Shown here piece after piece: positions 1-64,000 of a DNA stretch of 64,000 bases; positions within the stretch are counted from its first letter, which is position 1, and each line of letters starts with the position of its first letter. A model generated the notes under the pieces. The model ran no database searches and was not told the DNA's origin. It saw nothing but the letters and a program-made list of their open reading frames with translations. Location of the stretch: NCBI GenBank assembly GCA_910574995.1, contig CAJTCS010000001.1:620001-684000 (forward strand), read 5' to 3'. This DNA comes from Oscillospiraceae bacterium (GTDB lineage: Bacteria > Bacillota > Clostridia > Oscillospirales > Acutalibacteraceae). Position numbers and translations under genes: made by a program.

Positions 1-137
1 AGAACTATGTAAAGAAAGCCACGGCCCCCTATAAATACCCAAGGGTGGTGGAGTATGTGGACGAGCTGCCTAAGACTTTGGGGGGGAAGATCAAGCGGGC
101 GGAGATACGGCAAGCGGACGCAGGGCAGGGCCTTTAA
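1..137 (+). CDS. AMP-forming acyl-CoA synthetase, C-terminal end (partial)
   Basis: The window opens inside this gene; the readable frame starts at base 3 and runs 44 codons to a TAA at 135-137. The peptide carries the terminal motif of the ANL adenylating superfamily, [15 protein letters not shown], where the lysine of GKIKR is the catalytic residue of the adenylation half-reaction. The flanking [15 protein letters not shown] is typical of medium-chain acyl- or acetate-CoA ligases. Substrate cannot be judged from this fragment. Family assignment is strong; substrate is unknown. Confidence 0.85.
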
Positions 138-234
138 AGCCTGCCCCAAAGCCTGCATGGAGGGCATAGGGCCCTGGTTTTATTCCGTTTGCCGTTTCGG
201 GGGGCCGGCCCCCAAGGTTTGGGAAAGGTTCCCC

Positions 235-363
235 TTATAGGGCCTGGTATGCATGCAGCCGCCGTAGGCCGGGGTCTACAGGGCTGGTGGTGTAGACAGC
301 GGCGCAGCCAGACAGATATAAAGCCAGAAAGCCCGCCAAAAGGGCGCATAACCATTTTTTCAT
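235..363 (-). CDS. Small putative lipoprotein, 42 aa
   Basis: Not a recognised family. The ATG at 363-361 is preceded by AAGGAGG at a good distance, which is why this start is preferred over longer readings upstream. The product begins MKKWLCALLAGFLALYLSGC, a short basic start, a hydrophobic core and an LSGC lipobox, so it should be lipidated at Cys20 after signal peptidase II cleavage. Only about 22 mature residues remain (AAVYTTSPVDPGLRRLHAYQAL). This resembles the tiny lipoproteins often found in Gram-positive genomes; function unknown. Confidence 0.6.
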   Translation of the reverse strand: MKKWLCALLAGFLALYLSGCAAVYTTSPVDPGLRRLHAYQAL

Positions 364-436
364 AGGGAAAAGCCTCCTTCTTTTTTGGGGACCGCAATAC
401 ACACGGTTTAAAAGGGATAAAACATTCCTGCGGGCA

Positions 437-451
437 GGCGGCGCAGCCGCC
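437..451. repeat. GC-rich palindromic repeat, copy 1
   Basis: GGCGGCGCAGCCGCC, a near-palindrome in the gene-free stretch 364-580. The same 14-15 bases recur at 13235-13249 and, inverted, at 46256-46269, always between genes. Nothing else recognisable was seen in 364-580. Confidence 0.6.
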
Positions 452-580
452 CGCCCGCAAGCAGCAAGTATGGATTTGCGGATATGCCTATAGCCGGGCA
501 AGCAGGAACTATGTGGCAGCTTGTTTGGCGGCATAACGCAGCAGACCATACCCTTCAAGCCGTTACAGCCAAAGGATGGG

Positions 581-620
581 AAAAGGCCCCGCTCTCCCTG
601 CTGGGAGGACGGGGCCTTTT
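581..620 (-). terminator. Rho-independent terminator after the radical SAM gene
   Basis: AAAAGGCCCCG and CGGGGCCTTTT form an 11-bp stem around an 18-base spacer. On the minus strand it lies 30 bases past the stop of the radical SAM gene and ends in a T run; the stem is symmetrical, so it could also work on the plus strand. Confidence 0.75.
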
Positions 621-649
621 CCTGCCTGCATTATGGTCAGTATGGCCGG

Positions 650-1300
650 TCAGTCCTTGATATATTCCCGGATGTGGAAGTCTGCGCCCAGGCTTTCACA
701 GATGCGGCGGCATGCTTCGATCTCCTCTTTGGGCATGGTGCTGACCACTGTCATGCGCACATGGGGTACGTTCAGCACGGCGTCGGCGGTAAAACGCTGC
801 AGGGCCGTGAAAGCCTCTAGGCCAAATTTGCTGTGGCACAAATCCTCATAGCCCTGGGCCGTGGCGGCGTTTAGGCTGACGGATACGGCGTCTACCCGGC
901 CGTCCAGCTCTAAAGAAGCTTTCCGGCCTGTGATCAGGTTGGCAAGGCCGTTGGTATTGATGCGGATGAAGTGGGAGCCGTTCTCTTTGATGCGGTCGCA
1001 AAGCCACATCATGTCGTCCCAACGGCAAGCGGGCTCGCCATAGCCGCAGAAGACGATTTCATGGTAGCGGTTCAAGTCCCGGCGGCACAGGTTTTCCCAA
1101 ATCTCCTCTTTGGTGGGTTCGCCGTGCTTATACCACAGGTTGTTGGCGTACAGGCTGCCGTTGCTGTTGTTGCGCAGGCAAAAATCGCACCGGTTGGGGC
1201 ACTGGTTGGTCATGTTGACGTAGAGGTTTTTTTCATATTCGTATGTAACGCTGGCCCCGAACTTGGGGTCTATTTCATTGGGATTCGTACCGTACAGCAT
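650..1300 (-). CDS. TatD-associated radical SAM protein
   Basis: A 216-residue radical SAM enzyme. The cluster motif CPNRCDFC (Cys34, Cys38, Cys41; CX3CX2C) binds the 4Fe-4S cluster that cleaves S-adenosylmethionine, followed by the SAM-contacting segment EIVFCGYGEPACR. Short length and position directly downstream of a tatD gene match the described family of radical SAM proteins associated with TatD; their substrate is unknown. It lacks the SPASM extension of peptide-modifying enzymes. Probably cotranscribed with tatD across a 74-base gap that holds a small GGGGGC/GCCCCC hairpin at 1336-1352. Confidence 0.85.
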   Translation of the reverse strand: MLYGTNPNEIDPKFGASVTYEYEKNLYVNMTNQCPNRCDFCLRNNSNGSLYANNLWYKHGEPTKEEIWENLCRRDLNRYHEIVFCGYGEPACRWDDMMWLCDRIKENGSHFIRINTNGLANLITGRKASLELDGRVDAVSVSLNAATAQGYEDLCHSKFGLEAFTALQRFTADAVLNVPHVRMTVVSTMPKEEIEACRRICESLGADFHIREYIKD

Positions 1301-1374
1301 GGGGATAGTCGCTCTCTTTCTGAAAAATAGTGTATGGGGGCTTCACGCCCCCGCATCCCCCCTCATATGAGGGA

Positions 1375-2157
1375 TTAAGGCAGATGGAACAGTGTTTTGG
1401 TGTTCTCGATGGCAGCGTTGGCGACGGTCTGGGGATCCTCGCACCGTATCTCCGCGATTTTTTCAATCACATAGCGGATAAGGGAGGAATCGTTCCGCTG
1501 GCCCCGGAAAGGCACGGGCGCCATATAGGGCGCGTCCGTCTCCACCAATAGGCGCTCTAAGGGCACTGTGCGGGCTACGTCTACAGCGTGGCGGGCATTT
1601 TTGAAGGTGACCACGCCCCCTAAGCCGATATATAGGCCTAAGGCCACGGTCTCCCGGGCGGTCTCGGCACTTCCGGAAAAGCAATGGACTACGCCCCTGG
1701 GCCGGTACCGGCGCAGAAGCCCCAGCGTGTCCGCGTGGGCTTCCCGGTCATGGATAACGGCCGGATACCCCAGCCGGGCGGCCAGCTCCAGCTGGGCCGC
1801 AAAGACCTCTTGCTGGCGTTCTTTGGGGCAGGCGTCCAGCCAGTGGTAATCCAGGCCAATTTCCCCCACCGCCACGATCTTTTCTTCTTGCAGCCAAGTT
1901 TCAACGCGCTCCAGCCAGTCCCCGGGCAGTTCTCTGGCGCACTCGGGGTGGACGCCCACCGCGCCGTATACATAGGGGAATTGCCGGGCAAGGGCTATGG
2001 TCGTCTCGCAGCCGGGCATGTCACTGCCCATATTGAGGATACCTACCACGCCTTTCCTGGGCAAAACCTCCCCTAAAAGCTGTTCGCGGTCGGGGTCGAA
2101 TTGCTCGCTGTCGTAATGCGCGTGGGAATCAAAAATCGGTAAAGTTTTGTTATTCAT
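1375..2157 (-). CDS. tatD: TatD family metal-dependent hydrolase (3'-5' DNase-like)
   Basis: A full-length 260-residue TatD/amidohydrolase-fold protein. Visible metal ligands include HxH in FDSHAHYD (His12, His14), the glutamate of AVGEIGLDYHW, histidines in VIHDREAH and GVVHCFSGS, and the aspartate of LLVETDAPY. Family members are cytosolic deoxyribonucleases or deacylases used in DNA quality control. The start overlaps the last codons of the upstream membrane-protein gene by 8 bases and has little ribosome-binding site of its own, suggesting translational coupling. Followed by a radical SAM gene, a conserved pairing. Confidence 0.93.
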   Translation of the reverse strand: MNNKTLPIFDSHAHYDSEQFDPDREQLLGEVLPRKGVVGILNMGSDMPGCETTIALARQFPYVYGAVGVHPECARELPGDWLERVETWLQEEKIVAVGEIGLDYHWLDACPKERQQEVFAAQLELAARLGYPAVIHDREAHADTLGLLRRYRPRGVVHCFSGSAETARETVALGLYIGLGGVVTFKNARHAVDVARTVPLERLLVETDAPYMAPVPFRGQRNDSSLIRYVIEKIAEIRCEDPQTVANAAIENTKTLFHLP

Positions 2158-2497
2158 AGTCGCCTATCTTATATTTTTTCAGGATTTTATTGTACGTGAT
2201 AATAAGAACGGGCAGGCCCCCCAGGCAGGCCACGGTTAGCAAGACAGCCGCCGGCATCATCCACCAGAAGCTTATAAGCCCGCTGGCCCAGAAAGGCACG
2301 GAAAAGACCGTCCACATGCGGGCGTTTGCCCGATTGTAAGCGGGGATATCAGAGATGCAGTCTGGGTTTACGGTGCTGCCAGACCAGAACCAGATGGGCT
2401 TTTTGTACCGCCTGGCAAATAGCCCGAAACCCAGGAAAAATATCCCGCAGATCCAGCAGGAAGCCGCCATAACCGCGATGCCGAACCATTCTTTCAT
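2150..2497 (-). CDS. Small membrane protein, about three TM segments, 115 aa
   Basis: No confident family; the arrangement is like DUF3784-type small membrane proteins. Start chosen at the ATG 2497-2495 because GAAAGGAGGG lies just upstream; the longer reading frame crosses repeat DNA. Hydrophobic segments lie near residues 5-27, 62-80 and 82-100, with a polar loop between the first two (WFWSGSTVNPDCISDIPAYN read in parts). It overlaps the tatD start by 8 bases, so the two are probably coexpressed. Function unknown. Confidence 0.65.
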   Translation of the reverse strand: MKEWFGIAVMAASCWICGIFFLGFGLFARRYKKPIWFWSGSTVNPDCISDIPAYNRANARMWTVFSVPFWASGLISFWWMMPAAVLLTVACLGGLPVLIITYNKILKKYKIGDYE

Positions 2498-2528
2498 AAA
2501 GAGCCCTCCTTTCAGGGTGTGGCTCGTT

Positions 2529-2654
2529 AAGACCTTGAGGGCTCCGCCCTCAAACTCTGTTGTATGACTTTTTGGCGGCTTATGCTTCGCATTTCGCCGC
2601 AAGACCTTGGGGACTCCGTCCCCGATCCCCTGCAAACCCTTTGAAAAGGGTTTG
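2529..2654. repeat. Array of related hairpins (AAGACCTTG..CTCCG units)
   Basis: The 300-base gap between the membrane-protein gene and metG holds no gene but several perfect small hairpins. TTGAGGGC-TCC-GCCCTCAA (2535-2553) and GGGGAC-TCC-GTCCCC (2609-2623) are copies of one unit, each preceded by AAGACCTTG, 72 bases apart. A third, CAAACCCTT/AAGGGTTTG, lies at 2633-2654. Such units look like an intergenic repeat family rather than single terminators. Confidence 0.6.
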
Positions 2655-2769
2655 ACCCTAAACTTTCTTTTCGCTCCGTTCAGGATTGCGGTTGCGCGAA
2701 CGTGAAGTTTTTTGCGGATTCTTAGGAAAGTTGCCGTAGGCAATCTTTTGGATTTCTTTTCAAAAAAGC

Positions 2770-2800
2770 TCCCTAAGCGGGGTTTGGGGCAGCGCCCCAA
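2770..2800. repeat. CCTAAGCG-GGGGC hairpin repeat, copy 1
   Basis: TTGGGGC-AGC-GCCCCAA (2784-2800) preceded by CCTAAGCGGGG, ending directly at the metG stop codon. A second copy of the same layout lies at 19399-19430 before the rRNA methyltransferase gene. It may serve metG as a terminator, but the partly conserved flank argues for a dispersed repeat. Confidence 0.55.
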
Positions 2801-4759
2801 TCAGCACAGCTTCGCGCCAGCCGGGATAGCGTCGTCGACGATCAGCAGGTGCAGGGCTTCCTCGCCCTTTTCCTTGTGGACGGCGGAGATGAGCATGCCG
2901 CAGCTTTCCAGGCCCATCATCTTCCGGGGGGGCAGGTTTACGATGGCTACCAGGGTCTTGCCCAGAAGATCCTCGGGCTGGTACCACTTGTGGATGCCGG
3001 AGAGGATCTGCCGGTCTGTGCCGGTGCCGTCGTCCAGGGTGAAACGCAGCAGCTTGTCGCTCTTTTTTACAGCCTCGCAGGCTTTGACCTTGACGGCCCG
3101 GAAGTCGGACTTGCAGAAGGTGTCGAAGTCCACCTTTTCTTCCAGCTGGGGCTCCAGTTCAACGGCGGGCTTAGGGGCCGCGGCGTCCATCAGCGCCTCG
3201 GCCTTTTGCAGCACCTCGTCCATGTCGCGCCGGGCAAAGAGGATCTCCGGCTTGCCGGTGACCTGGCTCCCGCTGGGGTACAGGCCGGTTTTGTCCAATT
3301 CGTCCCATTGCCGGGGCTGGGCGTTTAGCTGGGCGAAAATTTTCTGGCAGGTGCTGGGCATAAAGGGCTGGAGCAAGGACGCGCCCAGGCAGATGCAGTC
3401 TACCAGGTTGTACAGGACTGTGGCCAAGCGGGGCTTTTTCTCCTCGTCCTTCGCCAAGGCCCAGGGCATGGTTTCGTCGATATACTTGTTGCACCGCTTG
3501 AATAGGGTGAAGATCTCGGTAATGGCGTCGGCCACCCGCAGGCTCGCCATTTTTTCAGCGGCCTTATCCCGGCAGGCAGCCGCCGCGGCTTTCAGGTCAT
3601 CGTCTACAGGCTCTGCCGCCCCGGTATCGGCGACCACGCCGCCGAAATACTTGTTGGACATGGAAACGGTGCGGTTTACCAGGTTGCCCAGGACATTGGC
3701 CAGGTCGGTGTTGGTGCGCTCGGTAACCAGCTCCCAGGTGAGGTTGCCGTCGTTATCGTAGGGCATCTCATGCAGGACGAAGTACCGCACAGCGTCTACG
3801 CCAAAAAGTTCTACCAGCTGGTCGGCATAAATGGTGTTGCCCTTGGATTTGCTCATTTTGCCGCCGCCCATCAGCAGCCAGGGATGGCCGAACACCTGCT
3901 TGGGCAGGGGGAGCCCCAGCGCCATAAGGAAAATGGGCCAGTAGATGGTGTGGAAGCGGATGATGTCCTTGCCGATGAGGTGCAGGTCGGCGGGCCACAG
4001 CTGATGGAACTTTTCGTCCGATTCCCCGCCGCAGTGGTAGCCGATGCCCGTAATATAGTTGGTCAGGGCGTCCAGCCAGACATAGACCACATGCTTAGGG
4101 TCGAAGTCTACCGGGATGCCCCAGGTGAAAGAGGTGCGCGAGACGCACAGGTCCTGGAGGCCGGGGAGGAGGAAGTTGTTCATCATCTCGTTTTTCCGGG
4201 ATACGGGCTGGATGAATTCTGGGTGGCTGTTGATGTGGTCGATGAGACGCTGGGCGTATTTGCTCATACGGAAGAAATACGCCTCCTCCTGGGCGGGATG
4301 GACCTCCCGGCCGCAGTCGGGGCACTTGCCGTCTACCAGCTGGCTTTCCGTAAAGAAGGACTCGCAGTCTGTGCAATAGAGGCCCTCATAAGCCCCCTTG
4401 TAGATATCCCCCTGGTCGTAAAGCTTTTTAAAGACTTTCTGGATCTCTTTTTCATGATAGCCGTCTGTGGTGCGGATAAAGTAGTCGTAAGACACGTCCA
4501 TCAGGTCGAACTGCCCCTTGATGATGGCGGCCACCTTGTCCACATATTCCTTGGGGGTAACGCCTTCGGCCTGGGCTTTCAGCTGGTTTTTCTGGCCGTG
4601 CTCGTCAGTGCCGGTCTGGAACCAGACGTCGTAGCCCTCCAGGCGCTTGAAGCGGGCGATGGCGTCTGCCAGGACGATCTCGTATACATTGCCGATGTGG
4701 GGCTTGCCCGAGGTGTAGGCAATGGCGGTTGTCAAATAATATTTCCCTTTGTTGCTCAT
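2801..4759 (-). CDS. metG: Methionyl-tRNA synthetase with C-terminal tRNA-binding domain
   Basis: A 652-residue class I aminoacyl-tRNA synthetase that charges tRNA-Met. The HIGH-type motif is GKPHIGN (near residue 19-24), a knuckle with paired cysteines CTDCESFF..CPDCG binds zinc, and the KMSKSKGN signature follows in the Rossmann core. After the anticodon-binding helical domain, the last ~105 residues (FDTFCKSDFRAVKVK onward) form an EMAPII-like OB-fold tRNA-binding domain used for dimerisation and tRNA capture. Full length for the clostridial form. A small membrane peptide gene lies just upstream and may share its promoter. Confidence 0.97.
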   Translation of the reverse strand: MSNKGKYYLTTAIAYTSGKPHIGNVYEIVLADAIARFKRLEGYDVWFQTGTDEHGQKNQLKAQAEGVTPKEYVDKVAAIIKGQFDLMDVSYDYFIRTTDGYHEKEIQKVFKKLYDQGDIYKGAYEGLYCTDCESFFTESQLVDGKCPDCGREVHPAQEEAYFFRMSKYAQRLIDHINSHPEFIQPVSRKNEMMNNFLLPGLQDLCVSRTSFTWGIPVDFDPKHVVYVWLDALTNYITGIGYHCGGESDEKFHQLWPADLHLIGKDIIRFHTIYWPIFLMALGLPLPKQVFGHPWLLMGGGKMSKSKGNTIYADQLVELFGVDAVRYFVLHEMPYDNDGNLTWELVTERTNTDLANVLGNLVNRTVSMSNKYFGGVVADTGAAEPVDDDLKAAAAACRDKAAEKMASLRVADAITEIFTLFKRCNKYIDETMPWALAKDEEKKPRLATVLYNLVDCICLGASLLQPFMPSTCQKIFAQLNAQPRQWDELDKTGLYPSGSQVTGKPEILFARRDMDEVLQKAEALMDAAAPKPAVELEPQLEEKVDFDTFCKSDFRAVKVKACEAVKKSDKLLRFTLDDGTGTDRQILSGIHKWYQPEDLLGKTLVAIVNLPPRKMMGLESCGMLISAVHKEKGEEALHLLIVDDAIPAGAKLC

Positions 4760-4822
4760 AGGGCGGCATCTTCCTTTCTACGCAGCTGCGCAGGATATTT
4801 TTGCTTTAGTAGGCGGCCGGGC

Positions 4823-4930
4823 TTATCGGAAGACCAGGGCCGAAAAGACCGTGGCCAGCATCAGCAGCGCCATAGCGGCGGCTACCACGCGCACGAATAG
4901 CTTCCGGCGCTTGTCGTTGTAGCCTTTCAT
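4823..4930 (-). CDS. Small single-TM peptide, 35 aa
   Basis: Found by reading the metG leader on the minus strand. ATG at 4930-4928 is preceded by AAGGGAGG. The peptide has a lysine/arginine-rich start (MKGYNDKRRK) and then one hydrophobic helix (LFVRVVAAAMALLMLATVFS) near the C-terminus. Size and layout are like Prli42/DUF4044-type membrane miniproteins of Firmicutes, but the resemblance is only in form. It sits between a good promoter and metG, 63 bases upstream of it. Confidence 0.55.
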   Translation of the reverse strand: MKGYNDKRRKLFVRVVAAAMALLMLATVFSALVFR

Positions 4931-4978
4931 ATCAGGGCCTCCCTTCCGGATAGACGGATTTTACATATATTCTTAGTC

Positions 4979-5007
4979 AGTATAGCACGATTTCCCAGGT
5001 TTGTAAA
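4979..5007 (-). promoter_or_regulatory. Sigma-A promoter for the miniprotein-metG unit
   Basis: On the minus strand TTTACA and TATACT separated by 17 bases, about 48 bases before the miniprotein start codon. Confidence 0.75.
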
Positions 5008-5105
5008 CAGGGGCAGGGCCGGATGGCGGGCAAAACACGGGGGCCGCCGGGCCCCTTTGCTTTGGTAAGCGGTGGGGGGCGGCCGCCCTTCCAGCCTGCG
5101 GGGCG

Positions 5106-5135
5106 TTGCAATTTGCCTGCCGCCCGTGTTATAAT
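5106..5135 (+). promoter_or_regulatory. Sigma-A promoter for the cysteine-rich protein gene
   Basis: TTGCAA and TATAAT separated by 18 bases; the start codon at 5156 follows 20 bases later, so the leader is very short. Confidence 0.75.
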
Positions 5136-5155
5136 TTGCAAAAAAGGAAGGAGCG

Positions 5156-5824
5156 ATGCACGTTATGTATACCACAAAACCGGGGAACCCCATCTATTTC
5201 CCCAGCTGCAATTTTACAAAGGCCAGCCCGGAAGCGGCCAGGCGGCTGCGGGCCTATCTCTCGGAACAGATGCCTGTGGCGGGCTGCTGCCGGACGGATA
5301 AGCGGCCGGCCACCCTGGAGGACACGGCGGTATACTTCTGCCAGGCCTGCCGGGAGACGTTGGAAGCCCGGGAGGGGAACCGGCCTTCGGTGCAGAACCT
5401 GTTCGTGTATATGGAAGGGCGGGAGGATTTTCCCTGGCCAAACTACAGCGGGCTTACCGCCCATGTACAGGACTGCTGGCGGGACCGGGAGCACCCGGAG
5501 ATCTTCCGGGCGGTGCGCGCGGCCCTGGGGAAGATGGGGGTGCGGGTAGTGGAGCTGGAGGAAAACCGGGAAAAGTCCGTTTTCTGCGGGGACCTGCATT
5601 TTGAGCCCCAAAAGCCGGAGAACCAGGCGCTGCTGGCCCAGTATCCGGGGACGCCCCTTTTCCAGATGCCGGAGGGGGCGCGGGCCGCGCTGATGCGGGA
5701 ACAGGTGGAAAAATATACCTGCCCGCTGGCTGTCACCTATTGCAACCGCTGTACAGCGGGGGTGGCGGCTGGGGGCGGCAAAGCCGTCCACCTGGTGGAG
5801 CTGATGATGGGCACGTATCAATAA
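5156..5824 (+). CDS. Cysteine-rich protein, HdrB/CCG-domain-like
   Basis: 222 residues, not confidently assigned. Cysteines are grouped as SCNF, GCCR, FCQAC, DCW, FCGDLHF and YCNRC, a spacing reminiscent of the CCG domain of heterodisulfide reductase subunit B and related (Fe-S)-binding oxidoreductase subunits. No membrane segment or signal peptide. AAGGAAGGAGCG sets the start at 5156; a second ATG lies three codons in. It stands alone behind its own promoter, ahead of the pyridoxamine kinase gene. A role in thiol/disulfide or iron-sulfur redox chemistry is an inference. Confidence 0.5.
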   Translation: MHVMYTTKPGNPIYFPSCNFTKASPEAARRLRAYLSEQMPVAGCCRTDKRPATLEDTAVYFCQACRETLEAREGNRPSVQNLFVYMEGREDFPWPNYSGLTAHVQDCWRDREHPEIFRAVRAALGKMGVRVVELEENREKSVFCGDLHFEPQKPENQALLAQYPGTPLFQMPEGARAALMREQVEKYTCPLAVTYCNRCTAGVAAGGGKAVHLVELMMGTYQ

Positions 5825-5908
5825 AAAAGCAGAAAGGGCGCGGGGCAAAAGCCAGGGCCGCCCGGTAGGGGCGGGGCTTACGACAACAGATACATAGGAG
5901 ATGGGATT

Positions 5909-6760
5909 ATGCAACAGAGGAAAATGGCCTGCGGGGCCATACACGACCTTTCGGGTTTTGGCAAATGCTCGTTGACCGTGGCGCTGCCGGTGCTTTCCGC
6001 CTGCGGGATAGAGGTTTCGGCGCTGCCCACGGCGGTGCTGTCCACCCACACGGGGGGCTTTACAGGGTTTATTTATAAGGATTTGACGGCGGAGCTGCTT
6101 CCCATGGCCAGGCATTGGAAAAGCGTAGGGGCCCGGTTTGGGGCGCTGTACAGCGGTTTTTTGGGGTCTGAGGAACAGATTGGCATGGTGGAGGAAATTT
6201 TCAGCATGTTCCGGGAGGAGGACACCTTGGTTTTGGTAGACCCAGTGATGGGGGACGGGGGGAAACTGTACCAGACGTATACCAAGGCCATGGCGGACGG
6301 CATGGGGCGGCTGTGCCGCCAGGCCGACGTGGTGGCGCCCAACGTGACCGAGGCCTGCCATATCCTGGGCATGGCATATGACCCTGGCCCCTATACCCAG
6401 GGGTTTATCCGGGAGGTGCTGGAAGGGCTGTGCGCCTTGGGCCCGGAGATGGCGGTGCTGACCGGCGTCTGGACACAGGAAGGGGAGCTGGGCGCGGCCT
6501 GTTATGACCGGGAAAGCCGGGAGGTGCGCACCAGCCTGCTGCCGCGGATAGAAGGCTATTACCACGGGACGGGGGACCTGTTCTCCTCGGCGCTGCTGGG
6601 TGGGCTGCTGAACGGGATGGGGCTGGGGGAGGCCTGCGCCACGGCGGTGGAATTTACCCACCGCGCTATCGTAACCACCCATGCAAGCGGGGAGGATACC
6701 CGATTCGGGCCGAAATTCGAGGGGCACCTGAACTGGCTGGGGCAAAGGGTGCGGGGATAG
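5909..6760 (+). CDS. pdxY: Pyridoxamine/pyridoxal kinase
   Basis: A 283-residue ribokinase-fold enzyme that phosphorylates pyridoxal or pyridoxamine with ATP in vitamin B6 salvage. It begins with the substrate-site segment IHDLSGFGKCSLTVALPVLS, continues with the ALPTAVLSTHTGGF loop, the LVDPVMGDGGKLY motif and VVAPNVTEA, and ends with the anion-hole motif YHGTGDLFSSALLGG whose aspartate is the catalytic base. Length fits the family. Start supported by ATAGGAGATGG. A GGGGCTTTAAGCCCC palindrome lies right after the stop. Confidence 0.92.
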   Translation: MQQRKMACGAIHDLSGFGKCSLTVALPVLSACGIEVSALPTAVLSTHTGGFTGFIYKDLTAELLPMARHWKSVGARFGALYSGFLGSEEQIGMVEEIFSMFREEDTLVLVDPVMGDGGKLYQTYTKAMADGMGRLCRQADVVAPNVTEACHILGMAYDPGPYTQGFIREVLEGLCALGPEMAVLTGVWTQEGELGAACYDRESREVRTSLLPRIEGYYHGTGDLFSSALLGGLLNGMGLGEACATAVEFTHRAIVTTHASGEDTRFGPKFEGHLNWLGQRVRG

Positions 6761-6809
6761 GGGGCTTTAAGCCCCGTGCGGCGGGGAGGCTGCCAATCCG
6801 TGGTTTTTA

Positions 6810-6838
6810 TTGCAATTTCCCCGGGAATCCGGTACAAT
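6810..6838 (+). promoter_or_regulatory. Sigma-A promoter of the paaK-ior operon
   Basis: TTGCAA and TACAAT with a 17-base spacer, about 75 bases upstream of the first paaK start. The 70-base leader shows no obvious riboswitch. Confidence 0.75.
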
Positions 6839-6913
6839 AGAAGGGAAAGGCGGGTTTGCCGGTTTAAAGTAGGAAAAACCGGCTTCCCCGCTCCATTCCA
6901 GGAAAGGGAAGTG

Positions 6914-8242
6914 ATGGGAAACGTGGGGGGACAGTTTTTCCAGAAGGACCTCGAGACCATGGGCCGCCGGGAAATAGAAGCCATGCAGCTGGAACGCCTG
7001 CGGCACATGGTGGACTATTGCTATAAAAACGTGCCTTTTTACCACAAGCGCCTGGGGGAGGCGGGCATTACCGGGGGGGACAGGATCAAGGCCCTGTCGG
7101 ACGTACGGTACATCCCCTTTACCACAAAAGATGATATACGGGACAATTACCCCTTTGGGATGCTGGCGGTGCCCATGAAGGAGATTGTGCGGATACACGC
7201 TTCTTCCGGCACTACGGGGAAGCCTACGGTGGGTGTGTATACGCAAAACGACCTGGACCGGTGGTCGGACTTCGTGGCCCGGGTGGCGGTGGCCGCCGGG
7301 GTGACGCAAGAGGACATCATCCAGATTTCCTTTGGCTATGGGCTCTTCACCGGGGCGCTGGGGCTGCATTTCGGCCTGGAAAAGATTGGCGCCACGGTGA
7401 TACCGGCTTCTTCGGGGAATTCGGAGAAACAGCTGCTGATGCTGCGGGATTTCGGAGTGACGGGGCTGGTGGCTACGCCCTCTTACGCGCTGTACCTGGG
7501 GGAACTGGTGCGGGAAAGCGAATATCCCCGGGAAGCCTACCAAAGGCTGCGCCATGGCATCTTGGGCAGCGAGGGCTGCACCCCGGAAATGCGGGCGCGG
7601 ATTGAGGAGAGCCTGGGGGTGACGGTGACCGACAACTACGGCATGACGGAGCTGCAGGGGCCGGGGGTTTCAGGGGAATGCCTGGAACGCTGCGGGCTGC
7701 ACTTTGCCGAGGACGGCTTTTTGCCGGAGGTTATCGACCCAGACACGCTGGAGCCGAAAGCCCCCGGGGAGGCCGGCGAGCTGGTGGTGACCACCCTGCT
7801 GCGGGAAGGCATGCCCGTGCTGCGCTACCGGACCAAGGACATTACCAGGATACACTATGAGCCCTGCCGGTGCGGCCGCACCCACGCCCGCATGGAAAAG
7901 GTGATGGGCCGCACGGACGACATGCTGATCATCAAGGGCGTGAACGTGTTCCCCTCCCAGATTGAGAGCGTGCTGGTGGGCATGGAGAACGTGGGGCCCC
8001 ATTATCAGCTGGTGGTTACCCGGAAGAATTTCCTGGACCGGCTGGAGGTAAAGGTGGAGCTGACCGACGGCAGCCTGCTGGAAAGCTTTGGCGAGCTGCA
8101 GGCGCTGCAGGGCCGCATACACGACAAGCTGAAGAGCGTGCTGGGGCTGGAGACCAAGGTGTCCTTGGTGTCCCCCAAAAGCCTGGAGCGGTTCCAAGGG
8201 AAGGCCCGCCGGGTGTTGGATTTACGCAAGGAACAGGCCTGA
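6914..8242 (+). CDS. paaK: Phenylacetate-CoA ligase family protein (copy 1)
   Basis: 442 residues from the ATG at 6914, which follows GGAAAGGGAAG; an in-frame ATG further upstream lies before the promoter and is discounted. AMP-forming ligase of arylacetates: P-loop-like motif IHASSGTTGKPTVG, adenine site DNYGMTELQGPG, hinge segment LRYRTKDITR, the cysteine pair YEPCRCGRTH, and C-terminal GRTDDMLIIKGVNVFPSQIE. In amino-acid-fermenting anaerobes the enzyme can run backwards, making ATP from arylacyl-CoA. First gene of an operon with iorAB and a second paaK. Confidence 0.93.
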   Translation: MGNVGGQFFQKDLETMGRREIEAMQLERLRHMVDYCYKNVPFYHKRLGEAGITGGDRIKALSDVRYIPFTTKDDIRDNYPFGMLAVPMKEIVRIHASSGTTGKPTVGVYTQNDLDRWSDFVARVAVAAGVTQEDIIQISFGYGLFTGALGLHFGLEKIGATVIPASSGNSEKQLLMLRDFGVTGLVATPSYALYLGELVRESEYPREAYQRLRHGILGSEGCTPEMRARIEESLGVTVTDNYGMTELQGPGVSGECLERCGLHFAEDGFLPEVIDPDTLEPKAPGEAGELVVTTLLREGMPVLRYRTKDITRIHYEPCRCGRTHARMEKVMGRTDDMLIIKGVNVFPSQIESVLVGMENVGPHYQLVVTRKNFLDRLEVKVELTDGSLLESFGELQALQGRIHDKLKSVLGLETKVSLVSPKSLERFQGKARRVLDLRKEQA

Positions 8243-8263
8243 CAGGCACGCGGCATGCCAGAA

Positions 8264-8350
8264 GGGGCCCGCAAACGGGGGGAGCCCTGCGGGGCTCCCC
8301 GGCGCGGTCGCGCCAGCGCTTCCGCGGGAAGCGCTGCGTTTGCGGGCCCC
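8264..8350. other. Perfectly stacked four-way-junction element between paaK and iorA
   Basis: Arms GGGGCCCGCAAACG (8264-8277) and CGTTTGCGGGCCCC (8337-8350) pair over 14 bp. Between them sit three hairpins end to end: GGGGAGCCC/GGGCTCCCC (8279-8300, loop TGCG), GGCGC/GCGCC (8301-8314, loop GGTC) and AGCGCTTCC/GGAAGCGCT (8315-8335, loop GCG). Only one base on each side of the junction is unpaired. It could be a structured RNA that modulates expression between paaK and iorA, or a cruciform-type DNA repeat. Confidence 0.75.
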
Positions 8351-8398
8351 GGCGGGTGGGCGCCCAAGCCATAGAGAGAAAGGATATTGCATAATATT

Positions 8399-10123
8399 AT
8401 GAAACGATTGTTACTTGGCAACGAGGCCGTAGCCCGGGGCCTGTATGAGGCTGGCGTGCGGGTGGTTTCCAGCTACCCGGGCACGCCCAGCACGGAGATT
8501 ACCGAGGCGGCGGCGAAATTCCCGGAATTGGCCTGCGAGTGGGCCCCTAACGAAAAGGTGGCCGCGGAAACGGCCGCCGGGGCGGCCATAGGCGGGGCGC
8601 GGTCCTTCTGCGCCATGAAGCATGTGGGCCTGAACGTGGCGGCGGACCCGGTATTCACCATGAGTTACATAGGGGTGAACGCCGGCATGGTACTGGCCGT
8701 GGCCGACGACCCGGGGATGCACTCTTCCCAGAACGAACAGGATTCCCGGCACTACGCAAAGGCCGCGAAGCTGCCCATGCTGGAGCCGGCGGACTCTCGG
8801 GAGTGCAAGGCGTTCACAAAGCTGGCCTACAGCCTTTCCGAGGAGTTCGACACCCCGGTGATGCTGCGGCTTACCACCCGCATTGCCCATGCCAGGGGCG
8901 TGGTGGAGTGCGGGGGGCGGGAGGAAGCCCCACTGCGGGAATACCAGAAAGACCCCGCCAAAAACGTAATGCTGCCCGCCTTTGCCCGCCCGAAGCATGA
9001 AAAGGTTGAGGCCCGCACAAAGGCCCTGGCCCAATGGGCGGAAAGCTGCGGGATCAATCGGATAGAGGACAACGGCGCGGAAATAGGTGTGGTCTGCGCC
9101 GGGGCCGTGTACCAATATGCCAGGGAGGCCCTGGGGGACAAGGCCAATTACCTGAAGCTGGGCATGGTATATCCTTTGCCGGAAAAGCTTATCCGGGACT
9201 TTGCCGCCCTGTGTAAAACGCTTTATGTGGTAGAGGAGTTAGACGATTTTATAGAATCCCATTGTAAGGCGTTAGGCGTACCTGTGACTGGCAAGGAACG
9301 GTTCCCCCGGTGCGGGGAGCTTTCCCAGCGCATTGTACAAAAGGCGCTTACCGGGGAAGAGGCCCCCGCCCCGGCTTTGGGCGCCCCCTTGCCGGTGCGG
9401 CCCCCGGTGATGTGCTGCGGCTGCCCCCACCGGGGCCTGTTCTACGTCTTGAAACAGGAGAAAGTGTATGTCAGCGGGGACATCGGCTGCTATACATTGG
9501 GGGCTTCGGCGCCCCTTTCGGCCATGGACGCCTGCATCTGCATGGGGGCTTCCGTGTCGGCCCTGCATGGGTATAACAAGGCCCGGGGGGAGGGGGCTGC
9601 CAAAAAGGCGGTGGCCGTTATCGGGGACTCTACCTTTATCCATTCCGGGGTCACCAGCCTGATCGACATCGCTTACAACAAGACCAACTCTACCGTTATT
9701 ATCCTGGACAACTCCATTACCGGCATGACCGGCCACCAGCAGAACCCCTCCACAGGCTTCAACATTTATAACGAACCCGCCCAGGCGGTGGACCTGGAAG
9801 CCCTGTGCCGGGCGGTGGGCATCCGGCGGGTGCGGGTGGCGGATCCCTATGACCTGGGGCTGACCCGGCAGGCGCTGCGGGAAGAGCTGGCGGCGGAAGA
9901 GCCCTCTGTAATCATCAGCCGCAGGCCCTGCGCCCTGTTGAAAACCGTTCAGCACAACCCGCCCCTGCAGGCCGCGCCGGAGAAGTGCGTGGGCTGCAAG
10001 GCCTGCCTGGGCATCGGCTGCCCGGCCATCAGCATGAAAGAGGGAAAGGCCCACATCGACCCCACCCAGTGCGTGGGGTGCGGCGTATGCGTATCCCTGT
10101 GCGGGAAAGGAGCGATTGGATGA
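8399..10123 (+). CDS. iorA: Indolepyruvate ferredoxin oxidoreductase, alpha subunit
   Basis: Large subunit of the thiamine-diphosphate enzyme that oxidatively decarboxylates aryl-2-oxoacids from Trp, Phe and Tyr to arylacetyl-CoA while reducing ferredoxin. 574 residues from ATG 8399; a TTG at 8387 is possible but only 2 bases from the AGAAAGGA. N-terminal pyrimidine-binding domain begins LLLGNEAVARGLYEAG; the TPP domain has CCGCPHRGLFY, GDIGCYTLGA and GDSTFIHSG; the C-terminus carries two 4Fe-4S motifs, CVGCKACLGIGCP and CVGCGVCVSLC. Overlaps iorB by ATGA. Confidence 0.95.
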   Translation: MKRLLLGNEAVARGLYEAGVRVVSSYPGTPSTEITEAAAKFPELACEWAPNEKVAAETAAGAAIGGARSFCAMKHVGLNVAADPVFTMSYIGVNAGMVLAVADDPGMHSSQNEQDSRHYAKAAKLPMLEPADSRECKAFTKLAYSLSEEFDTPVMLRLTTRIAHARGVVECGGREEAPLREYQKDPAKNVMLPAFARPKHEKVEARTKALAQWAESCGINRIEDNGAEIGVVCAGAVYQYAREALGDKANYLKLGMVYPLPEKLIRDFAALCKTLYVVEELDDFIESHCKALGVPVTGKERFPRCGELSQRIVQKALTGEEAPAPALGAPLPVRPPVMCCGCPHRGLFYVLKQEKVYVSGDIGCYTLGASAPLSAMDACICMGASVSALHGYNKARGEGAAKKAVAVIGDSTFIHSGVTSLIDIAYNKTNSTVIILDNSITGMTGHQQNPSTGFNIYNEPAQAVDLEALCRAVGIRRVRVADPYDLGLTRQALREELAAEEPSVIISRRPCALLKTVQHNPPLQAAPEKCVGCKACLGIGCPAISMKEGKAHIDPTQCVGCGVCVSLCGKGAIG

Positions 10124-10695
10124 GCCAGGTAAAAAGCGTGATGATTGTAGGCGTGGGCGGGCAGGGGACGCTGCTTGCCAGCCGCATTTTGGGCAGCGCC
10201 ATGCTGCGCAAGGGCTGCGATGTGAAGGTGGGCGAGGTCCATGGCATGAGCCAGCGGGGCGGTTCTGTAGTGACCTATGTGCGCTATGGGGAGGAGGTTT
10301 TTTCCCCGGTAATCGAAAAGGGGGAGGCCGACGTACTGCTGGCTTTCGAGCAGCTGGAGGCTGCCCGGGCCCTGCCCTATGTAAAGCCCGGGGGGCTGGT
10401 GGTGGCGAATACCCAGCAGATAGACCCCATGCCCGTGGTGACAGGGGCGCAGGGATACCCCCGGGGGCTGCTGGAGGCCATGGAAGGGCAGGGCGTGCTG
10501 GTGGAGCCGGTGGACGCCCTGGCGTTGGCAGAGGAAGCGGGCTCGCAAAAGGCGGTGAACGTGGTATTGATCGGCGCTATGGCCCGGCGGCTGGAGCCGG
10601 ACGAAAGCCTGTGGCTGGAAGCCCTGCGGGACTGTGTGCCGGAAAGGTTTTATGAAATGAATGAAAAGGCTTTCCGTTTGGGCTGGGGGGCATGA
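10120..10695 (+). CDS. iorB: Indolepyruvate ferredoxin oxidoreductase, beta subunit
   Basis: 191 residues; start at 10120 set by GGAAAGGAGCGATTGG and by the 4-base ATGA overlap with iorA. The glycine-rich opening VMIVGVGGQGTLLASRILG and the EVHGMSQRGGSV motif identify the gamma-type domain of 2-oxoacid:acceptor oxidoreductases, which binds CoA and completes the active site with the alpha subunit. Needed with IorA for activity. Confidence 0.95.
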   Translation: MSQVKSVMIVGVGGQGTLLASRILGSAMLRKGCDVKVGEVHGMSQRGGSVVTYVRYGEEVFSPVIEKGEADVLLAFEQLEAARALPYVKPGGLVVANTQQIDPMPVVTGAQGYPRGLLEAMEGQGVLVEPVDALALAEEAGSQKAVNVVLIGAMARRLEPDESLWLEALRDCVPERFYEMNEKAFRLGWGA

Positions 10696-10757
10696 CCCTT
10701 GGCCCAGGGAGGCTTGCCTGGGTACAAAAATCTGCAAAGGAAAAGGAATGATGCGGT

Positions 10758-12059
10758 ATGCCAAATTATTACCAGCCGGAGATTGAATGCGCGGACAGGG
10801 AAAAGCTGCGGGAGATACAATCCCGGCGGTTGGTGAAGATGGTGGAACGTTGCTACACGAACGTGCCCTTTTACAGGAAGAAGTTCGACGCCATTGGCCT
10901 GGAGCCTGGGGATGTGCGGTCCATCGACGACATCGTGAAGCTGCCTTTTACAGAAAAGCAGGACCTGCGGGATACGTACCCCTTTGGCTTGTTGGCAGTG
11001 CCCCGGGGGGAACTGGCCCGGATACACGCTTCTTCCGGCACCACGGGCAAACAGACCGTAGTGGCCTATACCCAAAACGACCTGGACGTGTGGGCCACAG
11101 GCGCGGCCCGGGCCATTGTGGCGGTGGGCGGCAAAAAAGAAGATTTGGTGCACGTATCCTACGGTTATGGGCTGTTTACCGGGGGCCTGGGCCTGCACGA
11201 CGGCGCGGAAAAGCTGGGGGCGGCGGTGATACCCGTATCCTCTGGCAATACCAACCGGCAAGTGCAGATTTTACAGGACTATGGCAGCGACATTTTGTGC
11301 TGTACCCCCAGCTATGCCATGTACATCGGGGAGACTGTGCGGGACAAGGGCATTGACCCGGAAAGCCTGCGGGTGCGCATCGGCATTTTTGGGGCGGAGC
11401 CCTGGAGCGAGGAGATGCGGCACGAAATCGAAAAGGCGCTGGCCATCAAGGCCTATGATATCTACGGGCTTTCGGAGATTGCGGGGCCGGGGGTATCCTG
11501 CGAGTGCGTAGAGCAGGCGGGGATGCATGTGCAGGAGGACTATTTCTACCCAGAGATTATCGACCCGGCCACTGGCAAGCAGCTGCCCGACGGGGAAGAA
11601 GGGGAGCTGGTGTTCACCTGCATTGGCAAAGAGGCCCTGCCCCTGGTGCGCTACCGGACGCGGGACATATGCTCGTTGACCCATGAGGCGTGCGGGTGCG
11701 GGCGGACAACGGTGCGTATGATGAAGCCCAAGGGCCGCACGGACGACATGCTGATTATCCGTGGCATCAACGTGTTCCCGTCCCAGATTGAAAGCGTGCT
11801 GCTGGACCTGGGGATGGACCCCAACTACCGCATGGTGGTGGACCGGAAGAACAACCTGGACACCCTGGAGGTGCAGGTGGAGATGAACAGCAGCATGTTC
11901 TCAGACACGGTGCGGAGCCTGGAAAAGGTGGAGAAGCGCATAGCCGGCGCGCTGCAGTCCACACTGAATATAGCGGCCAAGATCACGCTTTTAGAGCCCA
12001 AGTCGCTGCAAAGGTCGGAGGGCAAGGCCAAGCGGGTGGAAGACCTGCGGAAGTTTTAA
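10758..12059 (+). CDS. paaK: Phenylacetate-CoA ligase family protein (copy 2)
   Basis: 433 residues, closely similar to the copy before iorA, with IHASSGTTGKQTVV, YDIYGLSEIAGPG, LVRYRTRDIC, the CGCGRT cysteines and GRTDDMLIIRGINVFPSQIE. Having ligases on both sides of iorAB suggests either two substrate ranges (for example phenylacetate/indoleacetate versus another acid) or one enzyme for activation and one for ATP recovery; the sequence does not decide. Start after AAAGGAAAAGGAATG. Confidence 0.93.
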   Translation: MPNYYQPEIECADREKLREIQSRRLVKMVERCYTNVPFYRKKFDAIGLEPGDVRSIDDIVKLPFTEKQDLRDTYPFGLLAVPRGELARIHASSGTTGKQTVVAYTQNDLDVWATGAARAIVAVGGKKEDLVHVSYGYGLFTGGLGLHDGAEKLGAAVIPVSSGNTNRQVQILQDYGSDILCCTPSYAMYIGETVRDKGIDPESLRVRIGIFGAEPWSEEMRHEIEKALAIKAYDIYGLSEIAGPGVSCECVEQAGMHVQEDYFYPEIIDPATGKQLPDGEEGELVFTCIGKEALPLVRYRTRDICSLTHEACGCGRTTVRMMKPKGRTDDMLIIRGINVFPSQIESVLLDLGMDPNYRMVVDRKNNLDTLEVQVEMNSSMFSDTVRSLEKVEKRIAGALQSTLNIAAKITLLEPKSLQRSEGKAKRVEDLRKF

Positions 12060-12083
12060 TACTGGATACAGGAGGGGATACCC

Positions 12084-12542
12084 ATGCACATACGGCAGGC
12101 GACAGCGGAAGACGCGTTCCGTATCGCGGAGATATTTGTGTTTGTGCGGCGTGAAAAGTTCTTCCCCATTTTCCAATATGAGCCCTATTCCTTTGGGGAG
12201 ATGCAGGTACTGCCCGTGGCCCGGGGGTATCTGGACAGCCCTGGCTTGTTGGGGCGCGTGTTCGTGTACGATGACGGTATCCTGCGGGGGTTCATCCAGC
12301 TGAACGGGCGGGAAGTTGAGCATTTATATGTAGAGCCCTTTTTCCGGGGGCGGGGCATTGGCGCACAGCTGCTGGCGTACGCTGTACAAGAGCGGGGGGC
12401 CGCGCGGCTGTGGGCGCTGGAAAAGAACCCCCAGGCCATCCGCTTTTATCAGCGGGAGGGCTTCTGCCTGACCGGGGAAAAGGAACTGGAAGAGGGCACG
12501 GAGGAATACCTGCTGGAAATGGAAATAGGCAAGACTATATAG
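12084..12542 (+). CDS. GNAT family N-acetyltransferase
   Basis: 152 residues with the acetyl-CoA motif A of the GNAT fold, HLYVEPFFRGRGIGAQLLAYA (R-x-x-G-x-G type), and motif B NPQAIRFYQREGF. Start after GGAGGGG. Positioned 24 bases behind paaK copy 2, so probably in the same transcript. Substrate unknown. Confidence 0.85.
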   Translation: MHIRQATAEDAFRIAEIFVFVRREKFFPIFQYEPYSFGEMQVLPVARGYLDSPGLLGRVFVYDDGILRGFIQLNGREVEHLYVEPFFRGRGIGAQLLAYAVQERGAARLWALEKNPQAIRFYQREGFCLTGEKELEEGTEEYLLEMEIGKTI

Positions 12543-12657
12543 GATAATTAGTGTGAAAAATACTACAAAAGGAACGATACCGGGCACAAGACGCCGTGTT
12601 TTTATGGCTTTTTGTGCGAATTCTGTATCGCATGGCGATTTTTAAGGAGGAGCGAGT

Positions 12658-13089
12658 ATGCAGATCCAACAGTTATCCGTTTTTATCGAGAACAAGCCGG
12701 GCCGCCTGGCGGAGATTACCGAGGTGCTGGCCGGCACGGGCATCGACATCCGGGCCATTTCCGTGGCGGACACCAGCGACTTTGGGATTTTGCGGGTCAT
12801 TGTAGACAGGCCCAAGGACGCGGTGGAAGCCCTGAAGGCCCATGGGATGACGGTTTCGCTGACCAACGTCATCGCCGTGGGTATCGAGGACAACCCGGGG
12901 TCTTTCGCCAAGGTGGTGCGGCTGCTGTCTGACAAGGGCTTTGACCTGGAGTATATGTATGCCTTTATCAGCCGGGACAAGGGCAAGGCTTTTGTCATTG
13001 TGCGGGTGGACCAGGGCCAGCAGGCCGCCGAGACCTTACAGGCGGAGGGGATGGAGATCCTGACGCAGGACGTACTGAGCAACATGTAA
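12658..13089 (+). CDS. Tandem ACT-domain protein
   Basis: 143 residues made of two ACT ligand-binding domains: residues 1-70 (QLSVFIENKPGRLAEITEVL) and 71-143 (VIAVGIEDNPGSFAKVVRLL). No catalytic domain. Such stand-alone ACT proteins commonly sit next to paaK and ior genes and are thought to sense amino acids or aryl acids. Strong TAAGGAGGAGCG upstream. The 115-base gap before it may hold its own promoter, not clearly seen. Confidence 0.88.
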   Translation: MQIQQLSVFIENKPGRLAEITEVLAGTGIDIRAISVADTSDFGILRVIVDRPKDAVEALKAHGMTVSLTNVIAVGIEDNPGSFAKVVRLLSDKGFDLEYMYAFISRDKGKAFVIVRVDQGQQAAETLQAEGMEILTQDVLSNM

Positions 13090-13099
13090 GCAAGGATGG

Positions 13100-13129
13100 A
13101 CGGGGCCGCCTGGTTTTGGGCGGCCCCGT
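13100..13129 (+). terminator. GC-rich hairpin after the ACT gene
   Basis: ACGGGGCCGCC/GGCGGCCCCGT stem with an 8-base loop, 10 bases after the stop. It lacks a clean T run, so termination strength is uncertain. Confidence 0.6.
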
Positions 13130-13234
13130 CCGCGTTTGCCGCAAAAGAGCGGGCGCTTTTTCCGTGGATATCCGCGCCTGCCCGTACATATAGTTTACGC
13201 AGTTCCAAAAAGGCGGGATGCCTATTTTGAACCA

Positions 13235-13249
13235 GGCGGCGCAGCCGCC
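13235..13249. repeat. GC-rich palindromic repeat, copy 2
   Basis: GGCGGCGCAGCCGCC, identical to 437-451, in the gap before the flippase gene. Confidence 0.6.
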
Positions 13250-13252
13250 CAG

Positions 13253-13282
13253 CTTAAAAAGCGGTATATACCGCTTTTTAAG
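13253..13282. terminator. Perfect palindromic hairpin
   Basis: CTTAAAAAGCGGTA/TACCGCTTTTTAAG, a perfect palindrome with A and T tracts that would allow termination on either strand; second barrier between the paaK-ior operon and the sporulation cluster. Confidence 0.65.
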
Positions 13283-13330
13283 CGCGTTTACTATAAGCTA
13301 TAGGGCAGAAAGCGAAAAGGAAAGGCGGGC

Positions 13331-15085
13331 GTGCAGGTGAGAGGAGCGCGGGACAGGAACGGGCAGGGGAGCGGGCAAAGCTTTTTGTGGGGGGCAATGA
13401 TCTTGACGGCGGGGATGGCAGTGGTAAAGGTCATCGGCGCATTGTTCAAGATCCCCCTGCAGCGGACGATAGGCGAATATGGCATGGGCATGTTCAACGT
13501 GGCCTACAATTTTTACGGGCCCATTTTCAGCCTGGCCACGGCGGGGTTCCCGGTGGCGGTGTCGCGGATGGTGTCGGAAAGCGGTTCTTTGGGCCGCTGG
13601 AACGATGTGGAAGGGATTAAGCGGGCGGCGCTGCCCTTGTTCCTGGGGCTGGGGGCTGGGGGTACGGTGCTGATTACCCTGGCCGCGCCGTTTTATTGCA
13701 AGTGGGCCGTAGGCAGCCCTTATGCCCTGTACCCCATGCTGGCGCTGGCCCCGGCGGTGCTGTTTGCCTGTGGAGGGGCTGTATACCGGGGGTATTTTGC
13801 CGGGCTGCGGGATATGGCGCCGACGGCGGTTTCGGAGATTGTAGAGGCCGGCATCAAACTGGCGCTGGGGCTGTGGTGCGCCCGCTGGGCAGCCGACCGG
13901 GGGCAGGCGGAGTATGCCGCCCAGGGGACGGTATTCGGCGTTTGCCCAGGGAGCCCGGACGAAGCGGTGTTCCTGACCTTATCTTTTGCCGCGGCCGGGG
14001 CCATACTGGGGGTTACGGCGGGGTCGTTGGGGGCCATGCTGTACCTGTGGGCGCGGTTCCGGCGGCGGGGGCGGGTCAGCCAAAAGCTGCGGGAACAGGC
14101 CCCGCCCGCCCAGCCCCAGAAGCGGCTGCTGCGCAGGCTGCTGGCCATCACGGCCCCCGTGGCGGCGGGGTCGGTGGCGATGAACGCGGCCGGGCTTATC
14201 GACGCCACCTTTTTGCAGAACCGCCTGGGGGACATTATGCGGGAAGCCCCAGAGCGGTTATTGGGGGCATATCGGGGCATGATACCTTTGATGTATCAGG
14301 AAAACCCGGAAAGCCTGCCCACCTTTTTATACGGCTGCTATACCTTGGCCCTGACCCTGTACCTGTTGGTGCCGGCGGTTACCCAGGCCTTTGGGGTAAG
14401 CGCCTTGCCGGCGGTTACCCAGGCCTGGGCCCGGGGGGACCAGGGCCAGCTGCGGGAGCGGATGGCCTCTGTGCTGCGGCTGACGGCGCTGTTCGCTTTC
14501 CCGGCGGGGCTGGGGCTGGCAGCCTTGGCCGGGCCCATCACAGAGCTGCTGTATGGGAAGGGCGCCAGCACCCCCCTGGTGGCCGGCGCGCTGGGTATTT
14601 TGGGCCCGGCGGCGGTGCTGACGGCTATGAGTACGCCCCTTTCCAGCATGCTGCAGGCAGTGGGGAGGGCGGACCTGCCTGTGAAGCTGCTGGGGGTGGC
14701 TATGGCTGTCAAGCTGGGGGTGAACTGGGTGCTGTGCGGCATACCGGAAGTCAACCTGCTGGGGGCGGGGGTGGGGACCCTGCTATGCTACCTGTTCTAC
14801 ACCTGGGCGCAGCTGGTGTGCCTGCGGCGGGTGACGGGGGTGCGCCTGCGGGCGGGGGGGCTGTTCCTGCGCCCCTGCGCCTGCGGGCTGGTTTGCGCCG
14901 GGGCGGCCTGGGCGCTGCGGCAAGCTGTGCCGGGGGCGCTGGGGACAGGGTGCGCCATGCTTTTGGCGGCATGGGTATACGGCGTGGGGATGCTGCTGTT
15001 GGGGGCTGTCCCGAAGGAGGACTGGCTGATGCTGCCCCAGGGACAAAAAATTGCAAAAATGCTTGAAAAACGGGGCTGGATATGA
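13331..15085 (+). CDS. SpoVB/YabM-type polysaccharide (lipid II-like) flippase
   Basis: 584-residue polytopic membrane protein of the MOP flippase superfamily (about 14 TM helices), opening with FLWGAMILTAGMAVVKVIGALFKIPLQ, a signature of SpoVB-related proteins. Starts at GTG 13331 behind AAAGGAAAGG. In Bacillus subtilis the homologue YabM precedes mazG-yabO-yabP-yabQ-divIC-yabR, the order kept here apart from the absence of mazG and the presence of HU. Likely moves a cell-wall or cortex lipid-linked precursor across the membrane during sporulation. Its last codons contain the promoter for the HU gene. Confidence 0.88.
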   Translation: MQVRGARDRNGQGSGQSFLWGAMILTAGMAVVKVIGALFKIPLQRTIGEYGMGMFNVAYNFYGPIFSLATAGFPVAVSRMVSESGSLGRWNDVEGIKRAALPLFLGLGAGGTVLITLAAPFYCKWAVGSPYALYPMLALAPAVLFACGGAVYRGYFAGLRDMAPTAVSEIVEAGIKLALGLWCARWAADRGQAEYAAQGTVFGVCPGSPDEAVFLTLSFAAAGAILGVTAGSLGAMLYLWARFRRRGRVSQKLREQAPPAQPQKRLLRRLLAITAPVAAGSVAMNAAGLIDATFLQNRLGDIMREAPERLLGAYRGMIPLMYQENPESLPTFLYGCYTLALTLYLLVPAVTQAFGVSALPAVTQAWARGDQGQLRERMASVLRLTALFAFPAGLGLAALAGPITELLYGKGASTPLVAGALGILGPAAVLTAMSTPLSSMLQAVGRADLPVKLLGVAMAVKLGVNWVLCGIPEVNLLGAGVGTLLCYLFYTWAQLVCLRRVTGVRLRAGGLFLRPCACGLVCAGAAWALRQAVPGALGTGCAMLLAAWVYGVGMLLLGAVPKEDWLMLPQGQKIAKMLEKRGWI

Positions 15086-15091
15086 TATGAT
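15063..15091 (+). promoter_or_regulatory. Sigma-A promoter for HU
   Basis: TTGAAA and TATGAT with a 17-base spacer, lying at the very end of the flippase gene, giving HU an independent strong promoter and a leader of about 150 bases. Confidence 0.75.
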
Positions 15092-15247
15092 TGCAAATGT
15101 TACGGACTTTTAACAGGCGCGGGGCGCCTGCCTATCGCAGAAACCGGCGCTGCCGCCGCGGAAGCGGGCTATGGGCCTATACCAGCAGCCCCCCGCCTTT
15201 CCGCGTTTGGGAAGGCGGGCCTGACAAAATTTTTGGAGGTACCATAC

Positions 15248-15523
15248 ATGAATAAGTCGGAACTGATTGCCGATGTCGCCGTGCGGGCGGACATCACCAA
15301 AAAGGACGCGGACGCGGCTGTGAACGCGGTGCTGGATTCTATCACCAATGCCCTTATCCATGGCGAGAAGGTACAGCTGGTGGGCTTTGGCACCTTTGAG
15401 GTGCGCACACGCGGCGCACGCACTGGCCGCAACCCCCGGAACAACGAGGAGATCAACATCCCAGAGTCGAAGGCTCCCGCGTTTAAGGCAGGCAAGGCCC
15501 TGAAGGACGTTGTGAATAAATGA
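15248..15523 (+). CDS. hup: HU family DNA-binding protein
   Basis: 91 residues: [11 protein letters not shown] start, helical dimer region, and the beta-arm signature [20 protein letters not shown] with the intercalating proline region. Start at 15248 is set by GGAGGT; the upstream ATG-less extension is discarded. Nucleoid protein that bends DNA. Its place inside a yabM-yabR-like cluster, where mazG sits in bacilli, is typical of clostridia. Confidence 0.96.
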
Positions 15524-15537
15524 CCTTACAAGCGTTG

Positions 15538-15566
15538 CGGGCCCGGGATGCATCCGGGCCCGTTTT
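15538..15566 (+). terminator. Rho-independent terminator after HU
   Basis: CGGGCCCGG/CCGGGCCCG stem, GATGCAT loop, then TTTT. Confidence 0.8.
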
Positions 15567-15626
15567 GCACCTATCCGCGGCCGGGAGGGCACGGCGGCCT
15601 GCTGGAAGGAAAAGGAGGGAATGCAT

Positions 15627-15872
15627 ATGAGGCTGGACAAGTATTTGAAGATATCCCGCATCATCAAGCGGCGCACTGTGGCCAACGAGGCCTGCGACGC
15701 GGGGCGGGTGTTTGTGAACGGGAAACAGGCCCGGGCTTCTTACGATGTGAAAGCGGGCGACCTGCTGGAAATCACCCTGGGGGAGCGGACGCTGAAAGCG
15801 GAAGTGCTTTCCGTAACGGAATATGCCAGGAAGGAAGAAGCGGCGGGGCTGTACCGCGTTATAGAGGAATAA
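15627..15872 (+). CDS. rqcP: RqcP (YabO), S4-domain ribosome quality-control factor
   Basis: 81 residues, an S4 RNA-binding domain from residue 1 (MRLDKYLKISRIIKRRTVANEAC..GRVFVNGKQA). RqcP binds stalled 50S-peptidyl-tRNA complexes and with RqcH adds C-terminal alanine tails. The ATG at 15627 is chosen because GGAGG lies 8 bases ahead; the ATG at 15621 is only 2 bases from it. Gene order before yabP-yabQ supports the assignment. Confidence 0.92.
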   Translation: MRLDKYLKISRIIKRRTVANEACDAGRVFVNGKQARASYDVKAGDLLEITLGERTLKAEVLSVTEYARKEEAAGLYRVIEE

Positions 15873-15938
15873 AGCCGGCATGGCTGGCATACCCATGTCT
15901 TGACCGGCCACACCTGGCCCGGGGAAGGGATGGAGCAC

Positions 15939-16214
15939 ATGGCAGAATTGCAGCAGCCGACCAAAAAACACAGCCTGCACATAGACGGGCGGGAGCACAT
16001 GGCCGCCACAGGCATACGCCGGGTGGATTTTTTCAGCGACGAGCTGATTACCGCCCAAACGGACCTGGGCCAGCTGAACATAAAGGGCCAGGGCCTGCAC
16101 ATTGACAGCCTGGATTCCAACACGGGGGATATGCTGGTGAAAGGGAAGGTGGCGGCGGTGTCTTACACCGAAAGCAGCCCCGCGCTGTCCTTTTTTGGCA
16201 GGCTGTTCAAATGA
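15939..16214 (+). CDS. yabP: Sporulation protein YabP
   Basis: 91 residues of the YabP/YqfC beta-rich family: HSLHIDGREHMAATGIRRVDFF, then LGQLNIKGQGLHI and GDMLVKGKVAAVSY. Expressed in the mother cell in bacilli and needed for cortex formation with YabQ. ATG 15939 follows GGGGAAGGG by 9 bases; the ATG nine bases earlier touches it. Stop overlaps the yabQ start (ATGA). Confidence 0.9.
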   Translation: MAELQQPTKKHSLHIDGREHMAATGIRRVDFFSDELITAQTDLGQLNIKGQGLHIDSLDSNTGDMLVKGKVAAVSYTESSPALSFFGRLFK

Positions 16215-16696
16215 CAGCCGGGATAGTGCCCGCGGCTTTTTTCTGCCTGGGGACCGGGGCCGCGCTGGGGGTCTTGTTCCTGCTTGTCAAGGCGGTGAGG
16301 CTGGCTTTGCGCGGCGGCCGCCTTTACACCTTCCTGTCTGACCTGGCGTTTGGGATATTCTGTGGGGCCGTGGTATTCTTGTGCGCCTTGGCGGTGGATA
16401 AGGGGCGTATGCGGCTGTTCCAGGCAACGCTGCAGCTAGCGGGGGCCTGGGCCGCCGTGACCGCCTTGGACCCCTTTATAAGCGGCCTGGGGATTGGCAT
16501 GCGTAAGGCCGCCGTTTTCCTTTTCCGGCTGATATGCCGGCCCTTGCAGGCGGCGGGGCAGAAACGGGCCAAGTGGAAAAAAGCCCGGGCCCAGAAGAAA
16601 GCGGGCCGGAAAAAGCGGAAGCGGGAAGACGGGAAACGGAAAAAATGTGAAAGAAAGGCAAAAAAGCGGCAAAAAACACTTGAAAACTTTATGTAG
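16211..16696 (+). CDS. yabQ: Spore cortex biosynthesis protein YabQ
   Basis: 161 residues with about four TM helices in the first 105 residues and a very basic, coiled C-terminal tail (residues 115-161, almost all Lys/Arg/Gln/Glu). Matches YabQ by position, topology and length. Membrane protein required for cortex synthesis. 4-base overlap with yabP. Confidence 0.85.
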   Translation: MTAGIVPAAFFCLGTGAALGVLFLLVKAVRLALRGGRLYTFLSDLAFGIFCGAVVFLCALAVDKGRMRLFQATLQLAGAWAAVTALDPFISGLGIGMRKAAVFLFRLICRPLQAAGQKRAKWKKARAQKKAGRKKRKREDGKRKKCERKAKKRQKTLENFM

Positions 16697-16709
16697 ACTA
16701 TTATATAAT
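16680..16709 (+). promoter_or_regulatory. Sigma-A promoter for divIC-yabR
   Basis: TTGAAA and TATAAT with an 18-base spacer, overlapping the yabQ 3' end; gives the division gene vegetative expression separate from the sporulation genes. Confidence 0.75.
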
Positions 16710-16759
16710 AGGTGTAATAGGGGGCCGTCCTGGCTGGATGCTGGAGCGGGGAGAGGAGC

Positions 16760-17062
16760 GTGCCTTTTTTGAAAATGGAAAAGTACAGGGGCCGCTTCCT
16801 TTTGCGGTTCGCGGTGTTCTGCCTGGCGGTGTTCGTAGTGTTCACGCTGGTGAGCCGGCAGCTTCAGATTGCGGAAAAGCGGCAGGAGCTGGCGGTGCTG
16901 CAAGAGCAGCTGGAGCGCCAGGACATCCAGAACCAGGAATTGGCGGGCTCTTTGCAGGATCAGGAGGGGCTGGAAGAGTATGCTGAAAAGAAAGCCCGCC
17001 GGGACCTGGACTATGCCAAGCCCAACGAGCGCATTTTCGTGGACGTGGGCGGCGGGGAATGA
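16760..17062 (+). CDS. divIC: DivIC/FtsB-type septum formation protein
   Basis: Up to 100 residues: short cytosolic N-terminus, one TM helix (FLLRFAVFCLAVFVVFTLV), then a heptad coiled coil (RQELAVLQEQLERQDIQNQE) and an extracytosolic tail ending LDYAKPNERIFVDV, the DivIC pattern. Part of the FtsL-DivIC-DivIB divisome complex. The start is uncertain: GTG 16760 lies 1 base behind GAGAGGAG, TTG 16769 is better spaced, ATG 16775 is also possible. Confidence 0.88.
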   Translation: MPFLKMEKYRGRFLLRFAVFCLAVFVVFTLVSRQLQIAEKRQELAVLQEQLERQDIQNQELAGSLQDQEGLEEYAEKKARRDLDYAKPNERIFVDVGGGE

Positions 17063-17110
17063 GGCCCCTTTTAAAAGAACCGGTTTAGCCGAGGAGGAAA
17101 CATTTAGACT

Positions 17111-17599
17111 ATGCAGCTTGAGGTTGGAGAGATCTACGAGGGGAAGGTTACTGGCATCACCAAGTTCGGCGCGTTCGTCAGCTTTGAGGGGGGGCGCACG
17201 GGCATGGTACATATCTCGGAGGTAGCGCCCGTGTTCGTCAACGAGATCAAGGATTTCGTAACGGAGGGCCAGACGGTGAAGGTGAAGGTGCTGTCTATCA
17301 GCGAAGAGGGGAAAATCAGCCTGTCTATCAAGAAGGCCCTGCCTGAGGACCAGCAGCGTAAGCCCGCGCCCAGGCGCCCGGTAGAGCGGGAACGCAGGGG
17401 CCCCAGGGGGCCGCGCCCCGCGCCCCAGCCGAGCCCTGGCAGGCCGGGGGATTTTGAATGGCAGAGCCGGCGCAATGACAGCGGTAGTTTTGAAGACATG
17501 ATGTCCCGCTTTAAGCAGACCAGCGATGAGAAAATGTCTGACCTGAAGCGCAGCACGGATACACGCCGGGGGGGCTATGGCCGCCGCGGCCAGAAATAA
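17111..17599 (+). CDS. yabR: YabR-like S1 domain RNA-binding protein
   Basis: 162 residues. One S1 domain at residues 1-75 (GEIYEGKVTGITKFGAFVSF..GRTGMVHISEVA..VKVKVLSISEEGKISLSIK), followed by a low-complexity Arg/Pro/Gly tail and a short acidic-basic C-terminus. Homologues bind ribosomes or RNA (general stress protein 13 family). Last gene of the cluster; strong AGGAGGAAA ahead of the start. Confidence 0.9.
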   Translation: MQLEVGEIYEGKVTGITKFGAFVSFEGGRTGMVHISEVAPVFVNEIKDFVTEGQTVKVKVLSISEEGKISLSIKKALPEDQQRKPAPRRPVERERRGPRGPRPAPQPSPGRPGDFEWQSRRNDSGSFEDMMSRFKQTSDEKMSDLKRSTDTRRGGYGRRGQK

Positions 17600-17620
17600 A
17601 GGGCCCAAAAGGGCCCTTTT
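17598..17620 (+). terminator. Rho-independent terminator after yabR
   Basis: AAAGGGCCC-AAAA-GGGCCCTTTT immediately at the yabR stop codon. Confidence 0.85.
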
Positions 17621-17700
17621 ATGCTTTTGTGCACGGCTGGTTTTTTAGGGAGGCGGGTAAAACGCCTAAAGGCAAAGGCCCGACAGGAAGGAGAGGCAAT

Positions 17701-18540
17701 GTGAGGAGGATAGCAGCAGAAGAGATAACCCGGGCGGTGCGGGAACTGTGCATAGAGGCAAACCGGGAACTGCCGCCCAGCCTGGAAAAGCTGGTGCGGG
17801 AAAGCCGGGAGGGGGAATCGGACAAGACGGCCAAGGCGGTGCTGGGGGATTTGTGCGCCAATTTGGACGCGGCCCGGGAGATGGGCATCCCCATCTGCCA
17901 GGATACAGGCATGGCGGTGGTGTTTGCCCAGGTGGGCCAGGAGGCCTACATAGAGGGGGACTTTGAGGCGGCTGTGCATGAGGGGGTGCGCCAGGGCTAT
18001 GTGCAGGGGCTGCTGCGGTGCTCGGTGGTAGGGGACCCTTTGCGCAGGGGGAACACCAACGACAATACGCCGGCGGTCCTTCATACCCGGCTGGTGCCGG
18101 GGGACCAAGTGGAACTGACGGTGGCCCCCAAGGGTTTTGGCAGCGAGAATATGAGCCGCCTGCGGATGCTGACCCCTGCGGCGGGGGTAGAGGCGGTGGT
18201 AGACTTTGTGGTGGAAACCGTGTGCACGGCCGGGGCGAACCCTTGCCCGCCAGTGGTGCTGGGCGTGGGCATCGGGGGGGACTTTGAGCTGTGCGCGTAC
18301 CTGGCCAAGAAGGCCTTGTGCCGGGACGTGGGGCAGCGGCATCCAGACCCGTATTACGCAGGGCTGGAAGCGGAGATGCTGGAGGCTGTGAACCGGACAG
18401 GCGTCGGCCCCCAAGGCTTTGGGGGGGACGTGACGGCGCTGGCGGTAAACATCGAGGCCTACCCCACGCATATTGCCGGGCTGCCGGTGGCGGTGAATGT
18501 AGGCTGCCATGTGACAAGGCATAAGTCTGTTATACTGTGA
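17701..18540 (+). CDS. Class I fumarate hydratase, alpha (N-terminal) subunit
   Basis: 279 residues from GTG 17701, placed by AAGGAG; upstream in-frame ATG lies before the Shine-Dalgarno. Homologous to the FumA N-terminal half / TtdA: ICQDTGMAVVFAQVG, NTNDNTPAVLHTRLVPGD, CTAGANPCPPVVLGVGIGG and GFGGDVTALAVNIEAYPTHIAGLPVAVN, with the three cysteines that hold the labile 4Fe-4S cluster. Interconverts fumarate and malate (or tartrate dehydration). The beta subunit normally follows but is not encoded in this window; the next gene is hpf. Confidence 0.9.
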   Translation: MRRIAAEEITRAVRELCIEANRELPPSLEKLVRESREGESDKTAKAVLGDLCANLDAAREMGIPICQDTGMAVVFAQVGQEAYIEGDFEAAVHEGVRQGYVQGLLRCSVVGDPLRRGNTNDNTPAVLHTRLVPGDQVELTVAPKGFGSENMSRLRMLTPAAGVEAVVDFVVETVCTAGANPCPPVVLGVGIGGDFELCAYLAKKALCRDVGQRHPDPYYAGLEAEMLEAVNRTGVGPQGFGGDVTALAVNIEAYPTHIAGLPVAVNVGCHVTRHKSVIL

Positions 18541-18603
18541 CAGGCGGGCCACTGGGCGGGCTTTTCCCATAAAGGAGTTTCTTGATAATTTTGGCAAAAT
18601 TCC

Positions 18604-18632
18604 TTGCAATTTTTTAGATAATGTGCTAGAAT
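18604..18632 (+). promoter_or_regulatory. Sigma-A promoter for hpf
   Basis: TTGCAA and TAGAAT with a 17-base spacer, 65 bases before the hpf start. Confidence 0.75.
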
Positions 18633-18697
18633 AGAACCATAGAGAACCGGAAAGCCAAGGTGGCTTTTGAAAACGGAAGAAAGGAAAGGTATACGCC

Positions 18698-19225
18698 ATG
18701 AAGATCACCATTGTGGGGAGGAAAGTCAACCTGCGCAGCAACTTTAAAGAGCTGGTGGAGCGGAAGCTGGCCAAGTTCGACCGTATCTTTGACAAGGACG
18801 CGGAGGCGGTGGTGACGGTGACGGTGGAGCGCAACCGCCAGACGGTGGAGATCACCATCAAGCAGCGGGGGATGATTTGCCGGGCTGAAGATACTGCCAT
18901 GGAAATGAACGAGGCCCTGGACCATGTGGTGGCGGCCTTGGGCAAGCAGATCCGCCGGAACAAGACGCGCCTGGAGAAAGCCAGGAAGGTGGACCCGGGG
19001 ATGGAGATCCTGGACGACTATTACGACGAGCCAGACGAGGAGATCAACCTGACGCGGACGAAACGGTTCCTGGTGAAGGTGATGACCCCGGAAGAAGCCG
19101 TTTTGCAGATGAACATGATGGGGCACGAGTTCTTTATGTTCCGCAATGACGAGAGCGGGGAGGTTAACGTGGTATACCGCCGGAAAGACGGTGATTACGG
19201 CCTTCTGGTGCCAGAAGGCGAATAA
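18698..19225 (+). CDS. hpf: Ribosome hibernation-promoting factor, long form
   Basis: 175 residues. N-terminal ribosome-binding domain (ITIVGRKVNLRSNFKELVERKLAKFDRIF) with the basic helix QIRRNKTRLEK, then a linker and the C-terminal dimerisation domain beginning EINLTRTKRFLVKVMTPEEAVLQMNMMGHEFFMF. The long form pairs 70S ribosomes into 100S dimers in resting cells. Good AGAAAGGAAAGG and own promoter. Confidence 0.96.
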   Translation: MKITIVGRKVNLRSNFKELVERKLAKFDRIFDKDAEAVVTVTVERNRQTVEITIKQRGMICRAEDTAMEMNEALDHVVAALGKQIRRNKTRLEKARKVDPGMEILDDYYDEPDEEINLTRTKRFLVKVMTPEEAVLQMNMMGHEFFMFRNDESGEVNVVYRRKDGDYGLLVPEGE

Positions 19226-19258
19226 AAAAACGCCACATAGGGGAAATAGCGACTATCC

Positions 19259-19284
19259 GAAAGGGCCTGCGGGCCCTTTCTTTG
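19259..19284 (+). terminator. Rho-independent terminator after hpf
   Basis: GAAAGGGCC-TGC-GGGCCCTTTCTTT, 33 bases past the stop. Confidence 0.75.
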
Positions 19285-19398
19285 TGCCGGGCGCCCGGGG
19301 CAAGGGGGCGTGCTGGCGACAAGGCGATTGCCCAGGGTTTACAAGGGTGGGCGGCGCAAAAATTTCACAGGGGTTCTTAGGGGGGGTACAAACGTTTC

Positions 19399-19430
19399 CC
19401 CTAAGCGAGGCGTGGGGCGACGCCCCACCG
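19399..19430. repeat. CCTAAGCG-GGGGC hairpin repeat, copy 2
   Basis: CCTAAGCGAGGC followed by GTGGGGCG-A-CGCCCCAC. Same layout as 2770-2800. Lies immediately before the Shine-Dalgarno of the methyltransferase gene. Confidence 0.5.
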
Positions 19431-19441
19431 AGGAGGATGCG

Positions 19442-20560
19442 ATGGAACAGATGACGTACTGTGCCCCGTGCCTGCTGGGGTTAGAGGGCCTGGTGGCCCA
19501 GGAATTGCGTGAAATGGGCCTGGAGGGCGTGCGGGCGGAGAATGGCCGGGTGTTGTTTACCGGTGGGCAGGAGGCCTTGGCCAGGGCGAACCTGAACAGC
19601 CGGTATGCGGAGCGGATTTTGGCGCTGCTGGGGGAGTTTGAAGCCCGCAGCTTTGAGGAGCTGTTCCAGGGGGTGCGGGCCATGCCCTGGGAAGGGCTTA
19701 TCCCTGTGGACGGGGAATTCCCGGTGACAGGGGCCAGCCTGAACAGCCAGCTGCACAGCGTGCCAGACTGCCAGGCTATTGTCAAAAAGGCCATTGTAGA
19801 GCGGCTGAAGGCCCATTACCGGCAAGATTGGTTTGAGGAGACAGGGCCGCTATACCGGGTGCGTTTCCGCATCTTGAAGGACAAGGTAAGCCTGATGGTG
19901 GACACCAGCGGGCCTGGCCTGCACAAACGGGGATACCGGCCTGCGTCTACCCAAGCGCCTATTAAGGAGACGCTGGCGGCGGCGCTGGTGAAGCTGGCCC
20001 GGGTGCGCCCGGACGGGCATTTTCTGGACCCCTTTTGCGGGTCTGGTACGCTTTTGATTGAGGCGGCCATGGTGGCCCGGAAGATGGCGCCGGGGCTGGG
20101 GCGCAGGTTCCAGGCGGAGAGATGGACAGGGGCGGACAGCACTATATGGCGGCAGGAGCGCCAAAGGGCTTTAGGGCTGGTGCTGCCAGGGCAGGATTTC
20201 CAGGCAGAGGGCTTCGACATAGACCCGGCGGCAGTGGAATTGACCCTGGAAAACGCCCGCAGGGCAAAGGTGGGCGGGCAGGTGCAGGCCCGTGTGCGGG
20301 ACATCCGGGATTTCCGCTGCGAGGGGCAGTATGGCTGCGTGGTGTGTAACCCGCCTTATGGGGAACGGCTGCTGGATGCGGAAGGGGCCCGTGCCTTGTA
20401 CCGGGTGATGGGCCAGGTGTTCCAGCGGCAACGCGGGTGGAGCTATGGGATCATCACCCCGGAAGAGGAATTCGAGAATCTGTTTGGGCGCAAGGCCGAC
20501 AAGCGCCGGAAGCTGTACAACGGCATGATCAAGTGCCAGTTTTACCAATATTTCAAATAG
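19442..20560 (+). CDS. THUMP-domain 23S rRNA (guanine-N2)-methyltransferase, RlmL/YpsC-like
   Basis: 372 residues from ATG 19442 behind GAGGAGG. N-terminal ferredoxin-like and THUMP RNA-binding region (YCAPCLLGLEGLVAQELREMG), then a Rossmann methyltransferase with HFLDPFCGSGTLLIEAAM (SAM motif I), the FDIDPAAVELTLENA acidic loop and the catalytic VVCNPPYGERL. Such enzymes make N2-methylguanosine in 23S rRNA. Single-domain form as in Firmicutes, lacking the RlmK half. Confidence 0.93.
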   Translation: MEQMTYCAPCLLGLEGLVAQELREMGLEGVRAENGRVLFTGGQEALARANLNSRYAERILALLGEFEARSFEELFQGVRAMPWEGLIPVDGEFPVTGASLNSQLHSVPDCQAIVKKAIVERLKAHYRQDWFEETGPLYRVRFRILKDKVSLMVDTSGPGLHKRGYRPASTQAPIKETLAAALVKLARVRPDGHFLDPFCGSGTLLIEAAMVARKMAPGLGRRFQAERWTGADSTIWRQERQRALGLVLPGQDFQAEGFDIDPAAVELTLENARRAKVGGQVQARVRDIRDFRCEGQYGCVVCNPPYGERLLDAEGARALYRVMGQVFQRQRGWSYGIITPEEEFENLFGRKADKRRKLYNGMIKCQFYQYFK

Positions 20561-20573
20561 GAGGGGTACGCCT

Positions 20574-21203
20574 GTGAAGCTCTTGGACCGGCTGCGGGGA
20601 AGCGTGGAAACCGAACGGCTGTTGCTGCGCAAATGGCGGCAGGAGGACTTTGTGGATTTCCAACGGATGGTTATGGACGAGGAATTGATGCTGGCGGCAG
20701 GGGCTGGGCCTTGCCCCGATGTGAAAGCCGTCAAACGGCGCTTTCGGCGGGCGGTACAGGAGGGGTATGCCATCATCTGGAAGGACAACGGCCAGGCCAT
20801 TGGGAATTTCCAATTTGCCCGGGACATGGGCCGCCTGAACGTGACTAGTTTTATCATTGGATATTGGTTGGAGAAGCCCTATTGGGGCCAAGGGGCCATG
20901 ACAGAGGTTTTGGGCGCCATGGTGCGCCACGGTTTTGAAAAAAAGAAGGCAGAGGTGTTGGCCGTAGGCCATGCGGTGGGCAACGAAGGCTCGCGGCGTG
21001 TGATAGAAAAGTGCGGGTTTACCCACGAGGGTACCCGGCGGCAGGCGCTGCGGCGCAGCGATGGGGCAGTTTTGGATGAAGAGATCTATTCCATCTTGCG
21101 GGAGGAGTTTTTGGCGGGGCATGGGCACAGGGAGGTACCGGTTGGCGGGAGGGCAAATATGAAGGATTTGTTAAAAGTCAAAAAAATGGAAAAATGGTCT
21201 TGA
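20574..21203 (+). CDS. GNAT acetyltransferase, RimJ-like
   Basis: 209 residues from GTG 20574 after TAGGAGGGG. Typical RimJ/RimL opening ETERLLLRKWRQEDFVDFQRMV, then IGYWLEKPYWGQGAMTEVLGAMV (acetyl-CoA loop) and NEGSRRVIEKCGFTHEGTRRQALRR. Probably cotranscribed with the methyltransferase. Target unknown; protein N-terminus or small molecule are both possible. Its stop codon overlaps the groESL promoter. Confidence 0.87.
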   Translation: MKLLDRLRGSVETERLLLRKWRQEDFVDFQRMVMDEELMLAAGAGPCPDVKAVKRRFRRAVQEGYAIIWKDNGQAIGNFQFARDMGRLNVTSFIIGYWLEKPYWGQGAMTEVLGAMVRHGFEKKKAEVLAVGHAVGNEGSRRVIEKCGFTHEGTRRQALRRSDGAVLDEEIYSILREEFLAGHGHREVPVGGRANMKDLLKVKKMEKWS

Positions 21204-21228
21204 CTTTTCCTGACCATGTGACTAGAAT
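21200..21228 (+). promoter_or_regulatory. Sigma-A promoter of groESL
   Basis: TTGACT and TAGAAT with a 17-base spacer, just upstream of the CIRCE operator. Confidence 0.85.
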
Positions 21229-21233
21229 ATGTA

Positions 21234-21260
21234 TTAGCACTTGAGGTGAACGAGTGCTAA
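21234..21260 (+). promoter_or_regulatory. CIRCE operator (HrcA binding site)
   Basis: TTAGCACTT-N9-GAGTGCTAA, matching the CIRCE consensus TTAGCACTC-N9-GAGTGCTAA with one change. Positioned right after the -10 box, so HrcA repressor would block groESL until heat shock. Confidence 0.95.
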
Positions 21261-21393
21261 ACCAACTGTAGTTATAAATCTTTTTCGCGGGTTTCCCGCG
21301 GTTTTGGCGCTTTCCCCCGGCAGGCGCGAAAACGATACAGCCGGGGAGAAAGGAACGGCCCGTCAAAAAACCATGGGCCTGCAGGTGACAGAT

Positions 21394-21681
21394 ATGACAG
21401 TAAAACCCCTTTTGGACAGAGTGCTTATCAAGGCGGAAGAGGCGGAGGAGACCACAAAAAGCGGCATCGTGCTGGCGGCCAAGTCTCAGGAGAAGCCCCA
21501 GATTGCCCGGGTGGTGGCGGTAGGCCCTGGCGGCGAAGTGGACGGGAAAGAAGTGAAAATGTATTTGAAAGAAGGCGACCGCGTCATTTCCGCCAAGTAT
21601 ACCGGCACAGAAGTGAAGATTGATGGGGAAGAGTATACCATCGTGAAGCAGTCCGACATCCTGGCTGTGGTGGAAGGGTAA
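21394..21681 (+). CDS. groES: Co-chaperonin GroES
   Basis: 95 residues from ATG 21394 (AGGTGA 7 bases upstream). Cpn10 signatures MTVKPLLDRVLIKAEEAEE, the mobile loop ETTKSGIVLAAK, VVAVGPGG and YTIVKQSDILAVVEG. An in-frame ATG at 21373 would add seven residues not seen in the family. Forms the heptameric lid of GroEL. First gene of the CIRCE-controlled operon. Confidence 0.97.
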   Translation: MTVKPLLDRVLIKAEEAEETTKSGIVLAAKSQEKPQIARVVAVGPGGEVDGKEVKMYLKEGDRVISAKYTGTEVKIDGEEYTIVKQSDILAVVEG

Positions 21682-21737
21682 AACCCATCGGGTTGGAAGA
21701 GCAGATAAAAAACATTACCGGATGAAAGGAACGATAG

Positions 21738-23366
<1,629 letters not shown>

Positions 23367-23396
23367 TTATTTGCCTGTTTGTTCTTCAATAGAAAA

Positions 23397-23430
23397 AAGG
23401 GTGCTGTCCACAAAGGGCAGCGCCCTTCCG
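23397..23430 (+). terminator. Terminator after groEL
   Basis: AAGGGTGCTGTCC/GGGCAGCGCCCTT imperfect 13-bp stem (two G-T pairs). Confidence 0.65.
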
Positions 23431-23459
23431 GTTTTTGGGAGGGGCAGCGGGAACGAAAG

Positions 23460-23491
23460 AAAGGCCGCGTCCCGTTGGGACGCAGCCTTTT
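23460..23491. terminator. Bidirectional terminator between groEL and the V-ATPase operon
   Basis: AAAGGCCGCGTCCC/GGGACGCAGCCTTT with a GTT loop; T-rich on both sides, suited to end both the plus-strand groESL transcript and the minus-strand ATPase transcript. Confidence 0.75.
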
Positions 23492-23505
23492 GTGGTTTTT
23501 TACAT

Positions 23506-24162
23506 TTAGAAGGTCTCGTAGCCGTGGGCTTCTTGCAACATCATGTCCTTGACCTTCATCAATCGGATCTGGGTGGAACGCTCGTTCTCGTCCAGCTTCA
23601 TGGAAATGTATTTGATGTTCTCCTGCAATTCGGGGATCATCACATGCTCCAGGGCGTTCACCCGGCGGCGGGTCTTTTCAATCTCTACTGCCATCAGCTG
23701 GCAGCCTTTTTCACACTCGGCCAGGGCCAGCATGTCGGGGAACACATCCGCAAGGGACTGTACCGCGCCATCCAGGTCGCTGGAGGTGAACGCGAAGCCG
23801 TAGGAAAAGATGTCGTTCTCATCTGGTGAGCGGGTTTGGAACGTGAATTTGGGTATCTCAACGCTCATCACGTTCTCTACCTCGCTCTCCACAGACACCC
23901 GCTGCTTGGGGGCCAGCAGGGCGGTGTTCAGCACCTGGTCCTGCATGCCCGCCCGGGCCAGGAGGAAGTTCTTGTTGGCCGCCTGTATGCCCGCTTCCAC
24001 ACGCTCCCGCAGGCGCTTGTTCTCCCGCACCTTGTCCAAAAACTGGCGCATCAGCTCGTCGCGCTTGTCTTTCAAAAGCTTGTGGCCCCGGGTTGCGGTT
24101 GCCAGCTTCTTTTTCAAGCGGGTCAGCTCCATACGGGTTGGGGTTATCTGTTTGCTAGCCAA
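23506..24162 (-). CDS. ntpD: V-type ATPase subunit D (central stalk)
   Basis: 218 residues, two long helices forming the rotor coiled coil: ITPTRMELTRLKKKLATATRGHKLLKDKRDELMRQF (read in parts) at the N-terminus and the matching C-terminal helix with EIEKTRRRVNALEHVMIPEL, the family signature. Last gene of the nine-gene operon, 6 bases after subunit B. Turns within the A3B3 head. Confidence 0.96.
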   Translation of the reverse strand: MASKQITPTRMELTRLKKKLATATRGHKLLKDKRDELMRQFLDKVRENKRLRERVEAGIQAANKNFLLARAGMQDQVLNTALLAPKQRVSVESEVENVMSVEIPKFTFQTRSPDENDIFSYGFAFTSSDLDGAVQSLADVFPDMLALAECEKGCQLMAVEIEKTRRRVNALEHVMIPELQENIKYISMKLDENERSTQIRLMKVKDMMLQEAHGYETF

Positions 24163-24168
24163 GGCGCA

Positions 24169-25542
24169 TCACACCTTTCCGTAATACTGATCCAGGAACT
24201 TGTCGTTGATACGCTTCAGCTCGCCCCTGGGCAAAATGGAAAGCAGCTTCCAGCCCAGGTCCAGGGTTTCTTCAATGTCCCGGTTGGTGGTGTATCCCTG
24301 GGAGACATACTCGCTTTCAAAGGCGTCCGCAAACTTGGCGTACAGCTTGTCGATCTCCGTCAGGGCGGCCTCGCCCAACACCACCATCAATTCCTTGGCC
24401 TCTTTGCCACGGGCATATGCCGCGAACAGCTGGTTCATGGTGGCGGCATGGTCGGCCCGGGTACGCCCCTCGCCAATGCCCTTGTCCTTCAAACGGGACA
24501 GGGAAGGCAGCACGTCTACAGGAGGCGTCAGGTTTTTACGGTAGAGCTCTTGGCTGAGGATGATCTGCCCTTCGGTGATGTAACCGGTCAGGTCGGGGAT
24601 GGGGTGGGTCTTGTCGCCTTCAGGCATGGTCAGGATGGGGATCATAGTGATAGAGCCGGTCTTGCCCTTCTGCCGGCCGGCGCGTTCGTACAAGGTGGCC
24701 AGGTCGGTATACATGTAACCGGGGTAGCCCCGGCGGCCAGGCACTTCCTTGCGGGCCGCGGAGACCTCGCGAAGGGCGTCGGCATAGTTGGTAATGTCTG
24801 TGAGGATGACCAGCACATGGTAGTTCTTTTCAAAGGCCAGGTACTCGGCGGCGGTCAGGGCCATCTTGGGGGTGGCGATACGCTCGACAGCGGGGTCGTT
24901 GGCCAAATTTACGAACATGACCGTGCGGTCGATAGCGCCCGTCTCCTTAAAGCTTTGTACGAAGAAGTTGGATTCCTCGAAGGTGATGCCCATGGCCGCG
25001 AAGACCACCACGAAGGGGTCGTTGGTGCCGCGCACCTTGGCCTGGCGGGCAATCTGCGCTGCCAGCTGGGCGTGGGGCAGGCCGCTTGCAGAGAAGATGG
25101 GCAGCTTTTGCCCACGCACCAGGGTGTTCAGGCCGTCAATGGCGGAAACGCCGGTCTGGATAAATTCCTGGGGGTAGTTGCGGGCGGCGGGGTTCATGGG
25201 CAGGCCGTTGATGTCCACCCGGCGGTCGGGCAAAATGTCAGGCCCGCCGTCGATGGGGCGGCCCAGGCCGTCGAACACCCGGCCCAGCATGTCTTCGCTT
25301 ACGCCCAGCTCCATGCTGTGGCCCAGGAAGCGCACCTTGGAATTGGAGAGGTTGATGCCGGTGGAGTTTTCAAACAGCTGTACCAGGGCGTTGCCCTCGT
25401 TGATCTCCAGTACCTTGCAGCGGCGGCGTTCGCCATTGAACAGCTCGATCTCTGCCAGTTCATCATAGGCCACGTTCTCCACGTCCCGCACCAGCATCAA
25501 AGGGCCGGCGACTTCCTGGATAGTCCTATATTCCTTTGGCAT
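24169..25542 (-). CDS. ntpB: V-type ATPase subunit B (non-catalytic)
   Basis: 457 residues with the beta-barrel start [36 protein letters not shown] in place of a P-loop, and [21 protein letters not shown]. Alternates with subunit A in the catalytic head. Its start abuts the end of subunit A (shared base at 25542). Confidence 0.97.
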
Positions 25543-27314
25543 CAGAATTCCTCCTTTGCCTGCTTGGCTTCATAAAGTTCTTTTTCAAGCTGCGCGGATA
25601 CCGCTTCGAAGGTCTCCTTGACCTTTTCGGGGGCCGTGTACTTGAAACGGCCGATGGTCTCCCGCACGGGGAGGTCGATCAGCTTATTGATGTCCGCGCC
25701 GGCCTGGAGGGCCTCGGCGGACTTCTCATAATAGGAGATGATCAGCTGCATCATGTCGTGCTGCTTCTCCAGGGAGGTATAGGTGTCCACATCGTCGAAG
25801 GCGTTCTGATGGAGGAAGTCCTCGCGGATGGAACGGGCGGCCTCCAGCTTCAGGCGGTCTGGGGCGGAGAGGGCGTCCATGCCAACCAGCTGTACGATCT
25901 CTTCCAGTTCGGCCTCGTCCTGCAAAAGGCGCATCAGCTTGTTGCGCAGCTCGATCCAGTCCCCGGCCACGTTCTGGTCGAACCAGCCCTGCATGGTATC
26001 CATGTACAAGGAGTAGCTGGTCAGCCAGTTGATGGCAGGGAAGTGGCGCTTATAAGCCAGGGAGGAGTCCAGGCTCCAGAACACCTTGACAATACGCAGG
26101 GTGGCCTGGGAGACAGGCTCGGAAATGTCGCCGCCAGGGGGCGATACAGCGCCGATGACGGACAGGGCGCCTTCCCGGTCGCCGCTGCCTAGGGTCATCA
26201 CACGGCCGGCGCGCTCGTAGAACTGCGCCAGGCGGCTGCCCAAATAAGCGGGGTAACCTTCTTCGCCGGGCATCTCTTCCAAACGGCCGGACATCTCGCG
26301 CAGGGCCTCGGCCCAGCGGGAGGTAGAGTCGGCCATCAGGGCTACGGAATAACCCATGTCGCGGAAATACTCGGCGATGGTGATGCCGGTATAGATGGAA
26401 GCTTCACGGGCCGCCACAGGCATGTCGGAGGTGTTGGCAATGAGCACCGTGCGCTTCATCAGGGACTGGCCGGTTTTGGGGTCCACCAGCTCGGGGAACT
26501 CGTTTAGAACGTCGGTCATTTCGTTGCCGCGTTCGCCGCAGCCGATGTATACCACGATGTCCGCCTCTGCCCACTTGGCCAGCTGATGCTGTACCACGGT
26601 TTTGCCGCTGCCGAAGGGGCCCGGCACGGCGGCCACGCCGCCCTTGGCAATGGGGAACAGGGTGTCCACCACACGCTGGCCCGTAATCAGGGGCATGTCG
26701 GGGGAAAGCTTCTCCTTATAGGGGCGGCCCCGGCGCACCGGCCACTTCTGCATCAGGCTTAGGGGTACATCGGCCCCGTCCTTGGTGGTTACGGTGGCAA
26801 CGGTGTCGGTTACCACGTAAGAGCCCGCCTTGATGGACTTGATGGTGCCCACAACGCCAGGGGGGACCATGATCTTGTGGCTGACGATTTCAGACTCCTG
26901 TACGGTGCCGATGATATCGCCGCCGGTGACCTGGTCGCCGGCCTTAACGGTGGGCACAAAGTCCCATTTCAAGTCCCGCTTCAAAGAGGGGACCTCCACG
27001 CCGCGCTGCAGGTTGTTGCCGGAAATCTTCATAATGTCATCCAAGGGGCGCTGGATGCCGTCGTAAATGCTGGTGATAAGCCCGGGCCCCAGCTCCACGC
27101 TCATGGGTTCGCCGGTGGATTCCACCGGGGCCCCGGGGGCTAGGCCAGAGGTCTCTTCGTATACCTGGATAGAGGCCTCGTCGCCGTGGATCTCGATGAT
27201 CTCGCCGATCAGGCGCCTGTCGCTGACGCGCACCACGTCGAACATGTTGGCGTCGCGCATGCCCTTGGCGATAACGAGAGGTCCGGCCACTTTTTTGATG
27301 GTGCCTTTACTCAT
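25542..27314 (-). CDS. ntpA: V-type ATPase subunit A (catalytic)
   Basis: 590 residues. P-loop [21 protein letters not shown], the family's long non-homologous insert, the [39 protein letters not shown] region (read in parts) and catalytic Glu region [15 protein letters not shown]. Hydrolyses or makes ATP at the A-B interfaces. Confidence 0.98.
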
Positions 27315-27352
27315 GTTTCTCGATCACCCGTTTCTCGAATATTCTCGTACCA

Positions 27353-27673
27353 TTATTTTTCATTGAAGATGATGTCAGAGCCCACAGCCTGTTCTACAGA
27401 CCGCTTTACCATCTGGATACCCATGCCCGTGTTGCTGTGTACCCCGGGGATGGGGATAACGGCGGGCAGCAGGTTTTCCCGGCAGCGTTCCAGCTCGGGA
27501 CCCAGCTGGGCGGAGAGGGCTTCTGTGATATAGACCACCGCGTATTCCTGTTCGCACAGGTTCCGCAGGGCGCGGGCGCCCTCTTCGGGGCCGGCTACAG
27601 GGAAGACCTCCAGCCCTAAGGCGGCGAAACCGTAGATACTGTCCCGGTCGCCCAAAACTGCAATCTTATACAT
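27353..27673 (-). CDS. ntpG: V-type ATPase subunit F
   Basis: 106 residues, a Rossmann-like small subunit: KIAVLGDRDSIYGFAALGLEVFP and VVYITEALSAQL, ending IFNEK. Binds subunit D in the central stalk. Overlaps the end of subunit C by 8 bases. Confidence 0.93.
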   Translation of the reverse strand: MYKIAVLGDRDSIYGFAALGLEVFPVAGPEEGARALRNLCEQEYAVVYITEALSAQLGPELERCRENLLPAVIPIPGVHSNTGMGIQMVKRSVEQAVGSDIIFNEK

Positions 27674-28631
27674 ACATATCCCTCAACCTTTCCCGGATCA
27701 TGCCGTCGTCCAGCTCGTTAAGCTTGCCGGAAAGGATGATCCGCACGGTGCTGATCTCGTTCTGGCGGGCCAGCACATAGGCGAACAGGGGCCCCACTGT
27801 AAAGGGGTTGCTCTTCTGTTCCTTGATCAGGTCCATGACCTGGTCGTCACACCATTTTTCAAAGGCTGAGTAGGAATCTTTCAGCTTTTCCCCGGCGGCC
27901 CCATAGGGGGTGACGGCCAGGTAGCCATAGATATCCTCGGGGCTTTTGCAGGCGGCCGCGGCCAAAGAGCCCACGTCCAGCGTAGAACAGGGGGCCAGGG
28001 CCGCGTCGATGAAGCTGCGGGATTTGCCTGTTTTACAGGCGCGCACCGCCGTTTTAATGTCTGCTACAGCTACGCGCAGCTGGGCATACCGCTCCAGCAG
28101 CTCGTTCTTGCTGGACTTGCCGCAGTCTAGGATGCCTTCCAGGCAAGCCCTGTCCAAAATGACGTCGCACAGCTGGCCGTCGCCGGTGTGGAGCAGGGTG
28201 TGGTAGGCCTCGTCTGCGGCGGCCGCCATGGCGGGGGGCAGGGGGGAGAAGTCGTTCTCCCGCACGCAGCGCGCCATCAGCTGGGGGTCGATAGAGCCGC
28301 CGGGCAGGAAGACGTTTTGGGGCTTGACGTCTGTCACCACACATTTAACGGCAGCTTTCAGGTTGTTATAATCGATGGGGAACAAAAGCACCGCGAAAGG
28401 CGTAAGGTCATCTGTCAGCTCGCGGATGAAAGCCCAGGTCTTCTCTTCCTCCTGTGCCAGCAGGCCCTCGGCAGAGGCGGCAGAGCCGCCGCCCCAGCCC
28501 TTGTCGTTCAGTACGCGCAGGCACTCGTCGAACCCCCTGCAGGCCATGAGCTGGTCGATGTCCTGACGGCCCAACAGGCTGAGCTCTTTAGAGCGCACCC
28601 GCGCCACCGCATAGATATAATCGTCACTCAT
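27666..28631 (-). CDS. ntpC: V-type ATPase subunit C (d-type, stalk-to-ring adaptor)
   Basis: 321 residues, helical V-ATPase C/AC39 family: YIYAVARVRSKELSLLGRQD, IDYNNLKAAVKCVVT and the C-terminal KSNPFTVGPLFAYVLARQNE with RIILSGKLNEL. Sits on the membrane ring as a funnel for the D-F shaft. Confidence 0.93.
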   Translation of the reverse strand: MSDDYIYAVARVRSKELSLLGRQDIDQLMACRGFDECLRVLNDKGWGGGSAASAEGLLAQEEEKTWAFIRELTDDLTPFAVLLFPIDYNNLKAAVKCVVTDVKPQNVFLPGGSIDPQLMARCVRENDFSPLPPAMAAAADEAYHTLLHTGDGQLCDVILDRACLEGILDCGKSSKNELLERYAQLRVAVADIKTAVRACKTGKSRSFIDAALAPCSTLDVGSLAAAACKSPEDIYGYLAVTPYGAAGEKLKDSYSAFEKWCDDQVMDLIKEQKSNPFTVGPLFAYVLARQNEISTVRIILSGKLNELDDGMIRERLRDMYV

Positions 28632-28673
28632 AGATGGGAATTCCTTTCTTTGTTTATGGGGCGGGCCATGCCT

Positions 28674-29267
28674 TTACGCAACCGGGAACAACAGCTTTCC
28701 GGCCGCGTCGCGTAGCTCTTCATAGGCGTCTTCAAAAACGGCCCGGAACGTGCAGTTGATGTCCATGCCGCCATATACCAAAAGGAACCCGCTTTCTATG
28801 TCGCAGGACGTGGGGGAGATGTGCACGTCTGCGCCGGGGACCTCTTTCTTCATGCGGGCCAAAAAATCGCCGGGCAGCCGCCCATGGTCCCGCTTGTTCA
28901 GCCGCAGCTCGCCTTGGCCTTTCTGGGCAAAACGCTTGTATAGCTGCAGAAGCGTGTCGAAATACTCTTTGTCCGGGGCGCCCTCTAAAGAAGCCTGGGC
29001 GCCGGCTACGGCCTCTTGGATGAGCTGCTGTTTAAAGGCCAGCAGCTGGTTGCGTTTCTCCAATTCGGCGGCCGACTCTGCCCTGTCCCGGATATCTTTG
29101 GCGTCCTGTTCGCCCTTGCGCAGCACGGCTTTTACCTGCTGCTGGGCTTCCTCCTTGGCGGCATTCCCGGCCTCCTCGGCCTTCCGCCTGGCTTCCTGGA
29201 GGATGGCTTCGGCCTCTTGCTGGGCGTCTCCGGCAATCTGGTTGATGATGGATTCCAGTCCTGTCAT
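28674..29267 (-). CDS. ntpE: V-type ATPase subunit E (peripheral stalk)
   Basis: 197 residues. N-terminal half is a long Ala/Glu/Gln/Lys coiled coil (IAGDAQQEAEAILQEARRKA), pairing with the H/G subunit; C-terminal globular part includes ESGFLLVYGGMDINCTFRAVF. Holds the head still against the rotor. Confidence 0.92.
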   Translation of the reverse strand: MTGLESIINQIAGDAQQEAEAILQEARRKAEEAGNAAKEEAQQQVKAVLRKGEQDAKDIRDRAESAAELEKRNQLLAFKQQLIQEAVAGAQASLEGAPDKEYFDTLLQLYKRFAQKGQGELRLNKRDHGRLPGDFLARMKKEVPGADVHISPTSCDIESGFLLVYGGMDINCTFRAVFEDAYEELRDAAGKLLFPVA

Positions 29268-29303
29268 CCGTTTCCCTCCTCTCTCACAGTTTCCGCGGCG
29301 TCA

Positions 29304-29813
<510 letters not shown>

Positions 29814-31841
29814 TTACTTTTCCTCCGTAATCTTAAAGTATTTTGTTTTCGCGGCAAAGGGCTGGAAAGCGCGCCCGCCGCCCTCATAAAACTTGCCGAA
29901 GAACTCTACGTACTGCAAGCGGTTGGTATGTACGTAAGCGCCCAGCAAGTTGATGAGCAGGTTGAGAACATGGCCGATAATGAAGACCACAAGGAACAGG
30001 ATGGCCCCCACTACGCCGCCGCCCGCCATGGTGCCCAGCATGTTGAACACGTTGGCGATAACGCCGGTGGCAAGGCCCAGGGCCAGCAGGCGGGAATAGG
30101 ACAGGATATCGGAAAGCCAGCTGGACACGCCGTACAGGCCGTACAGGCCTTTTAGCAGACGCTTGAAGCCCCGGCTTTCCCGGCCGCTGGTGGCGATGAT
30201 GCCCACAGCCCCAATGCCCGCAAGCGCCAGCGCGATTGTGGTGACGATGGACGGGATGGCGAGGTTCAGGCTCATCATATCCTGGAACATGTCGCTGCCC
30301 ACCAGGGCGATGATCAGCCCGCCCACCAGCATATACCAGAAGCCCACGTCGTACAGGGCGTCGGCATATTTCCTGCGCTTGCAAAGCTGGTAAAGCTGCA
30401 TGGCAAGGCCGGCAAACAGGTGGATGATGCCCAGCAGGAACGAGAACAGCATCAGCCGCATGGGATCGTCCAGGGGGGCAAACCACAGGGGCGGCGTAAG
30501 GGACGGCAGGGCAGGATCCCGGCCGAAGAAGGTCTGGGCGACGGTGTCTACGGCGTTGCCAAAATAGCCGCCGAACAGCACGCCCCAGATCAGGGTGGAG
30601 ATGCCGCAGAAGAAGAACATCCGCATAGAACTTCGCAGGCTGTCCTCGATGTTTTTGAACTTCAAGAGCACGATGCCGCACACCAGGGCGATCAAAAAGC
30701 CATAGGCCGCGTCGGAGAGCATCATGCCGAAGAGTACGTAATAGAAAATGCACATGACCTTCGAGGGGTCCACCTCGAACCTGCCGGGGAGGCTGTAGCC
30801 GGAGATGACGCTTTCCACGGCGCCGGCAAAGAAGCCGTTATGCAGCCTTACGGGCAGTTCCTCATCCTCGGCCGGCTCCTCCAGCTCGACAAAAGCGTGG
30901 TAGGAATCCTCTAGCTCTTTCTGAAGCCAGGAGGCGGCCCTTGCAGGCACGAAGCCGGTGAGATAGAACACATGGGGGGATTGCCACAGGTCCCCCAGTA
31001 CCTGGTATTTATCGCCGCGCATAGTGAAATAGTCTGCTGTGAACAGCAGGCTTTCCCGTTCGCCGGCATAAGAGGCGATCTCCTTCTTGGCCTCTTCAAT
31101 CTGCTGGCGGGAAGCGGCGATGCGCCCTTTCAGGTCCTCGGCCCGTTGGGCAGGGGAGGGCTTGGAAGGGGCGGCGGGGTAGGTGAAGCCCAGGCCCCGC
31201 AGGGCGGACTCTACCTCTGCGGCGAACTTGTTGTGGCAGATGATGAAAGCGCAGGTCTGCTGGGACTGGCTGCTGACCACCTCGGCCTCTATGGAAGGGA
31301 CCTGGGGCAGGGCGGCGGCCAGGCGGGCCTTCAGGTCTGCCTGGGAGAACTCATCCGGGAAAGAGCCAATGAACACGGCCGTGGAGGCGCTGCCCTTGGT
31401 GCGCATAGAGATATCCAGGCCCATCCAAGGCTGCAGCGCGTCGATCTGCGCTTCTAGGCGCAGGATCTCCGCCTCTTCGTCGGCGATCTTTTTCCCCAGC
31501 GCCGTGATGCGGGAGGCTGTCTTGGTGCGGGCCGGGGCAGCCTCGGCGGTCTCTTCATACTGCCGGGCCGTGATGGCCGTGCGCCCCAATAGCATCTGGG
31601 GCACCGGGCTTTTTTCAGGGGGCGCGTAAGCGTCCAGGATGGAAACGGCATTGGTTAACAGCTGGGCGCTTTTTTCAAACGTCTGCCGCGCGGAAAGGGT
31701 ATCGGTTTTGGAAAAGAGCTCTTCTGCCTTTTTCGGTGAATCGACCTCTACGGCGCCCTTCCGCTGCAGCATTTCCAGGATCTTTTTGCGGTTGCTTTTC
31801 AGCGCATAGATATGGATGCGCTTCATTTCCACTACCGCCAT
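29814..31841 (-). CDS. ntpI: V-type ATPase subunit I (a), membrane stator
   Basis: 675 residues from ATG 31841, 9 bases behind AAAGGAGG; an ATG at 31847 is too close to it. The N-terminal cytosolic half has two coiled arms (KSNRKKILEMLQRKGAVEVD and EEAEILRLEAQIDALQPW); the C-terminal half has about eight TM helices, including YVLFGMMLSDAAYGF and the arginine-bearing helix SDILSYSRLLALGLATGVIA that faces the rotor glutamate. Confidence 0.95.
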   Translation of the reverse strand: MAVVEMKRIHIYALKSNRKKILEMLQRKGAVEVDSPKKAEELFSKTDTLSARQTFEKSAQLLTNAVSILDAYAPPEKSPVPQMLLGRTAITARQYEETAEAAPARTKTASRITALGKKIADEEAEILRLEAQIDALQPWMGLDISMRTKGSASTAVFIGSFPDEFSQADLKARLAAALPQVPSIEAEVVSSQSQQTCAFIICHNKFAAEVESALRGLGFTYPAAPSKPSPAQRAEDLKGRIAASRQQIEEAKKEIASYAGERESLLFTADYFTMRGDKYQVLGDLWQSPHVFYLTGFVPARAASWLQKELEDSYHAFVELEEPAEDEELPVRLHNGFFAGAVESVISGYSLPGRFEVDPSKVMCIFYYVLFGMMLSDAAYGFLIALVCGIVLLKFKNIEDSLRSSMRMFFFCGISTLIWGVLFGGYFGNAVDTVAQTFFGRDPALPSLTPPLWFAPLDDPMRLMLFSFLLGIIHLFAGLAMQLYQLCKRRKYADALYDVGFWYMLVGGLIIALVGSDMFQDMMSLNLAIPSIVTTIALALAGIGAVGIIATSGRESRGFKRLLKGLYGLYGVSSWLSDILSYSRLLALGLATGVIANVFNMLGTMAGGGVVGAILFLVVFIIGHVLNLLINLLGAYVHTNRLQYVEFFGKFYEGGGRAFQPFAAKTKYFKITEEK

Positions 31842-31856
31842 CTGCATCGACCTCCT

Positions 31857-32174
31857 TTAGGGCTGCCCCAAAACGATTTTCTTCAGCTCCGCTGAGACTT
31901 TGTCCTTGGCTCCTGCGGCGCTTTTTTGCAGGCGCTCCTTGGTATCCTGGAGCTCCTGGACAGACTGGGCGCGCAGCTTTTCCGCGTCGGCCCGGGCCAC
32001 GCCCCGCAGTACGTCGGCCTTTTTCCTGGCCTCTTTCACTGCGTCGGTCACGGCTTGCCGGCCGGCTTCGGCAGCTTTTGCCGCCAACTGTTCGCCTTCC
32101 TCTTTCGCACGCAGTACCGTCTGACGGGCTTGCTGTTCCGCCTGGTTTACGGCCTGCATGGTGTCTTTTGCCAA
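31857..32174 (-). CDS. ntpF: V-type ATPase subunit G/H (peripheral stalk)
   Basis: 105 residues from TTG 32174, which is 10 bases behind AGGAGGTGAGAG; the next ATG (32159) is too far. Almost entirely coiled coil rich in Ala, Glu, Lys, Gln (AEQQARQTVLRAKEEGEQLA), as expected for the partner helix of subunit E. First gene of the operon. Confidence 0.85.
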   Translation of the reverse strand: MAKDTMQAVNQAEQQARQTVLRAKEEGEQLAAKAAEAGRQAVTDAVKEARKKADVLRGVARADAEKLRAQSVQELQDTKERLQKSAAGAKDKVSAELKKIVLGQP

Positions 32175-32301
32175 AATTCTCTCACCTCCTGCAAAAAGGG
32201 TCTTGCTATACCTTCCTCCCAAGGGAAAAGCAGAAAAAGGGGCTGGGGGGAAGGAAGCCTGGAAACCTAACGAGAGATTTGCAAGCTTGCAATACGCTTT
32301 C

Positions 32302-32330
32302 ATTATACACTCTATATAAGGAAATGTCAA
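32302..32330 (-). promoter_or_regulatory. Consensus sigma-A promoter of the V-ATPase operon
   Basis: TTGACA, 17 bases, TATAAT on the minus strand: both hexamers perfect. Start codon of the first gene is about 130 bases downstream. Confidence 0.9.
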
Positions 32331-32432
32331 AAGGAAACCGCATAAAAAAAACCAGTGGGCCCAAAATTTTGCATCCGGCATTTTGTCCCTTGTCCCTGCC
32401 AGGGGGCAAGGGCAGTTTGGTGGCAAAACCAC

Positions 32433-32461
32433 AAAAAATCCCCGGCGTACGCCGGGGATTT
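32433..32461 (-). terminator. Rho-independent terminator after the foldase lipoprotein gene
   Basis: AAATCCCCGGC-GTAC-GCCGGGGATTT followed by a T run on the minus strand; insulates the ATPase promoter from readthrough. Confidence 0.85.
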
Positions 32462-32479
32462 GGACAAATAGCACAAAGA

Positions 32480-33586
32480 TTATTTGGTTGTGGAGCTGGC
32501 AGGCTGGCTGCTGCTTTCGTCGGCAGGGGGTACGGAAGCGCCGGTCTGTTCCTTATTGGTGACGATGGAGCCGATCTTTACGCTGTCCAGGGCTTTCACA
32601 TTCAGTTCCACCCCGGCCAGGTCGCCCTCTTCCAGGGCCAAATCGGAGAACTCCTGGCTTTTGATCTCGTATAACAGGCTTTCCCGCTGCTCCTCGTCCG
32701 CCATGGCCTCGTCAAACTTATCGGAAACGGAGAGCTTTTGCAACAGGAAGCACCCCGCGTCTACCTCGATGACCTTGGCTTCCCCATCCTCCATTTCTGC
32801 CAGGGCCTCGGCCACAGTGGCGGAGATGTTGGACTTGAGCACAGCGCCCGGGGCCTGGTGCTGGGGGGTGACCATAGCGATGTAGGAATATTCGGTGAAA
32901 GCCTCGCCCAGGGTAAGGCTTCCGTCGTTTACTTCATCGGCATAGATGTTCAGGTTTTTCAGCAGTTCTTCGTGCTCCTCGTCGGTAATGGCAATGCTGT
33001 TGCCGTCCTCGTCGTTTTTGCTTTTAGAGACGTACATGTACTCGTAGGCGTCGTAATTCTCCAGGTAATAGTCTTTCAATTCGCTTTCAGACAGGGCTTT
33101 CTCGCCGCCCTCGCCGTACAGGGCCAGCAGCACCATGCGGAACTTCACGTTGTATTCTGCATAAGCCTTTTTAAAGGATTCCTCAGAAATGCCGATGCCC
33201 TCGAAAACGTCCTTATAATAGGCCCAGCTGCTGGCAAAGCCAGTGTCCATAGCCTGCTGGTCTTCCTCCGACATGGTGAGGCCCAGGGCGTCGAACTGGT
33301 CTTGGACGTAGTAATAAGCGCCTAAGTATCGCAGCGCACGGTCCTTGATCCAGGACTGGGCGTCTTGGCCGTCTATCTGGCTTTTCAAGACCTGGTCGCT
33401 GGCTGGGACCCGGTTCACCGCGTCTGTAAAGGCGCTGGTGATGTAATAGATATACCCGCCGATAGGCATCACGTTGTCGCCGGCCTTAGCGGCCCAGGTG
33501 TTTTCCTCACTGTAGCAAGCCGTGAGCTGCAGGCACAGGCAGAGGGCCAGGCACAGGGCGGCTGCTTTTTTCAGGATGTTTCTCAT
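32480..33586 (-). CDS. Lipoprotein of the SurA/PrsA-like foldase type
   Basis: 368 residues from ATG 33586 (GAAAGG upstream). Signal peptide KAAALCLALCLCLQLTAC with Cys at the lipobox, then a SurA-N-like helical region (YYYVQDQFDALGLTMSEEDQQA) and a C-terminal stretch with a weak parvulin-like pattern (GECFLLQKL-type segment, here DAGCFLLQKLSVSD). Ends in a Ser/Pro-rich tail. Probably anchored outside the membrane and helps fold exported proteins; the isomerase motif is not clear, so the catalytic role is uncertain. Confidence 0.7.
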   Translation of the reverse strand: MRNILKKAAALCLALCLCLQLTACYSEENTWAAKAGDNVMPIGGYIYYITSAFTDAVNRVPASDQVLKSQIDGQDAQSWIKDRALRYLGAYYYVQDQFDALGLTMSEEDQQAMDTGFASSWAYYKDVFEGIGISEESFKKAYAEYNVKFRMVLLALYGEGGEKALSESELKDYYLENYDAYEYMYVSKSKNDEDGNSIAITDEEHEELLKNLNIYADEVNDGSLTLGEAFTEYSYIAMVTPQHQAPGAVLKSNISATVAEALAEMEDGEAKVIEVDAGCFLLQKLSVSDKFDEAMADEEQRESLLYEIKSQEFSDLALEEGDLAGVELNVKALDSVKIGSIVTNKEQTGASVPPADESSSQPASSTTK

Positions 33587-33611
33587 AGGTATCATGCCTT
33601 TCAAAATTATA

Positions 33612-33639
33612 ATTGTATACGCGGCCCAAGGGATGGCAA
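33612..33639 (-). promoter_or_regulatory. Probable sigma-A promoter of the lipoprotein gene
   Basis: TTGCCA and TACAAT with a 16-base spacer on the minus strand, 25 bases before the start codon. Confidence 0.55.
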
Positions 33640-33683
33640 ATTGCGCTATACCCATACATTATACAGCAAAAAGGACGGCTTGT

Positions 33684-34904
33684 CTACCGTTTGTTTTGGG
33701 CGGGCGGGGCGCAGGGGAGTTCCACATAGAACACGGTGCGCCCCCCGGCGGACTTTGCCCATATCTTCCCCTTATGCTGGGCGGCGATCTCATGGGCGAT
33801 GGACAGGCCCAGGCCGTAGCCGGGGGTCTCCCCCCGGGAGGGGTCGGCGCGGTAAAAGCGTTGGAAAATGCGGGGCAGGTCTTCCGGGGGGATGGGCGCG
33901 CCCTGGTCCTCTATGGAAAGGAGCAGCCGGCCGCCTTTGGCCCGCTCTAGCCGGAGGAAGGCCGTGCTGCCCGGGGCGCTGTATTTACAGGCATTGTCCA
34001 GCAGGATGCCGGCCAGCTGGGACAGCTGCCCGGCATCCCCCCGCGTATGGCAGCCTGGGGCGATGGCGCTGGCCAGCTGCCGCCCAGCCTCGAAGAACAG
34101 GGGCTCGAAAGAGGCGGCGCTACAGGCCAGCAGGTAACTGAGGTCGACGGGCGCCAAGGGGCTGGCAGGGGGGCGCCCCTCTTTCGCGTCCATGCGGGCC
34201 AGGGCCAGCAGCTTTTCTACCAGCCCCTTCATCCGCAGGAGCTCGGCTTTGGTGATGTCCAGCCTGCGGCGGCCTTTGCCGTTTGGGGGGAGGGCGGGCG
34301 CGGCCAAGGCCATGTCTACATTGGACAAGGCCACGGTCAGGGGGGTCTTTAGCTCGTGGGAGGCATCGGCCACGAACTGGCGCTGCCGCGTCCAGGCTTC
34401 TTCTATGGGGCGGATCATCCATTTGGAGAGGAGGAGGCTGAATGCCAGCAGCCCGGCCAGGGCCGCCGCGCCGATGAGCAGGGAGTGGAGGGCCTGGGTG
34501 CGCAGGGAGGCCAGCTCGCCGGTGGTATCCGCAAAAGCGTACCGGGTGCGCCCGGGCCCGGCCCCCTGGCGGAGGAAGCGGAGATGCTGCGCGGGGAGGT
34601 CGCCGGAATCGGTCCCCATACGGCCGGCCTCTGCTGCGGCCTGGGCAATTTCCTCTTCTGTCAAGGGGTAGATATGGTTGAGCACTACCCGCAGCTGCCC
34701 AGGGGGGGACTCTTCCGCCAGGGCAACGGGGGCCCCGCCCCGGGGCCGGCCCCGCTCTAACAGGACAGAGCGCAAGGTTTCCAGGCTGGCCTGCCGGTAA
34801 TGGGCGGCGCTGGAGAGGTACAGCCCGGCCAGCAGAGCCGTGAGGAAAAGGGACGCCACGCTGGTAAATGCCAGCACGAATTTCCATCTAAGCCGCCGGA
34901 TCAT
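33684..34904 (-). CDS. Sensor histidine kinase of an OmpR-type system
   Basis: 406 residues from ATG 34904, which overlaps the regulator stop as ATGA. TM helix 1 (VLAFTSVASLFLTALLAGLYL), an extracytosolic sensor loop of about 120 residues, TM helix 2 (LLIGAAALAGLLAFSLLLS), then HisKA with ADASHELKTPLTVALSNVD (phospho-His) and the HATPase domain with LLDNACKYS, IEDQGAPIP and TPGYGLGLSIAHEI. The longer reading frame upstream overlaps the regulator and is not real. Ligand unknown. Confidence 0.93.
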   Translation of the reverse strand: MIRRLRWKFVLAFTSVASLFLTALLAGLYLSSAAHYRQASLETLRSVLLERGRPRGGAPVALAEESPPGQLRVVLNHIYPLTEEEIAQAAAEAGRMGTDSGDLPAQHLRFLRQGAGPGRTRYAFADTTGELASLRTQALHSLLIGAAALAGLLAFSLLLSKWMIRPIEEAWTRQRQFVADASHELKTPLTVALSNVDMALAAPALPPNGKGRRRLDITKAELLRMKGLVEKLLALARMDAKEGRPPASPLAPVDLSYLLACSAASFEPLFFEAGRQLASAIAPGCHTRGDAGQLSQLAGILLDNACKYSAPGSTAFLRLERAKGGRLLLSIEDQGAPIPPEDLPRIFQRFYRADPSRGETPGYGLGLSIAHEIAAQHKGKIWAKSAGGRTVFYVELPCAPPAQNKR

Positions 34905-35575
34905 GGCAGCTCCTCCAGGCGGTAGCCCACGTTCCGCTGGACCCGCAGGCAGACCCCGGCCCCCAGCAAGGCCAGCTTTTTCCGCAGGAAGGAGATATAG
35001 GCCTCTACGTTGTTGTCGCCCGCGCCGGACTCGAAGCCCCAGACTTTTGTAAGGAGCGTTTCCTTTGGCAGGTACTGCCCGGGATTCAGCATCAGCAGCC
35101 GCAAGAGCTCGGTCTCTTTGGCGTTGAGGGGGAGGGAGGCCCCGCCCCATTGGAGCCGGCAAGCAGAGGGCGTCAGCTTCAGGCCGCCGAAGCGCAGGGT
35201 TTCCGGTACGATTTCCTGCCGGCGGCGGGTGATGGCCTCTAAGCACGCCAAAAGCTCGGCGTTTTCAAAGGGCTTGGTCAAGTAGTAATCGGCCCCTTGC
35301 CGCAGGCCGTAGACCCGGTCTGCCAGGTCCCCTTTGGCGGTAAGCAGCAAGACCGGCACATGGTTCCCCTCTTCCCGCAAGCACCGCAGGAGGTCGAACC
35401 CGCTGCGCTTGGGGAGCATGACGTCCAACACAAGCGCGTCGTAAATGCCAGAGCGGGCGTTGTCCAGCCCGCTGGTGCCGTCATAGGCAATGTCGGTGAT
35501 ATAGTGGGCCTGGGACAGGATGTCCGCCAGGGTTTCCGCTAAAAGCTTTTCGTCTTCTACAATGAGGATACGCAT
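34901..35575 (-). CDS. OmpR/PhoB family response regulator
   Basis: 224 residues. Receiver domain with acidic pair near the start (RILIVEDEK), phospho-acceptor Asp in DALVLDVMLPKRSG and the K of YYLTKPFENAE; C-terminal winged helix (LTPSACRLQWGGASLPLNAKETELLRLLML read in parts; VEAYISFLRKKL). Divergent from the VTC/DUF4956/CotH genes and likely their regulator. Confidence 0.95.
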   Translation of the reverse strand: MRILIVEDEKLLAETLADILSQAHYITDIAYDGTSGLDNARSGIYDALVLDVMLPKRSGFDLLRCLREEGNHVPVLLLTAKGDLADRVYGLRQGADYYLTKPFENAELLACLEAITRRRQEIVPETLRFGGLKLTPSACRLQWGGASLPLNAKETELLRLLMLNPGQYLPKETLLTKVWGFESGAGDNNVEAYISFLRKKLALLGAGVCLRVQRNVGYRLEELP

Positions 35576-35678
35576 GGTAACGCCACCTGGGCCTTTCTAT
35601 GCCGTCATATATTGCATGGGGATTGCCGGGAGGAGGGTATAGGGGAGAGCTGTAAAGAAAGTGTGAATAAGGGGGAGA

Positions 35679-35700
35679 TTACAGCTTGGTTTCAGCTTCG
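35679..35700 (+). promoter_or_regulatory. Tandem 11-bp direct repeat, candidate regulator box
   Basis: TTACAGCTTGG directly followed by TTTCAGCTTCG (8 of 11 identical), one helical turn apart, as in binding sites of OmpR-family regulators. Lies 46 bases before the VTC-domain start, between it and the divergent response regulator gene. Confidence 0.5.
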
Positions 35701-35745
35701 GCCGGTATGCTGTACCCATTCTACCACAAAAGGAGGGAAAATACC

Positions 35746-36420
35746 ATGGCATTTCGCCACGAGTGGAAGCACCTGCTGCATCCGGCAGAGGCCTGGGAAG
35801 TGGGGAAGCGGCTGCAGGCCCTGCTGCAACGGGACCCCTATGGGGGGGCCAGGGGGCGGTATACGGTGCGGAGCCTATATTTCGACAACCTGGAGGACAA
35901 GGCGCTGCGGGAAAAGCTGGACGGCGTGAACCGCCGGGAGAAATTCCGTATCCGGTATTATAACGGCGACACAGCCCATATCCGGCTGGAAAAAAAGAGC
36001 AAGGTAAACGGCCTGTGCGGCAAGCGGGCGGCGGCCCTGTCCCGGGAGGAGGCCCAGGCCCTTGTAGAGGGGCGGCTTGCGTGGATGCCGGGCGCAGAGG
36101 GGCGTCCCCTGGTGCAAGAGCTGTACGCGAAGATGCGCACCCAGGGCATACGGCCGAAGACCATTGTGGACTATGACAGGGAACCGTTTGTATATGGGCC
36201 CGGCCATGTGCGGGTTACCCTGGACCGGGACGTCCGCACGGGCCTGCGGTGCGTGGATTTCCTGGACGGGGGCTGCGTCACGGTCCCGGCTGGGGAGGGC
36301 CTGGTGGTCCTGGAAGTGAAGTGGGACGCCTACCTGCCCAGCCTGGTACGGGACGCGGTGCAGATGGGGCGGGGGCACGGGGCTTTTTCCAAATATGCCG
36401 CGTGCCGGATCTATGGATAA
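35746..36420 (+). CDS. VTC (polyphosphate polymerase-type) domain protein
   Basis: 224 residues from ATG 35746 behind AAAGGAGGG. The tunnel-fold VTC domain is recognisable by FRHEWKHLL, YTVRSLYFDN, RREKFRIRYYNGD, RLEKKSKVNG and the late VVLEVKWDAYLP, giving the ring of basic and acidic residues that bind nucleotide, phosphate and metal. Eukaryotic Vtc4 makes polyphosphate; bacterial members next to DUF4956 and CotH are not characterised well. Probably cytosolic face of a membrane complex. Confidence 0.85.
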   Translation: MAFRHEWKHLLHPAEAWEVGKRLQALLQRDPYGGARGRYTVRSLYFDNLEDKALREKLDGVNRREKFRIRYYNGDTAHIRLEKKSKVNGLCGKRAAALSREEAQALVEGRLAWMPGAEGRPLVQELYAKMRTQGIRPKTIVDYDREPFVYGPGHVRVTLDRDVRTGLRCVDFLDGGCVTVPAGEGLVVLEVKWDAYLPSLVRDAVQMGRGHGAFSKYAACRIYG

Positions 36421-36439
36421 CGGAAAGGGGAAAGTAAGC

Positions 36440-37111
36440 ATGACATTTCAAGACATATTTAAATCCAGCTTTTTGGAGAACGCCGTAAGCGTGAGCCTGC
36501 TGGACATGGGGGTGGCGCTGGCACTGGCCTTCGGCCTGGGGCTGTTCATTTTCCTGGTGTACCAGAAGACCTATCAGGGGGTACAGTATTCCTCTAGCTT
36601 TGGTGTAACGCTGATTGCCCTGACCATGATTACCACCTTGGTCATCCTGGCGGTGACCAGCAACGTGGTGCTGAGCCTGGGCATGGTGGGCGCGCTGTCC
36701 ATCGTGCGGTTCCGCACGGCTATCAAAGAACCCCTGGATATCGCGTTCCTGTTCTGGTCGATCGCCGTGGGCATCGTGCTGGCGGCGGGGCTGATACCCC
36801 TGGCGGTGCTGGGCAGCGTGGCCACCGGCGTGGTGCTGCTGGTGTTTGTAAACCGGAAGCCCCATGTGGACCCGTTCATCCTGGTGCTGCAATGCGACGG
36901 CCCGGAAAGCGAACAACAGGCCCTGGCTTTCCTGGGGAACCAGGTCCGGCGCTGCGCCGTAAAGGGCAAGACGGTGCGGCCGGATGGGATTGAGCTGGAC
37001 CTGGATATACGCCTGCTGGACGGCAGCGCCGCTTTCCTCAACACCCTTTCCCAGCTCCCCGGGGTACGCAGCGCCGTGCTGGTGCGGTATAACGGGGACT
37101 ATATGGGGTAA
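36440..37111 (+). CDS. DUF4956 membrane protein
   Basis: 223 residues. Three to four TM helices (LALAFGLGLFIFLVY, FGVTLIALTMITTLVILAV, IAVGIVLAAGLIPLAVLG) followed by a cytosolic ferredoxin-like domain. The conserved GMVGALSIVRFRTAIKEPLDIAFLF stretch (read in parts) marks DUF4956. Regularly paired with VTC-domain and CotH genes. Start after AAAGGGGAAAG; 5 bases before cotH. Confidence 0.88.
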   Translation: MTFQDIFKSSFLENAVSVSLLDMGVALALAFGLGLFIFLVYQKTYQGVQYSSSFGVTLIALTMITTLVILAVTSNVVLSLGMVGALSIVRFRTAIKEPLDIAFLFWSIAVGIVLAAGLIPLAVLGSVATGVVLLVFVNRKPHVDPFILVLQCDGPESEQQALAFLGNQVRRCAVKGKTVRPDGIELDLDIRLLDGSAAFLNTLSQLPGVRSAVLVRYNGDYMG

Positions 37112-37116
37112 GGGCC

Positions 37117-38940
37117 ATGGCGGCGGGCAAGCATATGGGGAAGATGGGCTGTGCGGGCCTGGTGTTTTCCCTGCTGTTGACGGTACTGTTCCTGAACGGG
37201 AAGGCGCTGGGGATGCAGGAGGCGGCCCAGGCGCTGGGGTATGAATCGCGTCTGTTCGACACGGGGCGCGTGCACACGGTGGACATTGTGATGGACGGCT
37301 GGGAGGGCTTCTTAGAGACTTGCGAGGACGAGGAATATGCGGTGTGCAGCGTGGCTATTGACGGGGAGGCGTATAAAAACGTGGGCCTGCGGGCCAAGGG
37401 GAACACCTCTTTGCGGTCGGTGTCGCAGCTGGGCAGCAGCCGGTACAGCTTTAAGGTCGAGTTTGACCAATATGACAGCGGGAAGACCTACCATGGGCTG
37501 GATAAGCTGTGTTTGAACAACCTGATACAGGACAACACTTATATGAAGGACTATCTGACCTATCGGCTGATGGGCGCCTTCGGCGTGGACAGCCCGCTGT
37601 GCAGCTATGCGTACGTCACAGTGAACGGTGAGGACTGGGGGCTGTACCTGGCGGTGGAAGGCGTAGAGGACGGCTTTTTACAGCGCCAATATGGCAAAGG
37701 CCATGGCGCGTTGTATAAACCGGACAGCATGAGCTTTGGCGGCGGCCGGGGCAACGGCAAAGGATTCGACATGGCCGGCTTCCTGGGCCAAGAAGCTGGG
37801 GGGCAGGCCGCGCAAGGGGATAGCCAGGCCCCTGGCGGAAGCCAACAGATGCGGGCGGGGGACCGGTCCCCCATGCCGGGCATGGCGGGCGGAGGGCCTG
37901 GGGACATGGGCTCGTCAGACGTAAAGCTGCAATATATCGACGACGACCCGGACAGCTATCCCAATATTTTCGATAACGCCAAAACGGACGTCTCCGCGGG
38001 GGACGAACAGCGTCTGATCGATTCCCTGCAGTCGTTAAGCGCCTATGAGGACCTGGAGGAGGCGTTGGATGTGGAGGAGGTATTGCGGTATTTTGTAGTC
38101 CATAATTTTGTAGTGAACGGGGACAGCTATACGGGCAGCATGATACACAATTACTACCTATATGAACAGGACGGGCAGCTGTCCATGATCCCCTGGGACT
38201 ATAACCTGGCGTTTGGGACCTTCCAGGCCGGGGACGCGGGCAGCGCCGTGAACGACCCGGTGGACGAGGTGCTGGAAGACAGGCCTATGCAGGCATGGAT
38301 CTTTTCAGACGAAGCGTATACGGCCCGGTATCACGCATTGTATGGGGAGTTTTTGGATTCGATAGACATAGAGGGGATCGTGGAGGACGCGTATAGCTTG
38401 ATTGCCCCCTATGTGGAAAAAGACCCCACAAAATTCTGCACCTACGAGGAGTTCGAGGCGGGGATACAGGCTTTACAGGGCTTTTGCTCTTTGCGGGAGG
38501 AAAGCGTCCGTGGGCAGTTGGATGGGAGCATCCCCTCAAACCAGGCGGGCCAGCGTGAAGATAGCCAGGCGTTAGTGGACGCCGCGGGGCTGTCCTTGTC
38601 GGACATGGGCTCTATGGGGCAAGGGAGTATGCCGGAATTTGGACAGGGAGATATGCCGGAGGTCGGGCAGGGGGATATGCCGGAGGTCGGGCAGGGGGAT
38701 ATGCCGGAGTTCGGGCAGGGAGATATGCCGGAGTTTGGGCAGGGAGATATGCCGGAGGTCGGGCAAGGGGATATGCCGGAGGTCGGACAGGGAGATATGC
38801 CGGAGTTTGGGCAAGGAGATATGCCGGAGTTCGGGCAAGAGGACGCAGGCAGCAGTGAAGGGCAGGCCCTTCTGCTGTTGGGGATAAGCGGCCTTGCCCT
38901 GGCGGCCGGTATCTTGGTTGCCAAAATGTTCCGTCACTGA
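37117..38940 (+). CDS. CotH-family kinase-like exported protein with repeat tail
   Basis: 607 residues. N-terminal signal/anchor helix (GLVFSLLLTVLFLNGKALG), a CotH kinase domain from about residue 45: GLRAKGNTSL, YSFKVEFDQYDSGKTYHGLDK, LNNLIQDNTYMKDYLTYRL, and the metal site MIPWDYNLAFGTF. A Gly/Met-rich insert (about 205-268) and nine tandem octapeptides GDMPE(V/F)GQ (residues 503-574) precede a C-terminal TM helix (LLLLGISGLALAAGILVAKMF). CotH proteins phosphorylate spore-coat proteins in bacilli; here the exported, membrane-anchored form suggests an envelope substrate. Confidence 0.87.
   Translation: MAAGKHMGKMGCAGLVFSLLLTVLFLNGKALGMQEAAQALGYESRLFDTGRVHTVDIVMDGWEGFLETCEDEEYAVCSVAIDGEAYKNVGLRAKGNTSLRSVSQLGSSRYSFKVEFDQYDSGKTYHGLDKLCLNNLIQDNTYMKDYLTYRLMGAFGVDSPLCSYAYVTVNGEDWGLYLAVEGVEDGFLQRQYGKGHGALYKPDSMSFGGGRGNGKGFDMAGFLGQEAGGQAAQGDSQAPGGSQQMRAGDRSPMPGMAGGGPGDMGSSDVKLQYIDDDPDSYPNIFDNAKTDVSAGDEQRLIDSLQSLSAYEDLEEALDVEEVLRYFVVHNFVVNGDSYTGSMIHNYYLYEQDGQLSMIPWDYNLAFGTFQAGDAGSAVNDPVDEVLEDRPMQAWIFSDEAYTARYHALYGEFLDSIDIEGIVEDAYSLIAPYVEKDPTKFCTYEEFEAGIQALQGFCSLREESVRGQLDGSIPSNQAGQREDSQALVDAAGLSLSDMGSMGQGSMPEFGQGDMPEVGQGDMPEVGQGDMPEFGQGDMPEFGQGDMPEVGQGDMPEVGQGDMPEFGQGDMPEFGQEDAGSSEGQALLLLGISGLALAAGILVAKMFRH
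38623..38838 (+). repeat. Nine 24-bp tandem repeats in the CotH gene
   Basis: Units encode G(S/D)MPE(V/F)GQ. The variable residue runs F-VV-FF-VV-FF, so the repeats also have a 48-bp pairing and a 96-bp higher-order period, indicating recent duplication of blocks. Confidence 0.95.
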
Positions 38941-38966
38941 CCGCCTGTGCGGCTATCACAAAAAGA

Positions 38967-38997
38967 AAGGCCCGCGCTTTCCCAGCGCGGGCTTTCC
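38967..38997. terminator. Bidirectional terminator between cotH and the TM2 gene
   Basis: GCCCGCGCT-TTCCC-AGCGCGGGC with T-rich flanks on both strands. Confidence 0.8.
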
Positions 38998-39028
38998 CTT
39001 TTTCAATTTTGGATACGGCGAGGGGAGG

Positions 39029-39727
39029 TCAATCCCGGAGGATGACTCCATTGCCGTCATAGATGAACGAAGGGCTGGCAGAGAGGATGAGCACGCCCTC
39101 GATAAAGGCCCAAATGACGACGCCAACGGTGGCAAGCCCACAGGTGAACAGGCCGCCAGCCAAGGCTACAATGATCTGTATGGCGCCCCGGGATTTGAAG
39201 CCCAGGTAAAAGTTATGGACGCCGAACACGCCCAACAGGACGGCCAGCAAACCAGCGGCCAGGCGGCTTTTTTGGATATAGCCCATAGGAGGTACCGTGT
39301 ACTGGGGCGGGTAATAGGCAGGCTGGGAGGGCTGGGCATAAGAAGGCTGCTGGCTATACTGAGGGGGCTGGTACTGGGGCGGGGCCTGCTGGCCTGGGTA
39401 CGCATTGTAAGGCGGCTCTGGGATATGGGGGGCTTCAGCCCTGGGAGCCCGGGGCGAGGGTGGCGCCTGCCACTGGGGAGGCTGGGGCTTGACAGGCTCG
39501 GGCTCTGGTTCGGGAGCCCGCGGAAGCGGGAGGTCCGGTTCCAGGTCTGGCTCTAAGGTGAGGCGGGGGGCTGTGGCATAGTAAGCGGAGGGGCCGGCGG
39601 CCTCTGGGCTGGGGGCGGGCTCTGGCGAAGGGGCTGCCGCAGGGGTTTCTGGGGCCTGTTGGGGCTGCCCGTTCTCTGCGGTGGCAGCGGCCTGGTTTTC
39701 AACGTCCCTATTTTCAAAGTCAGACAT
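39029..39727 (-). CDS. TM2-domain protein with Pro-rich N-terminus
   Basis: 232 residues. Residues 1-148 are disordered, rich in Pro, Glu, Ala, Gln and Tyr; residues 149-220 form the TM2 domain, YIQKSRLAAGLLAVLLGVFGVHNFYLG and a second helix GLATVGVVIWAFIEGVLIL. Family role unknown. It is a paralogue of the next gene. Confidence 0.88.
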   Translation of the reverse strand: MSDFENRDVENQAAATAENGQPQQAPETPAAAPSPEPAPSPEAAGPSAYYATAPRLTLEPDLEPDLPLPRAPEPEPEPVKPQPPQWQAPPSPRAPRAEAPHIPEPPYNAYPGQQAPPQYQPPQYSQQPSYAQPSQPAYYPPQYTVPPMGYIQKSRLAAGLLAVLLGVFGVHNFYLGFKSRGAIQIIVALAGGLFTCGLATVGVVIWAFIEGVLILSASPSFIYDGNGVILRD

Positions 39728-39768
39728 GGTAAGGCTCCTTTCTATATCAAAAAGTGGAGTGGGGCGGG

Positions 39769-40122
39769 CTAATCTTTCAGGAAAACGCCGTTGGCGTCGA
39801 TATTGATGCGGCCATCTAAGAGCTTGATCCCCTCTAAGATGCCCCAGATACTCATGGCGATGGCGCCGACGCCACAGGTGAGCATAGACACCAGCAGCTG
39901 TACCAGGCCCCGGGAGGTGTTGCCCAGGTAGAAGCTGTGGACGCCGTAAGCGCCCAACAGGATGGCCAGGACGCCGGCGGCGACGCGGCTTTTCTGGATG
40001 TAGCCGGGAGGGGGGTCCATGCCGGCTTGGGGCTGGTATTGGGGCGGGTTATACATGGGAGGCTGCTCTTGCTGGTAGGGCGTTTGGTTGTAGAAATTGT
40101 TATAGTTATTGTAATCTGCCAT
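39769..40122 (-). CDS. TM2-domain protein, short paralogue
   Basis: 117 residues: short Asn/Tyr/Gln/Pro-rich head (NNYNNFYNQTPYQQEQPP) then the TM2 domain YIQKSRVAAGVLAILLGAYGVHSFYLG and MSIWGILEGIKLL. First gene of a two-gene unit behind the promoter with flanking inverted repeat. Tandem duplication with divergent N-terminal heads. Confidence 0.88.
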   Translation of the reverse strand: MADYNNYNNFYNQTPYQQEQPPMYNPPQYQPQAGMDPPPGYIQKSRVAAGVLAILLGAYGVHSFYLGNTSRGLVQLLVSMLTCGVGAIAMSIWGILEGIKLLDGRINIDANGVFLKD

Positions 40123-40162
40123 GGTAGACCCTTTCCTTTCTGTGCGGCCGATGGGATGGTTT

Positions 40163-40213
40163 CCCGCTTGATTGTCACTATCTTACACCCATGTTTTGGG
40201 GAAATCAAGCGGG
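40163..40213 (-). promoter_or_regulatory. Promoter of the TM2 genes inside an 11-bp inverted repeat
   Basis: On the minus strand TTGATT, 17 bases, TAAGAT. One arm of the perfect inverted repeat CCCGCTTGATT (40163-40173)/AATCAAGCGGG (40203-40213) contains the -35 box, the other lies just downstream of the -10 box, a layout suited to a repressor that loops or clamps the promoter. Confidence 0.65.
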
Positions 40214-40494
40214 TGCGGGGTTTAGTAAGATAAATGTAAGGCCGTGTAAGGGTTTTATAGCAAGGGGCGGGGAATCTGTCAAGAATTTGAAAAGAATAGC
40301 GGGTGCGGACGTGTCCCGCCCCCGCCTGGCTGGAGCGGGCGATGGAGGCGGCCTCTCCCTTTTGGCGGTTTGAGGGTGGGGGAGGGGGCTTTTAACAGGG
40401 GACAGAACGCACAGTATTGCAAGGCGGAAATAGATGCAAATTATGCAAATCCCCAAGCGGGAAGTGTGAGAAAAAAAGTTTTTTCAAAAGTTTT
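40214..40494. other. Gene-free stretch between the TM2 genes and the phage module
   Basis: No gene supported. Three GTAAG motifs at 10-11 base spacing occur at 40225-40250, and the right end turns AT-rich before the terminator hairpin. Confidence 0.5.
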
Positions 40495-40534
40495 GGAAAA
40501 GTTGTCCTTTAGAGGACAACTTTTCCCGTTTTTT
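40495..40534 (+). terminator. Strong hairpin with T run ahead of the phage-like module
   Basis: GGAAAAGTTGTCC-TTTAGA-GGACAACTTTTCC (13 bp, perfect) then CGTTTTTT. It shields the module from upstream transcription, so a promoter must lie after it or the module is silent. Confidence 0.8.
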
Positions 40535-40549
40535 AAGGGGGTATTAGAG

Positions 40550-40579
40550 GGGCTTTCCCCCATACGGCGGGGAAAGCCC
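40550..40579 (+). other. Second hairpin in the phage-module leader
   Basis: GGGCTTTCCCC-CATACGGC-GGGGAAAGCCC, 11-bp perfect stem, without T run; lies 58 bases before the portal-like gene, whose leader also has two ribosome-binding sites (GAAAGGAGG and GGAAAGGAGG). Confidence 0.6.
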
Positions 40580-40637
40580 TGGATAGAAAGGAGGCGGGCA
40601 AAGCAAGCATGGAAAACAGGAAAGGAGGCGGGCCGGC

Positions 40638-41498
40638 ATGCTGGGGTTCCGAAGGAGGGAAAGGGCCCAGGCCGTAACGGTACAGACGGGCCTGGAGGCG
40701 GGGAGGCCGGAACTGCCCCTGGGGGCAGGGGAGCGGCAGCTGTACCGGGCGCTGCGGGAATCGGTGCCTATTATCGACGCGGCTGTGTACAAGCTGCGCA
40801 GGCTGGTCGGGGGGTTCCAGGCGACATGCCCGGACGAGGCGGCCCAGAAGGGCCTGCGGGAGTTTTTAGACCAGGTACAGGTGAATGCGGCTGGGGCGGG
40901 CATCGGCGAATTTTTGGGGATATATCTGGAAGAGCTGGTGACCTACGGGAACGCGGTGGGGGAGATGGTGGTATCTGGCGGGCAGGTGCGGGCCCTGTAC
41001 AACGCGGGGCTGGATCATCTGGAACTGGAAGCCGACGGCCCCCTGGGGGTGAAGGTATCCGCAAGGGGGCCGTCGGGCAGGCGGCCCTGCCCCTATCCGG
41101 AGCTGCTGCTGGTGTCGGCCCTGAACCCGCCGGCAGGAAGCCCCTGGGGGACCTCGCTGCTGCGGGGGCTGCCCTTTGTCAGCCAGGTGCTTTTTATGGA
41201 GGAGAAGCGGTGGGCACTGTGCCGGGCGCTGTGCCGCGAATGTAAGGACTGGGTGGAGGGGCAAGCGCGCCCGGGGGTGGAAGCCGGGAGGGAAGCCTTG
41301 GAAGGGCTGGCGGCGGCGGAGGCGTTCTACCAGCTGGCGCTGCTGGACGAGGCATTGTCCCCGGCCAGCGTGGCCGCGCCGGAAGTGAAGCTGGAGCTGG
41401 GAGAGCGGGCGGACAAGGCCCTGCGCCTGGCGGAGGAAAAGCGGAAAGCCTGCGGGCCCTTGCTGCGGGAGCAAGGGTTCTATTTTGGCAGGGCATGA
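40638..41498 (+). CDS. Portal-like phage protein, apparently internally shortened
   Basis: 286 residues. Residues 30-175 look like the start of clostridial siphophage/myophage portals: YRALRESVPIIDAAVYKLRRLVGGF, YLEELVTYGNAVGEMVV, LLLVSALNPPAGSPWGTSLLRGLPFV. From residue ~180 the sequence no longer fits a portal, and the C-terminal ~100 residues resemble a small helical adaptor protein. A deletion that fused the portal N-terminus with a downstream head-tail adaptor gene would explain this. Host-like GC and an intact frame suggest it is kept. Confidence 0.6.
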   Translation: MLGFRRRERAQAVTVQTGLEAGRPELPLGAGERQLYRALRESVPIIDAAVYKLRRLVGGFQATCPDEAAQKGLREFLDQVQVNAAGAGIGEFLGIYLEELVTYGNAVGEMVVSGGQVRALYNAGLDHLELEADGPLGVKVSARGPSGRRPCPYPELLLVSALNPPAGSPWGTSLLRGLPFVSQVLFMEEKRWALCRALCRECKDWVEGQARPGVEAGREALEGLAAAEAFYQLALLDEALSPASVAAPEVKLELGERADKALRLAEEKRKACGPLLREQGFYFGRA

Positions 41499-41513
41499 AG
41501 GGAGTGGGACGGG

Positions 41514-41846
41514 ATGCGGGACATAGCGGGCCGGGTATTCCGGCGCACGGGGTTAGTACGGCTGCTGAACCCACAAGGGCAGGAGCGGCTGGGGCGGGGG
41601 GTTATAACCAGGCAAAAAGGGCAGGCGGGCAACGGCGCGGCCGGTGAAGGGCACTGGCTGGGACGGCTGGAAAAGCCCCTGTATGCTTTTACCGGGGAAC
41701 TGGATGGGGCCCAGGCTGGGGATATATTGGAACAAGAGGGCCTGCGTTACCGGGTTTTGCAGGCGGGAAGCGTGGCGCTGGGGAGGACGCGGGTGTGCGC
41801 CCGCCTAGCGCTGGAAAGGGAGGGGATAGCGGATGACGGCGTATGA
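41514..41846 (+). CDS. Small phage head-tail connector-like protein
   Basis: 110 residues, not confidently assigned. Position after the portal/adaptor and the beta-rich centre (LEKPLYAFTGELDGAQAGDILEQEGLRYRVLQAG) resemble head-closure or connector proteins of tailed phages. Overlaps the next gene by 14 bases. Confidence 0.4.
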   Translation: MRDIAGRVFRRTGLVRLLNPQGQERLGRGVITRQKGQAGNGAAGEGHWLGRLEKPLYAFTGELDGAQAGDILEQEGLRYRVLQAGSVALGRTRVCARLALEREGIADDGV

Positions 41847-42510
41847 GGCGTTCACGCGGCTGCAGGCACTGCTGCGGGAGGCGCTGCCCCAGGCGGACTT
41901 CCGGGAAAGCTATGGCCCTGCCAGGGCCAGCCGCCTGCCTTCGCGGCCGGTGGCGGCCGGACAGGTGGGGGCGGAATCCAGCGAAGGGGGGGAATGGTCG
42001 GCACGGATAGACTACCGGCTGTTTTTGCCCAGGGGGGCTGGGCCTGCCGTTGGGGAAGGGATACTGGAGGAGATGGCCCGGGTGGCCGGGGAAAACTTCC
42101 CCGCGTTGAAGGGCGTGGACCGGGAGGGCTTTGCCCCGGACCAGGGTACGGGACTATTGTCGGCGCGGCTTTCGCTGCAGCTTGCAAAGGGAAAAGGCGC
42201 GGGGAAAGCCGTGGCCATCGGCGGGATAGAACGCCGGGCGGCCGGGTGGGAGGTGGCCTGCGCGCCGGGGAAAGAATTGACCGCCGTTGGGGAAGGGGAG
42301 CCCTTCGCCACGGTGGGGGGCATGGGATATACCGTAAAGCTGACGGGCATCGACACGGCGGGGCTGGAGCGGCTGGCTGGGTTTTCAGCCGTGTTGGGGG
42401 ACCTGGCCTTTACTGGATGCCGGTGGAAGGAGATTTCGGAGACGGGGAAACGGGCGGCGTTCGTTTCCCGGCATATGGAAAGGCGGGCGCAAGGGCATGG
42501 AGAGCCGTGA
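41833..42510 (+). CDS. Phage-module protein, possible tail-terminator/completion protein
   Basis: 225 residues, unassigned. N-terminal 110 residues (YEAFTRLQALLREALPQADF; WSARIDYRLFLPRGAG) have the feel of tail-terminator proteins; the C-terminal half is a separate domain with YTVKLTGIDTAGLERLAGFS. Order between connector-like and hub genes supports a tail role. Overlaps the tiny next gene. Confidence 0.4.
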   Translation: MTAYEAFTRLQALLREALPQADFRESYGPARASRLPSRPVAAGQVGAESSEGGEWSARIDYRLFLPRGAGPAVGEGILEEMARVAGENFPALKGVDREGFAPDQGTGLLSARLSLQLAKGKGAGKAVAIGGIERRAAGWEVACAPGKELTAVGEGEPFATVGGMGYTVKLTGIDTAGLERLAGFSAVLGDLAFTGCRWKEISETGKRAAFVSRHMERRAQGHGEP

Positions 42511-42574
42511 ACAGGCAGAGGCGCTTTCCCGGGAAATCGAGCGGGACAGCAGGCGGTATCCGGGGGAGCTGTAA
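42497..42574 (+). CDS. Possible 25-aa peptide in the phage module
   Basis: ATG 42497, stop 42574, read in another frame across the end of the preceding gene; GCAAGGGC upstream is a weak ribosome site. The peptide MESREQAEALSREIERDSRRYPGEL (read in parts) is highly charged and helical. It occupies the spot where sheath, tube and tape-measure genes would normally lie. May be a real miniprotein or a remnant. Confidence 0.3.
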   Translation: MESREQAEALSREIERDSRRYPGEL

Positions 42575-42627
42575 CGGACGGGAGCTTGCGGCGTTTTGGC
42601 CGCGGCCCGGAGGATAGGGGGGTTGGT

Positions 42628-43143
42628 ATGAATTGTATGACGATGCGGTATAAGGGGTTCACCTGGCAGGTGAACCCCACGTCCCTGCGGGTGGAGCTGG
42701 GGCGGGAACTGCGGGAAACGCAGCTGCCTTACGCGGGCGCCAGGCTGGAAGACCTGGGCAAGCACAGGCGGCGGGTTTCCGGGGAAGGGTATCTGACGGG
42801 GGACGACGCCCAGGGGCAGTGGCGGGAACTGGCCCAGGCCTTTGAAAGCGGCGGGCCGGGATACCTGCAGCTGCCGGGGCAAGAGCCTTTTTTGGCGGCG
42901 ATGGAGACGCTGCGGCTGCTGGGGGAGCCGGGGGAAGGGCTGCTGCGGTACAGCTTCGCCTTTGCGGAGGCCCAGGAAGGGCAGGGGTGCGCCGGGGGGA
43001 GGACGTATGCCGCCTGCGCGGGGGAGTCCCTGTGGGACTATGCCTGGCGGCATGGCTGCGACATGGAAAAACTGCGGCAAGCGAACCCCCATATACGGGA
43101 TATCGCCTGCCTGGAACAAGGGGAGAAGGTGGTGGCGCCATGA
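42628..43143 (+). CDS. LysM-containing baseplate hub protein (XkdP/DNA_circ_N-like)
   Basis: 171 residues from ATG 42628 after AGGGGGG. N-terminal domain YKGFTWQVNPTSLRVELGRE with GQWRELAQAFESGG resembles the domain of Mu gp43-type and XkdP proteins; residues 125-171 are a LysM (TYAACAGESLWDYAWRHGCDMEKLRQANPH read in parts). In PBSX-type tails this protein joins tube and hub and may touch peptidoglycan. Overlaps the next gene as ATGA. Confidence 0.65.
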   Translation: MNCMTMRYKGFTWQVNPTSLRVELGRELRETQLPYAGARLEDLGKHRRRVSGEGYLTGDDAQGQWRELAQAFESGGPGYLQLPGQEPFLAAMETLRLLGEPGEGLLRYSFAFAEAQEGQGCAGGRTYAACAGESLWDYAWRHGCDMEKLRQANPHIRDIACLEQGEKVVAP

Positions 43144-44042
43144 CCTGCTGGGGGATACTGCCAGGGGGCGGCCAGATGCTGCTGGGGGAACCCAAGGAAC
43201 TTGTGCTGACCTATGACCGGGACGCGCCGGCGGATTTATTGAAAGGTGTGTTCCCGGTGGAGGGGCTGTGGGAGCCCTTGAGCCAAGTGACCCTTTACGA
43301 CAAAGGGCGGGCGGTTTTCCGGGGCGTGGTGGACGAGCAGAACACCCGGCTGGGACCGGAGGGGCTGTGGACCGAGCTGGTATGCAGGAGCATGGAGGCG
43401 GTACTGTTGGACAATGAGGCCTACCCCAGGCCCATCCGGGACCCTTCCCTGCCGAAGATCTGCCAGAGGCTGCTGGCGCCCTTGGGGTTTGAAAGGGCGC
43501 TGGGCAGCCAGGAGCCGGTGCGGGGGGAGCTGGAGGTAAAAAAGGGGACAAGCTGCTGGGCCGTGCTGGCAGGGTTTTGTGAGGAATACCTGGGGACTGT
43601 GCCCTATGTGGACGGGGAGGGGGCCCTTCATTGCGAGGGGGCGCAGGCCCGGGAGGAGCGCATCAGCCAGGTGCTGTGGGCGGAGGTCTCCCGGATGCCG
43701 TGCAAGGAGCTTTCCCAGGTGTGGCAGCAAAGCTTCCGAGGCGGGTATGACACGGTGTACCGGGACCCGGAAGCCGTTTCCCAGCGCAGGCGGTATTGCA
43801 GCAGCCAAAGCGGGAAAAGCCCCAAGAGGATGATTGCGGACGCCCGGCGGGAAAGCTTTTCCCTGACAGTGGCCTGCGGGGAGGCGGTGTGGCCGGTGCG
43901 GGGGAAGGTATTCACCGTGGAAGCGCCCAGGCTGGGCGTTATGGAGCGGCGCCCCGCGCGCCGGGCGGTATATTGCCAGGACGGGGGCGGCTGCCAGACC
44001 AGGCTGGTGCTGGAAGGGGGGGAAGGCCATGTGGCTGGCTAG
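43140..44042 (+). CDS. XkdQ/gpD-like baseplate hub protein
   Basis: 300 residues. Order and beta-rich sequence (KELVLTYDRDAPADLLKGVFP; VTLYDKGRAVFRGVVDEQNT; CQRLLAPLGF) match the tail hub proteins XkdQ and Mu gp44, which form the ring that carries the spike. Start shares ATGA with the LysM gene; overlaps the spike gene by 14 bases. Confidence 0.6.
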   Translation: MTCWGILPGGGQMLLGEPKELVLTYDRDAPADLLKGVFPVEGLWEPLSQVTLYDKGRAVFRGVVDEQNTRLGPEGLWTELVCRSMEAVLLDNEAYPRPIRDPSLPKICQRLLAPLGFERALGSQEPVRGELEVKKGTSCWAVLAGFCEEYLGTVPYVDGEGALHCEGAQAREERISQVLWAEVSRMPCKELSQVWQQSFRGGYDTVYRDPEAVSQRRRYCSSQSGKSPKRMIADARRESFSLTVACGEAVWPVRGKVFTVEAPRLGVMERRPARRAVYCQDGGGCQTRLVLEGGEGHVAG

Positions 44043-44349
44043 GCAGATTTCCCAGGGAAAGGGCCTGCAGATACGCCGGGGGCTGGTAAGCGGCGAAGAG
44101 GCGGTGGACATACAAGGGGAGAGCGAATACCGGGCGCCGGAACAAGTGCTGCCCTACGGGGTGTCCAGCCGGGCCTGCCAGGGAGACCGGGCGGTGATGC
44201 TGGGCGGCTATTGCGCCGGGGTGCCCTGTGGGCCGGACGGACGGCTGGAGCCTGGAGAGGTGCGGCTGTATTCGGCGGGCGGGGCGGAGATCCTGTTAAG
44301 GCGGGACGGCGCGGTGGTGATAAATGGGCAGGAATTCCCACGGCCATAA
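44029..44349 (+). CDS. Mu gp45-like baseplate spike protein
   Basis: 106 residues. Pattern of gp45/gpV spikes: ACQGDRAVMLGGYCAGV (compact OB region), then PGEVRLYSAGGAEILLRRDGAVVINGQ, the repeat-rich segment that forms the triple beta-helix needle. Membrane-piercing tip of contractile tails. Shorter than usual, lacking an obvious N-terminal OB strand set. Confidence 0.6.
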   Translation: MWLARQISQGKGLQIRRGLVSGEEAVDIQGESEYRAPEQVLPYGVSSRACQGDRAVMLGGYCAGVPCGPDGRLEPGEVRLYSAGGAEILLRRDGAVVINGQEFPRP

Positions 44350-44375
44350 GGCCATGGAGAAAGGGGAGGTTTCCT

Positions 44376-44720
44376 TTGGACCTAAAGATCGAGGGGGGGA
44401 ACTTTGTGCTGGGGCCCACGGGCCTGCCGCAAAGGGCGGAGGGCCTGGAAGAGCTGCTGCAGTGCGCCAAGCTGCGTATAGCCCTGCGTCGGGGGGAGTT
44501 CCCGTATGACCGGGAGGCGGGCAGTACCTTCTGGCTGTGGGACCCCGGGGAGGAGCACGCGTGGGAACGGGCCGTGGCCCTGGCCAACGAGGCATTGGCC
44601 GGGCTGGCCGGGGTGCGGGCGGTGTCGGCCAGGGCGGTGCAGGCCGGCGTTGCGTTTACGATACAGACGCCGCTGGGAGAGGGGGAAGCGACCGTTTGGA
44701 AAGCTATGGCAGCATCCTGA
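44376..44720 (+). CDS. Baseplate wedge protein, gp46/DUF2634/gp25-like
   Basis: 114 residues from TTG 44376, 6 bases after GGGGAGG. GLPQRAEGLEELLQCAKLRIALRRGEFPYDREAGS matches (read in parts) the gpW/gp25 wedge fold: a 'run of lysozyme-like' helix then RGE(F/W)..D..GS. Initiates sheath attachment in real contractile tails, though no sheath gene is here. Overlaps baseplate J by 25 bases. Confidence 0.65.
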   Translation: MDLKIEGGNFVLGPTGLPQRAEGLEELLQCAKLRIALRRGEFPYDREAGSTFWLWDPGEEHAWERAVALANEALAGLAGVRAVSARAVQAGVAFTIQTPLGEGEATVWKAMAAS

Positions 44721-45754
44721 AAAGGATGGAGGAGGCTTATACGGAAAAAAGCGGCTGTGCGCCGGAGGCGGTGTCGGATATCGGGCTGCGGCTGCGGGTG
44801 CTGGCCGGGGAGCTGTACCGGTGCCTGGGGGGGATCGAATGGCTGAAGCGGCAGGCGTTCCCCCAAACAGCGGAGGGGGAGTACCTGGACATGCACGGGG
44901 GGCAGCGGGGCGTTGCGCGCCGGAAGGCGGAACGGGCCCGGGGGGAGATTACCTTTACCCGGTATGTGCCCATCACCTTTGACCTGCTTGTGCCGAAGGG
45001 GACCTTGTGCGCCTGCGCCGGGGAAGCGGCGGAGTATGAGACAACGGAAGACGCGGTGCTGGAAGCGGGCCAGCTTTCAGTGAGCGCGCCGGCCCAGGCG
45101 GTGCTGCCCGGGCCAGCGGGGAACGCGGCGCAAGGGTATATCAATACATTGGTAACGCCGGTGGCAGGCATCGAATATGCCAGCAACCGCACCCCCTTTA
45201 CCGGCGGCGCAGGCCAAGAGGAGGACGGGCCTTACCGGGCCCGGGTGCTGGCGGCCTATGCCAGGCCGGTGAACAGCGGGAACGCGGGGTATTACGAGGC
45301 GCTGGCGCTGGAAGTGCCAGGCATTGCCTCGGCCCAGGCGGTGGCCAGCGGTGAGGCCCCCGGCCAGGTAGACCTGTACGTTTGGGGGGAGGGGGCGGCC
45401 CCGGACGAGGGGGCCGTAGCCCAGGTGCAGGCCCTGGCCGACCAAAGGCGGGAGGTGGGGATTGTGGTAACGGTGAAAGCGGCTTCTGCAAAGGCCGTGA
45501 ACATATATGCCTATGTAACGCCCCCAGAGGGCATGGAGCTGGCCGATGTGAAGGGCCCGGGGGAGGCGGCCATAAAGGCGTGGCTGCTGACCAAGGGCGT
45601 GGGGGACCCGGTGTATGTGGCGGACGTCAGCCGGGTGATCCTGGAGGCGGCGCCGGTGACGGGCCTTAGCTATCCGGTAAGCGTAAAAGGCCTTGCGGCC
45701 ACGGCGGGCGTGGCGCCTGTGGCGGGGAGCATCACCCTGGGGAGGTCCACATGA
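44696..45754 (+). CDS. Baseplate J-like protein
   Basis: 352 residues from TTG 44696; typical opening ESYGSILKRMEEAYTEKSGC, then GGIEWLKRQAFPQTAEGEYLDMHGGQRGV and GAGQEEDGPYRARVLAAYARP, GYYEALALEVPGIASAQAVA, all landmarks of the J/gp47/XkdT family. Forms the baseplate arms. The start is inferred by comparison with the family's N-terminus; a GGGGGA lies 9 bases ahead. Confidence 0.8.
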   Translation: MESYGSILKRMEEAYTEKSGCAPEAVSDIGLRLRVLAGELYRCLGGIEWLKRQAFPQTAEGEYLDMHGGQRGVARRKAERARGEITFTRYVPITFDLLVPKGTLCACAGEAAEYETTEDAVLEAGQLSVSAPAQAVLPGPAGNAAQGYINTLVTPVAGIEYASNRTPFTGGAGQEEDGPYRARVLAAYARPVNSGNAGYYEALALEVPGIASAQAVASGEAPGQVDLYVWGEGAAPDEGAVAQVQALADQRREVGIVVTVKAASAKAVNIYAYVTPPEGMELADVKGPGEAAIKAWLLTKGVGDPVYVADVSRVILEAAPVTGLSYPVSVKGLAATAGVAPVAGSITLGRST

Positions 45755-46236
45755 CGGCGGCGGAGCACATGCGCCGGGTGATGGCAGGCTCGGGGGTATA
45801 TATCCTGGACGGGGACACGCCGGTGGACTGGGAACTGGAAGCCTATGGGGCGGGCTTCGCCCTGGTGCAAGAGGCGGCCGAAAACCTGTTGCGGGAGATG
45901 TCCCTGGAAACGGCCCCGGCCGGGCGGCTGGCCCAATGGGAGGCGGGATGGCCGGGAGGCCCCTGCGGCGGCGTCAGCCTGGAGGACAGGCGGGCCATGG
46001 CGGCCCAATGGCTGGCAAGCCGCCCGGGCCCCCTGCTGGCAGGCCAGCTGCCCGGGCTGCTGCTGGCGGCGGGCATACGGGGGGAAGCGGTGGAAGCAAA
46101 CGGGGGGCTGGCCATTACGGCGGAAGCATACCTGATACCGGAAGCGCAGGCGCGGGCAAGGTTGCAAAAGCTGCTGCCGGTGCACATGGGCTGGAGCTTG
46201 GCGGGGGATATGGCAGGCGGGCCTACGGGACGGTAA
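45751..46236 (+). CDS. DUF2313 (XkdU/YmfQ-like) baseplate protein
   Basis: 161 residues after an ATGA overlap with baseplate J. WELEAYGAGFALVQEAAENLLREMSLETAPAGRLAQWEAGW read in parts matches the DUF2313 layout (helical, with a final small beta domain). It is the last gene; tail-fibre and lysis genes that normally follow are absent. Confidence 0.65.
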   Translation: MTAAEHMRRVMAGSGVYILDGDTPVDWELEAYGAGFALVQEAAENLLREMSLETAPAGRLAQWEAGWPGGPCGGVSLEDRRAMAAQWLASRPGPLLAGQLPGLLLAAGIRGEAVEANGGLAITAEAYLIPEAQARARLQKLLPVHMGWSLAGDMAGGPTGR

Positions 46237-46255
46237 ACGCCGGTTTATTAAGCGT

Positions 46256-46269
46256 GCGGCTGCGCCGCC
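46256..46269. repeat. GC-rich palindromic repeat, copy 3 (inverted)
   Basis: GCGGCTGCGCCGCC, reverse complement of the copies at 437 and 13235. Confidence 0.55.
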
Positions 46270-46283
46270 GGGCGGGCATAAAG

Positions 46284-46317
46284 AACGGGAGGGGCTTTTG
46301 CGGCCTCTCCCGTTTTT
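46284..46317 (+). terminator. Rho-independent terminator of the phage-like module
   Basis: AACGGGAG/CTCCCGTT with GGGC..CGGCCT in the loop side, followed by TTTTTT. Confidence 0.8.
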
Positions 46318-46326
46318 TATTGCCTG

Positions 46327-47127
46327 TCAGGCCTGGACGTCCACCGTGGCCGGCACGGGGGCCGCGCCGGCGTCCGCCGTGCTTTGCTGGGCCGTATATT
46401 GCTGGGCCGCGAAAGCCGCGTCCGCCGCAAAGGCGTTGGACAGGGCCTGGGCCTGTTCCCGCAGCTCGGCCCGGGTGGCGGCCAACAGGCTTTGCTGCTG
46501 GCTGTCGGTTACGGCTTCGTGCATATAGCCCCTCTCGCGGAAAGCCCGCATCATTTTGCTGCGGCGCAGCTCGTGTTTCAGCCGCTGGGCGCGCTGGCGC
46601 TCTTTTTCCTTTAGGAGCCGCTTGCGCCGGATCTCCTGGAGCTCTTCCTTTTGGAGGTCGTTTTTCTTTTTCCCCGCCCGGCTTACCGCTTTTTCCAGCT
46701 GCCGCAGGGCCGCCTTGATCTCCTCCGCGTTCTCCGCGTCCGTCCGCAGGGCGGACCGCAGCTGGGCAATCCGCCGGCGGGCGTACCCGGCGGCCATGCC
46801 CACCTGGTTTTTATTCCTGGCCCGGGCCAGGCGGGCATAGGCCTCCAAAGGCGCGTCCCCGTATCGGGGCTTGGTCTTGATCTTTTCCAGCTGCTCCCGG
46901 TGCCGCTGTATCTGCTCTTGGGATTCCCGTATCATTTCCTGCACCGTTTCCCGGTCCCAGTCCGGCTCTGCCTGGCCCGGTGGATTTGGCTGCTGGGCCG
47001 GCTTTTCTGCCGGGGCGGCCGGCCCCGGCGGCCCCGCCGGGCTGTCCCCGGCCTGGGCAGGCGGGAGGGCGGCCTGCTCTTGGCTTGTATAGGCCGGGCC
47101 CATCCCCTGGATTTTCATATCCCCCAT
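46327..47127 (-). CDS. Coiled-coil hypothetical protein
   Basis: 266 residues from ATG 47127 behind AAAGGGGG; longer readings extend into non-coding DNA. Residues 1-70 are Pro/Ala/Gln-rich; residues 75-230 are charged helical coils (VQEMIRESQEQIQRHREQLE; KRLLKEKERQRAQRLKHELRR read in parts) with the aromatic-poor patch KPRYGDAPLEAYARLARA; the tail is Ala/Gln-rich. No TM segment. No family recognised. It sits between the phage module and ylmC; conserved placement near sigG in relatives would need checking. Confidence 0.6.
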   Translation of the reverse strand: MGDMKIQGMGPAYTSQEQAALPPAQAGDSPAGPPGPAAPAEKPAQQPNPPGQAEPDWDRETVQEMIRESQEQIQRHREQLEKIKTKPRYGDAPLEAYARLARARNKNQVGMAAGYARRRIAQLRSALRTDAENAEEIKAALRQLEKAVSRAGKKKNDLQKEELQEIRRKRLLKEKERQRAQRLKHELRRSKMMRAFRERGYMHEAVTDSQQQSLLAATRAELREQAQALSNAFAADAAFAAQQYTAQQSTADAGAAPVPATVDVQA

Positions 47128-47285
47128 TGTAGCGCCCCCTTTGCCTTCCTTGGGGGCTTCCGCGCGGCTTTGCGCGGGCCCCCTAACTCCCTTTATATAG
47201 TATATCGGCAAGGAAGGCGGGCCGCGATAGGCGGCGGGTACAATTATTTTTGGGCCCGCCTGCCGGGGCGTGTGCAAACGGGCGG

Positions 47286-47582
47286 CTACAGCCCCAGCTT
47301 TTCCCAGATACGCTGCAGGAGGCCGGGCTGCTTGGCGGGCGGGGGCTGCCGCCACATTACCAATACCGTGTCCCCGCCGATCAGCTGGATATCCTGCCAG
47401 GGGATAACGGCGTCCGGCTCGCGGCCCAGCAGGCCCAGCAGCCGAAGCCGCCCATACACCACGATGGCGGTAAGGGCGGCGGTGTCCGTGTCCAGCTCAA
47501 TGTCGCTGATAAAGCCCAGCCGGCTGCCGTCCTTCACATTGACGACTTCTTTGTTGCGCAGTTCGCCGATCCTACAGGTCAT
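47286..47582 (-). CDS. YlmC/YmxH family PRC-barrel sporulation protein
   Basis: 98 residues from ATG 47582 (GGAGG 8 bases upstream). TCRIGELRNKEVVNVKDGSRLGFISDIELD is the PRC-barrel motif of YlmC/YmxH proteins, followed by VVYGRLRLLGLLGREPDAVIPW. Normally downstream of sigG in clostridia, as here. Function unclear, sporulation-linked by distribution. Confidence 0.88.
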   Translation of the reverse strand: MTCRIGELRNKEVVNVKDGSRLGFISDIELDTDTAALTAIVVYGRLRLLGLLGREPDAVIPWQDIQLIGGDTVLVMWRQPPPAKQPGLLQRIWEKLGL

Positions 47583-47665
47583 ACGCGCCACCTCCAGGGA
47601 TTCCTACCGTATCCATATGCGCCCCGGCGGCTATGTATGCCCCCGCGGGCGGGGGGCGTGGGCCT

Positions 47666-48157
47666 TTATGCCCGTATCTCCTTCTTGATCTTCCCCAGGG
47701 CGCCCTTCTCCAGCCGGGAAACCTGGGCCTGGGAGATGCCCACCTCGCCGGCCACCTCCATCTGCGTCTTCCCCTCCAGGAACCGCAGGGACAGGATGCG
47801 CTTCTCCCGGTCGCTAAGGCCCCGTATGGCCTGCTTGATGGCGATCTCCTCCAGCCAGTCCTGGTCGTTGCCGTCGCCCACCTGGTCCATGATATAGATG
47901 GCGTCGCCGCCGTCGGAGAACACCGGCTCGTATAGCGAGACGGGCTCTACGATGGCCTCCAGGGCCACCACCACGTCCTCCCGCTTCATGGAAAGGGCCT
48001 GGGAGATCTCCTCGACGGTGGGCTCGCGCCCGCCTTGGGCGGTAAGCTGTTCCTTGCACTGGATGGCCTTGTAGGCTGTGTCCCGCATGCTGCGGCTGAC
48101 CCGTACGGCGTTGTTGTCCCGCAGGAAGCGCCGCACCTCCCCGATGATCATGGGCAT
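47666..48157 (-). pseudogene. sigG: RNA polymerase sporulation sigma-G, 3' part only
   Basis: 163 codons from an ATG inside the gene. The preserved part runs from PMIIGEVRRFLRDNNAVRVSRS through region 3 to region 4 with its helix-turn-helix (KTQMEVAGEVGISQAQVSRLEK). SigG is about 257 residues; the first ~95, coding for core binding and -10 recognition, are absent. Upstream of codon PMIIGE the frame continues only into unrelated sequence that contains the start of the next, oppositely oriented gene. SigG drives late forespore genes, so this fragment alone cannot work as a complete sigma factor. Confidence 0.9.
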
Positions 48158-48193
48158 GACGTTCCCTTGGGGAAAAAGGGAAGGAGGCACAAA

Positions 48194-48772
48194 ATGACCA
48201 GGAAGCAAGCCATTTCCGCAGTCCTCGGCTACTTAGACAAACAGCCCGACTTATCCCCTGACCTCTGCAGGGCAATACTTATTTTGAAGGAAATGCAAAA
48301 TGGGATACCGGGGAAGATTTGGACGGACGAGGCTATCCGGGAGGCCATTGAACGGTTCATGGGGGAACATGGCCGTCCACCAAAAGTCAAGGAGTTGGAT
48401 ACGGTGGAGTATCTGCCTCCCCACCCGGTTGTTGCCCGGCAGTATGGGATGACATCGGGCAGATGGCTGGAGGAAAACTATCCAGGAGCCAAAGGTAGTT
48501 TGTCTGGCCGTTATAAGGGGCTGACGCAGGAAGATTTGAAGGAGATGTTTATAGCAGAGTACCGACGTATCCAGCCAACAAGCGAGGAGGACTTCGACCG
48601 GCGGAGGCAGAAGGGTGTCCCTTGCTGGCATTATGTGGCAAAGGCTCTGGGGGTCAGTAGGTGGAATGAGTTGAGGGAGCTTTGCGGGGTAATGCCAAAG
48701 GAAGGGCGCGGTGGTGAGCGGGTCTTTCTGGTAGATGGGCATGTGCTGGAGGTTGAGCATCACAACGAGTAA
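48194..48772 (+). CDS. Protein with homing-endonuclease-associated (HNH) repeats
   Basis: 192 residues from ATG 48194 after AAGGAGG. Two repeats of the HNH-associated type: IREAIERFMGEHGRPPKVKELD..YGMTSGRWLEENYP (about residues 45-98) and LKEMFIAEYRRIQP..PCWHYVAKALGVSRWNELRELCG (about 115-165). Such repeats are helical DNA-binding modules; no nuclease motif is seen. It is the first gene of the element and starts about 35 bases from the sigG junction. Confidence 0.6.
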   Translation: MTRKQAISAVLGYLDKQPDLSPDLCRAILILKEMQNGIPGKIWTDEAIREAIERFMGEHGRPPKVKELDTVEYLPPHPVVARQYGMTSGRWLEENYPGAKGSLSGRYKGLTQEDLKEMFIAEYRRIQPTSEEDFDRRRQKGVPCWHYVAKALGVSRWNELRELCGVMPKEGRGGERVFLVDGHVLEVEHHNE

Positions 48773-48814
48773 GCTGAATTCTCATTGATTAAAATTTCAT
48801 CACATACAAAGTTG

Positions 48815-48843
48815 CAGCGGCTGGATTTTCTGGCCGCTGTTTA
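48815..48843 (+). terminator. Terminator after the HNH-repeat gene
   Basis: CAGCGGC/GCCGCTG stem, 11-base loop, then TTTATTATTA. Confidence 0.7.
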
Positions 48844-48948
48844 TTATTATGAAGCCTTGGAAGCAAAATATATTTTATAGGATATTAAGATTGTTTGATA
48901 AAATATCAGAAGTGAAAGATAAAAAAGTTAGCACAAGGAGGCGGTACT

Positions 48949-49164
48949 GTGAAAAGAAACGGAACTCTTGTTTATGACAGGGAATCAGACCGAATGGATA
49001 TTTGCTTTGGGCAAGGCGATTATTACGACGGCTTGCATTGTGGGACGCCCTTAGAAGTACAGATAGGAGAAAGCTGGGTACCAACCAGGATAGAGATGGA
49101 TGATGACTGGTATCTGGTTGGCGTCAAAGCAAGTCGATTGGATGGGCTGGTTGTTAGAGTTTGA
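48949..49164 (+). CDS. DUF5348 family protein
   Basis: 71 residues: GTLVYDRESDRMDICFGQGDYYDGLHCGTPLEV read in parts, WVPTRIEMDDDWYLVGV. Matches the small DUF5348 proteins carried by clostridial conjugative elements. Role unknown. Good AAGGAGGCGG upstream. Confidence 0.75.
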   Translation: MKRNGTLVYDRESDRMDICFGQGDYYDGLHCGTPLEVQIGESWVPTRIEMDDDWYLVGVKASRLDGLVVRV

Positions 49165-49176
49165 CAGTGAATCGCT

Positions 49177-49209
49177 GGGCGGCTGCCTTTATGGGGCCGC
49201 CCAATTTTT
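49177..49209 (+). terminator. Terminator after the DUF5348 gene
   Basis: TGGGCGGC/GCCGCCCA stem followed by ATTTTTT. Confidence 0.75.
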
Positions 49210-49242
49210 TATCCTGACATGAAACACAAGGAGGTTCCCGAA

Positions 49243-50326
49243 ATGAAATGCCTGCAAAAGTACCAGTGGGTCAAGCTGCCCCGCAAGTGCCTGCCACGAG
49301 GTAAAGGTATCCTCTCCGCCTGGGCAAAGCTTGCCTCCCGTGCGGCTTTCCGTAAAGGAGTAGCCTCCTACTGCGGCTACAAAAACCCTGTGGAGCCCGG
49401 TATGTGGGCCGGTGGTGTCGTAGGGTTAAAGAGTATCCTGGGTACAAGAAGCCGCTCCAAGGCCCTGGAGACGATGGAAAAGCTCTCCGCACTCGGATAC
49501 CTTACCTACTCCCTGGATAAAGAGACAAAGAAGTTGACCTACCAAATCACTGACTGGGTGGTGAAATGCTCCGGCGCAGCGTGTATGAAAGGAACCGTTT
49601 ACACCACGGATGGCTATGGGTTCCTATGCATGCCTCGAAACATAACCGAACGATTAACACAGCAGCACTACAAATTTGAAGAAGCAGACGCCTGGTTAGA
49701 CCTATGGTGTCATACAGTTTGGGAGGACTCGGACAACGGGTTCTCTTTTTTTTGCGCCTGTTATCCAGTACGGAAAGTATGGCGCTAACCTGACTTTGGA
49801 AACCCTGGGACAGCGCTGGGGCTGGGAAAAGACAAAGGTATGGAGATTTCTGAAGAAGCATGGGGATGCCTTTTCTCTGTATCGTCTGCCCGGCTCGTAT
49901 GGCTGCCTCATTTTTAATAAAGCGTACCCAACCGGTACGGAGGTTTCATTGCCCAACCAGAGGGAAGTTGTGCGCATTTTTAAGGAAATACGCTTTCTTG
50001 GGGCGAATACGCCCAAAGGAAACCAGGGCCAAACACGGTTTGGGAAGCTGGTGGCCTGGTTCAGCAAAAAGTTGAATGAGCTGAAGCACAGCAAACCAGC
50101 GAAAAACAGCCGCGTTGCAGTTTCGGTCCCTATAATACGCGCGTATACTTCTCCTCCTAAGAATTGGAAGAATTGTAAGTTGGACTGCAAGGGTAGTGGT
50201 TATATCCCAGCCCCTGCAAAACTCAGGAGCCACGGGAGCCCTGGGGAAAGTGTGCCTGTTGACCTGACAGAAATCGGAAAGGATTGGTTTGATTATGAAG
50301 AACCGCGAAGAAAATTCAATATATAG
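49243..50326 (+). pseudogene. Replication/DNA-binding-type protein split by a +1 frameshift in a T8 run
   Basis: N-terminal part (49243 to about 49750, from ATG after AAGGAGG) reads KYQWVKLPRKCLPRGKGILSAWAKLAS..; the C-terminal part continues in the next frame with PVIQYGKYGANLTLETLGQRWGWEKTKVWRFLKKHG (in parts), a winged-helix pattern as in element-borne replication initiators. The frames meet at TTCTC followed by eight T (49746-49753); seven T would give one 360-residue protein. Either a disabling mutation, a sequencing error or a slippage site. Confidence 0.65.
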
Positions 50327-50915
50327 CTCAATGGATAAAAAATCACAGGAATTTATCGAAATTCTCGCAAAGCGGGGGATTTTGGGCAATCCTGCCATCA
50401 CAGATGAGAAGGCCCGGGCCGTTAGGCAGCGAAAAGACCGACTCAGTTACCATAACACCTTGCAGCTCCTACAAAATTATCGGACACTGGTGTGGGTAAT
50501 GGACGGCTTCCCGGAGGCGGTGGCCGCAGAGCTGGATATGCCCTTTGAGGACGTAGACGCTCTCCTGGAGCAGATGGATTTGCAGCTGGCCATGGGCAAC
50601 CGGAAGCTGGAAAGCCAGATGGAGGGGGCCAAGAAGACCCGCGTCCTGCTGGACAGGGTCAACGACGCCCTGACTGTCCTCCGGCAGAAGCCGGGGAATG
50701 GCGAGGAGCTATATAAGCTGATCTATCTCACCTACATAGGGCCGGAGACCCTCCGCCATAAAGAACTGCTTTACCGGCTGTCGCTCTCTTCCCGGCAGTA
50801 TTACCGCTATCGTGAGCAGGCCGTTACCATTCTTTCGATTCGATTGTGGTCAGCCCCCGCCGGCGATGTGGATTTTTGGCTGGAAATGCTCACATTTCTG
50901 GAGAGTATTCAATAA
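50295..50915 (+). CDS. Putative ArpU-like/sigma-like regulator
   Basis: 206 residues from ATG 50295, overlapping the frameshifted gene by 32 bases (a TTG at 50289 is also possible). Helical, with KKSQEFIEILAKRGILGNPAIT at the start and a C-terminal segment LRHKELLYRLSLSSRQYYRYREQAV that resembles the DNA-binding end of ArpU/YqaQ-type transcription regulators. Assignment is tentative. Confidence 0.45.
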   Translation: MKNREENSIYSSMDKKSQEFIEILAKRGILGNPAITDEKARAVRQRKDRLSYHNTLQLLQNYRTLVWVMDGFPEAVAAELDMPFEDVDALLEQMDLQLAMGNRKLESQMEGAKKTRVLLDRVNDALTVLRQKPGNGEELYKLIYLTYIGPETLRHKELLYRLSLSSRQYYRYREQAVTILSIRLWSAPAGDVDFWLEMLTFLESIQ

Positions 50916-50945
50916 CATTTTGAGGTCTTTTGGGGTGAAAATCGT

Positions 50946-51413
50946 TTGCCTAAAAATGGAAAAAATGTTGCCGATTCACGTCTATTGACGGGCTGCACCG
51001 ATGACATGACGGCCCTATACTTCTCCTCCCGCAGCGGCGATATGAGCATCCGGGTGGATTCCACGTCCACAACCCGCCAGACCATGGCGGTGGCCCAGCT
51101 CATCGCCCAGTACCGGCAGACCGAGGGCCAGGGCCGTCGGAAGCTTCTTACGCCGGACGAGGTGCTGCGGCTTCCTAACGAGGAACTGCTGTGCGTCATC
51201 CGGGGGTGCAATGTGTTGAAGCTCAAAAAGCTAGACTACACTTTGCACCCCATGGCCAGGGAGTTGAAGAATTGTTCCATTATGGATTACCACCCAGCGC
51301 AGCCGTCTGTGCCCATACCCAAGCCAGAGCGGGAACCCGCTCCCCCAGACCCAGACAAAAAGAAAGCCAAGCCGGGCCTTTACAGCTCGGCAAAGCCACC
51401 TACAGATTTTTAG
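50946..51413 (+). pseudogene. VirD4/TraG coupling protein, C-terminal remnant
   Basis: Residues from TGCTDDMTALYFSSRSGDMS to DYTLHPMARELKN correspond to the last quarter of ICE-type VirD4 ATPases (LLTPDEVLRLPNEELLCVIRG). The Walker motifs and membrane part are missing; upstream sequence is unrelated. Remains of the conjugation machinery. Confidence 0.75.
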
Positions 51414-51426
51414 AAGGAGATAGTGT

Positions 51427-52758
51427 ATGTTTACAGATGATGTTTTATTGCAGGAAACCCAGCCGTCCCAAACCGGGATGGAAATAGAGGGCTCTCCGGT
51501 GGAAGGCGGACTCAGGCACTCCCTGGAAGACCCGCATCCCCAAACCGGCTGGGATTTGTCCGAGGACGGCGAGGAGATGAGGTCTTTCCAACTCGGTTCT
51601 GAGGCAATCCCCCAAACCAGCTCAAAAAGTGGAGATGGATCGGGATTCTTCACGGATCCACGCGATGAGGAGGCTGAAGAACCCCCTCTCCCCCAGACTG
51701 GCTCAAAAATGGCCGAAAATGAGGGAAGCGTGGACCTGAAGGCGCCTGGCGACGCCGTTTTCTCCCAAACCAGGATAAAAAATGACGAGGAGGAGCATGG
51801 ATCTGCAGTGCCTGCGCGCTCCCAGAGCCAGTCTGGGAGGACACCTCCCCAGCGCAGGCGGGTCATGCGCCGCACCCCGGTGCTGGCCATTGGCGACGGC
51901 CCCACCGTGGAAACCGAAGCGGACAAGGCCCGCAGCGACCTGCTCGACCTGGTGGAGTCCCAGAAAACGGGCCGCATCCTCACGGGCACCATCCAGGGCG
52001 TGGAGCGCCCCAAGCCCGAAACGTCCTTGGCAGTCCTGTACCACGGTTCTTTCAAAATTATCATTCCCGCTGAGCAGGCCGTGACTTTGCCCGACGACCG
52101 CCGGGGGCGTTCAGTGGCGGAAATGTACAATTATATGCTCACCAAACGCTTGGGCGCGGAGATAGACTACATCGTGAAGGGCGTGGAGCCGCGGACTGGT
52201 CTGGCAGCCGGGAGCCGTCTGGAGGCCATGGCCGCCAAACGCCGGGAATATTACGGTGCTGACCGGGCGGGAAACCGGCAGATCCACGAGGGAGTCTGCG
52301 CCGAAGCCCGCATCGTGTCGGTCATCCGGGCGGGCATTTTTGTGGAGCTGTTCGGCCTTGAGACGTACATCCCTCTGCGGGAACTGAGCTATCAGCGCTG
52401 GATGGACGCGGGTCTCTACTTCCAGGCAGGCCAGCGGGTGTTGGTAAGGGTACTGGGGGTGGACGCCAGTGACCGGGGATATCCCCGGGTGGTGGCCTCT
52501 GTGAAGCAGGCCGGGGAGAATCCCTACGAAAAGGCGCTCTGGCGGTACTCGGTGGGCAGCTGCTATGTGGGCATGGTAAGCATGGTGGACATCAACGGCG
52601 TTTTCGTGGCGCTGGATGAGGGCGTGGATTGCCTTTGCAGCTACCCCAAGCGCGGCCGGCCGCCCAGAGGGGCCAGGGTCACGGTGCGCATTTTGGGCAT
52701 CAATCGGGAGTCCAACCGTATCTGGGGGGCTATCACCCATATTGCGGCAGCACGATAA
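51427..52758 (+). CDS. S1-domain protein of conjugative elements
   Basis: 443 residues following the VirD4 remnant by 13 bases. Residues 1-130 are acidic and disordered with five spaced copies of a (P/S)QT(G/S) motif; residues 160-290 form a conserved ICE domain (SLAVLYHGSFKIIIPAEQAV); then two S1-like RNA-binding folds, GVCAEARIVSVIRAGIFVELFGLETYIPLREL and VGSCYVGMVSMVDINGVFVALDEGVDCL (read in parts). Similar genes follow virD4 in Tn1549-like elements. Role unknown. Confidence 0.7.
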   Translation: MFTDDVLLQETQPSQTGMEIEGSPVEGGLRHSLEDPHPQTGWDLSEDGEEMRSFQLGSEAIPQTSSKSGDGSGFFTDPRDEEAEEPPLPQTGSKMAENEGSVDLKAPGDAVFSQTRIKNDEEEHGSAVPARSQSQSGRTPPQRRRVMRRTPVLAIGDGPTVETEADKARSDLLDLVESQKTGRILTGTIQGVERPKPETSLAVLYHGSFKIIIPAEQAVTLPDDRRGRSVAEMYNYMLTKRLGAEIDYIVKGVEPRTGLAAGSRLEAMAAKRREYYGADRAGNRQIHEGVCAEARIVSVIRAGIFVELFGLETYIPLRELSYQRWMDAGLYFQAGQRVLVRVLGVDASDRGYPRVVASVKQAGENPYEKALWRYSVGSCYVGMVSMVDINGVFVALDEGVDCLCSYPKRGRPPRGARVTVRILGINRESNRIWGAITHIAAAR

Positions 52759-52789
52759 AAGGCGGAGACAACCGCTCCGCCTTGAACAT

Positions 52790-53116
52790 TTATTCTGAGA
52801 GTTTCTGTAGGGAAACGCATAACTCTGGCAAATCACAGCTAATGATTTCCCAGACAAGATGCAGATTCACACCCTCGTAGTCATGCACGATACGGTTCCG
52901 CAAGCCATACATTTCCTTCCATGGAACTTCCGGATGGGTACTGGAAAAGTCATTATCTATTAGGCGGCACAGTTCCCCTAACTGGCTGAGATTGAAAACA
53001 CAAGCTTCTACCAGCACACTGTCATTGGAAAAACTGCTGTAAGTCTTTCCATCGCAATAGCGTATCACTTTTTTGGCGTAGGCCAGCATCTTTTGGATGA
53101 TAACATTATTTCTCAT
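52790..53116 (-). CDS. hepT: HepT-like HEPN toxin
   Basis: 108 residues, helical HEPN fold with the RNase motif Rx4-6H in GLRNRIVHDYEGVN and the conserved FNLSQLGELCRLI helix. Toxin half of a MntA-HepT pair: cuts or modifies tRNA until its antitoxin AMPylates it. Overlaps the mntA gene by 11 bases. Confidence 0.88.
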   Translation of the reverse strand: MRNNVIIQKMLAYAKKVIRYCDGKTYSSFSNDSVLVEACVFNLSQLGELCRLIDNDFSSTHPEVPWKEMYGLRNRIVHDYEGVNLHLVWEIISCDLPELCVSLQKLSE

Positions 53117-53399
53117 AAATTGTCACCCCAGTAGCCTGTATTTCCTGGTCGAGCCGCGAGCCTTTTTCAATATGGGTCACGTCAAAAATGTCCACTTGCC
53201 GGTTTGTGGCCTGACGTACTGCTTCCATAAAGCCTACAAAACGCAGGCCGTGAAGCCCGCTTTCCACCAGCAGGTCAATGTCGCTTCTTTCTGTCTCTGT
53301 GCCTTTAGCGAAAGAACCAAAGAGCACCGCCCGCATGATCCCATAGTTCTCAAAAACAGGTGAAAGCGTTGCTTGGATTTCTGCTGCGTGTGTAGGCAT
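53106..53399 (-). CDS. mntA: MntA-like minimal nucleotidyltransferase antitoxin
   Basis: 97 residues from ATG 53399 after AAAGGGGG; longer readings are not supported. Nucleotidyltransferase motif LFGSFAKGTETERSDIDLLV (GSx10DxD) is intact. In known pairs it transfers AMP to a tyrosine near the HepT active site and neutralises it. Toxin-antitoxin systems help keep mobile elements. Confidence 0.88.
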   Translation of the reverse strand: MPTHAAEIQATLSPVFENYGIMRAVLFGSFAKGTETERSDIDLLVESGLHGLRFVGFMEAVRQATNRQVDIFDVTHIEKGSRLDQEIQATGVTIYEK

Positions 53400-53574
53400 T
53401 TCGGGTCCCCCTTTCTCTAATCTCAGTATACAACATAGATGCGCAAAAGAAAAGTGGGTATCAGTCAAAAAATTATCAAAAACCTGTTGCAAATTCCGAC
53501 AACGGGCCGTGTAGTGTATCCGAAAGCATGGGAACCTGCACGGCCCGCAAATTTTATCCGGGAGGAAAACCTAT

Positions 53575-53815
53575 ATGGAGCACTTTGAAATCATCGACGC
53601 GGAATTTGGCGGCGAGTACGTCATGGTGGCCCCCGAAGCCGAGGACATCACCCAGGAGTTCAGCCGTTCCCACCAGGCGCTGGACATCGCGGCCCCGGCG
53701 GGTTCTCCCGTGCTGGCGGCAGATGAGGGCACCGTCACCACCGTGCAGGTGTGGGACGGCTCAAAGTCTACCGAGGACAGCCAGAGTTACGGCCACCTGG
53801 TGCAGGTCAAGCACC
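53575..53815 (+). pseudogene. M23 peptidase fragment
   Basis: ATG 53575 after GGGAGGAAAACC. IDAEFGGEYVMVAPEAEDITQEFSRSHQALDIAAP (in parts), GTVTTVQVW and SYGHLVQVKH match the LytM/M23 fold found in conjugative-element cell-wall hydrolases, including one metal histidine (SRSHQALD). After HLVQVKH the frame passes into reverse-transcriptase-like sequence, so the enzyme is cut. Confidence 0.65.
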
Positions 53816-54135
53816 AGCAGAAAAGGCACGAGCCGCGCTTCTGCTCAACTCTGATGGCTACCGGGCACAGCCCCTGCGGAATATCAAGGTACACTCGAAA
53901 TCTACAGGCCGCGACCGCATGATGGGCCTGCCCACCTTCTTTGACCGGGCCATGCAGGTGCTTTATGGCTTCTCCCTCCTCCCCGTACTGGAAGCCTGGG
54001 GGGACAAAAAATCCTTTGCGTTCCGGGAGGGGCGCTCCATGCAGGACTGCCACGCCTATATCCTGCAAGCCCTGCAAGGCCGGGATGCGCCGGAGCTTGT
54101 GGTGCTGGCCGATGTACAGGCGTATTACGCACATG
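53816..54135 (+). pseudogene. Group II intron/retron-type reverse transcriptase fragment
   Basis: In the +3 frame of the M23 gene: RNIKVHSKSTGRDRMMGLPTFFDRAMQVLYGFSLLPVLEAW then FAFREGRSMQDCHAYILQAL and VVLADVQAYYAHV (read in parts), corresponding to reverse transcriptase blocks 1-3 (GIPTFxDR, FGFRxGRS, xxDVxxxF). No start codon and no YADD block remain. It lies between the M23 and relaxase remnants, marking a multi-step rearrangement. Confidence 0.65.
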
Positions 54136-54507
54136 TCCAACAAAGTCAGCGCACATTCCAGCGTCCACAAAATTATCCTTGACGAACGCTCGGACAAGGG
54201 CAAGCTGCGCCGCCTTGGACAACTCAACCGGCAAGGCCACTTCAATTTCCCTGGCAAGCTGGGCATCGCTGGATTTCTCAATTTGCTCCACGCTGTTCCA
54301 GAGGGTGGAGCGGTCTGCGAACGCTGGCGGGGCGTGGGCGGGCAGCATGATTTCTGTATGGACAACACCGCCCTTGCGGGTGTAGTCGTGGGTCATGCCG
54401 TCCCACTCGTTTACCAGCTTTTCGCCGCTCCGATAGGCGGCAGCGGCCACAGCGGACTTGCCCTGGCTCCGCTGGATAATTTGGATGGGACAATGGAAAA
54501 TTGCCGT
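54132..54507 (-). pseudogene. MobA/MobL (MOBQ) relaxase N-terminal fragment
   Basis: AIFHCPIQIIQRSQGKSAVA, AAAYRSGEKLVNEWDGMTHD, YTRKGGVVHTEIMLPAHAP and LSKAAQLALVRAFVKDNFVDAGMCADF are the opening 120 residues of ICE relaxases. The usual first codon ATG is ACG here (54507-54505), 9 bases behind GGAGG. The HxDxxNPHxH active site that should follow CADF is absent because the sequence joins the reverse transcriptase fragment. Nonfunctional as it stands. Confidence 0.85.
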
Positions 54508-54540
54508 AAAAACGCACCTCCTTTCAGTGCTGGATATTGG

Positions 54541-54690
54541 CCCCGCCGGAAAGTGACAGACGCGCAGCGGGTGTCACTTTCTGGCGGGGGTGCGGGGGTT
54601 TGGGGGTGTCAACCCCCATCGCGTCCGAAGGACGCAACAGCCCCCGGCAGGGCGCACGACACCGGCCACGGTGTATAAGTGCGCCATTCG
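54541..54690. other. oriT-like region beside the relaxase remnant
   Basis: An 18-base imperfect inverted repeat (CCCCGCCGGAAAGTGACA at 54541-54558, TGTCACTTTCTGGCGGGG at 54572-54589), two small hairpins (TGGGGG/CCCCCA and GCGTCC/GGACGC), then TAAGTGCGCC at 54676-54685, which resembles the nick region of MOBQ plasmids such as RSF1010 relatives (TAARTGCGCCCT). Located directly upstream of the MobA-type relaxase fragment, as expected for an origin of transfer. Confidence 0.7.
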
Positions 54691-54706
54691 GACTGGGGAT
54701 TACTTC

Positions 54707-54970
54707 TCACCCCCCAGTTTCCGGTGGTTTTTCCGTCACTTCCTGCGCCCCCGGCAAGCGGGACAGGGCAATCAAGAACGCCTTGACTTCCTCACCCTCC
54801 ATATCAACGACAGGGGGAAAGACGGCCTCCAAAATAGCGCCTCGGCCAATCAGCCGGTGCGTCCTGGCCCGGTGTTCCTCGCTGCGCTTTTTGTTCAGCA
54901 AAATCTTCTGGCGGTTCTGCAACTGGCCGATTTTCTTCTCAATCTCCTGTTCCTCCTGGGGCTTGTCCAT
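54707..54970 (-). CDS. DUF3847 family protein
   Basis: 87 residues from ATG 54970, 10 bases after AAGGAGG. Coiled N-terminal half EIEKKIGQLQNRQKILLNKK then RARTHRLIGRGAILEAVF, the DUF3847 pattern seen next to relaxase genes in Firmicute elements. Possibly an accessory of DNA processing. Confidence 0.75.
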   Translation of the reverse strand: MDKPQEEQEIEKKIGQLQNRQKILLNKKRSEEHRARTHRLIGRGAILEAVFPPVVDMEGEEVKAFLIALSRLPGAQEVTEKPPETGG

Positions 54971-54975
54971 GGCTA

Positions 54976-55437
54976 TCAATCCTCCTTTTCCAGCCAGCCA
55001 TTTTGGGCGAAAATCTTCTGCAATTTTTTGAGTGCGCCGGTCACGCTGTCACAGGCGCAGCTTCCGCTGATACCCTCGTCCGCCGCAATCTCCCGGAATT
55101 TTTTCTTCAAGGCATACCTGGCATAGAGCCGCCGCGCCTGGGTGGGGGACAGATGGGTAATGGCCTCCGCCAGACGTTCCAACAGCAGTTCTTCAGCGGC
55201 CTCGTCAATCTCCTGGATAATCAAATCTTCCGGGGACTGCACCAGAAACATAGCGTGGTTTTCAATACCGGGACTGCAATCCATAGAGTAAACATGATAG
55301 TAACTTTTCCTGCCCTCCTGCCGGTTCTCATAGAGCCGACATTCCTCCATGACGGCGGCAACCTCGTCCGGCACTTCAATGAATGTGTCCTTTGTGTAGA
55401 GCGGGTAGTAGTGCTTTCGCAAATTGATAATCGCCAT
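54976..55437 (-). CDS. Sigma-70-region-4-like regulator (1)
   Basis: 153 residues from ATG 55437. N-terminal INLRKHYYPLYTKDTFIEVPDEV then a linker and a C-terminal helix-turn-helix: HLSPTQARRLYARYALKKKFREIAADEGISGSCACDSVTGALKKL (in parts). Similar to the element-encoded sigma-like proteins of clostridial ICEs. It overlaps none but lies 7 bases from gene (2). Likely drives or modulates transfer genes. Confidence 0.7.
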   Translation of the reverse strand: MAIINLRKHYYPLYTKDTFIEVPDEVAAVMEECRLYENRQEGRKSYYHVYSMDCSPGIENHAMFLVQSPEDLIIQEIDEAAEELLLERLAEAITHLSPTQARRLYARYALKKKFREIAADEGISGSCACDSVTGALKKLQKIFAQNGWLEKED

Positions 55438-55444
55438 GCCGCCC

Positions 55445-55897
55445 TCACTTTCCCTGGGGGTGGTCTGCGTAGTAACGGCGGAGATTGCACAGGCCACGGC
55501 GGATGGAGAGGCACACGTTGCTGTTGTGGACGTGCTCCCGGTCTGCGATCTGCTGCTGGGTCAGCCCGCCCAGGTAGTAGGCACAGACACGGCGGGCCTG
55601 GGTGGGGGTGGCGTAGGCCAGGGCCTCCCGCAAGGCAGCGGCCAGCCGGTCACGCTCGGCCTGTTCCTCCGCCAGCATGACAAGCTGCTCCGGGGACAGG
55701 CTGTGTTCCAAGGCATAGTTTTCCGTCCAGTCGAAAGCGTCCAGCGAGTAGAACGCTCGATGATACCGCTTGCGGCGCTCATGGTTCCGCATTTCCCTGA
55801 CGGACTGGCACAGCACGTTAAAGACTTCCTCGCTGACCTCCACCAGCTTGTCCTGCTGGCAATGGGGATAGTGGAGCCGTAGATTGATGATTTTCAT
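55445..55897 (-). CDS. Sigma-70-region-4-like regulator (2)
   Basis: 150 residues: INLRLHYPHCQQDKLVEVSEEVFNVL (same N-terminal fold as gene 1), RRKRYHRAFYSLDAFDW and helix-turn-helix ATPTQARRVCAYYLGGLTQQQIADREHV (in parts). Start behind AGGAGGTCAAA. A 10-bp hairpin GGAGGGACAA/TTGTCCCTCC (55917-55950) lies in its leader. Confidence 0.72.
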   Translation of the reverse strand: MKIINLRLHYPHCQQDKLVEVSEEVFNVLCQSVREMRNHERRKRYHRAFYSLDAFDWTENYALEHSLSPEQLVMLAEEQAERDRLAAALREALAYATPTQARRVCAYYLGGLTQQQIADREHVHNSNVCLSIRRGLCNLRRYYADHPQGK

Positions 55898-55916
55898 TTT
55901 GACCTCCTAAATGACA

Positions 55917-55950
55917 GGAGGGACAAACAGCCGAAACTGCTTGTCCCTCC
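55917..55950 (-). promoter_or_regulatory. Leader hairpin of sigma-like gene (2)
   Basis: GGAGGGACAA and TTGTCCCTCC, 14-base loop, 11 bases upstream of that gene's ribosome-binding site; without T run on either side. Confidence 0.5.
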
Positions 55951-56012
55951 CGGTGATGGAGCATTTTGCCCCTCACCTTATAGCCCACTTAGGGGGTCAA
56001 TCGTTAAGTAGG

Positions 56013-56420
56013 TTATTTGAAGAATTTGAAAAACTTGAAAAACTTTTTGCGGACGGCCTCAATGCTGTAATGAACAGCCGCCTTGGTACAGCCCTCTATC
56101 TCGGCAATCTCCGTATAGCTGAAATCGTACAGCGCGTAGAGCAAGAACCGCTCCCGCTGGGTGTCGGTACAGAGCGCCAGCACCGCCAGAATTTCATCCA
56201 GCGTTTCCCGCTGGCAGACCAGTTCCTCCGGCGTGGCGCAGTAGGGCAAGCGGCCCTCGGTGCTGATTATGTACTCGTCACACTCGCGCCCGTCCCAATA
56301 CCGCTGACGTTCCCGGTAGAGTTTCCGATTGTTCCGCTTGGCCTGTTCCAAATAGCCAGCAACCTCGGCGCTGACCTCAACAGAAACAAACCGCCCATTG
56401 ATTTTGATGGTAATTTCCAT
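56013..56420 (-). CDS. Sigma-70-region-4-like regulator (3)
   Basis: 135 residues: ITIKINGRFVSVEVSAEVAGYLEQAKRNNRK, DGRECDEYI and helix-turn-helix FLLYALYDFSYTEIAEIEGCTKAAVHYSIEAVRKKF, ending in an FKFFKFFK tail. Third member of a tandem set that shares the N-terminal strand layout. Its ribosome-binding site borders a stable hairpin. Confidence 0.72.
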   Translation of the reverse strand: MEITIKINGRFVSVEVSAEVAGYLEQAKRNNRKLYRERQRYWDGRECDEYIISTEGRLPYCATPEELVCQRETLDEILAVLALCTDTQRERFLLYALYDFSYTEIAEIEGCTKAAVHYSIEAVRKKFFKFFKFFK

Positions 56421-56429
56421 CGTCCTTTC

Positions 56430-56460
56430 CTCCGTTCAGATTTTTGAGGTCTGAACGGAG
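56430..56460 (-). promoter_or_regulatory. Hairpin touching the ribosome-binding site of sigma-like gene (3)
   Basis: CTCCGTTCAGA/TCTGAACGGAG, 11-bp perfect stem; on the minus strand the stem's last bases ACGGAG run straight into GAAAGG of the Shine-Dalgarno, so folding would limit access. Confidence 0.55.
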
Positions 56461-56861
56461 GGGGCGGGGAGCGGCAACGGGGAAAGCCGTTCTTTATTTC
56501 AAAGCAAAGCCGACAGGAAACGACAGCGCCCGCACAGCGTTGTACTGTGCGGGCGCATGAAGTGACATAGTTCTTTATATACTTACATATTTCGTGTTTG
56601 CAGCCGGAGTAACCCGGTGGCGGGGCTATACTTTTTTTGACAGATTAAAGGGGGTTAGGATAAAAGGGGACATAGCGATACCTCCCGGATACCGCCGTGT
56701 CCTTAAAAATGGGCGACTTTAACACGCCCTCCGTATCCTCTTTTTCAAAAAGAAACGGCGGTTTGAAATTTCAAAACCGCCGTTTACCCATGGCGCAAAG
56801 ACTTAAATAGCGGTTTCGCGTGGAAACAGAAAGAACCGATAAACCGTGATTTTTCACAAGT
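56461..56861. other. 400-base regulatory-looking gap with three hairpins
   Basis: No gene seen. It holds GCGCCCGCACAG/CTGTGCGGGCGC (56526-56556, 12 bp), GGACA/TGTCC ends around 56669-56702, and AAACGGCGGTTTTG-type palindrome 56753-56785 (AAACGGCGGTTTGAAA with its inverse), which can end transcription on either strand. Confidence 0.55.
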
Positions 56862-57050
56862 TTATCGGCTCTGCGTCTGTGCGTCTGGCTCTCTTATAAT
56901 TGACATATTCAGTTGTTGAACCGTGATTAGAGTTTCTTGTCTGCACTTGGGGCAGTATAGCGGGAAGTTTATCAGGATTGTATCTACGCGCAGCCTAAGC
57001 CTTGTCTTATTGCCACAGACAGGGCATAATAGCCATTTTTCTTTCCCCAT
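56862..57050 (-). CDS. Cysteine-rich KTR-domain protein
   Basis: 62 residues from ATG 57050. Two CxxC knuckles, LLCPVCGNKTRLRLR and YCPKCRQETLI, with the KTR triplet that names the family; a zinc-ribbon miniprotein common on mobile elements. Function unknown. Follows the GntR gene by 4 bases. Confidence 0.8.
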   Translation of the reverse strand: MGKEKWLLCPVCGNKTRLRLRVDTILINFPLYCPKCRQETLITVQQLNMSIIREPDAQTQSR

Positions 57051-57054
57051 AAGG

Positions 57055-57402
57055 TCATCCCCCCAGTGCTTTGAGCTTGATTTTCGCATTGCAGTTTACT
57101 TTCAGCAGGGCGGCTTGGTAACGTGCTGTTTCCTGCTCGATATACTGCTGACGGGCATCGCAAATGATCTGCCTATCATCGGTAACAAAATAGCCCCGAT
57201 ATGTTTTTGAAATTACCCTGCGCTCAATAAGTACGCATAGAGCTTTCCGCATTGTGTCCTGGCTGGTGCTGACTTCCCTCACAAGAGCAGAAGTGGGGGA
57301 AAGTTTACTTCCCATGGGAATAGTCCCATTTATGATTTTGAAAAGCAGCTCATTTGCCAGCTTGTGATATATCCGTTCACTTACAGAAATGTCCCATCCC
57401 AT
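57055..57402 (-). CDS. GntR family regulator (short)
   Basis: 115 residues: winged-helix GntR domain ISVSERIYHKLANELLFKIINGTIPMGSKLSPTSALVREVSTSQDTMRKAL (in parts) with a short charged tail, no effector domain. YtrA-like arrangement. Start weakly supported (GAGGTTATT upstream). May control the adjacent membrane genes. Confidence 0.8.
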   Translation of the reverse strand: MGWDISVSERIYHKLANELLFKIINGTIPMGSKLSPTSALVREVSTSQDTMRKALCVLIERRVISKTYRGYFVTDDRQIICDARQQYIEQETARYQAALLKVNCNAKIKLKALGG

Positions 57403-57425
57403 AATAACCTCCTACGCGGCAATCG

Positions 57426-57518
57426 CTACTTTTTGCGGTTCTTCCACGCCTTGTAGATTGCATTAGCAACGGGCAGCAGAATACAAATGATTACAAACCA
57501 TTGCGGAAAATGCGGCAT
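57426..57518 (-). CDS. Small membrane peptide, 30 aa
   Basis: ATG 57518 follows AGGAGGAAGAACA. MPHFPQWFVIICILLPVANA then IYKAWKNRKK: one TM helix and a basic tail. A larger frame through the same bases upstream has no support. Probably accessory to the neighbouring membrane proteins. Confidence 0.55.
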   Translation of the reverse strand: MPHFPQWFVIICILLPVANAIYKAWKNRKK

Positions 57519-57534
57519 TGTTCTTCCTCCTTTC

Positions 57535-57918
57535 TCATACCAATTTGAAAAATGCAGCCAGTACACAAATAGCGGCGACCAAAAGTGAAGCAATGATCCG
57601 GGAAGCAGAAAAACTATACAGTTTTTCCGGGTGTTCCATATCATAGCGAACAGTAACCGAATCCCCGACCCGTGATGCCATTGATACTTGAATACGATTT
57701 TTTGAACGATAGGTTTTTCCGGCCACAGTGTATGTGAGTTCAGCCCATTTTGAATTGCGGGCTTTCGCCAGCTCCGCATTTGGCATTTTGATAGATGATA
57801 TAGTCCCAATAGTCTGTCCTGTTTTCCCGCGCTTCAACAAAAGCAGCAGCGCATTGGCCAAAGCAAAGCAGACAGCGACAGCGGCGATAGCGTAAAGAAA
57901 AATAGCGTCTTTTCCCAT
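57535..57918 (-). CDS. DUF3592-like membrane protein
   Basis: 127 residues from ATG 57918 (AAAGGA upstream). TM helix at 6-27, an OB-like domain (GTISSIKMPNAEL; WAELTYTVAGKTYRSKN; VGDSVTVRYDMEHPEKLYS) typical of DUF3592, and a C-terminal TM helix. Role unknown; in the same transcript as the ABC transporter. Confidence 0.65.
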   Translation of the reverse strand: MGKDAIFLYAIAAVAVCFALANALLLLLKRGKTGQTIGTISSIKMPNAELAKARNSKWAELTYTVAGKTYRSKNRIQVSMASRVGDSVTVRYDMEHPEKLYSFSASRIIASLLVAAICVLAAFFKLV

Positions 57919-57935
57919 ACTCAATTCCTTTCGCC

Positions 57936-58574
57936 CTATGCTAAATCCACTTTGTCATAAAATTTTACAGACAGGCAGGCGGATATGATAAGAAAGGCAA
58001 TCCCGGCTAAAATCATGCCACCATATACGAAAATCGGCGGGGCCGTAAACAGGGCATCAAAATTCATACCCTCCATTTTGAGTAGTACCGCTGTGAGAAC
58101 GGGGGAGGCCATGATAATGACAACAAATGCAAATTTCGTTTTTTCATAGCCCAGCTTATACTGTGTCGGCAGGTAAAGGCCAACGACAATAGCCGTTATC
58201 AGGAACATCAGCGCCAGCGCATCCAGGCGCAACGCCCCTAACTGCGGAGCCACCATTGTTTCAATTCCGAAAATCAGACAGCAGATCGCATAGATAAGCA
58301 TACAGAAAATGTACTTTGACAAAACAAGGAGCCTCCGGGGGTATGGAGCGGCGCACAGCAGGGCGGACGCTTTGGGGCATTGATACTCTTTGAGCGAAAC
58401 ATACTGCAACAGCATGAATACCGCAAAAATGACGGAAAGGATAAAGCCCATCACCCCGCCGTATTCCGGCGCTCTCCAAAGCATGACCGGCGGAATTGCG
58501 ATAGCCGCCACCAGCATAAGCAGCACATATTTTTTTACAATCAGGAAGTCCTTTTTCACCAGATGGAACAGCAT
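57936..58574 (-). CDS. ABC-2 type transporter permease
   Basis: 212 residues, six TM helices, opening LFHLVKKDFLIVKKYVLLMLVAA, with the ABC-2 family layout and SALLCAAPYPRRLLVLSKY intracellular loop. Start overlaps the ATPase stop by one base (TAATG). With the ATPase it forms an exporter of unknown substrate. Confidence 0.82.
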   Translation of the reverse strand: MLFHLVKKDFLIVKKYVLLMLVAAIAIPPVMLWRAPEYGGVMGFILSVIFAVFMLLQYVSLKEYQCPKASALLCAAPYPRRLLVLSKYIFCMLIYAICCLIFGIETMVAPQLGALRLDALALMFLITAIVVGLYLPTQYKLGYEKTKFAFVVIIMASPVLTAVLLKMEGMNFDALFTAPPIFVYGGMILAGIAFLIISACLSVKFYDKVDLA

Positions 58575-59434
58575 TATTTGTTCCCCCCTTCAATGTTTCC
58601 CAGCATAATATCCTCAATCGCGGGGCGCTCAATCATCGCGTCCGGGAGCATACGCTGTACTTCTGCTACTTGCTTTGTAATGCCCGTAAATCCAAAAGCT
58701 GTCTCATAAATGTTCAAAAACAGCTTACGCAAATCCGGGGTGAGCGCCCGAACATCACCTTTGACAATCCGATATTTGTCCAACAGAGTATCTTTTTCCT
58801 CCTGGAACACGATGCTCCCATTGTCGATCATGATAAGCATATCCGCAATTTTATCAAGGTCAGATATGATATGCGTTGAAAAGAACACCCCTTTGCCGCC
58901 CTTGCTCATGTAGTCTGTCAGGATTTTCAAAAGCTGACTTCTGACCAGAGGGTCAAGGCCGCTGGTGGGTTCGTCCATAATCAGCAGCTCGGCCTCGTGG
59001 GAGAGTGCCAGGGCAAGCGCATATTTCATCCTCATGCCCTTGGAGAGTGTATTGATTTTTTGCTTGGGGTCAAGGGAAAACATATCCATGTACTGCTTGA
59101 AATCGCGCTCCGACCATGCGGTATAGGCGGGAGCAATAATGCTTTTCATTTCGGACAGGGAAAGTTCCTCATAAAAGCAACCATCATCCAGAACAATACC
59201 CAGCCGGTCTTTGATCTGCTTCTCGTTCTGCTCCATATCCAGCCCAAAAAACTGAATTTTGCCAGCCTCCTTGTCGGTGAGCCGCAGGAGCGTCCGCAGG
59301 GTAGTGGTCTTGCCCGCGCCGTTGACACCAATGAAGCCCGTTATGCAGCCCTCCGGCAGAGAAAAAGCAACGTCTTTCAGCGTGAAGCTGCCGTAGCTTT
59401 TCCGCAACCCGGACACTTCCAGAGTATTGTCCAT
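58574..59434 (-). CDS. ABC transporter ATP-binding protein
   Basis: 286 residues. Walker A GVNGAGKTTTLRTLL, signature LSKGMRMKYALALALSHEA, Walker B LLIMDEPTSGLDPL, and H-loop STHII. YtrB/EcsA-like with a 60-residue C-terminal extension. Follows its GntR regulator by one base. Such ytr-type operons respond to cell-wall antibiotics. Confidence 0.92.
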   Translation of the reverse strand: MDNTLEVSGLRKSYGSFTLKDVAFSLPEGCITGFIGVNGAGKTTTLRTLLRLTDKEAGKIQFFGLDMEQNEKQIKDRLGIVLDDGCFYEELSLSEMKSIIAPAYTAWSERDFKQYMDMFSLDPKQKINTLSKGMRMKYALALALSHEAELLIMDEPTSGLDPLVRSQLLKILTDYMSKGGKGVFFSTHIISDLDKIADMLIMIDNGSIVFQEEKDTLLDKYRIVKGDVRALTPDLRKLFLNIYETAFGFTGITKQVAEVQRMLPDAMIERPAIEDIMLGNIEGGNK

Positions 59435-59435
59435 G

Positions 59436-59810
59436 TCAATCCTCCTCGTACAAAATGTTCATCATGTCGTTCAGTTCCTCTTTGCTGATTTTGAGAGTTT
59501 TGGCAATCTGGATCATGTCCAGCATTTTTGCCTCGACCAATCGACGTTTAGAATCCCGCAGCAATTCTAAGTTGCTGGCGGTTACGGAGGTTCCGATACC
59601 CACTTGGCTTGAAACAAAGCCCTCTTTCTCCAATTCCTCATAGACCCGCCGGATTGTCAGCACACTGACTTTCAAATCGTTGGCAAACGCTCGGATAGAT
59701 GGTAGCGGGTCGCCTTCTACCAGTTCTTCTTTGAGGATGGCATCTTTGATCTGGTCTTTGATTTGCTGATAGAGCGGGGTGTCGGAAGTATTGGAAATCA
59801 GTATTTTCAA
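59436..59810 (-). CDS. YtrA-type GntR regulator
   Basis: 124 residues: DTPLYQQIKDQIKDAILKEELVEGDPLPSIRAFANDLKVSVLTIRRVYEELEKEGFVSSQVGIGT (in parts) followed by a short helical tail AKMLDMIQIAKTLKISKEEL. First gene of the ABC operon; expected to repress it by binding the promoter. Confidence 0.88.
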   Translation of the reverse strand: MKILISNTSDTPLYQQIKDQIKDAILKEELVEGDPLPSIRAFANDLKVSVLTIRRVYEELEKEGFVSSQVGIGTSVTASNLELLRDSKRRLVEAKMLDMIQIAKTLKISKEELNDMMNILYEED

Positions 59811-59848
59811 ATTTCGCCCTCCTTCCGATGTGATATATCAACATACAC

Positions 59849-59877
59849 ACTATAACATTTATACACTTAATTGTCAA
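59849..59877 (-). promoter_or_regulatory. Promoter and likely operator of the ytr-like operon
   Basis: TTGACA, 17 bases, TATAGT on the minus strand. The spacer and -10 contain GTGTATAA-ATG-TTATAGTG, an imperfect inverted repeat that fits a GntR operator. Confidence 0.75.
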
Positions 59878-60004
59878 TAGTGCATTGATGCGAGGGAGAA
59901 AAATCTTTTGAAGAATAGGAAAAGAAATGCTACTAAAATATAAAATTGCACTTCGTTCTCATATACGCCCCCGAAATGTAAAATAATATAAAGGTGATGT
60001 GAGA

Positions 60005-60358
60005 ATGTTCCAATATGAAAAACGCCTGGATTGTCATGCCCTGGGCAAAGAAATCAAACGTAGGCGCAAGGCCAAAGGCTGGACACAGGAGCATTTGGCC
60101 CAGCTTGTAGACCTCACTCCCCGCTCCATCATGTATATTGAAAACCGGGGCCAGCACACCAGCCTCAACTCTTTTTACAAACTCGTCACTCTTTTGGATA
60201 TTTCCGTAGATGAATTTTTCTACCCAGACAGGCACAACGGAGAGGACGAACGCCGGAAACACCTTGACCGTATGCTGAACGGCATGGACGAAAAAGAGCT
60301 TATCATCATGGAGGGGGCCGCAGAGGGCATCCGAAAAGCCAGAGAACACCCGGAGTAA
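60005..60358 (+). CDS. XRE family transcriptional regulator
   Basis: 117 residues from ATG 60005 (AAGGTGAT upstream; a GTG at 59999 is possible). Helix-turn-helix LGKEIKRRRKAKGWTQEHLAQLVDLTPRSIMYIENRG and LVTLLDISVDEFFYP, then a helical tail. Divergent from the ytr-like operon. Typical element-borne repressor. Confidence 0.88.
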   Translation: MFQYEKRLDCHALGKEIKRRRKAKGWTQEHLAQLVDLTPRSIMYIENRGQHTSLNSFYKLVTLLDISVDEFFYPDRHNGEDERRKHLDRMLNGMDEKELIIMEGAAEGIRKAREHPE

Positions 60359-60403
60359 ACGGCAGCACGAGGCCAGTTGTGGTTAGCCTGTGCTGCCGTT
60401 TTC
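60357..60403. terminator. Convergent terminator
   Basis: AAACGGCAGCAC/GTGCTGCCGTTTT stem between convergent genes. Confidence 0.75.
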
Positions 60404-60409
60404 ATTATG

Positions 60410-60712
60410 TCATTTGAGTTTATCAAGATACGCCTGCCGCTGGACGCTCACCCTTGCCAAATCGTCATAAGTAAGCTCACGGCGGGCCAATGTAGCTTTG
60501 TATTCCAGCCAACCGGTCAGGTCATAAATCAGAGCGTCCGCCATGCTCTCCGGGGTCGGACACAACTGTGTGCCTGTCCACTCCATGCAGCGGTCATCCC
60601 ACTCTAAAATCGTATAGCCGTGGGAGGTCATAACGATTTCATATGCGCCGCTTTCTTCCAAAAAATCTTGAAACACAGCCATTACTTTCTCAAAGGTCAA
60701 ATCAGTTTTCAT
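60410..60712 (-). CDS. Hypothetical protein of conjugative elements
   Basis: 100 residues, FEKVMAVFQDFLEESGAYEIVMTSHGYTIL then LCPTPESMADALIYDLTGWLEYKATLAR. Mixed alpha/beta, no known motif. Lies 15 bases after the recombinase gene on the same strand. Family unknown to me, though such proteins commonly trail element recombinases. Confidence 0.55.
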   Translation of the reverse strand: MKTDLTFEKVMAVFQDFLEESGAYEIVMTSHGYTILEWDDRCMEWTGTQLCPTPESMADALIYDLTGWLEYKATLARRELTYDDLARVSVQRQAYLDKLK

Positions 60713-60727
60713 GTTCTTGCCCCTCCC

Positions 60728-62607
60728 TCAAAGCGTAGGCCGGACTTGCATAGTCGCTTTCCGGGGTTCTTGGCGGGGCAGATCGGCAACATAGGAGAAC
60801 ACGCCCCGTTCTATATCCTCCTGACGGATAGCCGCTTTCTTTGCGTCAATTTTGGCCTTTTTCGCCGCCTTGGTGCGTTCTTCATACTGCCGTTGCCAAC
60901 CGCTGGCCTTGCGGCGGAGATAGGCTTGATGCCGCCGGTCTTTCAATTCCTCTTTCTTCCGAAGGGCCTCCTGTTCCTCCGGGGTCAACTCCACGTCCCG
61001 GAACGCCGGAGGGATGTACTTGCCCACAAAATTGAAATAGACCTCCACCGCCTGGGTGGTTTCGATACTGCCCTTGCGGTCACGCTCATGGACAAGGATT
61101 TTCTCGACAAACTCATTGAGCATGGTGTTTGTCATATCCTCAAAGCCCTGGTACTTATCAATCAGTGCAATAAACTTTTCCGCCGATTTCTTCCCTTGGT
61201 CGTAGCTGCTGACCGCCTTTTCCAACTCGGCAATCTCGGCGGCAAGCGCCTCCTGCTCCCTGGCGTACTGTGCATCCAAAGCGGCATAGCGGGCATCCGG
61301 CAATCGGCCTAAAGCGTTGTCCTCATAAATCTTACAGACTAACCGCTCCAACTCCCCGGCCCGTTTCTGTGCCGCCGACAGCCTCCGCTTTTTCTTTTTG
61401 ATGTCGCTGTCCTGCTGGCTGGCCTGGGCCTCCTGCACTTCCCGGATGAATGCCGCTCGGTCAGATTTGGCAAAATCAGAAATCGCCTGGAGCATCCCGG
61501 AAATCAGGTCAAGCACGACACTCTCATTGATGCGGTGCTGGGTGGGGCAAAGTACCCCAACAGGGGTCTTGCTGTACTGCCCACAGGTATATTGAGAAAT
61601 GCGCTTGCCGTTGTTGGTACGGTGGACATACATCTTGCCGCCGCAGTCGGCACAGTAGAGCAGTCCGGTCAGCGGTGCGGCCTCGCCGTAGCCGTCCGGG
61701 TAGCGCCTGGAATTTCCCCTGATACGCTGTACGTTGTCAAAAGTCTCCTGGTCGATAATAGCGTCATGGGTATTCTCAAAAATTGTCCACTCGTTTTCAT
61801 CGACATAGTGACTTTTCTTGTCCTTGAAATGCTTGCGGGTCTTGAAATTGATGGTGTGGCCAAATACTCCCGTTTTTTTAAGATTTCAACAACAGTGGAC
61901 GTGCTCCATCTGTAAATATCGTTGAACACCTTGTTTTTGTTCACACCCTCGCCGTGGCGGGCAAGATGAACGGCGGGGATTTCGATTTTGTCAGCGGCCA
62001 GCCGGGTGGCGATTTGATAGGGGCCGTAGCCCTCCAACGTCATGGCGAAAATGCGCTGGACTACAGCGGCAGCTTCTTCATCCACCAGCCAATTTTCCCG
62101 CTTTTCATCCCACAGATAGCCATAAATCACCGTCCCTGTCAGGTGCTTGCCTGTCATGCCCTTGGCCTTGAATACCGATTTGATTTTACGGCTCGTGTCA
62201 CGGGCGTAAAATTCGTACATAATATTCAAGAATGGGGTCATGTCGTTGTCCCCTTTTTCGGTGTCTACATTGTCGTTAATGGCAATCAGCCGCACTCCCC
62301 GCTGGCGAAGAATTTCCATCACTTGGCCGACTTTCAGATAGTCCCGGCCCATTCTGGACATATCCTTGACGATGATGGCCTCCACATTGCCGTCCTCGAC
62401 TTCCTCCATCATCGCCATAAAACCGGGCCGGTCGAAGCGGGTTCCAGAAACGCCGTCATCCGTGAAGTGCTTGAAACGGAGATACCCATTCCGGCGGGCG
62501 AAGTCCTCCAGCATGATTTTTTGATTTTGGATTGAAAAACTCTCCCCATTTAATTCGTCGTCGCGGCTGAGGCGTTCATAGAGCAACGCAATCTTGGTTT
62601 TTGCCAT
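60728..62607 (-). pseudogene. Large serine recombinase (TndX/DUF4368 type) broken by a one-base frameshift
   Basis: N-terminal part (62607 to about 61860): resolvase domain LLYERLSRDDELNGES with catalytic Ser14, DDGVSGTRFDRPGF, VKDMSRMGRDYLKVG. C-terminal part (about 61859 to 60728): zinc ribbon LLYCADCGGKMYV..YTCGQY, coiled coil and a DUF4368-like end VYFNFVGKYIPP. The frames join at REYLG|HTINFKTRK; one extra G in the GGCC at 61858-61861 would restore a 626-residue protein. Catalyses integration/excision between short att sites when intact. Confidence 0.9.
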
Positions 62608-62630
62608 AGCACAGACCTCCTTGAATGAAA

Positions 62631-62697
62631 ATATGCTCTAAGCTGTCCTTGCCTATCACCGAAAAATCAGTGAATTAACAAGTCGCTTAGAGCATAT
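62631..62697. repeat. Perfect 13-bp inverted repeat upstream of the recombinase
   Basis: ATATGCTCTAAGC (62631-62643) and GCTTAGAGCATAT (62685-62697), 41 bases apart and 24 bases from the recombinase start. Could be the element end (att site dyad) or an operator of the recombinase gene. No T run follows. Confidence 0.6.
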
Positions 62698-63033
62698 ATC
62701 ACCCTGTGCTCACAGAAATTTTGGATACACCGAAGGACCATATTTATATTACCATCAGTGAGATACAACACTGGGGGTTTGATGGGGAGTATGTTACGGT
62801 CAAGAAGAAGGCTCCCTTCATAGGACTTATTTGAGAGAGTTCAGATACACCCAGCAATTTGGCAAAAATATCTTTTTCGTATCCACCTCACAAAGACTTG
62901 GCCCGGAACTCCTTAGTTTTACGGTGATAAGGAAGTATAGAAACTATCTTATCATCAACGCTGACAAACAGGGTGCAAAGTAATTTATATGGAGAATGTT
63001 ATTATTAAGTAATAATGTTCTCCATATTTTATA
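62698..63033. other. Degraded stretch with a gene remnant
   Basis: Plus strand 62716-62835 reads EILDTPKDHIYITISEIQHW, GFDGEYVTVKKKAPFIGLI and stop, with no start codon, like the end of an unrecognised protein cut by the inverted-repeat region. The rest shows no gene. ATGGAGAA/TTCTCCAT at 62989-63025 with inner TTATTA/TAATAA is a terminator for the next minus-strand gene. Confidence 0.45.
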
Positions 63034-63759
63034 CTATTTTTTCTCATTCACTTCATAATATAAAATTATTAAATCATATAATTGTTTTTCAATATCTTTA
63101 ATTGCTACTGATTCAAAGAATGTATCAGATAAAATAATAGGTTTATTATCATATGGTGCGGCTTCATTACTTGCAAGGTTGAGCCACCATATATCTTGAA
63201 ACCCAAATTGTCCTTTTGGAAATTCATAATCACTTTTAGGGCATACCCATTTACCATTGTCTTTATGATAATATACGGGAATTTTATACTTTGCATAAAT
63301 AAAATCTCTAATTGAATTTAGAATATTTTTAATATACCATTTAAAAGAAAAATTCATAATATCAACTAATGATATTCCGTTTTCCAAATTTAAAATTTTT
63401 TGATTTCGTTTTTCGTTTTCATCTTGTAATTTTAGTAGTTCAAGTGCATTTATAGAATCATCATTTAAACCAGTCTTTTCTGATATATAATGATTGCTTA
63501 TATTTTTACAATTTGACAATCCAAGTATATAATCAGTCGATACGCTGTATAAATGTGCTAATGCTATTAAGTTAATGGATTTTATTCCACTTTTCATTTT
63601 TTCAATATCTTTTTCCCATGTTCTATAAGTTTTGGTAGTTACTCCAATTTTAATGGCTACATTTTCTTGTGTAAATCTATTTTCTTCACGTAATTCTTTT
63701 AATCTGTTAGGTAATATACTACTCATTATAACACTCTCCTTTGTGTAAATAGAACACAA
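63034..63759 (-). CDS. XRE family regulator with C-terminal domain
   Basis: Up to 241 residues; the preferred start may be the inner ATG of MSSILPNRLKELREENRFTQ, since AGGAGAGTGTTATA precedes it. N-terminal helix-turn-helix RFTQENVAIKIGVTTKTYRTWEKD, YSVSTDYILGL; then a 150-residue tail without known motif. GC is about 28%, far below its neighbours, pointing to separate acquisition. Confidence 0.82.
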   Translation of the reverse strand: MCSIYTKESVIMSSILPNRLKELREENRFTQENVAIKIGVTTKTYRTWEKDIEKMKSGIKSINLIALAHLYSVSTDYILGLSNCKNISNHYISEKTGLNDDSINALELLKLQDENEKRNQKILNLENGISLVDIMNFSFKWYIKNILNSIRDFIYAKYKIPVYYHKDNGKWVCPKSDYEFPKGQFGFQDIWWLNLASNEAAPYDNKPIILSDTFFESVAIKDIEKQLYDLIILYYEVNEKK

Positions 63760-63791
63760 ATAGGTAAATGACTACCTTTAGCTTATCTGCT

Positions 63792-63821
63792 ATTATACTT
63801 TTATAGATTTGTACAAGTCAA
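63792..63821 (-). promoter_or_regulatory. Promoter of the AT-rich XRE gene
   Basis: TTGACT, 18 bases, TATAAT on the minus strand, 33 bases before the gene. Confidence 0.7.
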
Positions 63822-63851
63822 GAAAATATCTTTGAAAGGAGGCATGACTAT

Positions 63852-63941
63852 ATGGAACAACTTTTGCTTTGCATATTGTCTATTTATGAAAATATAATAT
63901 CTTATTTTGTATGTAAATGGCTTGATGAAAAAATTAAGTAA
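63852..63941 (+). CDS. Small hydrophobic peptide, 29 aa
   Basis: ATG 63852, 9 bases after AAAGGAGG. MEQLLLCILSIYENIISYFV then CKWLDEKIK: a single membrane helix with a short charged end (YxxCKWLD), like the many unnamed membrane miniproteins of gut Firmicutes; a type I toxin is possible but no antisense RNA was identified. Confidence 0.5.
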   Translation: MEQLLLCILSIYENIISYFVCKWLDEKIK

Positions 63942-64000
63942 TAAATTTTTCAAGGTATTTTGATAGTTACGCAATAGAACGCCATTTTTGAGGACAGACG

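What the first reader, a model, noticed from the sequence alone, without database searches (positions are those of the whole stretch)
47666..48200. sigG is interrupted at the PMIIGE codons by a mobile region (possible skin-like element)
Seen: sigma-G sequence from PMIIGEVRRFLRDN to its end is intact, but the first ~95 residues are missing and unrelated, lower-GC DNA starts within a few bases, carrying recombination and conjugation genes. Known: in bacilli and Clostridioides difficile the skin element interrupts sigK and is excised by a large serine recombinase during sporulation. Inference: this may be an analogous element in sigG, which I do not know as an established case, or a fixed knock-out making the strain asporogenous.
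Basis: partly seen in the sequence, partly recalled or inferred. Interest (0 to 1): 0.9.

Follow-up and report, generated by a model that had tools for sequence, protein, structure and literature searches.

The report
Spore gene sigG split by recombinase
In many gut bacteria the master gene of the future spore, sigG, lies in two pieces in the chromosome, and a DNA-rearranging enzyme whose gene seems to be switched on in the early spore compartment appears able to rejoin the pieces, by cutting DNA out or by flipping it over; the rejoining itself has not yet been seen.

Summary
The window's sigG breaks at the Pro codon of GVPMIIGE; its missing 5' part lies on another contig beside a large serine recombinase (LSR). 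A scan with that LSR found a clade tied to split sigG: 40 of 51 loci (at least 45% identity) have a sigG half within 10 kb, cut at the same codon, against 0 of 29 more distant loci. Of 38 carrier genomes searched whole, 33 gave both halves, 5 only the C half, none an intact sigG. Three viral contigs carry intact, symmetrical attP sites. Where the split is inherited (Flavonifractor) both halves are under strong purifying selection. A sigma-F-type promoter precedes 27 of 45 recombinase operons (14 of 542 neighbouring genes), and the same motif precedes sigG (40 of 58). A small ORF upstream of the LSR is a candidate directionality factor. Same-contig halves lie in excision orientation (11 cases, 2.5-60 kb), inverted (3; two span the dcw cell-division genes), or in an order that fits neither (1). 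Best reading: sigma-F turns on a recombinase that rejoins sigG in the forespore, which is the germ line. Recombination was not observed, and the geometry in the window's own genome is unresolved.

The parts
47666..48157 (-). 3' part of sigG (163 aa from MPMIIGE, with stop codon)
   Evidence: domain and SigG model matches of the joined protein
48153..48154 (-). CC of the Pro codon, inferred crossover dinucleotide
   Evidence: position checked; centre of the arm symmetry in the junctions and of the intact viral sites
48155..48177 (-). P-arm half-site TTTTTCCCCAAGGGAACGTCATG flanking the crossover
   Evidence: same arm type in other loci
48194..48772 (+). companion gene of the MTRKQA type (192 aa), at the element end opposite to the LSR
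   Evidence: similar genes beside a junction in G023 and L144 and next to the LSR and attP in viral contigs L270 and L271; no Pfam family
48155..64000 (.). element-side DNA, continuing beyond the window to the end of contig C1 (C1:756682)
   Evidence: G+C shift; gene content by eye
47286..47591 (-). host-side neighbour downstream of sigG: PRC-barrel protein (YlmC/YmxH-like by eye)
   Evidence: PRC domain; a similar gene lies near intact sigG in G008

Best explanation
sigG is held in two pieces by a site-specific recombination system dedicated to this gene. A large serine recombinase recombines attP with attB, the conserved GVP-MIIGE stretch of sigG, crossing over at the CC of the Pro codon; this splits the gene and is the vegetative state. 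During sporulation sigma-F, the early forespore sigma factor that also drives sigG, transcribes an operon of a 40-65 aa protein (candidate recombination directionality factor) and the LSR; together they recombine attL with attR and rejoin sigG in frame in the forespore, by excision where the halves are in direct orientation and by inversion where they are inverted. After germination the LSR alone would split the gene again. Shown from sequence: the split, the att architecture, the LSR clade and its target, promoter-like sites, purifying selection, and both geometries. Inferred: that recombination happens, its compartment, the role of the small protein, and re-splitting.
For: 5' half and LSR found. 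Same cut in 40 of 51 LSR loci of the clade against 0 of 29 more distant ones; 38 carrier genomes searched whole, none with an intact sigG. LSR clade with 100/99 support. Intact symmetrical attP in three viral contigs. dN/dS of the halves 0-0.066 in six Flavonifractor-type genomes, with LSR dS in a similar range; in the window's genus split genes lie within the range of intact ones. Sigma-F-type promoter before the operon in 27 of 45 loci against 14 of 542 control genes, spacing peak 14-15 nt, and before sigG in 40 of 58. Inverted halves with the dcw cluster between them in G424 and G421. SpoIVB above its cut-off in 34 of 41 split genomes.
Against: No joined sigG or excised circle was seen in any carrier. 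In G432 the order of the halves fits neither excision nor inversion. In-frame stops in spoIVB of G432 and G441, partial or no good match in G430, G435, G436, G442; an in-frame stop in the C half of G420. 18 of 45 operons lack the relaxed motif, and ten of 55 loci were dropped because no small-ORF start was assigned; at 60% LSR identity only 8 of 13 clusters contain the motif. In viral contig L272 neither the small ORF nor the motif was found. Excision in the germ line would lose the element unless it re-integrates, which is not shown.
Confidence: 0.75

Rival explanations
1. Plain mobile elements (phages, ICE-like elements) use sigG as an integration site; insertion abolishes sporulation and nothing is rejoined as part of development.
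For: Viral contigs carry the LSR and attP; the 60-kb insert of G023 has conjugation-like genes by eye; several Agathobaculum-group genomes have damaged or missing spoIVB.
Against: Purifying selection on both halves where the split is inherited; sigma-F-type promoter before the operon; inserts of 2.5 kb without mobility genes; inverted arrangements spanning cell-division genes with the LSR elsewhere.
Confidence: 0.14
2. Rejoining takes place before asymmetric division or in the mother cell, not in the forespore.
For: SPbeta excision was found to be mother-cell specific (PMC4191935 passages), and the other known targets are described as mother-cell genes, which explains how those elements persist.
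Against: The promoter-like site is of the sigma-F type; sigma-E and sigma-K regexes gave no hits. Sigma-G acts in the forespore (PMC7438776 passages).
Confidence: 0.06
3. The two parts are expressed as two polypeptides that work together as a two-piece sigma factor, without DNA rejoining.
For: Both parts are open and conserved; the P arm often supplies an ATG just before the C part.
Against: The cut falls inside the sigma region 2 match (residues 41-109); no reason for an LSR, symmetrical att arms and exact in-frame joining; no clear ribosome-binding site before the C part in the window (by eye).
Confidence: 0.03
4. The system works elsewhere, but in the window's own strain it is decayed or can no longer be resolved because an essential gene lies on the element side.
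For: The only pyrG is on the element side of the 5' junction and the halves are on different contigs.
Against: Both halves, the LSR, the small ORF and a relaxed sigma-F-type site are present in G000; dN/dS of its halves is within the range of intact congeners; SpoIVB is above its cut-off. An inverted arrangement would lose nothing.
Confidence: 0.25

Closest known systems
skin element in sigK of Clostridioides difficile (LSR CD1231, RDF CD1234)
   Same: Sporulation sigma-factor gene split by LSR att sites; a small protein under a sporulation sigma factor is needed for excision, the LSR alone integrates, or inverts if sites are opposed (PMC5025042 passages)
   Different: Target is the mother-cell sigma-K, RDF under sigma-E/SpoIIID; here the target is the forespore sigma-G and the promoter-like site is of the sigma-F type
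SPbeta prophage in spsM of Bacillus subtilis
   Same: Phage-derived LSR system that restores a sporulation gene
   Different: Excision is mother-cell specific, so the spore keeps the prophage (PMC4191935 passages); here the germ-line compartment is implicated
gin in gerE, vfbin in spoVFB, vrin in spoVR, yin in yabG
   Same: Gene-intervening elements with serine recombinases in sporulation genes (PMC5595907, PMC4191935, PMC10747680 passages)
   Different: Other targets, described as mother-cell genes; no inversion of essential chromosomal segments described in the passages seen
XisF, fdxN element excision recombinase (NCBIfam NF041201)
   Same: Serine recombinase for developmental gene rejoining; similarity over most of the G000 LSR
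   Different: 145.7 bits against a cut-off of 375: not a member

Membership tests
Sporulation gene-intervening element (skin-like) | A sporulation gene is interrupted at one precise site and is in frame when rejoined | tested here: met
Sporulation gene-intervening element (skin-like) | A site-specific recombinase with att half-sites at both junctions | tested here: met
   in some carriers the LSR is encoded elsewhere
Sporulation gene-intervening element (skin-like) | Dispensable DNA between the halves, in excision orientation | tested here: inconclusive
   Orientation met in 11 same-contig cases; 3 inverted and 1 fitting neither; unresolved in the window's genome, with pyrG on the element side
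Sporulation gene-intervening element (skin-like) | Excision during sporulation | not testable with these tools
   No reads or cultures
Sporulation gene-intervening element (skin-like) | Target gene acts in the mother cell (true of the cases in the papers seen) | tested here: not met
   The gene is sigG; sigma-G is a forespore factor (PMC7438776 passages)
Large serine recombinase | Resolvase, Recombinase and zinc-ribbon domains | tested here: met
Recombination directionality factor (small ORF) | Changes LSR direction from integration to excision | not testable with these tools
   Only position, size, conservation and dN/dS below 1 are shown; no known family
XisF (NCBIfam NF041201) | Score above the NCBIfam cut-off | tested here: not met
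   145.7 against 375 bits

The most novel reading that the evidence does not exclude
A widespread germ-line gene rearrangement in bacteria: in each sporulation the forespore chromosome itself is rearranged under sigma-F control to assemble sigG, in some lineages by reversible inversion of a 30-42 kb segment carrying the dcw cell-division cluster with the recombinase encoded elsewhere, and the gene is split again after germination.
Probability: 0.5. Interest if true: 0.96.

Novelty: new variant of a known kind. Interest (0 to 1): 0.92.

Why it matters
The programmed rearrangements of spore formers described in the papers seen lie in genes of the mother cell, which dies, so the germ line is spared. 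Here the split gene is needed in the forespore, which becomes the next generation. If confirmed, this is a reversible DNA switch in the germ line of common gut bacteria; surveys that expect a full-length sigG could call such species unable to sporulate; and it offers a set of recombinase and candidate directionality-factor pairs for one conserved site.

Tried and rejected
Misassembly at the junction: rejected, since the same break recurs in many assemblies and in one-contig G023. A second intact sigG: none in G000 and none in 38 carrier genomes (rows of 38-46% identity that span the gene were taken as sigF, an inference). A dispensable excisable element as the general explanation: rejected for G424 and G421, where by eye the dcw genes lie between inverted halves. 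Sigma-G, -E, -K, -A and -H regexes before the operon: 0-5 of 45 hits, against 0.03-2.1 expected; the relaxed sigma-A form gave 5 against 2.1. All sigma regexes are recalled; the promoter region of sigG served as internal control. A known family for the small ORF: none in Pfam, NCBIfam or the PDB. Structure of the small ORF: the job had not finished at any look. Order of contigs C1 and C6 in G000: unresolved. To read with care: the 45 operons are related (70% LSR identity: 23 clusters, 18 with the relaxed motif; 60%: 13 clusters, 8 with it). Ten of 55 loci were dropped before that count. Of 49 small-ORF profile matches in 55 loci, 36 have E below 1e-5 and 20 of those were seeds. One search printed only part of its 347 matches, so no frequency is given from it. 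Sigma-A-like sites between small ORF and LSR were listed without a control. dN/dS pairs with the C half of G420 are unusable: its in-frame stop upset the codon alignment. Many dS values in the Agathobaculum group are near saturation.

Full report
WHAT IS IN THE WINDOW. The window is G000:C1:620001-684000 of a 3.45-Mb genome in 54 contigs. At 47666-48157 on the minus strand lies the 3' part of sigG, 163 residues from MPMIIGE, without a stop. It is the only copy: the other four matches in the genome are 32-44% identical. G+C falls at this point.

THE MISSING HALF. A SigG N-terminal query found the 5' part on contig C6 (30671-30961 minus, 70% identity to the typed query); with its own sequence it is 30677-30964, the only match at E up to 1e-20. 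It ends FSTYGVPM and then runs into unrelated sequence. Directly beside it, convergent, is a 480-residue large serine recombinase, LSR, with Resolvase, Recombinase and zinc-ribbon domains. Joining the halves at the Pro codon restores GVPMIIGE in frame; as a protein query the joined form passes one NCBIfam SigG cut-off (NF006071) and lies below that of a second SigG model (TIGR02850, 406.6 against 457).

THE SAME BREAK ELSEWHERE. In the window's genus 25 genomes were searched; both halves were found in 21, of which 3 are split (G000, G004, G023) and 18 intact. G023 is one contig, with the halves 60.0 kb apart on one strand; G004 has 14.9 kb between them. In other families of the order G025 and G411 are split, and all five genomes of one genus (g62) listed with a match; one of these five, G079, matches Flavonifractor sp. 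An112. The recombinases of these ten genomes are homologous (49-93% to that of G109). One search covered 394 genomes, 347 with a match, but printed only the best rows, so no frequency follows from it.

THE RECOMBINASE CLADE IS TIED TO sigG. Of the 51 with at least 45% identity, 40 have a sigG half within the fetched flank of up to 10 kb, usually next to the LSR, always cut at residues 94/95; of the other 29 none has one. One of the 11 without a half (L199) ends about 0.2 kb after the match. For 38 carriers the whole genome was searched: both halves in 33, only the C half in 5 (G416, G422, G429, G440, G451), an intact sigG in none. Ten of the 38 have the LSR away from sigG; of these 8 gave both halves (G418 only part of the C half) and 2 only the C half (G416, G422). 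In a sample of 391 genomes of the class, 10 including G000 have an LSR of this clade by bit score. None of the nine others has an intact sigG frame: five gave both halves, G456 and G620 only the C half, and in G805 and G722 the matches are weak (38-46%); two genomes with distant LSRs (G510, G608) have an intact sigG. By identical places at least four of the nine are genomes already counted. In the tree the clade of 61 rows has support 100/99 and holds the 46 LSRs with a sigG half in the flank, the 10 with sigG split elsewhere, 4 on viral contigs and one long-branch row (L180) whose genome was not checked.

ATT SITES. In 46 junctions from 40 loci and 18 from fetched regions, at least two of them repeats, homology to sigG ends at the Pro codon. 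That a Pro codon begins with CC is trivial; the information is that the flanking arms look symmetrical about this CC (roughly TTTTC...TCATG-CC-nATGAA...GAAA; by eye). Three viral contigs of 114-148 kb carry the LSR followed by an intact site of this form: a perfect palindrome around GG in L271, less perfect ones around CC in L270 and GG in L272. In L270 and L271 the next gene is of the MTRK type that lies at the other junction in the window (48194-48772). Relative to its ends the G023 element is inserted the other way round than that of G000.

GEOMETRIES. Same-contig halves in direct (excision) orientation: G004, G023, G079, G109, G163, G237, L129, L139, L144, L163 and L166, 11 cases with 2.5 to 60 kb between the halves. 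L144 and L166 have about 2.5 kb: L144 an MTRK gene, tRNA-like sequences by eye, the small ORF and the LSR; L166 a shell-protein-like gene, the small ORF and the LSR. The one Flavonifractor-type insert read in full holds ThiF-like, aldehyde ferredoxin oxidoreductase, ferredoxin and alcohol dehydrogenase genes, by eye. Inverted: G318 (3.7 kb), G424 (30 kb) and G421 (about 41.7 kb). In G424, a Cuneatibacter isolate, and in G421 the segment holds, by eye, the dcw cluster up to ftsZ, so deletion would be lethal, while recombination of inverted sites would turn the segment and restore sigG. In G419, G420, G421 and G424 a class III FBPase-like gene lies on the element side of the N half; in G419 and G420 the halves are on different contigs. 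One case fits neither: in Agathobaculum massiliense (G432) the order of the halves would put sigG on a 112-kb circle. In G000 the halves lie on different contigs and its only pyrG is on the element side of the 5' junction, so either the insert holds an essential gene or the geometry is an inversion.

IS sigG STILL USED? In six Flavonifractor-type genomes the N half has pairwise dN/dS 0-0.052 and the C half 0-0.066, at dS 0.09-0.9; the LSR has 0.06-0.28 at dS 0.21-0.63, as expected if the split was inherited together with the LSR. Six Agathobaculum-group C halves: 0.005-0.049 in the 14 of 15 pairs that could be computed, many with dS near saturation. In the window's genus, medians to intact congeners lie inside the intact range (C: split 0.095-0.127, intact 0.037-0.199; N: split 0.063-0.115, intact 0.036-0.118); pairs of split genes among themselves reach 0.257 for the N half. 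Against: stops inside the match in G432 and G441, partial matches in G430 and G435, no good match in G436 and G442, and a stop in the C half of G420.

A SMALL PROTEIN AND A SIGMA-F-TYPE PROMOTER. Upstream of the LSR, on the same strand, most loci have a 40-65 residue ORF with a motif like RYING. A profile matched 49 of 55 loci, 36 with E below 1e-5, 20 of them seeds. dN/dS is 0.055-0.247 in nine of ten pairs tried; the G000-G023 pair could not be computed. It has no family in Pfam, NCBIfam or the PDB. A known factor of this kind, CD1234, has 53 residues (PMC10747680 passages). Of 45 upstream regions (ten of 55 loci dropped for want of an assigned start) 27 contain G.[AT]T[AG]-N14-17-GnnnAnAnT and 10 the strict form, against 2.7 and 0.3 in shuffles, and against 14 and 2 of 542 upstream regions of other genes in the same loci (Fisher 1e-24 and 1.5e-10). 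Related loci inflate these values: 18 of 23 clusters at 70% LSR identity contain the relaxed motif, 8 of 13 at 60%. Spacing is 15 nt in 18 and 14 nt in 8 of the 27; permuted motifs gave 0-3 of 45. The same motif with the same spacing stands before sigG itself in 40 of 58 cases. The sigma-F consensus is recalled; C. difficile sigG has a promoter just upstream recognised by forespore sigma factors (PMC7438776 passages). In viral contig L270 a strict site stands about 20 nt before the small ORF; in L272 neither was found. Some loci with a gap between ORF and LSR have a sigma-A-like site there (no control run), which would give LSR alone in growing cells.

MODEL. LSR alone splits sigG by attP x attB; sigma-F adds the small protein, attL x attR rejoins sigG in the forespore, sigma-G follows. 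This is the logic shown for C. difficile skin, where CD1231 alone integrates or inverts and CD1234, under sigma-E and SpoIIID, is needed for excision (PMC5025042 passages), moved to the other compartment. The consequence is unusual: the rearranged chromosome is inherited. Inversion loses nothing; after excision the element must re-integrate or be lost, and its retention in Flavonifractor suggests re-integration. None of these reactions was observed.

WHAT IS KNOWN. Papers seen as passages describe elements in sigK, spsM, spoVFB, spoVR, gerE and yabG and state mother-cell-specific excision for SPbeta. Searches for a sigG case showed none in their listings; the library holds open-licence papers only, and apart from the six papers looked into as passages only listings were seen.

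Noticed in passing
window 60728-62607: A second serine recombinase seems broken into two reading frames (61669-62607 and 60728-61633, minus); by eye it resembles conjugative-transposon recombinases, and the first piece has Resolvase and Recombinase domains.
   Followed up: no
G432:C2 296939 and 408910: In Agathobaculum massiliense the sigG halves are on one strand in swapped order, 112 kb apart, which fits neither excision nor inversion; its spoIVB match contains four stops.
   Followed up: partly
L119 8946-13520 (G109): The 6.4-kb insert between the sigG halves holds metabolic genes (ThiF-like, aldehyde ferredoxin oxidoreductase, ferredoxin, alcohol dehydrogenase, by eye) instead of mobility genes; spacing is the same in four related genomes.
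   Followed up: partly
G023:C1 3312247-3323346: The G023 insert contains several copies of the MTRKQA-type companion gene found next to the junction in the window.
   Followed up: no
L270 4745-4980: A 115-kb viral contig carries a strict sigma-F-type site before the small ORF, that is, a host sporulation promoter in a phage.
   Followed up: partly
L268 4974-7884: A viral contig with two serine recombinase genes in tandem.
   Followed up: no
L077 8435-16270 (G004): The 14.9-kb insert of G004 contains two long repeat-rich, surface-like reading frames of 682 and 1885 residues.
   Followed up: no
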